From IMG/VR virus record IMGVR_UViG_3300037208_000030, positions 1 through 33,068 of that record: a DNA stretch of 33,068 bases, one strand, 5' to 3'. Source of the stretch: a virus. Under the pieces are notes generated by a model. That model was not told where the DNA came from. It saw only the letters and a program-made list of their open reading frames with translations, and searched no databases. The position numbers were made by a program, and so were the translations under genes. Of the stretch, positions 1 to 33,068 are shown one piece after another; positions within the stretch are counted from its first letter, which is position 1; the number at the start of each line of letters is the position of its first letter.

Positions 1-2
1 CA

Positions 3-761
3 CTCCAATCCCTCACACTCCCTCCAATGCCACTACTTACCACCGCGACGAGTATGTTCTCCGGCTGCTCCTCGCTCCAATCAATCACACTCCCCCCCAT
101 GCCACTCCTAACCAACGCGACGAGTATGTTTCAAAACTGCTCCTCGCTCCAATCAATCACACTCCCTCCAATGCCACTCCTAACCAACGCGACGGGCATG
201 TTCAACGCCTGCTACTCACTCCAATCCCTCACACTCCCCCCAATGCCACTACTTACCACCGCGACGAGCATGTTTCAATACTGCTACTCACTCCAATCAA
301 TCACACTCCCTCCAATGCCACTCCTAACCAACGCGACGGGCATGTTCAACGCCTGCTACTCACTCTCAAATCTAACGTTAACTGGTGGCGTGACGGGTGG
401 CGTATTCGGAGGCGCAACACCCGTGCAAGCAGACTCAATGCTCACAAGCTGCGAACAACTACGCAACCCGTCGTTCCCGAACACACTTTTCAGCGTGATA
501 AACGCAGCAGGAGCTAGTGGCAAACCGAACAGATTACAGAGCCTAACGTTTAGCCCATCATCAACGTTCCTTTACGCTACACCCCCGCAGATTGACGTAG
601 CATACACAACGATGACTGCCGCCCAACTTAACGTCCTATTCACGTCGCTCCCATCAGTTTCGGGCGGGCAGGTAATACGGATAACCGGCGCAACAGGCGC
701 GGGTTCGTGCACACAATCTATAGCAACTAACTTAGGATGGACGGTAAACTCTACAACGTAG
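3..761 (+). CDS. BspA-like leucine-rich repeat surface protein, 5'-truncated
   Basis: The frame is open from the first bases of the window, so the start lies upstream and the ATG at 27 is only an internal repeat Met. The N-terminal half is a series of 24-residue leucine-rich repeats of the form MPLLTNATSMFxxCxSLQSI followed by TLPP, resembling BspA/TpLRR repeats, which in other systems bind host surfaces. After about residue 128 (counting from base 3) the repeats stop and a non-repetitive tail follows, with one more LRR-like stretch (RLQSLTFSPSSTFL) and a TTMTAAQLNVLFTSLP segment. No signal peptide can be judged because the N terminus is missing. It sits just upstream of fibre-like and tail genes in the same orientation, so a virion surface or receptor-binding role is inferred. 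The repeat call is secure; the function is not. Confidence 0.75.
   Translation, partial: LQSLTLPPMPLLTTATSMFSGCSSLQSITLPPMPLLTNATSMFQNCSSLQSITLPPMPLLTNATGMFNACYSLQSLTLPPMPLLTTATSMFQYCYSLQSITLPPMPLLTNATGMFNACYSLSNLTLTGGVTGGVFGGATPVQADSMLTSCEQLRNPSFPNTLFSVINAAGASGKPNRLQSLTFSPSSTFLYATPPQIDVAYTTMTAAQLNVLFTSLPSVSGGQVIRITGATGAGSCTQSIATNLGWTVNSTT
27..386 (+). repeat. Five tandem 72-bp LRR-coding repeats
   Basis: Units of 72 bp begin near 27, 99, 171, 243 and 315, and a sixth is cut by the window start. They are nearly identical at DNA level, with blocks such as CCACTCCTAACCAACGCGAC reused in mosaic combinations. The variation clusters in a few codons (SGCSS, QNCSS, NACYS, QYCYS). This pattern suggests recent duplication or gene conversion, and it may be collapsed or expanded in short-read assemblies. 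Confidence 0.9.
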
Positions 762-768
762 GTGTAAA

Positions 769-1008
769 ATGTATAAAACTGCCGCGTCAGGTCATAATTT
801 GTATCAAATGGTGCTTAATCCGAACGGAGATTATGTCAACAACTCAACCGGAGTATGGTATCAAGTAAACATCATTAATTGGGTAGACACTCCGGTAGGG
901 CCGAACGCGATAACAATTCTAGGTGGGTACATCGACTTCGCTACGATTGATGCCGCGATGGCGCATTACAATTTGACTTATTTACCGTTGGTGCCAGTAT
1001 CCCCATGA
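769..1008 (+). CDS. Small tail/fibre-associated protein, unknown function
   Basis: A 79-residue protein starts at an ATG preceded by AGGTG at good spacing, 7 bases after the LRR gene. It is soluble and rich in aromatic and Asn residues (NNSTGVWYQVNIINWVD), has no Cys and no membrane segment. Its stop overlaps the next start as ATGA. The C-terminal half (GGYIDFATIDAAMAHYNLTY) looks like a short alpha/beta unit. I do not recognise the family. Its position inside a tightly coupled series of fibre-like genes suggests a virion or assembly accessory role. Confidence 0.7.
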   Translation: MYKTAASGHNLYQMVLNPNGDYVNNSTGVWYQVNIINWVDTPVGPNAITILGGYIDFATIDAAMAHYNLTYLPLVPVSP

Positions 1009-1790
1009 TAGTAACTGACGAAGGGCTAACCGCAAAACGTGATGGCAACTTCTTTACTACTGAGTTTGGACTACTCGTGTTATCACGCGGAGGGCCGTTC
1101 GTCGATGAATCTGGAGATGTAACATACGGCAGCGACCGGCGCATCGTTCAAACTGCCGTGACCGACGAAGGATTACTCGCGGTACGCGACAGTAACTATT
1201 TTACTACTGAGTTTGGATTGCAGGCGTTATCGCGGGGCGGTCGGTTCGTGGATGAATCGGGAGACGTGATGTACGGTAGGGATGTAACGATAGTTCAGTC
1301 CGTCGTGCCAGATGTGTCACTTGCCCCTGACGCTCCAACAGTAGGCATTAGAGTAGTGCCTTCAACACCAGATGTAGCAATAGCGGCGCCGATACTACCT
1401 TCGGTGGACGTAGGGCCAATCCAGACTGTCGTTCCGAACGTGACCGACGCGACGAACAAACCGTCGGTAGACGTAGGGCCGACCCAGACGGTCGTTCCTA
1501 ACGTCTCTTCAGTAGCAATTCCACCTGCAATAGGCCACGCCTTTTCTCAAGTGGTTGTTCCTAATGTCACGTTAGCTGCGTTGAAACCACACGTAGATGT
1601 CGGTGTGACTCCAAAAGTTCCTGACATACTCCTACAAGCTCTCGCGCCTTTGATTAGCATGCACATCGTGCAGGGGGTTGTTCCAGATGTTGAACTTGCC
1701 ACGCAAATTTCTTGGGCGATTATTGGTTTTCCTTTATGGCTCGAAGGTTCTACATTAGATCAAACAGACCTTGATGGAGATTTAGAGTAA
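1005..1790 (+). CDS. Repeat-containing fibre-like structural protein
   Basis: A 261-residue protein whose start overlaps the preceding stop (ATGA). Two copies of a roughly 40-residue unit (TDEGL, FFTTEFGL, LSRGG, FVDESGDV, YG) occupy residues 3-91. A stalk-like region of about 140 residues follows, built from imperfect units of the form VVPNV, then a short variable stretch, then KPSVDVGPTQ, rich in Val and Pro and poor in charge. The last 20 residues are acidic (TDLDGDLE). A third copy of the 40-residue unit is in the gene at 2128-2367, so the unit is a domain shared within this virus. Beta-rich repeats in this context suggest a fibre or decoration protein. I know no catalytic motif here. Confidence 0.75.
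   Translation: MIVTDEGLTAKRDGNFFTTEFGLLVLSRGGPFVDESGDVTYGSDRRIVQTAVTDEGLLAVRDSNYFTTEFGLQALSRGGRFVDESGDVMYGRDVTIVQSVVPDVSLAPDAPTVGIRVVPSTPDVAIAAPILPSVDVGPIQTVVPNVTDATNKPSVDVGPTQTVVPNVSSVAIPPAIGHAFSQVVVPNVTLAALKPHVDVGVTPKVPDILLQALAPLISMHIVQGVVPDVELATQISWAIIGFPLWLEGSTLDQTDLDGDLE
1011..1277 (+). repeat. Two copies of the TDEGL/FFTTEFGL domain; third at 2155-2277
   Basis: Copy 1 lies at about 1011-1130 and copy 2 at about 1158-1277. A third is at about 2155-2277 in a different gene. The conserved core is FFTTEFGL, ALSRGG and FVDESGDV with a following YG. The DNA is also similar (for example ACTACTGAGTTTGGA in copies 1 and 2), so duplication is recent. Confidence 0.85.
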
Positions 1791-2131
1791 TGTTAAGGTA
1801 TCAGGATATTATAGACCCGCCAATCACCATAGGGGAGTTTAAACAAATAGGCGCAACGATTTATACAGATAGCACCAAAGCGACGATCGAGACTACGCTG
1901 GCGAATGGCATCGTTCAATGGCGTCTGCAGGGGGGCTCTGGCGACGTTGTTACAAAGACTAGCGCAGATGGCGGCATAGAGATCAATGACGACGGGACTA
2001 TTGTCATAACAATAATAGGTTGGGAAACTGTAGGCCTCGCTCCTGGTGAATACACGCATATTGCAGAGTTTGTTATTGGCGGCTATAAACGCGGCCTGTT
2101 TAGAGGCATAGCGATCCTCGAAGAGGCGTGA
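1790..2131 (+). CDS. BppU-like N-terminal-domain tail protein
   Basis: A 113-residue single-domain beta protein beginning at TAATG, overlapping the previous stop. The layout fits the small tail or baseplate domain family that resembles the BppU N terminus: an N-terminal strand (ITIGEFKQIGATIYTDSTKATIE), a W-containing strand (IVQWRL), a DGGIEINDDGTIVITI segment, and GLAPGEYTHIAEFVI before the last strand. In that family the domain docks fibres to the tail. The gene ends at TGA overlapping a GTG start. No catalytic residues are evident. The domain assignment is by pattern and moderately secure. Confidence 0.65.
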   Translation: MLRYQDIIDPPITIGEFKQIGATIYTDSTKATIETTLANGIVQWRLQGGSGDVVTKTSADGGIEINDDGTIVITIIGWETVGLAPGEYTHIAEFVIGGYKRGLFRGIAILEEA

Positions 2132-2367
2132 ATGTCACGGATCGTTCAATGATAATAACCGATGAAGGGCTAACTGCGTATCGCAACGGTAACTTCTTTA
2201 CCACTGAGTTCGGACTATTCGCGTTATCACGGGGAGGTCGCTTCGTTGACGAATCAGGGGATGTAGCCTACGGTAATGATGACCCGGTAGTTATCCCGTT
2301 TGAATTTATGGCGTGGCCATCCTGCGTGCTTACAGGGGTAATACAAAGCTCGATAACTCTAGGGTGA
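2128..2367 (+). CDS. Small protein with the TDEGL/FFTTEFGL domain
   Basis: A 79-residue protein starting at GTG that overlaps the previous TGA, with AGAGG just upstream. An internal ATG at 2149 is an alternative. Residues 9-50 are the third copy of the domain found twice in the gene at 1005-1790. About 25 further residues (VIPFEFMAWPSCVLTGVIQSSITLG) follow. Having one domain in two neighbouring genes suggests that the two proteins assemble together or bind the same partner. Function unknown. Confidence 0.65.
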   Translation: MNVTDRSMIITDEGLTAYRNGNFFTTEFGLFALSRGGRFVDESGDVAYGNDDPVVIPFEFMAWPSCVLTGVIQSSITLG

Positions 2368-2371
2368 GATA

Positions 2372-3049
2372 ATGACAAATGGATCAATCGTTGCAACTGG
2401 CATGATCGTGGACATTCATATGGATGAGCAAGCATCACTGAACGTCTTTGTCAATACAGTTATGCCGGATGGAGTTACGCCGCGAGATATAACGGGCGGC
2501 TCGGTAACGTGGAAGGCGAGTTTTAATGGCATTAGCCAGATCAAGAAAGATACTTCAACTATGCTCGTAATGTTGGATACGGCGCCGAGCAGTCTAGTGA
2601 CGGTTACTGCAAACGCCGGTCAACCAAGTATCAAAGTCGCTCAGGTCAGCGGGTTCGCCCCACGCCCTAATGATGGCTGGCGCACGCTCGACTTCGCGCC
2701 TGGGGACATCGTGAATATCACAAGCGCGAGTGGGAGTGAAGTCAATCAAATAGCGACGATAAATCCTGGAACTTTTACTATCACGATGGTTACTCCGTTG
2801 CAGAACCAGTACACCACCGCCAACGGCGCAGCTGTGACAAAGATTATCAGCATGTTTATGTTCAGCTTGCTTCCAGGTGACACGATCCTTCCGGCTACGA
2901 AATCTTACGGGACGCCGATACTTTGGGACCACATGGCGCAAGTTACGTTTCCGTCACCCATGTTGCCATCAAATATATATCAAGAGCCGGCGACACTCGT
3001 CGCAGTCAGGGGGCGTATATTCATCAACCCAATTCTTGATATGAGCTAA
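2372..3049 (+). CDS. BppU-like tail protein with inserted beta module
   Basis: A 225-residue protein with GGGTGAGAT before its ATG. The first 75 residues and the last 60 look like the two halves of a BppU-type immunoglobulin-like domain (DITGGSVTWKASFNG, and later ATLVAVRGRIFINP). Between them, at about residues 75-157, is a small beta module (NAGQPSIKV, FAPGDIVNIT, SEVNQIATI, PLQNQYTTANGAAVTKI). A related module sits in three other structural genes of this window. A tail-attachment role is inferred from the fold pattern and from the neck genes that follow. Confidence 0.6.
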   Translation: MTNGSIVATGMIVDIHMDEQASLNVFVNTVMPDGVTPRDITGGSVTWKASFNGISQIKKDTSTMLVMLDTAPSSLVTVTANAGQPSIKVAQVSGFAPRPNDGWRTLDFAPGDIVNITSASGSEVNQIATINPGTFTITMVTPLQNQYTTANGAAVTKIISMFMFSLLPGDTILPATKSYGTPILWDHMAQVTFPSPMLPSNIYQEPATLVAVRGRIFINPILDMS

Positions 3050-3065
3050 TTAAATAAGTATAAAT
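3050..3065 (+). promoter_or_regulatory. Possible archaeal TATA element before the neck genes
   Basis: An AT-rich stretch between the stop at 3049 and the ATG at 3093 contains TTAAATA and TATAAAT. Either could be a TATA box with a start site about 25 bases downstream, just before GGAGAGAGAG and the ATG. This is one of the few real gaps in the left gene series. The assignment rests only on composition and position. Confidence 0.25.
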
Positions 3066-3092
3066 CACGAAAGAACGATACGGAGAGAGAGA

Positions 3093-3590
3093 ATGGCAGA
3101 TGTTTATGTGGATGACATAGCTTGTATCGCCTCGTTAGAAGCGTTCGCAGCTATCGCTCCGGCGAGCTGTGCAGCGGGCGTCAACATAGCCCTCGAAGAA
3201 GCTGAGGGTATGGCCAAAGATGATATCAAGGTTGACACCGGGGCCGCGAAGTCATTGATAGATATAGTACCCGCGACTCCGACCGCGATCTTTGATGCAC
3301 AACTGCGTTCAATGGCACAATATTCAACGGCTATTGAGGCCGTCCCCGCCAATCCATTTGCTCGCGCTCCTGGTTCTACACCTCCTCCAGTAGCGGCGTT
3401 GTTAGGGTGGGCTTCGAGGCACAATAGCACATCATATACTAACAAACAGTTCGCATACGTGGTCGCTCGCACAATCGGGGAGAAAGGTGTGGAGAGCAAA
3501 CAATATATTGCATACCTAGCGCAAGAAAAGCTTCCTGCAATGCTAATGCTGCAAATTGAACTTGCATTAAGTGAACTGATAGGTTTATGA
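3093..3590 (+). CDS. HK97-gp10-like neck/tail-completion protein
   Basis: A 165-residue protein. The region from about residue 30, with ALEEAEGMAKDDIKVDTGAAKSLIDIVP, fits the HK97 gp10 family, in which a helical N terminus precedes a conserved DTG motif. A gap region rich in Pro (PGSTPPPVAALLGWA) follows, then EKGVESKQYI and a C-terminal amphipathic helix (LPAMLMLQIELALSELIGL). The family joins head to tail or completes the tail in siphoviruses. Gene order agrees: it precedes a short terminator-like protein and the tail tube. The stop overlaps the next ATG. GGAGAGAGAG serves as the ribosome binding site. Confidence 0.7.
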   Translation: MADVYVDDIACIASLEAFAAIAPASCAAGVNIALEEAEGMAKDDIKVDTGAAKSLIDIVPATPTAIFDAQLRSMAQYSTAIEAVPANPFARAPGSTPPPVAALLGWASRHNSTSYTNKQFAYVVARTIGEKGVESKQYIAYLAQEKLPAMLMLQIELALSELIGL

Positions 3591-3991
3591 CACTAAATTC
3601 CGCTGCATACGATTTACAAGTTGCATTAGTAGGCCGCATTGAAGCGGCACTTCCAGACTGGAATGTTTCAGAAAAGCCACGGAAGAACCAACCGCCCCCA
3701 TATATTGAAATAGCGAGCGTGGACATAATCTCAACTATCCAGACGAAGACGACCACGATTGAGAAGCTTAGAGCAACTATTAATGTATGGGATGAAAGCG
3801 AAAATTCAAACGCGGTGAAAGACGCCATAGACGATATTAGAGCGGCAATAACAAGCATAAATATCGTGCTAGACAATGGCTTCTTTAACTACCTTCAAAT
3901 TCACGAACGAACTGTTCCTAGTGCGCTCCAACGCGATCGAAGAACGTGGAAGGGCTCAACTATCTTTCAGTTCAATATCCGGCAGGCGTGA
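3587..3991 (+). CDS. Tail terminator-like protein
   Basis: A 134-residue protein whose ATG overlaps the preceding TGA. It has an alpha/beta pattern with an N-terminal helix (YDLQVALVGRIEAALPDWNVSE), a PPYIEIASVDI strand, a TTTIEKLRATINVWDESENSNAVKDAIDDIRAAI strand-helix pair and a final strand STIFQFNIRQ. Length, fold pattern and position between the gp10-like and tail-tube genes match siphovirus tail terminator or minor tail proteins (gpU-like/DUF3168-like). I assign this by order and pattern, not by a signature motif. Confidence 0.6.
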   Translation: MTLNSAAYDLQVALVGRIEAALPDWNVSEKPRKNQPPPYIEIASVDIISTIQTKTTTIEKLRATINVWDESENSNAVKDAIDDIRAAITSINIVLDNGFFNYLQIHERTVPSALQRDRRTWKGSTIFQFNIRQA

Positions 3992-4007
3992 AACCCGAAC
4001 TAAACCC

Positions 4008-4023
4008 GTTTCCTAAAGGAAAC
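4008..4023 (+). other. Perfect 6-bp inverted repeat before the tail-tube gene
   Basis: GTTTCC-TAAA-GGAAAC lies in the 55-base gap between 3991 and 4047 and can form a small hairpin. No T tract follows, so it is not a clear terminator. It could mark processing or attenuation before the highly expressed tube gene, or be chance. A similar smaller palindrome (TTTCC-CGTA-GGAAA) lies at 31424-31437. Confidence 0.35.
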
Positions 4024-4046
4024 AACTAAAAGAGGTGTAATAAAAA

Positions 4047-4496
4047 ATGGCTGGCGAAATTCCCTTGATCGGGACCGACGTACTGCTAAAACTGAATATA
4101 GCTAGCACGTGGACAACGCTTTTCGGTCAAAGAGGATGCACGTTGAACCTTAAGATGACGACTATTGCAGTTAACTGGAAAGGTTCAAACAGATGGACAT
4201 ACAGAGTACCCGGCGACCGTGATTGGTCAATAGACTTTACTGGCATGCACTGGCTTCAGTCCGACGGTGTTCACGCAGAAGCGACCATAGACTACATACG
4301 ATCAACGTTTATGGACAACTCTGCAAACCAACCAGGCCGGGTTCAAGTCGAACTTCTATTCCCTGGCGGCTATGTGGCGCAGGGATTTGGATACATGGAA
4401 ACTGCAACGCTTGACTACCAAGTAGCGACAGAAGCTACTCTAAAAGGAACGTTCACTGCAGACGGACCGCTTACATTCCCAACGATGGCATCGTAG
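4047..4496 (+). CDS. Major tail tube protein
   Basis: A 149-residue beta-rich protein with AGAGGTG upstream of the ATG. It follows the plan of the TP901-1/phi13-type major tail proteins: an N-terminal strand GTDVLLKLNI, WTTLFGQRGCTLNLK, then WKGSNRWTYRVPGDRDWSID, a long middle strand (GRVQVELLFPGGYVAQGFGY), and a closing ATLKGTFTADGPL. The last motif is typical of how such tube proteins end (distinct strand then DGxL). It would polymerise as hexameric rings around the tape measure. Its place before the chaperones and tape measure supports the call. Confidence 0.75.
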   Translation: MAGEIPLIGTDVLLKLNIASTWTTLFGQRGCTLNLKMTTIAVNWKGSNRWTYRVPGDRDWSIDFTGMHWLQSDGVHAEATIDYIRSTFMDNSANQPGRVQVELLFPGGYVAQGFGYMETATLDYQVATEATLKGTFTADGPLTFPTMAS

Positions 4497-4508
4497 GAGT
4501 AGGAGATC

Positions 4509-5075
4509 ATGGCGAGTTTAACGCCTACACCTATAACCACAGTTGGGGTCAAGCAGACATTAGCTGCAGCGACAGCGTGCGGAGATCGGTTCAAGCCGTC
4601 CTCAAAACCTGAATTTATTAGGTTCCAGAACGCCGGCGTTCCATCGATCACCGTCACGATTCCCACGACGCGCCCAGGAGGGGCCGCGCCAGTCAACTCA
4701 GTGCTTACTAGCAATGCAAATGCAGGTCAAGCAGTGATTAACGTTACATTGGGCAGCAAGTTCAACGTCGGCAATCAGTGTACAATCGTAGACAGTGCGG
4801 GGCGCGAATACTGCACCGTATTATCGGTCAACGGAAATGCAGTCACAATCGACGCCGCCGCTGGTTTAGTCAACAATTACACCACGGCGCGGACAGCGAC
4901 ATTATGGCTAGGCGGCGCGGACCTTGTTGTTGCCGTTGCTGGCAGTGCAGACATATCAGTTAACTTCGACACTACAGCACACACAAACGACTTCATTGAT
5001 GATGACGGCAACATAAGCATAAATTACAGTAGTGCCACGTCGTTTAACGTAGGTTTGTTCCAAGTGGGGTCGTAA
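4509..5075 (+). CDS. Structural beta-sandwich protein with inserted module
   Basis: A 188-residue protein following TAGGAGTAGGAGATC and an ATG. The outer parts (CGDRFKPSSKPEFIRFQNAG, SITVTIPTT, then ADLVVAVAG, FIDDDGNISINYSSATSFNVGLFQV) form a beta-sandwich seen in small siphovirus neck or head-associated proteins that end in YS, then GxF. Residues about 66-136 carry an inserted beta module (NAGQAVINVT, FNVGNQCTIV, EYCTVLSV, VNNYTTARTATLWL) related to modules in three other genes here. The next gene appears to be a distant paralogue of the outer domain. The exact virion role is unknown. Confidence 0.6.
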   Translation: MASLTPTPITTVGVKQTLAAATACGDRFKPSSKPEFIRFQNAGVPSITVTIPTTRPGGAAPVNSVLTSNANAGQAVINVTLGSKFNVGNQCTIVDSAGREYCTVLSVNGNAVTIDAAAGLVNNYTTARTATLWLGGADLVVAVAGSADISVNFDTTAHTNDFIDDDGNISINYSSATSFNVGLFQVGS

Positions 5076-5076
5076 A

Positions 5077-5592
5077 ATGGCTAAAAGCAAAGAAGTAACT
5101 GACACGGTGGAACCGGAACCTGAAACTGATGGATGGGCAACGCCTGTGTCACAGGAACCCGAACCGGAACCACTCAAAGAAGGACTGACGACTTCACCGC
5201 CGGTCGTAACCGCGTTAACTGCATTAGGAACTGCACAGGAAACATTTGTCACAGGTTCGTTACCAGCTACCGTGACATTCACGCCTACAGGCAATCTCAA
5301 CTTCTTGACTCTCAAGACTGCAGGTGCCTGGGGTGTGACTGTTACCGCAGTATGCAAAGTGGCGTGTAGTATGCCATTGGCGTGTGCCAACGCGGCGGGA
5401 ACAAACGATGCAGGCCTGCATAACTTCGTGATGAATGTCTTACAGGCAGACGTCGAAAAGTCGTTCGTTATCCCTTATCTGGATCACTACATTGATCCCG
5501 ATCCGAACTCGGCAACGTATGGCATGATAACGCTCAACTGCGACGCAAACATGCAGGCACACGGTTCGATGGGAATCTTCACGGTTCCTTAG
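5077..5592 (+). CDS. Structural protein paralogous to the upstream beta-sandwich gene
   Basis: A 171-residue protein beginning one base after the previous stop. The N terminus is acidic and Pro-rich (PEPETDGWATPVSQEPEPEP, residues 12-31) and probably disordered. The rest is a beta domain with NLNFLTLKTAG, GVTVTAV and a C-terminal SATYGMITLNCDAN...GSMGIFTVP. The spacing and the closing GxFxV match the end of the preceding protein, so a distant paralogue is likely. Three Cys residues (VCKVACSMPLAC) cluster near the middle. Position suggests a tail-tube or decoration component. I do not recognise a named family. Confidence 0.55.
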   Translation: MAKSKEVTDTVEPEPETDGWATPVSQEPEPEPLKEGLTTSPPVVTALTALGTAQETFVTGSLPATVTFTPTGNLNFLTLKTAGAWGVTVTAVCKVACSMPLACANAAGTNDAGLHNFVMNVLQADVEKSFVIPYLDHYIDPDPNSATYGMITLNCDANMQAHGSMGIFTVP

Positions 5593-5601
5593 AGGAAAAG
5601 T

Positions 5602-6156
5602 ATGGCAGAACGAAAGGCAGGACTTGGAACAGATGGGCTCAGAAAAGCGAAAGGAGGAGCTGTCACGAACGGCGATGAATCCATAGTTCACGACAAGCCC
5701 GTGAAAGGACCGAAAGGAGGACGCAATATGAACGGGGCAGGATCAGATACGTCGGTCGAAGTTGTCTTTAAGGACAACGATGTTCGACGGATCGACTTTA
5801 AAATGGGAGCAATAGAAAAGATAGAGAATCATTATCCGGATGTGAATACAGGCAATCCGACCACACCTATCTCGGTTATCCTTAGATGGCAGAGAGCGGG
5901 GATGGGGATGTCATGGTCGCAGCTCAAGGTGTTTCTTTGGGCGGGGCTTCTTTGGGAAACTCGGATGCTTAAACTCGAAGAGCTGGACGACATGATGGAA
6001 CTTGCTAAAATAAAATATTACTCGGAGCAAGTGGATAAAGCCCTACAAAACGCGTTCGGAATTACTGACGAGGAGATTGCTGCGGCTCAAAAGGCAGCGG
6101 AAGAAGGCCAAGTAGCAGCCGCAGAAAAAAATGGACCCTTGACTGGGGAGAGTTAA
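5602..6156 (+). CDS. Tail assembly chaperone, short (G-like) product
   Basis: A 184-residue protein made by normal termination; AGAGGAAAAGT precedes the ATG. The core (residues 50-160) has VEVVFKDNDVRRIDFKMGAIEKIE, a SVILRWQRAGMGMSWSQLKVFLWAGLLWE helix and a further helix. This matches siphovirus tail chaperones, which coat the tape measure during assembly. The first 42 residues are basic, Gly-rich and atypical. An in-frame ATG at 5728 (Met43) has a better ribosome binding site (AAAGGAGG, 7-base spacing), so a 142-residue form may be the main product. The C terminus contains the slippery heptamer for the longer GT product. Confidence 0.75.
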   Translation: MAERKAGLGTDGLRKAKGGAVTNGDESIVHDKPVKGPKGGRNMNGAGSDTSVEVVFKDNDVRRIDFKMGAIEKIENHYPDVNTGNPTTPISVILRWQRAGMGMSWSQLKVFLWAGLLWETRMLKLEELDDMMELAKIKYYSEQVDKALQNAFGITDEEIAAAQKAAEEGQVAAAEKNGPLTGES

Positions 6157-6578
6157 AGAAGCACGCATACGGAACGTTAAAATTACGTCCCCGTGAATTC
6201 TGGTGGGACTATGCACTGGTAGAGCTACATGAGATGATAGCAGCCCATCTAGCTTACGAAGAGCGATTCGCTGATGTAATCGCCTACGGCGTAAGCTACG
6301 GGATGTCCGGCAAGAAGCCGCAAAAAGCGGCTGCGCGTGACGCTACAGGCGATCGTGCATACCTGCAACAGGTTATGCGCGGCGAGATCGAAGGCAAAGT
6401 CGCACCGGTTCACCTTACCCCCCAAGTAGTAGAGACGCTTTTTGCGAAGGAAGTAAAGAACGCAGTGAGAATCGACGAGGTTACACCACCATCCACGCTG
6501 CCTGATGAAGACGTAGGCGCCGACGTAGAGTATCTGAACGCAGTCAGTGAGCGCATAAAGAAAGCTACGGGGAACTAA
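5602..6578 (+). CDS. Tail assembly chaperone, -1 frameshift (GT-like) product
   Basis: A -1 slip at A AAA AAT (6126-6132) joins the G frame to a frame that starts WTLDWGELKKHAYGTLKL and continues RPREFWWDYALVELHEM, then IAAHLAYEERFADVIAYG, ending at 6578. The EFW...EL..M.AA...YEER pattern is typical of the T part of lambda-like G/GT pairs. The predicted fusion is about 325 residues. The T frame has no ribosome binding site of its own near the ATG at 6234, and its conserved EFW motif lies before that ATG. This shows it is not made independently. The stop abuts the tape measure start. Confidence 0.75.
6126..6132 (+). promoter_or_regulatory. -1 ribosomal frameshift slippery site AAAAAAT
   Basis: Seven A residues (6125-6131) followed by T give A AAA AAT in the zero frame set by the gene start at 5602. 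Slipping back one base lets both tRNAs re-pair and continues into the T frame. The zero-frame stop lies 24 bases downstream (TAA at 6154-6156). A long A run could also cause polymerase slippage, which would give the same fusion. Confidence 0.75.
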
Positions 6579-9500
6579 ATGGCAACAGTAGAGCCGATTA
6601 TCGTCCACATCTTAGGTGACAGCGTTGGGTTAGATGCATCTCTCGCAAGTGCCGGTGTATCTATAAAAGCATTCGGCGCTGCAGCGGTAACGCCTTTCGC
6701 AACTATAGGGGCAGCTATAACCAGTGCAGGGGCATCTATAAAAGCATTCGGCGCCACAATGACCGCCGCTGGTGTCGGCATGTCGCTGATGGTTACAGCA
6801 CCTATCGTTGCAGTCGGCGCCGCTGCTTTACTTGCGGCCAATAATGTTCAAAAAGCGTATGCTATCATCATCGCAGGAACGGGCGCGACTGGTTCTAAGC
6901 TCGCGGGCCTCGAGACGCAGTTTGATAACCTTGCTTCAACAGTCCCAAATAGTTTCACTGACACGGCAACAGTCCTTACAACAGTCAATAACAAACTCTC
7001 TGAGGGCGCCTACGCTATCTCCGAGATTTCTAAGAACATCCTCGACGTTTCGAGAATGACTGGCGAAAGCGCATCTTCGCTCGCTTCTGAGTTTACGGCA
7101 GCTATACAGAGTTGGGGTGTTTCGGCAAAGGCGACCGAAGGCTTCATGAACCAGGTTTATACCGCAGCCCAAGCTGCCAGGGTTCCGGTTACTTCGATCC
7201 TCACCGACCTTACCACCTATAAGCCGGTTATTGAATCCGCTGGTTTCTCGCTTCAACAGATTATCCCAATAATCGGCGATATTGAAAGTAAAGGTTTGGA
7301 TGTCACGCGCACGATGCAGGGAATTGCCTATGCGTGGGCCAACCTTGGCAAGGGCATGGCTGCGGCCAAACCCGCTGCGTGGGTCGATGACGTAACCAAG
7401 TCAATGAAGGATGCTGGTATCCAGGGCAATACCACTGCCGACCAGCTTCAGGGTGTTTTCTACGGCATACAGCACGGCCTTATCTCTGTTGGCGATGCAG
7501 CAAACATATTTGGTTCCCGTTTTGCGGATAACGTTTTTAACGTGATTAAAGACGGCAACCTGACTGCAGCGCAGTTCATTGCGTTGTCTAACGGGATGTC
7601 AATTAGTCTTAATACCGTCGGCGCCAGCACCATCACATTCGCACAGTCTATTGATATAATGAAGAACGCCCTTGAGATCGCTTTGAACCCTCTCGGCGAG
7701 AAGTTGATCTCGGCATTCACTCAGCTGATGCCACTCATCAAAGACGTCATCGGCATAATTGGTGACTTAGCAAGTGCATTCAGTGACCTTCCCACGCCCG
7801 TCGCTGACGCAATTTTTGTAGTAGTCGGCCTCGTTGCTGCAATAGGTCCGGCGCTAGTAATCATTGGAGGGCTTATCTCAGCATTTGGATCTATCGTTAC
7901 TGCCGTCGGTGCGGTTGTCACAGCTCTTCCGCTCATCGTAGGCGTTATGGCTTTGCTTGCTCCGGTGATAATCGTCGCGACGGTAGCTATTGGTGCATTA
8001 GTCGCCATCATCGCGCCTATGGCCGCTGCATTTTATCTTGCTTATACAAGCTCTGCACAGTTTCGAGATACTCTTAGTGAGCTTGAGGGCACTCTTGGAA
8101 CCGTGGCTGGTGCTTTTACTACATTAGGAAGCCACATCTCCTCCGGACTGAGTTACATACTCAGTGGAAACTACAAAGCAGGATTTGCGGATTTTACTAG
8201 CGGCTTCACCGATATGTGGAATACGATAAGCAAGATCAACTGGGAGGGTCTTGGCGAGACTATTTCCACTCAGATCGTCGCAGGTGTAAGCAAACTGCCA
8301 GCGGATCTTAAAACGATATGGGATACGGTCGCGACGGATTTTACTACGTGGTACAACAGTGTTGATTGGGTTGGCGACGGCAAGAAGATATCAGCGGCGA
8401 TCGTCACAGGCATAACCACGCTGACAACGGACCTTAAGAAGATATGGACCACAGCGTCAGCAGACTTCACCACTTGGGTCAATGGCGTTAATTGGACTGC
8501 GGACGCCAAGAAGATACCTATAGCAATCATCGCAGGTCTGAATGATCTTCAAAAGGACTTAACACCTATCTGGAACACTATAGAGACAAGTTTTACGACT
8601 TGGGAAAATAGCGTTCCGTGGGGCGCACTTGCTACCCAAATCCCAAATGATATTTCTAACTCCATAAAACTGTCAATGGCCACGATTGGGCCTGTATGGG
8701 ACTATATTCAGATTAGTCTCATGAATTGGATTCAAGGTATCAACTGGACCGGCGTTGGAACCGCCCTTGGTTCCGGTCTTCGATATGCGATACAACTTGC
8801 ACTTAACTCGCTCGTTGGCGGTTTAAGCGATCTCATCCCAACTGCCCTAATCACTACTGGTCAGCCAAATCTCGTCGGCGTGGGTATAACTGCTGCTAAG
8901 AACTTCGTTAGCGGTTTTCAGAGCGGACTTGGCGATCTGTGGCAGCTCATAATGGATGGGATTCAGCCACTTGCAGGTAAGCTCGCTGATTATATGGAGC
9001 ACGATGTCGATTGGACAGGCATCGGAACCGCCATCGGCGAGATACTTGGGTCAATGATTGCGACAGTCGCGGGCGATCAAGCAGGCATTTACAGCGGTGG
9101 GAGTAGTGGGGGTCCTGGAACATCCACAGGGAACATTATCGGCCAACAGATAACATCCCCGAATCTCGGCACAGCATCATTTGGTCAGTCCGGCACCAGT
9201 AAACTCGCGCAAGCAGGGCAAGACGCTGGCGACGCCCTTGTTAACGGCTTCCAAAAAGGCATAACAGACGCGATGTCCCACATTGATTGGGGGACGTTTA
9301 TCCTAGATGCTATGGGTCTGGGCCAGTTCGCAACAGGCAACAAGACCCAGAACTCATCATCTAATACATCTAGCCAATCTTTTGACCCTAACAATCCGTT
9401 AAAGAATCCATTTGGTTCGTTGGGTGACTCAGCACTTAGCTCACTTGGTAACATCAAATGGCCCACCTCCAGCATATTAGGGAGTATAAGTGCGTTTGAT

Positions 9501-10958
9501 CCCGAAACGTGGAATCTGGGGGGCGCCCTTGGTAGTCTAGGGGGAATGGCAAATTTCGGAGGCAATCTCACCAATCCAATGGCGGGTGGAATATTCGGAA
9601 ATGGTTCGTTATTACCACAGAACCTACCAGGTGCAAGCGCCATTATGGGTGGCTTGGGTAGTATAGGAAACTTCTTTGGTGGCCTCAAGGCACCGGCGAT
9701 GCCGAATTTGAGCCCGCAGGGCGCCCTTGACTCCTTGGGCAACTTAGGTGGTGGCTACAGCATAAATAATCTTTTTGGTTTAAAGAAGCCTCGGCTCTAT
9801 AACACGACAGAGGGCGCTCAAAGCAGCGCTCAAAGCGTGCCCGGCATGATCAACCTGCCATCCAAAATAATGGGGGCGGCTGGTTCGGTTGACTGGGGCG
9901 CATTAACCAAAGGGGGCATCTTCGACCTCAATAATGGCCCGTTAGCTCCTCTCGCTAAAGCTGACTACGGAGCGGAATTTAGCAAACTTACCAAAGGTGG
10001 CATCTTCGATCTCGATCAAGGCCCACTAGCACCCCTTATGAAAACTAATTGGGGCGCAGTTCCAGGCCAAGTTACAAGCGCGGTCGGTTCAGCTGCAACT
10101 ACCGTTGTCGGTGGCGCTAAGTCTATATGGGACTTCATTACCGGCGCACCTAAAGAGATTTGGACGTGGATCACCGGCACCGCTAAGGAAGTCTGGACGT
10201 GGATCACGGGGACCGCACACGATATTTGGTCATATATCACTGGCGGAGCACATGACATTTGGAGTTATATCACTGGTGGAGCGCATGACATCTGGTCATA
10301 CATCACCGGCGGGGCGCATGATATCTGGTCATACATAACGGGCGGAGCTCATAGTGTCTGGACTTACATAACCGGCGGGGCGCATGATATCTGGTCATAT
10401 ATTACGGGGGGTGCTCACGACATTTGGAGTTACATCACGGGGGGTGCTCACGACATTTGGAGTTACATCACTGGTGGCGCTCATGACATCTGGTCGACTT
10501 ACATCACAGGCGGAGCGAAAACCCTTTGGGGGGACCTCATAACGGGTGGGAGTATTGACGTTCACTCGCTAATCACCGGAAGCATTACCATTGGCCCTGT
10601 GACTATTCCTGTGGCAACAGGCGGTGTTTTTGCTCCGAAGGTGCATGGTGTCGCTGCCGTCATTGCCGAAGCGGGAGAAGCTGAGATGGTAGTTCCTAAG
10701 CACCGATGGGGTGAAGACTGGGGCAGCCTCATTAATACATTGCCGCACTTTGGGTCAGGTGCCATTGTTGGATCGGGCGGTTCTAGTGGTTCATTCTCGT
10801 CCACACTTGTAGACACACTCATTAAAGCCTTATCGGGACTAACATCGGGTGCGCCGACATATCAGGTGAGCATCGTCAGTGATAACGAGAATATAAAGCG
10901 CGAGGTATTCGCAGCGATTCGCGAGCTTGAGCAATACCACCACTTAGCGGGGCAATAA
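6579..10958 (+). CDS. Tape measure protein
   Basis: 1459 residues, starting immediately after the chaperone stop (TAAATG). The N-terminal third is Ala-rich and helical (SIKAFGAAAVTPFATIGAAI, repeated in part near residue 47) and includes the DLTTYKPVIESAGFSLQQ-type region common in phage minor tail proteins. Residues 404-490 are strongly hydrophobic, with several membrane-like helices. Residues 548-734 have Trp-anchored units with a 42-residue period. Residues about 780-1180 are Gly/Ser/Asn-rich. Residues 1181-1326 are 11-residue units (ITGGAHDIWSY). The C terminus has HGVAAVIAEAGEAEMVVP, typical of tape measures. Its length would give a tail of roughly 200 nm by the usual 1.5 angstrom per residue rule. 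I saw no peptidase or lysozyme motif. Confidence 0.9.
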   Translation: MATVEPIIVHILGDSVGLDASLASAGVSIKAFGAAAVTPFATIGAAITSAGASIKAFGATMTAAGVGMSLMVTAPIVAVGAAALLAANNVQKAYAIIIAGTGATGSKLAGLETQFDNLASTVPNSFTDTATVLTTVNNKLSEGAYAISEISKNILDVSRMTGESASSLASEFTAAIQSWGVSAKATEGFMNQVYTAAQAARVPVTSILTDLTTYKPVIESAGFSLQQIIPIIGDIESKGLDVTRTMQGIAYAWANLGKGMAAAKPAAWVDDVTKSMKDAGIQGNTTADQLQGVFYGIQHGLISVGDAANIFGSRFADNVFNVIKDGNLTAAQFIALSNGMSISLNTVGASTITFAQSIDIMKNALEIALNPLGEKLISAFTQLMPLIKDVIGIIGDLASAFSDLPTPVADAIFVVVGLVAAIGPALVIIGGLISAFGSIVTAVGAVVTALPLIVGVMALLAPVIIVATVAIGALVAIIAPMAAAFYLAYTSSAQFRDTLSELEGTLGTVAGAFTTLGSHISSGLSYILSGNYKAGFADFTSGFTDMWNTISKINWEGLGETISTQIVAGVSKLPADLKTIWDTVATDFTTWYNSVDWVGDGKKISAAIVTGITTLTTDLKKIWTTASADFTTWVNGVNWTADAKKIPIAIIAGLNDLQKDLTPIWNTIETSFTTWENSVPWGALATQIPNDISNSIKLSMATIGPVWDYIQISLMNWIQGINWTGVGTALGSGLRYAIQLALNSLVGGLSDLIPTALITTGQPNLVGVGITAAKNFVSGFQSGLGDLWQLIMDGIQPLAGKLADYMEHDVDWTGIGTAIGEILGSMIATVAGDQAGIYSGGSSGGPGTSTGNIIGQQITSPNLGTASFGQSGTSKLAQAGQDAGDALVNGFQKGITDAMSHIDWGTFILDAMGLGQFATGNKTQNSSSNTSSQSFDPNNPLKNPFGSLGDSALSSLGNIKWPTSSILGSISAFDPETWNLGGALGSLGGMANFGGNLTNPMAGGIFGNGSLLPQNLPGASAIMGGLGSIGNFFGGLKAPAMPNLSPQGALDSLGNLGGGYSINNLFGLKKPRLYNTTEGAQSSAQSVPGMINLPSKIMGAAGSVDWGALTKGGIFDLNNGPLAPLAKADYGAEFSKLTKGGIFDLDQGPLAPLMKTNWGAVPGQVTSAVGSAATTVVGGAKSIWDFITGAPKEIWTWITGTAKEVWTWITGTAHDIWSYITGGAHDIWSYITGGAHDIWSYITGGAHDIWSYITGGAHSVWTYITGGAHDIWSYITGGAHDIWSYITGGAHDIWSYITGGAHDIWSTYITGGAKTLWGDLITGGSIDVHSLITGSITIGPVTIPVATGGVFAPKVHGVAAVIAEAGEAEMVVPKHRWGEDWGSLINTLPHFGSGAIVGSGGSSGSFSSTLVDTLIKALSGLTSGAPTYQVSIVSDNENIKREVFAAIRELEQYHHLAGQ
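8221..8780 (+). repeat. 42-residue Trp-anchored repeats in the tape measure
   Basis: About four units begin at INW, VDW, VNW and VPW and recur every 42 residues (126 bp). Each holds xxDLKxIWxTxxxxFTTWxNSV, placing Trp at two fixed internal positions. Two more degenerate forms (GINWTG, DVDWTG) follow. The register suggests alpha-helical segments stacked along the tail lumen. Confidence 0.75.
10121..10556 (+). repeat. About thirteen 33-bp/11-residue repeats in the tape measure
   Basis: Units of the form ITGGAHDIWSY repeat in frame, with variants APKEIWTW, TAKEVWTW, GAHSVWTY and GAKTLWGDL at the edges. The central copies are nearly identical at DNA level, for example around GGGGCGCATGATATCTGGTC. 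One copy carries an extra residue (IWSTY). Trp every 11 residues is a known pattern in tape measures, where it fits a hendecad helix. Confidence 0.9.
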
Positions 10959-10959
10959 A

Positions 10960-13900
10960 ATGGAAACTTGGATACTCAAAACTGCAGATGGGGAAAGTTA
11001 CAACTTACAAGTTGCGCCGACCGATGACCCAACTTGCTACGATGGCATTTATAACCTTATGGACGGAGTTACCGGCCATCACGGGATGCCTGTTACGCTC
11101 ACGAGCGACCAAGTTCCGAATATTGCAGGCGCAGAGTTAGCTCAGGTCCAATACGGCATCAGAGAGGTTTATCTTCCGCTTTATATCCGAGGCAATTCGC
11201 CAGCGGACTTTCATCATAACCTCTCAAAACTGCGTAGATCGCTCAATCCAAATAACGATGTACAGCTTTGGGTAACAAACGAAGAGGGACAAACCAGGGT
11301 GTTGTATTGCAGGTATTCAAAGGGCTTTGATACATTCGCCGATGACTCAAATAGGCAACTCTCCTGGGGCTTTGTGCCACTATATGTTGACGCTCTTGAT
11401 CCCTACTGGTATGATCCGCCAGGCTCAGAGATTGAAAAGAACTTCTCCAGCGATCCGTGGACCGCTAATTTCTTCACGCTCACTGAGCTAATGGCAGTCG
11501 CACAGGATGCAAGCGAAGGCGACACGCAGATTGTCGTTGATAATACCATCAACTGTGCGGTAGGTGCCAAACTTGAGATTCGCGCAGCCAAGTTTGTTCT
11601 AGGGACTGAGGGGGCTGAGCCCGAGTTCTCGGAAGAAGTGAAAGAATCGCTTAAAGCCACAGAATCCATCGTGCAAAACACTTCGATAAGCATCAATACC
11701 GACAATTCAAATCCGCAAGTCAACCAGATAGTTCACGTTTCTGGAACAGCCGTTTCAGTGAGCGGCACGAATGTTTCAAACTCTGTATGCGAGGTTAGTA
11801 TGACCACTTCCAACGGAGTGACGACTACGCATACCGTTATAACAAACGCGAACGGCAATTATAACTTCACATGGATTCCTGACATCGAGGACGTATTCTC
11901 GTTCATAGTGAAACTTCTAGCCGATGAAGTAAATTTCCACACATCCACTTCTCCAACGTTGCCGATCACAGTCGGAACTACCGCCGCAACGACACTAACA
12001 TTAGCGGTTTCTCCTAGTAATCCAGCGGTTAATAGTACATTCACGTTATCCGGCACGCTTAAAGCAAAAAATGTAGGAGTCATAGGGCAAAAGATTGCGC
12101 TACAAAGGTCTACACCGATGGGAATGTCGAATATGGGGAGTGCAACGACAGACAAAAATGGTGCTTATTCAATAACCGTCCGGGAACCGCATGTTGGATG
12201 GGTTTCTTATACAGCAAGTTACGCAGGAGATACTGTTACCACTATAACAAAACAAGACCCGTCGCTATCATCGTGGCTTACGTGGCTGTTCGAAAAGATA
12301 TTCGGTGCGCTCGAAGGCAACGTTAAATACGGATCGTTTGCGGCTTCTAAGGCCTCTCTTGTAGTGGCGATTGGAACGTTTACATATCCTATTAATTATA
12401 TGGCTGGCTTACCGCCGAGCATGATTAACGACGGTGAGATACAATACTTCGGTTACAACGGTTTTATGGGTATCATCTGCATTGCCGAGGCAACTAGCGA
12501 TAACTATTCAACTGAATATCACATTATCCACGATACCCACGCGGCCAACCCAAATTACGGGAATAATATGTGGGCCGCGATTGATATCTCCGTTGTCACG
12601 AACGACCACACAAAGCCGCTCTCTACGTGGCACGATTGGCTCGTCTCACTCTATAACGCCGGATGGCGCTATGTTATGGGCGGCAACTCAGGTGATAGGG
12701 TGGGTGATCCAGCATACCTTAACTCGCTTGGGCTCAAATATATCAATGATAATGCTACACCGTGGCCAGGGACGACGACAAACCCCGACACATCTGGCAC
12801 AGGCGTTTATCATAACAACTTTGATCTCTACCAATCAGCGTCGCTTCCCTATGTGCAAGCGTGGACTACGGCGGCGTATCTATCATCTCCAAGCGTCAAG
12901 AGCGGGATACTTGCGTATGTTCGGCCAGACGATTCAAAGGGCATTAACGAGATGCTTACTAACTCTTTGAATGGAACCTCACCGACGTATAAAGACGTCT
13001 TTGATTGGAGTTACATCAACTACGTAGGGATGACAAGTTTTGTCGTGTGGTTCCGACCTAAGTATAACGCAGTAACCGCGCGGGATAGTGAACCCGAGCA
13101 GATTAGTCTTTATAAGTCGCTCAATTTTGATACCATAATATCTGAGATTGCAGGATACTACCCCGGAACGCATCTCTTAGACGGGACTACCTATACGTGG
13201 ACGCAACCGACACATAAAGCGGTTAGTCTTACAATGAACTACACTACGAGTCCCGCAGGGACGTGTGAGTTTACAGGCACATTGACAGAACTGATTACCG
13301 GCGCAGCGCTCACGGGAGCAACCATCAGCCTGTGGGAAGACGTATCCGGCACGTGGACGCAACGGGCTACAACTACTACTAACAGCGCAGGGAACTATGA
13401 TATTCCGTTTACAAGCACCGTAGGCATTCACACATTTAGGGTCATGTACGCCGGAGATTCTACACATCTAGGATTCACCGCCCCGTCGGCATTCGGTGTT
13501 ACGCTAAACCTTTGCGTCGTTGATACCCTACTGGTTAAAGAGGTGAACGAAATTTCTTCCGTGGATAGCCCAACTGTTCTGACATTGGCTAATCCGCTTG
13601 CTAATAATTACACGGTTGCGGGTGAAGCGTATGTCACGGAAGTTGACACTAATGACACGTTTTTGACGCCTACCGGGGCCACGCGAGACACGGCGGGAAT
13701 TAATGATAACTGCAATATAGTGATCTTCTGGATGCGCGGTTGTCCCCCGTGCCTCACCGCAAAGGCGCAGCTTCACGCGCTGCAGGCAGAGTTTACCAAT
13801 CTGGCGCTGACATTCGTTGAGATTCAGGATCACGATCCGAGTTACGATGGAACCGAACTGAGCATTGGCATGGACGCAGCTAAGGTTCTGTATCCAGAAG

Positions 13901-14655
13901 CGTATGCGTTTCACTGTGCATGTGGGCCACCTGTGCCACCGCCGTATGGGGCGATTGACGCCCTGAAAGGCGGTATGCCTGCCACGATTGCGATCTATCG
14001 CGGTGGAATCTTTGTTAAAGCGTTCTGTGGCGTCCATACTACGGGAGTTGACCCTGTTTCAGATGATGTGCTCGAGGACACTTGCGGACCGCCGATGACG
14101 TGGCGCCTCGGCCAGAACTTCATCGGGGCTCGCGTGGTCCTGCAAAACAATGGAGAAGATAAAACATTTCCTGTGTGGACAATTACAGGGCCGGGGTGCG
14201 TTCCAACACTCACGAATGTTACAACTGGCGACGTCTTTCAGCTTAACCACGATCTAGTAGCTGGCGAAGCAGTCGTTATAGACGCGACTGAGCAAGCGCA
14301 TACCGTCGGTAGCACGCGGGCTGCGGACTTTATCGGAAGCGGCTATATGAAATCAGAAGTATGTCCCACCTGTCACGGAACCGGCGTTATCGCTGCATGC
14401 GCTACCTGCGGAGGCACCGAAGTATGCCCAACGTGCCACGGTTCGGGAAGTATAAGTGTATGGGTGCCAGCTTCGTCAGGAAGTACGACCGATGTGGGCG
14501 GGATGTATAACCTGCGCTTCGCAATGGACCCTGACGGGAATACGTTTTGGGGGTTCGTGCCGACAGCTAACGTTATCGAAGTTGAAATGGGCCTCGCTAC
14601 GTATGGACAAAGTATGATTAACGTGCAGTTGATACAGCGATACGAGGGAATATAG
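10960..14655 (+). CDS. Distal tail (Dit-like) protein with inserted Ig, TIM-barrel, thioredoxin and Zn-finger domains
   Basis: 1231 residues, against about 250-350 for ordinary Dit proteins. Residues 1-165 are the Dit N-terminal ring domain (PLYIRGNSPADFHHNLSKLR, SWGFVPLYVDALDPYWYDP). Residues 180-215 start a small beta module whose second half appears only at 853-900 (VLTLANPLANNYTVAGEAYV). In between lie two Ig-like domains (about 243-335, 343-423), a TIM-barrel-like domain (about 460-738) and a third Ig-like domain (752-840). Residues 910-1050 are thioredoxin-like with CPPC at 928-931. The Dit C-terminal domain (TLTNVTTGDVFQLNHDL, then NLRFAMDPDGNTFWGFVP to the end) is interrupted by three CxxC motifs at 1135-1159, two of them DnaJ-type CPTCHGxG. 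Position after the tape measure fixes its place at the tail tip. Boundaries are estimates. Confidence 0.85.
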   Translation: METWILKTADGESYNLQVAPTDDPTCYDGIYNLMDGVTGHHGMPVTLTSDQVPNIAGAELAQVQYGIREVYLPLYIRGNSPADFHHNLSKLRRSLNPNNDVQLWVTNEEGQTRVLYCRYSKGFDTFADDSNRQLSWGFVPLYVDALDPYWYDPPGSEIEKNFSSDPWTANFFTLTELMAVAQDASEGDTQIVVDNTINCAVGAKLEIRAAKFVLGTEGAEPEFSEEVKESLKATESIVQNTSISINTDNSNPQVNQIVHVSGTAVSVSGTNVSNSVCEVSMTTSNGVTTTHTVITNANGNYNFTWIPDIEDVFSFIVKLLADEVNFHTSTSPTLPITVGTTAATTLTLAVSPSNPAVNSTFTLSGTLKAKNVGVIGQKIALQRSTPMGMSNMGSATTDKNGAYSITVREPHVGWVSYTASYAGDTVTTITKQDPSLSSWLTWLFEKIFGALEGNVKYGSFAASKASLVVAIGTFTYPINYMAGLPPSMINDGEIQYFGYNGFMGIICIAEATSDNYSTEYHIIHDTHAANPNYGNNMWAAIDISVVTNDHTKPLSTWHDWLVSLYNAGWRYVMGGNSGDRVGDPAYLNSLGLKYINDNATPWPGTTTNPDTSGTGVYHNNFDLYQSASLPYVQAWTTAAYLSSPSVKSGILAYVRPDDSKGINEMLTNSLNGTSPTYKDVFDWSYINYVGMTSFVVWFRPKYNAVTARDSEPEQISLYKSLNFDTIISEIAGYYPGTHLLDGTTYTWTQPTHKAVSLTMNYTTSPAGTCEFTGTLTELITGAALTGATISLWEDVSGTWTQRATTTTNSAGNYDIPFTSTVGIHTFRVMYAGDSTHLGFTAPSAFGVTLNLCVVDTLLVKEVNEISSVDSPTVLTLANPLANNYTVAGEAYVTEVDTNDTFLTPTGATRDTAGINDNCNIVIFWMRGCPPCLTAKAQLHALQAEFTNLALTFVEIQDHDPSYDGTELSIGMDAAKVLYPEAYAFHCACGPPVPPPYGAIDALKGGMPATIAIYRGGIFVKAFCGVHTTGVDPVSDDVLEDTCGPPMTWRLGQNFIGARVVLQNNGEDKTFPVWTITGPGCVPTLTNVTTGDVFQLNHDLVAGEAVVIDATEQAHTVGSTRAADFIGSGYMKSEVCPTCHGTGVIAACATCGGTEVCPTCHGSGSISVWVPASSGSTTDVGGMYNLRFAMDPDGNTFWGFVPTANVIEVEMGLATYGQSMINVQLIQRYEGI

Positions 14656-16205
14656 TGCCAGGAAGTCCTCTAGTCGAAGCGGATAATGTCATAGTCTTAC
14701 GTGACAAGGACTTGGAAGACGTAGACGAGATCACGCGGTTCACGCAATGGCTACATACGCTCAAGCTGAATGACGTCTCGAGTTGGCAGTTGGACATGCG
14801 GACTCAGGATTTTAACAGCTACGATATCGACGAGAACAGCGGCGTTAAGTTCTATCGAGATGGCGTCTTGCTGATCGACGGTCCAATTTCATCGCAGGGC
14901 ATTAAGCAAACATTATCGGCAGGTGCGGAAACAACAACAATTATCGGCGGTTGTGACAACGCTTACCTTTCTGCGAGAATCTGTTACCCCGTCGTGACAG
15001 GTCCGATCTTCGATGTTGTGGCACAGAAATGGAAGTTTGGGGTTCTACGTTCGTGCGTGGGCATCTCAACGAGCGTCACTAAAGGCTGCCCTGCAGGTGA
15101 AGAATACGATGTACCGATCGTGGTTGCAGACGCCGAAGGCTTCATGGAGGGCAATACCGTTCAACTTGTCGGTCCGGACGGAACGGTGTATTCAAACTGG
15201 AATCAACTTAACAGTTCTTACGCAAGCGCTTCGATCGCCCTTTCAGGTGTAGACTTCAGCACCAATACCCTGACACTAGCGGTCCCGCAACAGTATCCAG
15301 CGATCCTTACGCCTGACATAGCGACGACTGGCGGCATGGTATACCAGACGAGTGGCGGCATCGTTGATGATCCAGCTTACACAGGCTACGACATAAGAAC
15401 CGGCCCTGCTGATAAAGTAGCTAAGGAGCTGGTTTTCTTTAATGCAGGCATAGGAGCGTGCTCTGACCAGTTCGGCACCCGAGCAATCCCGTATCTAGCG
15501 GTTGCTGCGCCGACAGCAGTAGGCGGCGTCATTACCTCGAGTGCTCGCGGCGAGAATCTTTTGACGCAGGTTCAGGACGTATGCGCGAGCGGAAGTGTCA
15601 ACTTCCAGACCACGCAGGTCGGCAATGAGCTGGTTTTTGACACGTTCATCGGCAACAACCTGGCACAAAACAACGATCTTATCTTCAGCGTCGAAAGTGG
15701 CAACCTGAAAGATTATACGCTCGCTAGTGGCCATCCTACTGCGAATATGATATGGGGCTGCGGGCCTGATACAGGTCCCGATAAGACAATGCTACCCAGT
15801 GGCGACATTGCTTCAATCGGCAGTTTCGGTCGATGGGAGTCGTGGATAAGTGCGGCTACGTCGAAAGCAACGGATTCCTCGGCGATTATCAATGCCAGCA
15901 TGGTTCAAACGAACAACCTTGCACTCACACAATCGATCATAAACACATCTATGACGCTGACGATCCAAGAGACGGATCAGGTCAGGTATCCTCGAGACTT
16001 CCAGTTAGGGGATAAAGTGATTATTGTCGTAGGGAGCCGACAGGTAACTGAGATTATAACAGCTATCCAATACTCCGTTCCGACTTCCACGAGCGGCGGT
16101 GGTTCAGGGACAGCACTTTCAGCAGCTTTAGCCAAGCAACCCACTCAGGCGATGAAAACGCAGAAAGTGACTACAAAACAGATTCAACAGATGTTAATGG
16201 CGTAA
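14655..16205 (+). CDS. Tail-tip protein, siphovirus Gp37-like family
   Basis: 516 residues starting at GTG that overlaps the preceding TAG. The N-terminal half (VIVLRDKDLEDVDEITRFTQ, VSSWQLDMRTQDFNSYDI, GVKFYRDGVLLIDGPISSQG) and the later NLKDYTLASGHPTANMIWGC, GRWESWI and DFQLGDKVIIVV segments match the Gp37-like tail family known from ReqiPepy6-type siphoviruses. There it takes the place of the Tal/gp27-like hub. Residues about 138-221 hold another copy of the small beta module (VPIVVADAEGFMEGNTVQLV, NTLTLAVPQQYPA). The C terminus is low complexity, with SGGGSGT and a Gln/Lys-rich end. Likely forms the central tail-tip hub next to Dit. Confidence 0.75.
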   Translation: MPGSPLVEADNVIVLRDKDLEDVDEITRFTQWLHTLKLNDVSSWQLDMRTQDFNSYDIDENSGVKFYRDGVLLIDGPISSQGIKQTLSAGAETTTIIGGCDNAYLSARICYPVVTGPIFDVVAQKWKFGVLRSCVGISTSVTKGCPAGEEYDVPIVVADAEGFMEGNTVQLVGPDGTVYSNWNQLNSSYASASIALSGVDFSTNTLTLAVPQQYPAILTPDIATTGGMVYQTSGGIVDDPAYTGYDIRTGPADKVAKELVFFNAGIGACSDQFGTRAIPYLAVAAPTAVGGVITSSARGENLLTQVQDVCASGSVNFQTTQVGNELVFDTFIGNNLAQNNDLIFSVESGNLKDYTLASGHPTANMIWGCGPDTGPDKTMLPSGDIASIGSFGRWESWISAATSKATDSSAIINASMVQTNNLALTQSIINTSMTLTIQETDQVRYPRDFQLGDKVIIVVGSRQVTEIITAIQYSVPTSTSGGGSGTALSAALAKQPTQAMKTQKVTTKQIQQMLMA

Positions 16206-16207
16206 TT

Positions 16208-16684
16208 ATGTTAAACGCAAGCGACGCGGATTATAAAAATGCAGTGGCTCAGAACCTCATCAACCACAGTGCAAGTATTAGTGATATTAATAGCACGCTG
16301 AACGACCAGGTACAGGTTAATGGGGACAGTGGCGTCCTTGAAACTCAGGCAGATCACGAAGAGCGTATAACCGTTCTTGAAGCGAAGGGGTTCAATCCTG
16401 CTGCTTGCACAGATGGCACTTCTCATTGGATTTTCGTTGTGGGAAGTGACCAAGCGTGCTGGTACAGATCGTATGCAGCCGGCATCTGGAGCGCATGGAA
16501 CGGTAGCCTTGGCGGCCAGTTCAGTTCAGGACTGACTGCGTATTGTTACAATTCCGGCGCGAGCGGTGCTAAGACCTCGATTTGGGTGTATGGGCAGGGA
16601 ATGTCGGGCGAACTCTGGCAGAGAATTTGGAGCGGCACCGCTTGGAGTGCAGCGTGGGTGGACTTGGGGGGAAATCTAGACTAA
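16208..16684 (+). CDS. Short tail fibre with two tectonin-like propeller blades
   Basis: 158 residues. Residues 1-58 form a short coiled coil or helix bundle (NLINHSASISDINSTLNDQVQ, ADHEERITVLEAKG), typical of a trimerising fibre base. Residues 60-158 contain two tectonin/PLL-like blades: HWIFVVGSDQACWYRSY with WNGSLGG, and SIWVYGQGMSGELWQRIW with WVDLGG. Such blades bind glycans in lectins. A trimer would bring together six blades. There is no clear ribosome binding site, and the gap to the previous stop is 2 bases, so coupling is likely. The second blade is nearly identical in DNA to one in the gene at 17392. Confidence 0.7.
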   Translation: MLNASDADYKNAVAQNLINHSASISDINSTLNDQVQVNGDSGVLETQADHEERITVLEAKGFNPAACTDGTSHWIFVVGSDQACWYRSYAAGIWSAWNGSLGGQFSSGLTAYCYNSGASGAKTSIWVYGQGMSGELWQRIWSGTAWSAAWVDLGGNLD

Positions 16685-17377
16685 ATGGCGAAACGGTTTG
16701 CGGCGCATTTCGGCAATCTTGATAACCTCAGTCAATTAGCCTCAATGGGGTTCAACGAAGCAGGACTTGTGTATCCGTGGGACGGCACCGGCGTTGCTGC
16801 CGGAACTGCGGCTGCAATACATCGTGCCGGAATCCCAACTGCAGTATTCAGTACTCTTAATGATGTGTCGACAGCCGTTACGCAACCTAACGCAGCGGGT
16901 GCACCGTATGCGGGATATTTCAGTGCATTGGCAAGTTCTGGATGGGACTGCATTGCAGGTGAAGGGTGCGGGGGCTCTGTGGTGGGCACAGCGGCGAACT
17001 ATTGTACATACATTAACTATGGACTATTGGACATTACTTCAGCCTTATTTGGTGAACAAGTGAATATGTATGCGGCTCCTTGGAACCACCCTGTAGGGGG
17101 ACATTGGGACTATATACAGACCTACGATGGACAGAATGGTTTAACTGTGCTCTCTACATTGGATTGCCTTTCAGCAGCGGTGACAGCGGGTGCGCGACAT
17201 CTAGGCATCTTGATCCAGTATCCAAATCCGCTAGGATTTGCAGCTAATTATATGAACATTATTGACCAGGGCGGCTGTGATACTATATGTTTTTGGGGTG
17301 ATTCTAATACCCTATCTTCTAGCTGTGTAGACTTGGCGCAAGAGTTGATTCAACATTACGGCGGCGCTTCAAAATAG
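16685..17377 (+). CDS. TIM-barrel-like hydrolase-type tail protein
   Basis: 230 residues starting directly after the previous TAA. The order of strands and helices suggests a compact TIM-barrel-like domain: FGNLDNLSQLASMGFNEAGLV, IHRAGIPTAVFSTLND, ALASSGWDCIAGEGCGG, YCTYINYGLLDI, LGILIQYPNPLG, CDTICFWGDS. The segment SSGWDCIAGEG...YINY aligns with AAGWPTLSSEGG...YINY in the minus-strand gene at 28318 and AGWRYVMGGNSG...YIND in the Dit-like protein, so the three are paralogues. Glutamate and aspartate in these segments could be catalytic, but I cannot name a glycosidase family. Probably a virion-associated hydrolase or glycan-binding protein. Confidence 0.6.
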   Translation: MAKRFAAHFGNLDNLSQLASMGFNEAGLVYPWDGTGVAAGTAAAIHRAGIPTAVFSTLNDVSTAVTQPNAAGAPYAGYFSALASSGWDCIAGEGCGGSVVGTAANYCTYINYGLLDITSALFGEQVNMYAAPWNHPVGGHWDYIQTYDGQNGLTVLSTLDCLSAAVTAGARHLGILIQYPNPLGFAANYMNIIDQGGCDTICFWGDSNTLSSSCVDLAQELIQHYGGASK

Positions 17378-17391
17378 ATAAAGAGAATACA

Positions 17392-19410
17392 ATGTCACAA
17401 TATATCCATTACACTTTTGCTAATAACTCTTCCGGCATCACAAATTTTGGCACCGGCGGTAGTACTTATAACGGATCTGCAGTACGAAATCAATACGCCC
17501 TAAATTCAGTTGGGCATCCGGTATGGGGTCCACTAGATGCAAATACTGATGGAATACGAGTTTATGGTGGCCTTAGTAATCCGTACCAACACACCTGGCA
17601 AGTTGGATTGAATGTTAATCAGTGGTGGCCGATGGCAGGTATAACTGATTACCAAAATGGAAATGATGGAAAATTATTTGCCGCCGGTGGAAACAATTTG
17701 TACGCATATTTCCATGGTGTAGGTAGCGGTTCCGGCTATGCAAGTACCTATAATTTTACTGTCGAAGGTACATTAAGCGCAAGTTGTCAGTTATGGGTGG
17801 GCACCGGGAATTCTGCGCCTGTTAATATGGGGGCTCCCTCCGTTGGAAGTGAGGGTAGGACATATTATGTATGGCCAAATTGGGACGTGCAGCTTCATAC
17901 AAATTATTACCTTCAGCTTGTTATAAACGGTAGCGGGATGGGCCTTGGTTCAGCCTACTCTATAGGTAACTGTATTGATACTGGTTCTCCTTGCGCTGAT
18001 GACGCTGTGACTGGATTCCCATGTGGATGTTATTTTTATTCTTGGAGAGAAGATAATACAGCGTTAAACCTTTCTGGTGGTGGTAATTGGAAAGATGACC
18101 TTCCGTTGTGGGCGGGAGGGGCAGTACCTACAGCATCAGCATCCGGTTCTACCGCCGCCAAAGCTGCAGTGCCACAGGTTCAATGTCCCTGTAAACACTT
18201 ATGGATCGGCTTCACCGGCGTCTCAGGCAGTAGCACCTCGCAGCATATTGAGTTTAAGGTTCAAATCTCTGGTATTGCTGGATGGGTAGATAATTCTGAA
18301 CATTGGATTGCCGATAGACCTTACACCGGACAGCTTGAGATATGGACGCGCAACCCCGCAGGGAAGAGTTGGTCATTGGGGAAGATATGGCCAGAGAAAG
18401 ATGGAAGTTTCTCCTTTTTTGTGGGCAGTGATACAGCCGAGAAAAGAGCGTATAATGTTTGTTTCGTGAACCCCGGATCAGCCGGGCCTGCCCCTCCATC
18501 GGAAGCCATTACAGCCGCCAGCGGTGGCCCTACACCACCTAATGCCGCGCCCATAATTGCACCAGGGACACACGCAGCAGCAGTGCTGAACGACGGTTTA
18601 CATACAATAGATGTTTTTGGTTGTAACGGAACGCAGCCATCAGCACTCACTCACAACACATTCGACGGGACGTCGTGGTCTGGCTGGATACTTCCGGGTG
18701 GGGACGGAACCTTCAACTATTCCCCTTGCGCAGTTTCCCGGACGCCCGAGTATGTCTCTGTGTATGTGGTGGGAACAAACGGTGCCGTGTACGAAACCAC
18801 ATATGAGGGTAGCAACTATGTGGCGTGGACCAATCTCGGCGGTCAGACGGCGCATGGTCCTGCATGTTGTTCAATGGCCCCCTTAAGGAATGATATATTT
18901 GTTACCGGCACTAACGGCGCCGTGTTCCAAAAATACTACAACGATGGCGTCTGGTCACAGTGGCTTACTCTCGGCGGCAAAGCAAATTCCGGACCAGGAG
19001 CGTGCAGTTATGCAGCTAACCAGCTTGCAGTATTTGTGCAAGGCACCGATGGCTATACATGGTGGAGATATTGGAGCGGGACCGCTTGGAGTGCGTGGCA
19101 TTCGCTTGGAGGTCCGAAAGTAGAATCAACGAACCACCCTGCCGCGTGTGGGTATAATGGCAAGATTTATCTGTTTATCACGACTAGCAACAATAAGGTA
19201 GCATACAGAGAATACAACGGAGCTTTTTGGAACTCGTGGGTAACTGACAACACAACTATAGTCAGTTCTCCGGAGGTACAAATTACTGCAGATGGTTCCA
19301 CGGTTCATTATTTTGCCCGTGGCAACGACCGAGCGATATGGCATAGAAGCTTTGGCACCGCTTCTGAAAAATGGTCTGATTGGGAATCGCTTGGCGGGAA
19401 CTTCCCGTAA
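17392..19410 (+). CDS. Tail fibre with six-bladed tectonin-like beta-propeller
   Basis: 672 residues. The N-terminal 230 or so look like a beta-sandwich carbohydrate-binding region (YTFANNSSGITNFGTGGSTY, YNFTVEGTLSAS, NYYLQLVINGSG), with a Cys-rich segment (DTGSPCADDAVTGFPCGCYF) at about 199-218. A second beta domain follows (LWIGFTGVSGSSTSQHIEF). A Pro/Ala linker near 365-395 leads to six blades (about 395-672), each ending in a W-x-LGG-like turn (WILPGG, WTNLGG, WLTLGG, WHSLGG, a degenerate fifth, WESLGG). Six blades would close one propeller in a single chain. The likely role is host recognition at the tail tip. The start has AAAGAG at a usable distance. Confidence 0.75.
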   Translation: MSQYIHYTFANNSSGITNFGTGGSTYNGSAVRNQYALNSVGHPVWGPLDANTDGIRVYGGLSNPYQHTWQVGLNVNQWWPMAGITDYQNGNDGKLFAAGGNNLYAYFHGVGSGSGYASTYNFTVEGTLSASCQLWVGTGNSAPVNMGAPSVGSEGRTYYVWPNWDVQLHTNYYLQLVINGSGMGLGSAYSIGNCIDTGSPCADDAVTGFPCGCYFYSWREDNTALNLSGGGNWKDDLPLWAGGAVPTASASGSTAAKAAVPQVQCPCKHLWIGFTGVSGSSTSQHIEFKVQISGIAGWVDNSEHWIADRPYTGQLEIWTRNPAGKSWSLGKIWPEKDGSFSFFVGSDTAEKRAYNVCFVNPGSAGPAPPSEAITAASGGPTPPNAAPIIAPGTHAAAVLNDGLHTIDVFGCNGTQPSALTHNTFDGTSWSGWILPGGDGTFNYSPCAVSRTPEYVSVYVVGTNGAVYETTYEGSNYVAWTNLGGQTAHGPACCSMAPLRNDIFVTGTNGAVFQKYYNDGVWSQWLTLGGKANSGPGACSYAANQLAVFVQGTDGYTWWRYWSGTAWSAWHSLGGPKVESTNHPAACGYNGKIYLFITTSNNKVAYREYNGAFWNSWVTDNTTIVSSPEVQITADGSTVHYFARGNDRAIWHRSFGTASEKWSDWESLGGNFP

Positions 19411-19428
19411 CTAAAAGGTGAAAGAAAA

Positions 19429-19947
19429 ATGGCACAAGCTTGTACACCAACGATAATCACTTTGTCAGGATGTCCGCATTGCGCTAACCTTGAAACGATG
19501 CTCAATAATGCGGACATTAAATACAACAATACTGAATCGGGCAGTTGCGCGTGTTACCCCTGCGCGGTCTTATGCGACGGATCGCAAGTCTCGAGCTGCG
19601 GCGGTGGCGCAGAGAACGATGTCTTTGCAGCGATTCAGAAATCGGTAGCATCCACCACTAAAGCGGCCACGCCAACCGCGCCAGCTGCGACACCAAAAGC
19701 GACGCCTGCTGCGAGCGCCTCTGCCGCCGCTTCTCCGGCTTGGAAGACTACCAAGTGGGCGAACGAATTAAGTGTCGATTGGGGCGCCAAAAATCCATTG
19801 CCGACAATCGCACAGACGCCTGCCGGCTATGAACCTCCGGATGTGTCACTGACGGCGGTATTGCCGTTGCCTCCGACTCAGGCTGACGGCTTGACAATCG
19901 CGCTTCGAGATCATAAAAAAATGCCTATCGCTAGAAAAGTTGCTTAA
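19429..19947 (+). CDS. Glutaredoxin-like protein with disordered linker
   Basis: 172 residues with AAAGGTG before the ATG. Residues 1-75 form a glutaredoxin-like domain: TIITLSGCPHCANLETMLNN puts CPHC at 15-18 at the start of helix 1. A second Cys group (CACYPC) and CDG and SCGGG follow. Residues 85-120 are an Ala/Thr/Pro linker (TPTAPAATPKATPAAS). The C-terminal 55 residues (KWANELSVDWG, then PPDVSLTAVLPLPPTQ) form a short anchoring segment. It lies between a fibre and a tailspike gene, so it is probably a virion or assembly component, not a metabolic enzyme. Together with the thioredoxin-like insertion in the Dit-like protein it suggests thiol chemistry at the tail. Confidence 0.7.
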   Translation: MAQACTPTIITLSGCPHCANLETMLNNADIKYNNTESGSCACYPCAVLCDGSQVSSCGGGAENDVFAAIQKSVASTTKAATPTAPAATPKATPAASASAAASPAWKTTKWANELSVDWGAKNPLPTIAQTPAGYEPPDVSLTAVLPLPPTQADGLTIALRDHKKMPIARKVA

Positions 19948-19962
19948 AATAAAGGAGTAAAA

Positions 19963-21522
19963 ATGACTGAATCAAGCTATCCATTTTCGACACAACCAGG
20001 AAATACGATGACTGAGAACCAGTGGGCTCAGTTATTCAGGTACCTGATGGGAACCGGCGTTATGTCGGTGAGCTTCAATGACTCGCTTAACCAACTCGAA
20101 GTGACCGGCGATCCGGCACAGCCGTTGACAATCAATATGGACACCGGAGCCGCCTATATTCAAGGCCACGGCTACATCAATGATACGATCAAATCGTTCG
20201 GACCGCCGGACATCGCCCCTAATACTTCTGCTGGAACCAGAGCCGATCTGTTAGTCCTTGAATGTAAATGGGGGTTGAACGGCGGTATTACCTCGAAGAT
20301 TCTACCAGGGACTAACGGAGCCGCGTATCCGTCTGGCAGCAAACTCTCCGGTCCAATGCCACAGTCGCTCACGCAGACGTATGGTGTGCGATGGCAGATT
20401 CCTATCTGTCAGATCAATGTGACGCAAGGGCTGTCGATGGTCACGAACGTCAATCTTATTGACCAGCGCAAGTTCGTGGCAACCGGTGGCGCTCAGGCTT
20501 ATGCGGTAATAGTCGCTATGCCAAACGCGAGTCCCAAGATGCGACAAAATGCGGACTTCCAAATTCCAACGACTGCCGGCTACGCTGACGCAGAGGAGAT
20601 CATAAATGAAGCGTTCGATGCGCTGCCTCTCTGCGGCGGAACGGTAATGCTCAGCGAAGGTGACTGCGTTATAGATAGTAGCATCACCCCTCCTAGTGGC
20701 ACGATTTTTGCAGGTTGCGGCGACCAGACAACGATCACGATGGGGATCGGTGCCGACGACGTTCCTATGGTCGATATAGGGGCATCGACGGATATCGTGG
20801 TGCATGATATGTTACTCAATGGCGGTGGTGCAGGTTACACTTTAGGAACAGGCAATACTAACGTGTGGCCGTCGCCTACTGGACAACACGGAATTCACGC
20901 AACGGGGGGTAATGTGCTCGTTTACGATATGACCATAACCGGAGCCAAAGGCGGGGGGATTTTCTTTGAGGAGCCCGCGGGGTATAACTCAAACCAGATT
21001 ATTCGGAATAGTCTTATCGAGTTGTGTTACGCCTGTGGCATTGCCTTTAGCGGTAATTATGGGTTTATAAAAGATAACCAGATTAGCACCGTAGGGGGTG
21101 AAGGACTTTATGTCAGCGCTCCGGCAGGATCGCACTGCGACGCTAACAAAGTGGCAGGAAATATAATTACCGGCTCGGCGGGGGACGGCTTGAAATTGGT
21201 CGGCAATACGGCCGGATGTAATATGCTGTACAATATGCTCACGAATAACGAGATTGCCCAATGTGGTCTTCAGGCGAATAGCCTGTATTCAGGCATCTCG
21301 TTATGGGGCGCTTCCGGAGCTACCCATGACCACACCACGTTAATAGGAAATGTCGTATGGACTGCAGCAGCGCCCAACACATTGTATGGGTTGTTGATTA
21401 ACTCCTCAACTGTCACCAGTACTCGTGCAATTGCCAATGACTTCCTTGATTCAGGCACAGGAGCTAACATTCAGCTTGAGGGGGGCGCAACATATTCAGG
21501 AGTCGGACTTAACCTGATCTAA
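19963..21522 (+). CDS. Tailspike with baseplate-type N terminus and right-handed beta-helix
   Basis: 519 residues after AAAGGAG. Residues 1-175 resemble baseplate-attachment domains of tail proteins (PFSTQPGNTMTENQWAQLFR, NMDTGAAYIQGHGYIND, ADLLVLECKW, NVNLIDQRKF). Residues 190-519 read as a parallel beta-helix of the pectate-lyase-like superfamily: CGGTVMLSEGDCVIDSSITP, VHDMLLNGGG, VLVYDMTITGAKGGGIFFEE, IIRNSLIELCYACGIAFSG, FIKDNQISTVGGEGLYV, NKVAGNIITGSAGDGLKLVG. Such spikes bind and often cleave surface polysaccharides. Catalytic residues cannot be assigned by eye. Confidence 0.8.
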   Translation: MTESSYPFSTQPGNTMTENQWAQLFRYLMGTGVMSVSFNDSLNQLEVTGDPAQPLTINMDTGAAYIQGHGYINDTIKSFGPPDIAPNTSAGTRADLLVLECKWGLNGGITSKILPGTNGAAYPSGSKLSGPMPQSLTQTYGVRWQIPICQINVTQGLSMVTNVNLIDQRKFVATGGAQAYAVIVAMPNASPKMRQNADFQIPTTAGYADAEEIINEAFDALPLCGGTVMLSEGDCVIDSSITPPSGTIFAGCGDQTTITMGIGADDVPMVDIGASTDIVVHDMLLNGGGAGYTLGTGNTNVWPSPTGQHGIHATGGNVLVYDMTITGAKGGGIFFEEPAGYNSNQIIRNSLIELCYACGIAFSGNYGFIKDNQISTVGGEGLYVSAPAGSHCDANKVAGNIITGSAGDGLKLVGNTAGCNMLYNMLTNNEIAQCGLQANSLYSGISLWGASGATHDHTTLIGNVVWTAAAPNTLYGLLINSSTVTSTRAIANDFLDSGTGANIQLEGGATYSGVGLNLI

Positions 21523-21550
21523 ATAAAATGCAATGCCAGCGGAGTAATAA

Positions 21551-21670
21551 ATGAAACTGAGTGAAATTTTCGGTTGGGATGGTGCGTTACATATAGCTCA
21601 GTTAGTTAGCAAATTTGGAGTTTCTGATGGGCACATCCATAATATCCTTGCGAGGCGCGTTTGGCCATAG
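21551..21670 (+). CDS. 39-residue small protein
   Basis: ATG at 21551 follows GCGGAGTAATAA, a good ribosome binding site, and the frame ends at TAG. The peptide (KLSEIFGWDGALHIAQLVSK, then FGVSDGHIHNILARRVWP) has a helix-turn-helix-like rhythm (HIAQLVSKFGVSDGHIHNIL), but is too short to classify. The next gene's ribosome binding site overlaps its stop, which favours expression. Function unknown. Confidence 0.5.
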   Translation: MKLSEIFGWDGALHIAQLVSKFGVSDGHIHNILARRVWP

Positions 21671-21682
21671 GAGACCGGTGCG

Positions 21683-21955
21683 GTGCCCCGTGGAATTTAT
21701 ATACATAAAAAGGGTATTCGCCATCCCCACAAAGGCAGTCATGCAGCTAGACCAGGTGCTCGAGGAGCGCGACCGAAAGCGCACCACCCCCATAAAAGTT
21801 ACGTTCATAAGACAGGCTATCACATCCACAGAACGGCGCCATACAAGAAGGGAATTAAACACAAGGCCTACAAGCATAAGACAGGCTACAAAATCAAGCG
21901 TGTAGCAGCTTATAGAAAAGGATACCACTTGAAGCATAAAAGAGTTGGGAGGTGA
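21683..21955 (+). CDS. Very basic Lys/His/Gly/Tyr repeat protein
   Basis: 90 residues from GTG, with TAGGAGACC upstream at 8-9 base spacing. Roughly half of the residues are Lys, Arg or His, arranged in loose repeats such as HKKGIRHPHKG, HKTGYHIHR, YKKGIKHKAY, HKTGYKIKR and YRKGYHLKHK. There are almost no acidic residues, no Cys and no hydrophobic core. This suggests a nucleic-acid-binding or polyanion-binding protein, perhaps for packaging or for neutralising acidic surface polymers. The stop overlaps the next ribosome binding site (GGGAGGTGA). I do not recognise a family. Confidence 0.7.
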   Translation: MPRGIYIHKKGIRHPHKGSHAARPGARGARPKAHHPHKSYVHKTGYHIHRTAPYKKGIKHKAYKHKTGYKIKRVAAYRKGYHLKHKRVGR

Positions 21956-21963
21956 ACGAACGG

Positions 21964-22275
21964 ATGGACACTGAAAAGAAAGAACTCATTGAAAAGATCG
22001 AAGCGCGGATGCGAACTCGGCGGGAAACTGCAGAAGAGGCCGCTAAAATCCGACTTGGAGAAGCAGAGGCAGCGGCTAATGCACTGATGGAAGTTGCGGC
22101 AGAAGAAGCCCGAAGTCTCATATCGGAAGCGGCGCTTCGAGCAAGAGACTTGCTCTCTGTAGCCGTAACGAAAGCGAGAGACTTGATCCAAAAGGAGCAG
22201 GAATCCGCACGCGAAATGATTGACGCAGCTGCAGAGGAAGACCGACTTGCTGAGGAACAGTTACAGAACTTATGA
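21964..22275 (+). CDS. Coiled-coil protein
   Basis: 103 residues. I choose ATG 21964 over the GTG at 21952 because that GTG lies inside the ribosome binding site GGAGGTGA, which is 8 bases before the ATG. The protein is nearly all alpha-helix with heptad and hendecad patterns, rich in Ala, Glu and Arg (EKIEARMRTRRETAEEAAKI, LMEVAAEEARSLISEAALRA). There is no membrane segment. The stop overlaps the start of the next, similar coiled-coil gene. Reminiscent of stator-like or tail-associated helical proteins. Its function is unknown. Confidence 0.7.
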   Translation: MDTEKKELIEKIEARMRTRRETAEEAAKIRLGEAEAAANALMEVAAEEARSLISEAALRARDLLSVAVTKARDLIQKEQESAREMIDAAAEEDRLAEEQLQNL

Positions 22276-22901
22276 CCCAAGCAACTAAAGCAGCCGACGC
22301 GATTAAGAAACTTGACGACTCAGCGTTAGTGGCCCAAGAGCGCATACAAGCGGCAGCCGAGAAAGCGCAGAAGATGATTGACGATGCGTGTAATGCGGCT
22401 ACCAAGGCGTTAGAAGACTCGTCGCGAATACCGGATAAAAGGAACATAGACGGCAGCTACCAGTGGGATCGCGGAGATCGGTACAGACGCGGCTCTGATG
22501 AACGAATACAACGATTAGAAGATAAGATCGAAGGGGTAAACAAAGGATTGGGCGACAAAATCAACGGAGTAAACAAAGCTGAGGGATTACTGGAAGTTGG
22601 ACAAGCGACACGTGCGGAACAGATTAGCGGTTTGGTCGCCGATGTTGGCGTGGTATCCAAGGAGTGTGAGCAACTACGCACAGACTTCGATACTATGGAA
22701 AAAGAAGTAACCTCTCGCATGACGACTATGCGCGAGCTTATGGTGGAAGTTAAAGATGCATGCGTCCTTAAGATTGACGCACTTAAAGATGATACACGAA
22801 AAGACAAGATCAAAACTCAGCAGTACGTCATCGGAATCGTCGTCGGATTCATCGTTACAGTTGTATTAGCGCTCCTATTCACAACTGTACATATACATTA
22901 G
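22272..22901 (+). CDS. Coiled-coil protein with C-terminal membrane anchor
   Basis: 209 residues, starting within the previous stop (ATGA). Residues 1-50 resemble the preceding gene's helix (VAQERIQAAAEKAQKMIDDA). A basic linker (PDKRNIDGSYQWDRGDRYRR) follows, then coiled coil to about residue 175 (ERIQRLEDKIEGVNK, SKECEQLRTDFDTMEKEV). One transmembrane helix ends the protein (YVIGIVVGFIVTVVLALLFT). The plan resembles XhlA-type haemolysin or spanin-like phage proteins. Being directly before a holin-like gene, a lysis or membrane-tethering role is reasonable. Confidence 0.7.
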   Translation: MTQATKAADAIKKLDDSALVAQERIQAAAEKAQKMIDDACNAATKALEDSSRIPDKRNIDGSYQWDRGDRYRRGSDERIQRLEDKIEGVNKGLGDKINGVNKAEGLLEVGQATRAEQISGLVADVGVVSKECEQLRTDFDTMEKEVTSRMTTMRELMVEVKDACVLKIDALKDDTRKDKIKTQQYVIGIVVGFIVTVVLALLFTTVHIH

Positions 22902-22913
22902 GAGGTGATAAAA

Positions 22914-23129
22914 ATGGCACTTAGAGTCGATCCAAATCCATCATTGAGCCCTCTTGCTGTAGCGATCTTAATTATCGGTATGGTAATAGGGATCGTGAAC
23001 CAAGTCGGTAGCTTCATCCAACTGACTGCGACGGAAGCTGGCGCCCTCGGCATAATCGTAGTGATCCTCACGGCATTAGCAACGTTGCTCACGACGATAG
23101 AAGACGAACAACCAGTGGTAGACTACTAA
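22914..23129 (+). CDS. Holin-like small membrane protein
   Basis: 71 residues. ATG 22914 is chosen over 22905 because GGAGGTGATAAAA lies immediately upstream. Two hydrophobic helices (PLAVAILIIGMVIGIVNQVG and AGALGIIVVILTALATLLTT) are linked by a short polar turn (SFIQLTATE), followed by an acidic tail EDEQPVVDY. Size and two-helix hairpin fit a small holin. It is the last gene before the hairpin terminator that overlaps its stop. The matching wall or S-layer hydrolase would be the minus-strand peptidase at 24015. Confidence 0.6.
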   Translation: MALRVDPNPSLSPLAVAILIIGMVIGIVNQVGSFIQLTATEAGALGIIVVILTALATLLTTIEDEQPVVDY

Positions 23130-23147
23130 TAGTCTACTCTTTTTTCT
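23118..23147 (+). terminator. Hairpin plus T tract ending the late operon
   Basis: An 8-bp perfect stem GTAGACTA/TAGTCTAC (23118-23125 and 23130-23137) with a CTAA loop, followed by TCTTTTTTCTTT. The loop contains the holin-like gene's stop codon. The form is that of an intrinsic terminator. In archaea the T tract alone would suffice. Confidence 0.75.
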
Positions 23148-23152
23148 TTATT

Positions 23153-23518
23153 ATGTACAAACCCTGCAAACCCGTCTCGTCTTGCCCTATAGAAGCAATC
23201 AAGTGCTTCAGGATCAATATCAAACTGGCAAGAATCAAGCAAGCGATGGTCGGCCACGAACTAGCTAAGAACGTGCAAGACTGCAGCGAAACCAAGTTCA
23301 CTTCTGAATACGAACATCTTCTTTACCAGCCTTATAAAGATCACAATCATCAGTTAGTTATTACAATCATTGATGATCTCGCTGAGATCAGTCCGAAGAT
23401 AGACGACGTTTATCACGCTCGACCGCGCAACTGCTTACGCAGGCGCTATCACAGCATCAAGGACGTTCTCTGTGAAGACTGGCGAGCGCAGTCGTATTAC
23501 CATTCAATCAAACGGTGA
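23153..23518 (+). CDS. Unknown Cys-containing protein after the terminator
   Basis: 121 residues beginning at ATG 23153 with no ribosome binding site, immediately after the T tract. The sequence is basic, with Cys at the N terminus (YKPCKPVSSCPIEAIKC) and further Cys near the C terminus (RNCLRRRY, VLCEDW). It has no membrane helix. Codon-level composition looks coding, but the start is uncertain: expression would need read-through of the terminator, a leaderless transcript, or a different start. I recognise no family. Confidence 0.45.
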   Translation: MYKPCKPVSSCPIEAIKCFRINIKLARIKQAMVGHELAKNVQDCSETKFTSEYEHLLYQPYKDHNHQLVITIIDDLAEISPKIDDVYHARPRNCLRRRYHSIKDVLCEDWRAQSYYHSIKR

Positions 23519-23605
23519 GACTCGGCGCGGTTCTATTTTCCTTACTGCCTGAATGGTTCTGCAAGTATTGTCCGGTGTTGAACCGGCTCGCGCCGTGTCA
23601 CTCAC

Positions 23606-23944
23606 TTAAGATTGTGCCAACTCTTTCAAACTTTTCTTCGGGTCGTAGCTCGGCACGTGCCGGTCGTCGTAGTCTCGAATATGTTCGTGTACGTGCCTCG
23701 CGTAAATTGCGTGGCCAATGAAGTCAATCTCGGGTCCAACGATTAGATAATTATAGCAATCATCGCACATCATCCCTACTGAGGTGCTCTCGTCTTTGCT
23801 GCGCTTGATTAGCTCGTTCTTATGTTGACCGTCAGCGAAAGTCCCGTGACACCATTGGCATTTTTTAACGCCGCCGCGATACTCGTAGCCGGGCGTTAGT
23901 AGGTCTAAACAAGTCTTAACTGGTTTCACATCCATTTGTTTCAT
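23606..23944 (-). CDS. Small zinc-ribbon protein
   Basis: 112 residues. ATG is preceded by GGGTGGGAAAATAG. Two CxxC pairs (KKCQWCHGTF and MMCDDCYNYL) about 30 residues apart suggest one bound zinc ion. Between them is a basic helix (HKNELIKRSKD). The C terminus is charged (HVHEHIRDYDDRHVPSYD). It is the last gene of the minus-strand block and converges on the plus-strand gene ending at 23518. Probably a nucleic-acid or protein-binding accessory protein. Confidence 0.65.
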   Translation of the reverse strand: MKQMDVKPVKTCLDLLTPGYEYRGGVKKCQWCHGTFADGQHKNELIKRSKDESTSVGMMCDDCYNYLIVGPEIDFIGHAIYARHVHEHIRDYDDRHVPSYDPKKSLKELAQS

Positions 23945-24014
23945 CTATTTTCCCACCCCTAAGAAAGAAAGTAGAGCGCAAGAACGGGCTCCCGACCGCC
24001 TCACGCCTTTTAAA

Positions 24015-25226
24015 TTAGTTCAAGTTCAATGCTACTGCGGCCCACGCGGTTGTCCACACACCGCTGACATACTTCTTTTCGTATATCGTGTGGTTTGTGC
24101 CTTCAACATCAACAGTCAACACGCCGTTGACGTATGCTGCGCTTGGGACTGAGCCTACAAGAGCTGTGCCACCAAGGGATACCCACGCATTCGCATTGCG
24201 CTTCCACCAGATAGCCCCGTTGCTTCCAACTGCAAAGACGTCAACATTGGTGCCGTCTGTGCATGATGCTGGCGCACCGAGAACTACCCCGCCGAGGGAC
24301 TTCCATGCAGCTGCGTGCTGTTGCCACACTGCTTTGTCTGAACCCGTTACAAACCGATCACCACTTGCCATAAGCATTGGCGATGAATTTGCAGTTACGT
24401 GCGTCACCGGAGGAGGAGTCGGATTGATCTGACTCTCCGTAGCAATTACCCAACTGTCACTTGCATAGTTCTGGATATACGGTCTAGGGATCAAGCCGAA
24501 TCCCCCACTGAACTTGCCGTATCCTTTGCCCCAACCTGTCCCCCACGAATTTAGGGTGATGTAATAGTCGCTGGCGGTGAATCCAGTGACGCCGCAGAGT
24601 GCATTGCAGTGACCACCGATTGACGCCCCTGACGGCATCTCAATGATTCCGTCGCTGCCTACGTCTTCGTATTGTTGGTAGACTGGCATTCCGTAAACCA
24701 CCGGAAGGCCTGTCACACAGAGGCAGTTGTCTATGTTCGCAATCATCTGCGTGGTGCTCGAGCCATCAAGCAAATAGTAGCTCACGGTCTCAGATTTCAC
24801 CGCATCCGCGACCGCTTTCGCTGGTGGAGTGTCATCAAACTGGCTTATATTGTAAGCCCAATCAGTTTCAGGTGCCACGCCGTCCTGAACAGTCGCGTGG
24901 ATACCATCTCTGATATTACACCCATTGTCGCCAGGGAAGTCACCGCCTATGATCCTCGCATCACGATAGACAAGCAGCCTGCAGCCTAACACGGGTGCTA
25001 ACTTTGCCTTCATCTGACACGCTTCAAATCCTGACGTGGTTCCGTGAGCAACGCACGCACCTAATTGGCCTTGATTCTTGACTGTGCTGACCAAGTTAGT
25101 TAGGTCTGTAGGCTGTAACGCTTCAGCCATCATTAGTCTCACGTGATCTTCGTATCTATAATCACGGTGATCTTTTAATTGGGGCTTCCACCCCAGGCCG
25201 TGACCTTTCTTAGTTTTAGTTATCAT
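24015..25226 (-). CDS. C1A (papain-like) cysteine peptidase with tectonin-like blades
   Basis: 403 residues with GGAGG upstream of ATG. Residues 1-265 are a papain-family peptidase with all catalytic positions: Q52 and C58 in NQGQLGACVAHG, H206 in GGHCNALCGV, N226 in LNSWGTGWG. The GWKPQLKDHRDYRYED start is typical of prokaryotic C1A enzymes lacking a long propeptide, and there is no clear signal peptide. A Pro-rich linker (NPTPPPVTHV) leads to three tectonin-like blades (273-403, WKSLGG, WVSLGG, WTTAW). I infer an endolysin or envelope-degrading enzyme acting on a protein envelope such as an S-layer or sheath. The start overlaps the stop of the upstream gene at 25223. Confidence 0.85.
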   Translation of the reverse strand: MITKTKKGHGLGWKPQLKDHRDYRYEDHVRLMMAEALQPTDLTNLVSTVKNQGQLGACVAHGTTSGFEACQMKAKLAPVLGCRLLVYRDARIIGGDFPGDNGCNIRDGIHATVQDGVAPETDWAYNISQFDDTPPAKAVADAVKSETVSYYLLDGSSTTQMIANIDNCLCVTGLPVVYGMPVYQQYEDVGSDGIIEMPSGASIGGHCNALCGVTGFTASDYYITLNSWGTGWGKGYGKFSGGFGLIPRPYIQNYASDSWVIATESQINPTPPPVTHVTANSSPMLMASGDRFVTGSDKAVWQQHAAAWKSLGGVVLGAPASCTDGTNVDVFAVGSNGAIWWKRNANAWVSLGGTALVGSVPSAAYVNGVLTVDVEGTNHTIYEKKYVSGVWTTAWAAVALNLN

Positions 25227-25537
25227 CTATCCTCCTTACCAGAATCATAAACAAGCTTTGAAAAATTGACTTGGGCCTCCCCGTGAAATGGCCCGTGGAA
25301 CACACTGCTAAATGTTGATATCTTTGGTTCCGGCGCGGGTGCTCCCTCCTCCGCGTCTTTCACCATCCGGTCAACGCGCTCTCGTTGCAGATGTAGTTCA
25401 GCGCAGACGATTTTTAACCGTATGCGTGTGCGCGTCGGATCAATCCCATTACGCAAATCCGCCAGGACTGATTCAAGTTCATCCGCTAGTTTTTCAAATG
25501 CGAAACATTCTGTATTTAGTTCATCCTTGAGACTCAT
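25223..25537 (-). CDS. Small acidic coiled-coil protein
   Basis: 104 residues. The ATG overlaps the stop of the 52-residue gene upstream (ATGA). The first 75 residues form an alpha-helical hairpin (FAFEKLADELESVLADLRNG, RIRLKIVCAELHLQRERVDR), followed by a Pro-rich loop (EEGAPAPEPKI) and a short C-terminal tail. No motif points to an enzyme. Its stop overlaps the peptidase start, so the two are translationally coupled. It may regulate or chaperone the peptidase, but this is only inferred from coupling. Confidence 0.65.
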   Translation of the reverse strand: MSLKDELNTECFAFEKLADELESVLADLRNGIDPTRTRIRLKIVCAELHLQRERVDRMVKDAEEGAPAPEPKISTFSSVFHGPFHGEAQVNFSKLVYDSGKEDR

Positions 25538-25692
25538 TTCTTTTTGGCTCCTTTCTTAGCTTTTGTTGGTGGTGCAAGGATTTCCCTCATAGCCTCACAG
25601 ACCGGCTCAAAAGCACAATCATTCACTGTGCATTCGCACGATTGCATCAGTCCTAGTAACTGACGTTGAACACAAAATGCTGGACCTGTCAT
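25534..25692 (-). CDS. 52-residue Cys-rich small protein
   Basis: The ATG at 25692 has GGAGGTGAACAA upstream, the strongest type of ribosome binding site in the window. The peptide has Cys at 7, 19, 21, 26 and 32 (SCECTVNDC, then PVCEAM), a short helix and a Lys-rich tail (KAKKGAKKK). Its TGA overlaps the next ATG. The Cys spacing could hold a metal ion or form disulfides. Family unknown. Confidence 0.65.
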   Translation of the reverse strand: MTGPAFCVQRQLLGLMQSCECTVNDCAFEPVCEAMREILAPPTKAKKGAKKK

Positions 25693-25725
25693 TTGTTCAC
25701 CTCCTCTTCTCTACATTAATTTGCA

Positions 25726-26220
25726 TCATAAGAATACCTCATTCAAATTTTGCATACCGTCCCCATTCTCAACCAGCTCACGTGCGGCAACCTCATCCTT
25801 ATTCACTGGTCTGGGCAGCTCCGATGGATCGAACATTCTAAACGAGGGCTGTCCGCGAGCATAAAGTTCATCCAGATCATGCCACTTTATTACATAGACC
25901 TTATTTTTAGGCCGCTTGTGGACTTGGATTGCCAAAAAACCACGTCGTCCGGAGAGCTGTAGATACTCATTAATGCGCTCGAACTGATTATGTGGAAACA
26001 TCTTCGCGAAGTTGTATCGCTTCGCAGGCACGCGGCTCTTACACTCTATCGCTATATGCCAACTTGGATACGGTGAGTCAACGGTGATGTCACAGCCGAT
26101 AAAATTGGGGACGTTCTGATATTCACGTCTCACGTACGCGGGGATACGATACTCCACGCAAAAGTCAATCAGCGCCGACCTAATGAACGCTTCAAACGGA
26201 TATCCTTTCTTTGCTATCAG
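25726..26220 (-). CDS. PD-(D/E)XK nuclease, Holliday-junction-resolvase-like, probable CTG start
   Basis: About 164 residues if translation begins at CTG 26220. Numbering from there, E10 in KGYPFEAF, D44 in FIGCDITV and E59-C60-K61 in HIAIECKSR give the E-D-ExK active site of archaeal Hjc/RecU-like nucleases. The first usual start (GTG at 26157, residue 22) would delete the conserved GYPFE helix and has no ribosome binding site. The frame is open back to a stop near 26256 with no ATG, GTG or TTG before 26157. The CTG is one base after the HNH stop and follows AGGGG at 5 bases, so coupling is plausible. Likely resolves branched DNA in replication or packaging. Confidence 0.7.
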   Translation of the reverse strand: MIAKKGYPFEAFIRSALIDFCVEYRIPAYVRREYQNVPNFIGCDITVDSPYPSWHIAIECKSRVPAKRYNFAKMFPHNQFERINEYLQLSGRRGFLAIQVHKRPKNKVYVIKWHDLDELYARGQPSFRMFDPSELPRPVNKDEVAARELVENGDGMQNLNEVFL

Positions 26221-26221
26221 A

Positions 26222-26680
26222 TCAGCCCCTATATCGCTCGTTATGGATAATACGTAATATTGTGGCTTTGCTTACCCTATACTCCTTAGCGAGTTGGGGC
26301 GTCCCGACAACCCATTTCTTGTAGCGCTTCCGAATCTCGCCAATTTGCGCCATCGTGAGTTTCGCAAGGACGCTTTGCTCGCCTCGTGGCATGCGGCCTT
26401 TTTTGACCGCATCCTGAGTGTTGTCTTTATGCGTTCCTAGAAAAAGATGATCTGGACGGATACAAGCGCGGTTATCGCAACGGTGGCAAACACACACCCC
26501 TTTTGGTATCGGTCCGAAGTGCCGTTCGTATGCCAAGCGGTGCGCGTAAACCAAGTTTTTCTCGCCACGTTCGTATCGCACCGGATCATGCTGGTAGCCA
26601 TAACCGTTGGGCATGATGTAACCCTTAAAGTTCTCGCAAGGCGTATCTACCTTTTTATCGCAACCTTCTGTTTTGGCCAT
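26222..26680 (-). CDS. HNH homing-type endonuclease with C-terminal HTH
   Basis: 152 residues. The HNH_3-type core covers about residues 43-94: [46 protein letters not shown]. It holds the expected His-Cys-Asn-His signature. Residues 103-152 are a helix-turn-helix ([34 protein letters not shown]) closely related to that in the HNH gene at 31536 and in the regulator at 31960. The gene overlaps its upstream neighbour and ends just before the nuclease frame, so it appears inserted between them. Such genes usually spread by cutting related genomes at their target. Confidence 0.85.
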
Positions 26681-26910
26681 GCACCCCTCATCTGATTGTC
26701 GCCCACTAAGTTCGAGCCGTAGAAGTAATAAACGTAGCGGATGTTAAGCTCATTGAACTTATACATCCGCGAAATTTCATGTTTTTTCCAGAGATCGGCG
26801 ACGTTGCGCTGGACCGTTCCTTTAGCTAAGCCAGTAGCGTGGGCCAGCTCTTCTAAGGTCATGCCACGGCCCGATTCTCTGAGCAAATTCCTAACATCAT
26901 CCATCGCCAT
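26647..26910 (-). CDS. Winged-helix DNA-binding protein
   Basis: 87 residues from ATG with AAAGGCAAA upstream. Residues 1-50 form a MarR/ArsR-like winged helix: [40 protein letters not shown] is the recognition region, and [13 protein letters not shown] the wing. The C terminus ([17 protein letters not shown]) overlaps the HNH gene and may not be the original end, because the HNH element probably altered the junction. Likely a local transcription regulator of the virus. Confidence 0.7.
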
Positions 26911-26931
26911 TTTGCCTTTATGTTCTGTTTT

Positions 26932-27102
26932 TTACACCCTGCACGCTGCACAACCGAGCCATAACGGGGCTGAAGCCATAATCGCTAGAACGGCGACTGT
27001 GACACTACAATAAATTCCCGTAAAGGCATGGTCGAGCCGCGAAACTTTATAACGGAGCCACGGATGGCGCCATTGCAGTTTGCGGGGCGGTATAAACGAT
27101 AA
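26932..27102 (-). CDS. Possible 56-residue membrane protein without a usual start codon
   Basis: A frame from 27102 to 26932 encodes a basic N-terminal part (PPRKLQWRHPWLRYKVSRLD) and one membrane-like helix ending in Cys residues (TVAVLAIMASAPLWLGC, then AACRV). A strong ribosome binding site (GGAGGTG) lies 8 bases before the codon TTA. No ATG, GTG or TTG occurs at that place in frame. Open length alone is not decisive (57 codons). The amphipathic-then-hydrophobic order and the ribosome binding site argue for a real gene with an unusual start or a changed start codon. The frame also covers most of the gap between 26910 and 27117. Confidence 0.4.
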   Translation of the reverse strand, partial: LSFIPPRKLQWRHPWLRYKVSRLDHAFTGIYCSVTVAVLAIMASAPLWLGCAACRV

Positions 27103-27116
27103 CCTTGTAACACCTC

Positions 27117-27428
27117 CTATTGTCTTGATAACTTTAAAATACCTTTGCCGTTGTCTTCAACCTTAATTTTCTTTGCATTGCGTTCAGCTTCTTCTTTTGC
27201 ATCAACGATTTGCACAAGTGGCGGCTCGCATCCATCGCGTCTGCCAATCTCCTCGGCTTCATCGAGCTGTTCTTGCAGCTCTTCGTCTACAAGGGTAAGT
27301 GTGTGACACGCTTCGCACCGCACAAGCTTCTTGCCGAAAAACTCTTCCCTAATCTCCTCGTCAGGTTCCTGTTCAGTAATTATAACTATTGGCGCTTCAG
27401 CACCACATACGCAAATTACATTAGTCAT
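27117..27428 (-). CDS. Small zinc-binding protein with acidic helix
   Basis: 103 residues from ATG with GGAGGAAGAAAG upstream; the start overlaps the stop of the preceding gene (27421). Cys pairs ICVCGAEAP (C6, C8) and RCEACHTL (C38, C41) form a CxC...CxxC zinc site. An acidic helical region (DEELQEQLDEAEEIGRRDGC, AKEEAERNAKKI) makes up the rest. The stop lies directly before the ribosome binding site of the unusual-start frame. Family unknown; likely a nucleic-acid or regulator-binding protein. Confidence 0.65.
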   Translation of the reverse strand: MTNVICVCGAEAPIVIITEQEPDEEIREEFFGKKLVRCEACHTLTLVDEELQEQLDEAEEIGRRDGCEPPLVQIVDAKEEAERNAKKIKVEDNGKGILKLSRQ

Positions 27429-27651
27429 CTTTCTTCCTCCCGAATAAGGGTTTACCTTCCTTCAGCGTCGCCACAAATTTAAGGTCTTTCATCCATTCGT
27501 TCATGTGGATAAAGAACCCATTACGAAAAGCTTGATCAAGTTGAACCTCTACGACTCCTTCCCCCCGAGATACGAATACTAGGTAATCTGTCAGGTGTTC
27601 TTTTACCCACGATTCAGCCTCTTCTCTCGCAGCCGGTATTTCGATTTCCAT
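27421..27651 (-). CDS. Small alpha/beta protein, unknown
   Basis: 76 residues. GGAGGCAGGAA before ATG. A helix (AAREEAESWVKEHLTDY) is followed by two strands (LVFVSRGEGVVEVQL), a loop with aromatic residues (NGFFIHMNEWMKDLKF) and a charged end (GRKKDD). There is no Cys and no membrane segment. It overlaps the next gene by 8 bases. I do not recognise the fold family. Confidence 0.6.
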   Translation of the reverse strand: MEIEIPAAREEAESWVKEHLTDYLVFVSRGEGVVEVQLDQAFRNGFFIHMNEWMKDLKFVATLKEGKPLFGRKKDD

Positions 27652-27661
27652 TTCCTGCCTC

Positions 27662-27943
27662 CTAATTTTGACCTAGAACTGCGTCCTTGTTCTCCACTGC
27701 TGCTTCCGCATCGACCATCTTAATGTTCATCTGTGGTGGCACTTGCGCGAGCTCCATTATTGGTAGCTTATCTACAAGTTTCTTTTCCCACCGCCATCGT
27801 CTCATAAACTCCCCAAGATTAATCTGATATATTACCATCGCAAGCGCTTTGAATTGCTGCTCGTTTTGCGGCTGAGGGAGGTTGAGTGTTATTGGTTTAT
27901 ATACTGCCGGGATGCCGTCGGACTTCTGCTTCTTTGATGACAC
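27662..27943 (-). CDS. Unknown small protein
   Basis: 93 residues from GTG, with GGGAGGTAATAC immediately upstream, an excellent ribosome binding site. The N terminus is basic (SSKKQKSDGIPAVYKP). The middle forms two helices (NEQQFKALAMVIYQINLGEF, MRRWRWEKKLVDKL) and the end is polar. It overlaps the 3' part of the next upstream gene by 47 bases. No motif recognised. Genes on both sides are small early-type genes. Confidence 0.6.
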   Translation of the reverse strand: MSSKKQKSDGIPAVYKPITLNLPQPQNEQQFKALAMVIYQINLGEFMRRWRWEKKLVDKLPIMELAQVPPQMNIKMVDAEAAVENKDAVLGQN

Positions 27944-28085
27944 GTATTACCTCCCTTATTACCTCCTCACCTATCCGGTCAGGATCATTGAGTAATCCTA
28001 AACGGTTCACGTATTCTTCAAGCGATGTGAGCGCACCTTTCAGTTCTCGAACTTCACCTTCGACCTCTTTCAAACGCTTATTCAC
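27897..28085 (-). CDS. Short coiled-coil protein
   Basis: 62 residues from GTG 28085, almost entirely a charged coiled coil (NKRLKEVEGEVRELKGALTS, LEEYVNRLG, EEVIREVIRVIKEAEV). The frame stays open and coding-like for another 18 codons upstream (KKAPTLEEL before the GTG), back to the stop of the zinc-ribbon frame. The true start may therefore be earlier and non-standard. GAGGAAG upstream is the only candidate ribosome binding site. Its 3' end overlaps the next gene. Confidence 0.5.
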   Translation of the reverse strand: MNKRLKEVEGEVRELKGALTSLEEYVNRLGLLNDPDRIGEEVIREVIRVIKEAEVRRHPGSI

Positions 28086-28139
28086 TAACTCTTCAAGTGT
28101 GGGTGCTTTCTTTCTCTGATATGAATCTTCCTCTCGCGT

Positions 28140-28310
28140 TTAATCTCCCCCTAGGTTCCACATGCCTAACAGCGGATTTGTTTGCTTATGTATTATGTCT
28201 TGCTTTGTAATACAAAAAGGACAGAGGAGACTTGGGTTGTCTCCTCCGAGCGAACTGTGCACTAGAAGCATTGGCCGTCCACAGTTCCGACACGGTACCG
28301 GCGTGTTGAT
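28140..28310 (-). CDS. 56-residue zinc-ribbon protein without a usual start codon
   Basis: In the frame ending at 28140, CRNCGRPMLL and LCPFCITKQ give CxxC at residues 7-10 and 30-33, a clear zinc ribbon. The frame is closed upstream by TAA at 28325-28323. The first ATG (28271) would lose the first CxxC pair. GGGGTGA, which contains the preceding gene's stop, lies 7 bases before ATC (28310), giving M-NTPVPCRNCG. An ATC start, an altered start codon or coupled reinitiation would explain this. The C terminus is HKQTNPLLGMWNLGGD. Confidence 0.5.
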   Translation of the reverse strand: MNTPVPCRNCGRPMLLVHSSLGGDNPSLLCPFCITKQDIIHKQTNPLLGMWNLGGD

Positions 28311-28317
28311 GTTGGGT

Positions 28318-29559
28318 TCACCCCATTACGGTTGCGTCCCTCTTCCAATTACTCCACACAGCATTCACCATTGACTTGACCCATACATTGCCGTCGCTCC
28401 CGATAACATAGACGTTTAGGCTGTTGTCGTTCACTGCAATGATCCCTAATGGAGTATTTGCAGCTACAACGCCGCCAAGGTCTTTCCAGTCGAGCCATTG
28501 AGTGCCGTTCCATTCCTTCAGGTAACAGCCACCGTTTGAACCGCGTGCAACGACGTCTATGATCTTGCCGGCCCGCGTGATGCAAGCAGGTGCCGACGTA
28601 AGAACGCCGCCTAGCGACTGCCAGTTAGCCGCGCCTATCGCTGGATAGTTGTGCCACAGTGTGCTATCGGTCCCTTTAACAAACTCGTCGATGCGACCAG
28701 GAACCATAGAACAGCTCACTGGAACCGATGCAAACATTTTCTTTGTTACCGGAGGGGGTGGCGCAGGTCCAATGCCGTTAGGTGGGTGGTTCTTCTGCAA
28801 GTTAGCGACTATTGAATCGAAGCCGCAGGCCTGATTCTGCGCTCTGCTTGACGCTGTTCCACCCCAAACGTCGAACCGCGTTACTGAGCATCCTAATGCT
28901 ATGAGCGAATCAATTATTGACTCGTAGCTAGGTTGCGCTCCGTTGATGCTGTTCTGAAGGATATCGTTGTCGCCTTTGAATTTCTTGTTCGGCGCATTTG
29001 CGTAATTCGGCGCGTCTTTCGAGAAGTAGCATTTTGAATGTTCCGCTGCGTCACGCCAAGCACCGGCTAGAACGCCGTTCGCTTTGCCTTTAGTAGCGTT
29101 TGCGCCCTGCGTGATGTAACCAACCTCGGAAGGATAGTAACACTCCCAGAGATTCATCACGGTTCCAACATCGGAATAGATGTTCTGCCACAAGCCACAC
29201 TGGTCGCAGTTGTAGTTGATGTAGCCGAGTCCTAGCCCCTTAATGAAGCTCGGATCACCGGCTCTGCCACCTTCTGAGCTGAGTGTCGGCCAGCCTGCCG
29301 CCTTGCAGGATTGCAGGAAGCTCGTAAAGTTGCCAATAGGCGATTGAATCTGACCGCCTGCCCAGATATCCATCTCGATATCGAGCACCGGCTTGACTCC
29401 AAGACCCTTGAGATACGCGAGCTGACTCGCGTAATTGTTACCTGCCCCGCCGGTTGAAACCAACTCGACGGTATTTATGTGCCAGTCCTTAATGTATTGC
29501 GGGACTTCCCCGATGCTTCCTGCCGTTACTGAGACACTATAGTCTAAACTGACTCCCAT
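28318..29559 (-). CDS. TIM-barrel-like hydrolase with three tectonin-like blades
   Basis: 413 residues with GGAGAGTGATCCA before ATG. Residues 1-270 suggest a TIM-barrel fold: VSLDYSVSVT, WHINTVELVST, LGVKPVLDIEMDIW, KAAGWPTLSSEGGRAGDPSF, LGYINYNCDQCGLWQ, then SVTRFDVWGG. Acidic residues at strand ends (DIEMD, SEGG, FDVW) are candidate catalytic groups, as in many glycosidases. Residues 275-290 are a Pro-rich linker (NGIGPAPPPPVTKK). Residues 290-413 are three tectonin-like blades (WQSLGG, WKDLGG, WSNW). The barrel is paralogous to domains in the Dit-like protein and the gene at 16685. No signal peptide. I infer an envelope glycan hydrolase or a second lysis enzyme. Confidence 0.7.
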   Translation of the reverse strand: MGVSLDYSVSVTAGSIGEVPQYIKDWHINTVELVSTGGAGNNYASQLAYLKGLGVKPVLDIEMDIWAGGQIQSPIGNFTSFLQSCKAAGWPTLSSEGGRAGDPSFIKGLGLGYINYNCDQCGLWQNIYSDVGTVMNLWECYYPSEVGYITQGANATKGKANGVLAGAWRDAAEHSKCYFSKDAPNYANAPNKKFKGDNDILQNSINGAQPSYESIIDSLIALGCSVTRFDVWGGTASSRAQNQACGFDSIVANLQKNHPPNGIGPAPPPPVTKKMFASVPVSCSMVPGRIDEFVKGTDSTLWHNYPAIGAANWQSLGGVLTSAPACITRAGKIIDVVARGSNGGCYLKEWNGTQWLDWKDLGGVVAANTPLGIIAVNDNSLNVYVIGSDGNVWVKSMVNAVWSNWKRDATVMG

Positions 29560-29563
29560 TGGA

Positions 29564-29749
29564 TCACTCTCCTATGTCGTCTGCTAGAACTGTTACTCGC
29601 CTTCCAGCAGTCATTCTATCGACGGCCTTTGTTGCTTCGTCGTTCATTAGCGTTAGCATCCACGCCTGAAATTTCGTGAGGGCTGCTTTGCTAACCTTAT
29701 GTGCGCCTGCGTCTTTTAGCGCACTTCTAAACATAGATTCGCTTATCAT
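29564..29749 (-). CDS. Archaeal-type histone-fold protein
   Basis: 61 residues. ATG 29749 is chosen because GGAGGTGA lies 8 bases upstream; the in-frame GTG at 29761 falls inside that site. The sequence MFRSALKDAGAHKVSKAAL matches helix 1 and loop 1 of archaeal histones (HMf: IIKDAGAERVSDDA). A long central helix (FQAWMLTLMNDEATKAVDRM) and then AGRRVTVLADDIGE match loop 2 and the start of helix 3 (GRKTIKAEDI). It is slightly shorter than HMf and ends right after DDI. It should dimerise and bind or compact viral or host DNA. Neighbouring genes are small zinc-binding proteins and a possible ssDNA-associated protein. Confidence 0.85.
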   Translation of the reverse strand: MISESMFRSALKDAGAHKVSKAALTKFQAWMLTLMNDEATKAVDRMTAGRRVTVLADDIGE

Positions 29750-29960
29750 CTTTGATCTCACCTCCTTTATTTGCTAATTCAGTACCGTAAGACATTCCTC
29801 TTCTCGACAGAGCACGACAAGATTCGCAAAGTGTTCTAGGGCGTCCTCGGTGATTGTTCCGGTACGCCCCGGCTCCGTGCGTCCAGTTTGTGCGAACAAA
29901 CATTTGCCCACACGGACACTGAACCAGTTCCGTCTCTTGCGGATGTGTGCGCCCCGTCAT
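29727..29960 (-). CDS. Small zinc-ribbon protein
   Basis: 77 residues. GGAGTAGGT precedes ATG. CPCGQMFVR and LCESCRALS give a CxC...CxxC zinc site flanked by Arg- and His-rich segments (TNWTHGAGAYRNNHRGRPRT). This suggests nucleic-acid binding. Its last 23 bases overlap the histone gene, so the two are probably translated together. Possibly works with the histone on viral DNA, by context only. Confidence 0.65.
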   Translation of the reverse strand: MTGRTHPQETELVQCPCGQMFVRTNWTHGAGAYRNNHRGRPRTLCESCRALSRRGMSYGTELANKGGEIKDDKRIYV

Positions 29961-29962
29961 AC

Positions 29963-30208
29963 CTACTCCGTATGCACCCTGTATAAGTGGCCGTCAAGGA
30001 AGAAGCTTAGTTCAATCTTCCCGACGCTCGCGTTGATGTCCACTGCTTTTTCTTTGAACTCCATTACGAGCCCCTCTGCGAGTATCCGCATAAGCGCCGG
30101 TGTGCGCTCTTTCTCCGGCAGCTCCCTTGCGAAATGAAAGACGCCTTTGTCGTCAGCCACTACGGCGTTGTCTAAGTTGTGGGAGTTATAACAATCACCG
30201 GAATACAT
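29963..30208 (-). CDS. Unknown alpha/beta protein
   Basis: 81 residues starting at ATG 30208, which overlaps the previous TGA (TGATG) and has AGGT just upstream. It contains VADDKGVFHFARELPEKERT, a helix PALMRILAEGLVMEFKEKA and strands KIELSFFLDGHLYRVH. There is no zinc site or membrane segment. It is coupled to the possible ssDNA-associated gene upstream and to the zinc-ribbon gene downstream. No family recognised. Confidence 0.6.
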   Translation of the reverse strand: MYSGDCYNSHNLDNAVVADDKGVFHFARELPEKERTPALMRILAEGLVMEFKEKAVDINASVGKIELSFFLDGHLYRVHTE

Positions 30209-30858
30209 CACTTACCTGCCGGTTCAAACTGTCGCGAGCTACGCAACCAGTCTTTGACTGTTGGATATTCATTTCCAGTAGTAGCACTGACTTTGTTCTT
30301 GACCACGATCTGCAGGTGCCGTCCAACTAAATCATCACTTTCGATGTCCAGTGGAGGGTTCGCACCAAAGATCGCGGTCAACAACGCCGTCAACTGACTC
30401 TTCTTATGGCGGCTCATTGAAGTCCTGCCTTCGAGGGCCACACCGTCTACAGTGACATAGAGAACGTGCATGAAGCACGCTTGCATCGGCTCGCCAGTTG
30501 CAGGGTCCGTATGGAAGTTATCAGGTTCTATAGCTTGCCACGCCCTGTCAATCTTTACCTCATACATACCCTCTTCCCAGAACGACTTGCGAGGTACTGG
30601 CTTGAGGCTGAATGTCTGATGCTCAGGAAAACCCTCTTCGTCAGCCTCCATTCGCTGCGCGGGTGTTGCCTGCGCCGGCTGCGATCGTACAACCGTTTCG
30701 TTGCGGTAAGGCTTCTGGACTGGCGCTTCTGCGCGAATCTCTTCGGGCTCTATCACGCGCTTGTCTGGCTGTGGCTTGCCGTGAGATATTTTGAAGCCGT
30801 TCGTTGTTGCTTCGCGTTCTTCGTCTTCAGATGGAACAAATTCTTCTTGATTCTTCAT
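30208..30858 (-). CDS. Possible ssDNA-associated protein (DUF669-like pattern)
   Basis: 216 residues. The first 90 are acidic and disordered (SEDEEREATTNGF, RVIEPEEIRAEAPVQKP). The folded part (95-210) has FWEEGMYEVKIDRAWQ, MQACFMHVLYVTVDGVALEG, a helix HKKSQLTALLTAIFG, then DDLVGRHLQIVVKNK and NEYPTVKDWLRS. This order (EGxYE, a beta stretch, QLxALLxAxFG, VGRxLxIxV, YPxVxxWL) resembles the OB-like DUF669 proteins of phages, linked to recombination and ssDNA binding. A long-shot assignment by pattern only. Its 5' end overlaps the HNH gene at 30827. Confidence 0.45.
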   Translation of the reverse strand: MKNQEEFVPSEDEEREATTNGFKISHGKPQPDKRVIEPEEIRAEAPVQKPYRNETVVRSQPAQATPAQRMEADEEGFPEHQTFSLKPVPRKSFWEEGMYEVKIDRAWQAIEPDNFHTDPATGEPMQACFMHVLYVTVDGVALEGRTSMSRHKKSQLTALLTAIFGANPPLDIESDDLVGRHLQIVVKNKVSATTGNEYPTVKDWLRSSRQFEPAGK

Positions 30859-31369
30859 ATTTCAAATACTCTTCTTCGGTTTTAGCGCCTTTAGAGAAAT
30901 TGCAGGCTGAGCATGCAAGTGCGATGTTGCTTATCTCGTTCGAACCACCTCTTGCGAGGGGTGTTTTATGATCTACGTGGATGTCTCGATCGAACGAGGC
31001 GTAAAGTAACCGCCCGCAATAGTAACACCTTCCTTCCTGTGCTTCAAATCTCTCACTCAATTCATCGGCAGTAAATGCACCGCCGTTCCCTAATAATCGC
31101 GCTCGGCGCTTATGGTGTTTCACTCTCACTTTTTCTGGGTTCGCCTTGTCCCATTCTCGCCACCATTGCTGGTAACGTGCATGGTTTTGCTGGCGGTATT
31201 GTTTTTCTTGCTCAGCGATTTTCTGCTTGTTCTCTGCTCGATACTTCTGCATATATGATTTTACATACTCTTTGTTCGTTAAACGCCACTTCAAGGCGTA
31301 GTCTTTGACATGCTGACAGTTATCAGCACGCCACTTTTGCAGATATTCCGCAGACGAATGCGCTGGCAT
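30827..31369 (-). CDS. HNH endonuclease with basic N-terminal repeats
   Basis: 180 residues. The C-terminal core has the classical HNH/zinc arrangement CYYCGRLL, then DIHVDHKTPLARGGSNEISN, then LACSACNFSKG, with Cys pairs before and after the HNH. Residues 1-90 are short Lys/Gln/Tyr-rich units (YLQKWRADN, YALKWRLTN, YMQKYRAEN, QYRQQN), a helical repeat common before phage HNH domains and likely DNA-binding. The gap upstream (31370-31535) holds only a 9-residue frame (MAKVNERLN) and a small palindrome. Probably a free-standing mobile endonuclease. Confidence 0.85.
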   Translation of the reverse strand: MPAHSSAEYLQKWRADNCQHVKDYALKWRLTNKEYVKSYMQKYRAENKQKIAEQEKQYRQQNHARYQQWWREWDKANPEKVRVKHHKRRARLLGNGGAFTADELSERFEAQEGRCYYCGRLLYASFDRDIHVDHKTPLARGGSNEISNIALACSACNFSKGAKTEEEYLKYEESRRICSI

Positions 31370-31535
31370 CTTCAGTTCAACCTTTCATTTACTTTTGCCA
31401 TTTTCTTCTATTCCTTCATTTTGTTTCCCGTAGGAAATAGCAGAGTGAAAGGTTATGGCGACGGCCTCGAACCTTTGGAGATGATTCGTGAGGTAAGTTA
31501 CCTGCTAGGGAATAACTAACCGTCGTTTCCATCTC

Positions 31536-32024
31536 TCACTCTACCAACGAGTGCTTCCAAGTGCGTTCTCTTACTATTAAAGAAATCGTAGAGATTGACA
31601 CTTCGTATTCTTCCGCTATTTCTGTTTGAGTTGCGCCCATATCATAGAAGAACCGGATGTGGTTCACTTCTCTTTGGGTTAGCTTTGCGGTTCCGCTTTG
31701 TTCGGCGGTCGGGCCTTTGGCATTGAAGCGGCCCTTCTTGATGCAATCCTGCATGTTATCTTTTTGTGTTCCCACAAATAGATGATCCGGATTCACGCAA
31801 GCCGGCGTATCGCAGCGATGCAAAACAAACAAGCCGTTCGGAATCTCACCGTTAACTAGCTTATACATAATTCGATGCACCCGTTCCTCGTGGCCATTCC
31901 GGCTCATTTTTCCGTAGCCATGGTCATCCTTAACGCCGTTCCAAAGCCAGCAAGACCCCCTATGGCCGCTTACTTCGATCTGTGAGAAAAGTCTTGGCTC
32001 TAATGGTTGGATCGCTCCCATCAT
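31536..32024 (-). CDS. HNH homing-type endonuclease with C-terminal HTH
   Basis: 162 residues. CWLWNGVKDDHGYGKMSRNG, then VHRIMYKLVNGEIPNG, then LHRCDTPACVNPDHLFVG and TQKDNMQDCIKKGR give an HNH_3 core preceded by an NUMOD4-like WxW/NG entry motif. The C-terminal helix-turn-helix (TAKLTQREVNHIRFFY, TQTEIAEEYEVSISTISLI) is related to the HNH at 26222 and the regulator at 31960. Its first 65 bases overlap that regulator, suggesting insertion at its 3' end. Confidence 0.85.
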   Translation of the reverse strand: MMGAIQPLEPRLFSQIEVSGHRGSCWLWNGVKDDHGYGKMSRNGHEERVHRIMYKLVNGEIPNGLFVLHRCDTPACVNPDHLFVGTQKDNMQDCIKKGRFNAKGPTAEQSGTAKLTQREVNHIRFFYDMGATQTEIAEEYEVSISTISLIVRERTWKHSLVE

Positions 32025-32442
32025 GAATCACCGCCGTCAACGCTTCAAACTTCTTTTGTTCCTGTAGATATACCCTTCTAACAGCGGGTTTACCCTTCAC
32101 CCGAACGGTGTAGATATGGCCCATTGCTTCCAGTGAGTTGATCCGATACCGTATGAACTGCTCATTACAGACTATGCCAAGCACATTTCCCTCTGCTTCA
32201 AGATTAACACAGCGGTAGACATCCATCATTGACAGCCCTTCGCTCTGTTTGATACATCGGAGTATCCACTTATCAACAGCATCGAGCTTGCGCCGGAGAC
32301 CTTTAAGCACCTGGCCATTAACTATCCGACTGATTGTCTTCTGGGAAACGCCATACTCGCGTCCAAGCGCCGGCTGATTCTTTTCATGCTCTCGATACTT
32401 CCGTTGTATCTCTTCTCTTTGGAACTTTGTAAGCTTGGCCAT
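31960..32442 (-). CDS. Helix-turn-helix regulator with two DNA-binding domains
   Basis: 160 residues from ATG; there is no close ribosome binding site. Residues 1-45 form a helix-turn-helix (AKLTKFQREEIQRKYREHEK, ALGREYGVSQKTISRIVNGQ) homologous to the HNH C-terminal domains in this window. Residues 52-130 form a winged-helix unit (LDAVDKWILRCIKQSEGLSM, IRYRINSLEAMGHIYTVRVK). The last 30 residues overlap the HNH gene and may be an altered end. Likely a viral repressor or activator of the minus-strand block. Confidence 0.7.
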   Translation of the reverse strand: MAKLTKFQREEIQRKYREHEKNQPALGREYGVSQKTISRIVNGQVLKGLRRKLDAVDKWILRCIKQSEGLSMMDVYRCVNLEAEGNVLGIVCNEQFIRYRINSLEAMGHIYTVRVKGKPAVRRVYLQEQKKFEALTAVIHDGSDPTIRAKTFLTDRSKRP

Positions 32443-32469
32443 AGTTGGGTCTATACTTCCTCTGTTACT

Positions 32470-32751
32470 TTACTCCATCGGCAACCGGATCAGGACTTCC
32501 GGGGCTGCATAGTGCGCGTATATCACATAGACTATCGGGATTAACCAACTGATCCCCAACGTGAAGACCGTCAGGATCGCAGCTAGGACTATCGACACGA
32601 TAATACCTGCCCCTGATCCCCACGACTTTTTCTTCAGCAACGCTGACCGCTCTCCCGATTCCTTGACCGTGTAGCCCTGAGTCATAAAGTCGTCGATAAC
32701 ACGGGCCATCTCTTTGTCGTCTGCTACTTCTCTAATTCTTGGACTTACCAT
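32470..32751 (-). CDS. Two-helix membrane protein
   Basis: 93 residues with GGAGGTGAATTGA before ATG. A cytoplasmic N-terminal part (DKEMARVIDDFMTQGYTVKE, then SALLKKKSWG) of a type common in archaeal and viral small proteins is followed by two adjacent hydrophobic helices (GIIVSIVLAAILTVFTLGIS, WLIPIVYVIYAHYAA). The N-terminal motif DDFxTQGYxVKExGExSALxKKK is shared by a family of archaeal membrane proteins of unknown function. Role in the virus unknown. Confidence 0.65.
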   Translation of the reverse strand: MVSPRIREVADDKEMARVIDDFMTQGYTVKESGERSALLKKKSWGSGAGIIVSIVLAAILTVFTLGISWLIPIVYVIYAHYAAPEVLIRLPME

Positions 32752-32911
32752 TCAATTCACCTCCTAACACGTGCATTCGCTTTGTTTTATCTCTCACCGC
32801 TTTTGGCGAAACTCTCCCGAGGAAGAGAAACACCGCTGCTGCAGTGAGGATAACCAGCACAACTACATTCGTCACATATCGCTTCACTTTCATTCTTCGC
32901 TTCATCTTCAT
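32732..32911 (-). CDS. 59-residue single-pass membrane protein
   Basis: The ATG overlaps the upstream stop (ATGA). The N terminus is strongly basic (KMKRRMKVKRY), followed by a single transmembrane helix (VTNVVVLVILTAAAVFLFLG), and a basic polar tail. The positive-inside pattern suggests an external C terminus. Its 3' end overlaps the next gene by 20 bases and contains that gene's ribosome binding site (GGAGGTGA). Function unknown. Confidence 0.65.
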   Translation of the reverse strand: MKMKRRMKVKRYVTNVVVLVILTAAAVFLFLGRVSPKAVRDKTKRMHVLGGELNGKSKN

Positions 32912-33048
32912 GAGCTCACTCCTATCAATTCCTTCTTTGCTTCAATGGCCTGGATACAACCTTCGACCTCGCAGATCGCACAGTCGCGACGGGTGTATTT
33001 AACGTCTAAGATTAGACAGTTGTCTGTGTCCAGAATCTCTTCGTTCAT
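32908..33048 (-). CDS. 46-residue Cys-containing small protein
   Basis: ATG 33048 has GGAGG nine bases upstream. The peptide has Cys at 11, 23, 26 and 31 (NCLILDV, RDCAICEVEGC), a plausible metal site, then a short helix (IQAIEAKKELIG). The stop overlaps the next start. It is one of several small Cys-rich genes in this block. Function unknown. Confidence 0.6.
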   Translation of the reverse strand: MNEEILDTDNCLILDVKYTRRDCAICEVEGCIQAIEAKKELIGVSS

Positions 33049-33068
33049 ACACGGCGGCCTCCAAGTTT
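33045..33068 (-). CDS. Possible C-terminal end of a gene running off the window
   Basis: The last 24 bases on the minus strand read KLGGRRV and stop, with the TGA overlapping the next ATG in the same coupled style as its neighbours. Too short for more than a hint. Confidence 0.25.
   Translation of the reverse strand, partial: KLGGRRV

Follow-up and report, generated by a model that had tools for sequence, protein, structure and literature searches.

The window analyzed in this study, a viral DNA stretch of 33,068 nt, includes, on its plus strand, an uninterrupted open frame (10960-14655, coordinates exact) for a 1231-residue, Dit-like distal tail protein with nested domain insertions, as delineated by its ORF and by Pfam and PHROG matches. 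Directly upstream lies the tape-measure gene (6579-10958, plus strand; PHROG 1272, E 2.6e-46), after whose last position the Dit gene begins one base later, and directly downstream lies a gene for a Gp37-like baseplate hub (Tal-type) protein (14655-16205, plus strand; PF14594, E 4.7e-24), whose start at 14655 is overlapped by the 3′ end of the Dit gene. The order tape measure, Dit, Gp37 recurs in the related contigs L034, L042, and L046, and the same order is found in actinophages and Streptomyces prophage-plasmids, where the Dits are ordinary ones of 306-332 residues. Similarities of the portal and Gp37 proteins point loosely toward phages of Gram-positive Actinobacteria, together with two hits to Methanoculleus viruses. 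Two scans of genome contigs returned no prophage or host, searches for tRNA genes found none, and a search for anti-phage defense functions was without a match.

The two ends of the protein resemble the two domains of an ordinary Dit. The N-terminal (belt) domain (residues 1-172; 10960-11475, plus strand) matches PF05709 over residues 48-112 (E 2.7e-4, slightly below the curated cut-off) and PHROG 106 and 33 (minor tail, Dit; E 1e-24 and 2e-13), and is 29% identical to the Dit of Streptomyces phage Success. The C-terminal (galectin-type) domain comes in two parts, of which the first (residues 1044-1119; 14089-14316, plus strand) resembles actinophage Dits and gives a PF22768 match over residues 1065-1122 that again falls slightly below the curated cut-off (E 1.2e-3), although the orthologue in L010 clears it with 26.6 vs. 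25 bits. Joining the second part (residues 1180-1231; 14497-14652, plus strand) to the first gains ~10 bits, the domain as a whole scores 65-75 bits against our own profile of ordinary Dits, and PHROG 5577 also matches the C-terminal part (E 4e-11). AlphaFold2 was run on the 579-residue Dit of L034 (nine sequences) and on window residues 172-912 (six sequences), and both models were of low confidence, with a mean pLDDT of ~47 each. When the L034 model was used in Foldseek, its PDB matches included the Douge baseplate and the Bxb1 tail tip, its matches in BFVD included actinophage minor tail proteins, and the large tail-tip proteins of the actinophages Bxb1 (9d93, 671 aa) and Sheen (659 aa) were structural matches. 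In tblastn searches, matches to isolates (Streptomyces, Propionibacterium, Arthrobacter, and Thermobifida phages) were confined to the belt or the C-terminal part, as were those to Streptomyces and Nonomuraea records of a plasmid collection; nothing in isolate phages matched the sequence of the barrel, the thioredoxin-like, or the zinc-finger part. The initial annotation had placed the two halves of a Dit far apart in one chain, and Pfam, PHROG, gene order, and Foldseek agree with this: each terminus retains its Dit resemblance, and the region between them did not turn out to be one unrelated domain. By its belt domain, its galectin-type domain, and the position of its gene between those for the tape measure and the hub, the protein is a predicted Dit.

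Nine distinct forms of this Dit were found, all in contigs of uncultured viruses (the window/L001, L002, L010 [identical to L011 and L012], L013 [identical to L014 and L015], L016, L034 [identical to L019], L042, L046, and L089); L016 is one residue from L017. A core consisting of the belt, a small beta module, a thioredoxin-like domain, and a galectin-type domain bearing a zinc finger is common to all nine, and eight also carry a long insert, which is absent from L034. In a tree of the core, L034, L046, and L089 make up an unresolved base. Since every member comes from a metagenome contig, with none in isolates or genome assemblies, it could be argued that unrelated genes were fused within one contig during assembly. 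However, contigs from many different metagenomes share the same nested order at 40-70% identity and in one stop-free frame, and, wherever the two could be measured, synonymous change is much greater than non-synonymous change. The artifact reading is thus already contradicted, and we give it hardly any weight.

The form in L034 is the key to the nesting. Its 579 residues comprise both Dit halves, the thioredoxin-like domain, the zinc finger, and, after the belt, an uninterrupted beta module (LTADAVATSFVLYVDSVEYFVAGQSVEIISG...CVIDSVDLTANTITLKGYLRDDFLVADGAYVQVVDD), and it lacks an insert of ~640 residues (Ig, Ig, barrel, Ig). Two segments of the window protein, residues 179-213 (11494-11598, plus strand) and 857-899 (13528-13656, plus strand), align with the two parts of this module. 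Against a profile built from nine intact beta modules and no split ones, these halves scored 8.9 and 31.9 bits alone and 42.8 bits when joined, as compared with at most 11.8 bits for 200 joins to other segments of the insert and at most 19.8 bits for 200 shuffles. That a small beta module is split by the long insert, as had been proposed from the window sequence, is thereby supported both by the join test and by the uninterrupted natural form; the limits given for its halves at that time (184-205 and ~870-890) are now replaced by those above. In L013, L042, and L046, the third Ig-like domain itself carries an inserted beta module of the same kind, and in L013 the module is also duplicated ahead of the thioredoxin-like domain. 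The segment-join controls are uninformative for these three forms, since their inserts contain genuine additional modules. The module is split by one element and yet is itself inserted into Ig3 and duplicated, and so appears as both guest and host of insertions. Taken together, these comparisons show, at the level of sequence, a long arm nested inside a split beta module.

Within the arm, four domains could be delimited on the plus strand. Ig-like domains 1 (~residues 241-338; 11680-11973) and 2 (~residues 343-423; 11986-12228) were modeled by AlphaFold2 with a pLDDT of ~70-88, the first being backed by Ig-type Foldseek matches and the second by a match to PF16640 (Big_3_5) at residues 349-426. 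An alpha/beta domain, possibly a barrel, follows (~residues 463-738; 12346-13173), and then Ig-like domain 3 (~residues 752-830; 13213-13449), which matches PF13620 at residues 772-833 (E 3.5e-8) and has a pLDDT of ~55-80. The order Ig, Ig, TIM-barrel-like, Ig described in the initial annotation therefore holds, with the alpha/beta domain as its third element, for which AlphaFold2 did not confirm a TIM barrel: this domain was modeled with a pLDDT of ~25-50 and no resolved barrel, it matched no known family, and Foldseek with the model of residues 172-912 gave Ig-type matches only. Profiles of the domain yielded nothing beyond chance in Pfam, PHROGs, NCBIfam, or the PDB, where the best match, the designed protein Top7, was taken as chance. 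No known enzyme family, glycoside hydrolases included, and no lectin family was matched by the domain, and no carbohydrate-binding module (CBM) family by the arm.

The alpha/beta domain does have relatives nearby. It is homologous (E 3e-10) to the product of a window ORF on the minus strand (28318-29559), in which a member of the family is joined to a PLL-lectin-like propeller (PDB 5mxe, E 9e-36), and is more distantly homologous to a stand-alone member at 16685-17377 (plus strand; hhalign probability 85, E 6e-6). Among the 11 contigs searched, a stand-alone copy is present in all and a copy within the Dit in all except L034, and most of the larger contigs hold three copies in total. We conclude that the alpha/beta domain is, from these homologies, a recurrent phage domain. 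In L102, what reads from the sequence as an Ig-like domain takes the place of the propeller found in proteins of the 28318-29559 type.

One reading of these data is that the alpha/beta domain is a glycoside hydrolase with a TIM-barrel fold, so that the ring would show six copies of an enzyme degrading the host envelope. In its favor, the alternating order of strands and helices in the stand-alone copies, read by eye, fits a (beta/alpha)8 pattern, and most of these copies have a conserved GEG (or GES) ending the fourth strand; eight polar residues are invariant in the Dit copies (D542, N576, R580, D583, K701, N703, R708, and D709); and homologues outside the Dit are joined to PLL-lectin-like propellers. 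However, the Dit copies have a neutral residue in place of the GEG glutamate, the E/Q position of strand 6 varies (Q in the window and in L002), and neither the family and PDB searches nor the AlphaFold2 model lends support. We therefore regard an enzymatic arm as rather unlikely. Since this position is non-acidic in the Dit copies, the suggestion that the tail tip displays six enzymes is unproven, and the neutral residue would make binding at least as likely a role for the arm as catalysis.

Another feature of this Dit is a thioredoxin-like domain that follows the insert (residues 913-1043; 13696-14088, plus strand), with CPPC at residues 928-931 and Met-Pro at 1006-1007. The initial annotation had recognized such a domain, and both profile and structure searches bear it out. 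A seven-sequence profile matched PDB entries for thioredoxins (best E 7.7e-5), TlpA, and StoA, among them 6ali, 1jfu, and 3erw, and the L034 model, in which the first half of this domain has a pLDDT of ~70-78, matched PDB thioredoxins in Foldseek (E 7e-4, TM ~0.5 to target) and phage thioredoxins, among others, in BFVD. The CPPC motif is invariant and opens the first long helix (residues 284-299 in the L034 model), and the Met-Pro, at the predicted cis-Pro position, is invariant as well. Among eight Dits, 11 of the 21 cysteines are invariant; five of these (C928, C931, C988, C1023, and C1042) belong to the thioredoxin-like domain and six to the zinc finger. The rest of the domain, of which two types exist, drops to ~43% identity. 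The central CxxC, the cis-Pro, and the order of strands and helices are shared with thioredoxin, TlpA, and StoA; unlike in those proteins, CPPC follows Arg-Gly or Pro-Gly, three additional cysteines are invariant, and the domain is embedded in a tail protein. The buried Asp of classical thioredoxins has also given way to another residue (VIFW), which means that the domain could have a different redox activity or none. A literature search turned up no Dit containing a thioredoxin domain.

The same tail locus holds a gene for a 172-residue protein with a CPHC motif (19429-19947, plus strand), which we tentatively label glutaredoxin-like after a weak match to PF00462 (E 0.096). Homologues are present in 10 of the 11 related contigs, and the eleventh contig ends within the tail region. 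In L034, the glutaredoxin-like part forms the C-terminal end of an 885-residue protein with an alpha/beta domain and a propeller, a fusion to a tail-fiber-like protein that links redox-like and tail-fiber functions. One could imagine that the tail tip is redox-active, with an obligatory CPPC domain and the glutaredoxin-like protein exchanging disulfides at adsorption and thereby triggering the tip or opening host surface proteins held together by disulfide bonds. Entry by thiol exchange is not known to us from any tailed phage, and we consider this version of events improbable.

The galectin-type domain has an insertion of its own. As compared with ordinary Dits, it is interrupted by ~60 residues with three CxxC pairs, including a zinc-finger-like stretch (CPTCHGTG, CATCGG, CPTCHGSG; residues 1135-1159; 14362-14436, plus strand) with a weak match to PF00684 (DnaJ_CXXCXGXG), and the six cysteines are all invariant. 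Removal of residues 1120-1179 in silico raised the match to the ordinary-Dit profile from 65.0 to 74.7 bits, beyond the shuffled-tail controls (mean 65.3, maximum 70.4 bits), and removal of the zinc finger from the L034 protein raised it from 56.2 to 63.5 bits. These results confirm the earlier suggestion that a zinc finger interrupts the C-terminal Dit domain. CxxCxGxG-type motifs are shared with the DnaJ zinc finger and with anti-TRAP, but unlike DnaJ, which has four such repeats and two zinc sites, the window stretch has three CxxC pairs and interrupts a Dit domain. A scan based on the zinc finger added one full member, L089; the DnaJ-type zinc fingers that it detected in other proteins, apparently mostly portal-like, were rejected as unrelated.

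It is conceivable that the thioredoxin-like domain and the zinc finger are non-redox spacers that position the galectin-type domain and bind neighboring baseplate proteins. Both are in the core of all relatives, including the arm-less L034, the classical buried Asp is missing, and there is a precedent in mycobacteriophage Corndog, where the Dit gp58, solved in the baseplate, has between its two domains a Rossmann-like insertion that is reported to protrude from the ring protein (PMC13252515). A purely structural role sits less well with CPPC and Met-Pro, which are strictly invariant though the remainder of the domain diverges and is exchanged between phages, and with the retention of a glutaredoxin-like gene in the same tail locus. 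On balance, we think the spacer explanation deserves somewhat more credit than an enzymatic arm but still find it the less probable course, and we favor a thioredoxin-like domain that would have kept a working dithiol.

Exchange between phages is apparent from several comparisons. L013 and L016 are 99.6% identical across 7.4 kb from nucleotide 511 of the coding sequence, which is the end of the belt, and ~50% identical in the belt itself; this junction recurs in L017, from another assembly. The window and L002 are 82% identical in the thioredoxin-like domain and 60% in the belt. The junction and the uneven identities show that parts of the protein move as modules, and the swapping at the belt border is, as far as the alignments indicate, recent.

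Known Dits provide a context for these observations. The evolved Dits of Lactobacillus phage J-1 and of lactococcal 936 and P335 phages have carbohydrate-binding modules set into loops of their galectin domain (PMC7291167, PMC9692632). The window protein is like them in being a Dit of belt and galectin-type domains enlarged by inserts thought to aid adhesion. Unlike in evolved Dits, its arm lies in a beta module between the two domains, the zinc finger alone interrupts its galectin-type domain, where they have a CBM, and a thioredoxin-like domain and a zinc finger have been added. With Corndog gp58 it shares an alpha/beta domain placed between the two Dit domains, but gp58 has one insertion, with no thioredoxin, zinc finger, or nested arm reported. 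The initial annotation had considered a barrel and redox domains in a ring protein unusual; an added alpha/beta domain has a forerunner in Corndog.

Given these findings, we propose that the protein is the Dit of a siphovirus, uncultured and from a little-known group of viruses infecting bacteria or archaea, and that the ring core of this Dit was extended into an adhesion device. We assign this explanation as a whole a probability of about 0.68, and have high confidence in the domain architecture. Six Dit subunits would form a ring under the tail tube, the sixfold display being suggested by analogy with the hexameric Dit rings of known phages. From this ring the arms may project outward to bind, and possibly process, host surface glycan; the role of carbohydrate-binding modules in known evolved Dits is the basis for a glycan-binding arm, and the long arm probably grips the host surface. 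The thioredoxin-like domain may form or cleave disulfides, either on the surface of the host or within the tail-tip apparatus, which contains cysteines; its partner may be the conserved glutaredoxin-like protein of the tail locus. The zinc finger would stabilize a loop of the galectin-type domain.

The decorations known from Dits, so far mostly carbohydrate-binding modules, would now include a thioredoxin-like domain and a zinc finger in the ring core, as well as an arm nested within another inserted module. With an arm-less natural relative and exchange at the belt border, this family offers a readable case of how tail tips may be built up from insertions placed inside other insertions. Should the dithiol prove functional, whether some tailed phages enter their hosts via disulfide exchange would become a directly testable question.

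Within the coding sequence of the distal tail protein (Dit), a sharp recombination border lies at about nt 511 in three related uncultured-virus contigs (L013, L016 and L017), which share 99.6% identity 3′ of this position and diverge in the belt (the N-terminal domain) and the sequence 5′ of it. The alpha/beta domain also occurs in a second protein (28318-29559, minus strand; also L077, L101 and L102, the last at G005:C1:26557-27369), whose gene lies away from the tail genes. In the window its fusion partner is a PLL-lectin-like propeller, whereas the G005 version has in that place a domain that reads as Ig-like, an instance of domain swapping. A DnaJ-type zinc-finger motif (CPTCxGT...CxDCxGxG) was found in portal-like proteins of unrelated phages (L091, L092, L098 and L100).

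The C-terminal part of the tape measure (6579-10958) contains a run of near-identical 11-residue repeats (GGAHDIWSYIT), and L002 has this run as well. Blades of a PLL-lectin-like propeller occur in further tail-locus proteins (17392-19410 and 16208-16684), as does a CPCKHLWIGF-type domain; L034, L042 and L046 share these features. A right-handed beta-helix protein (19963-21522; PF13229) with a virion-structural N-terminus is likely a fibre or spike.

Contig L048, which carries L001, a Dit grouped with that of the window, encodes an 851-aa large terminase subunit (8629-11184, minus strand) with intein-like sequence after the Walker-A region; tblastn matches included an annotated intein. Another product (17594-18382, plus strand) resembles, by eye only, a Ku-type DNA-end-binding protein. 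Finally, the window encodes a papain-family cysteine protease (24015-25226, minus strand; PF00112, E 9e-9), an unusual gene for a phage, which could possibly act in lysis or at the host surface.
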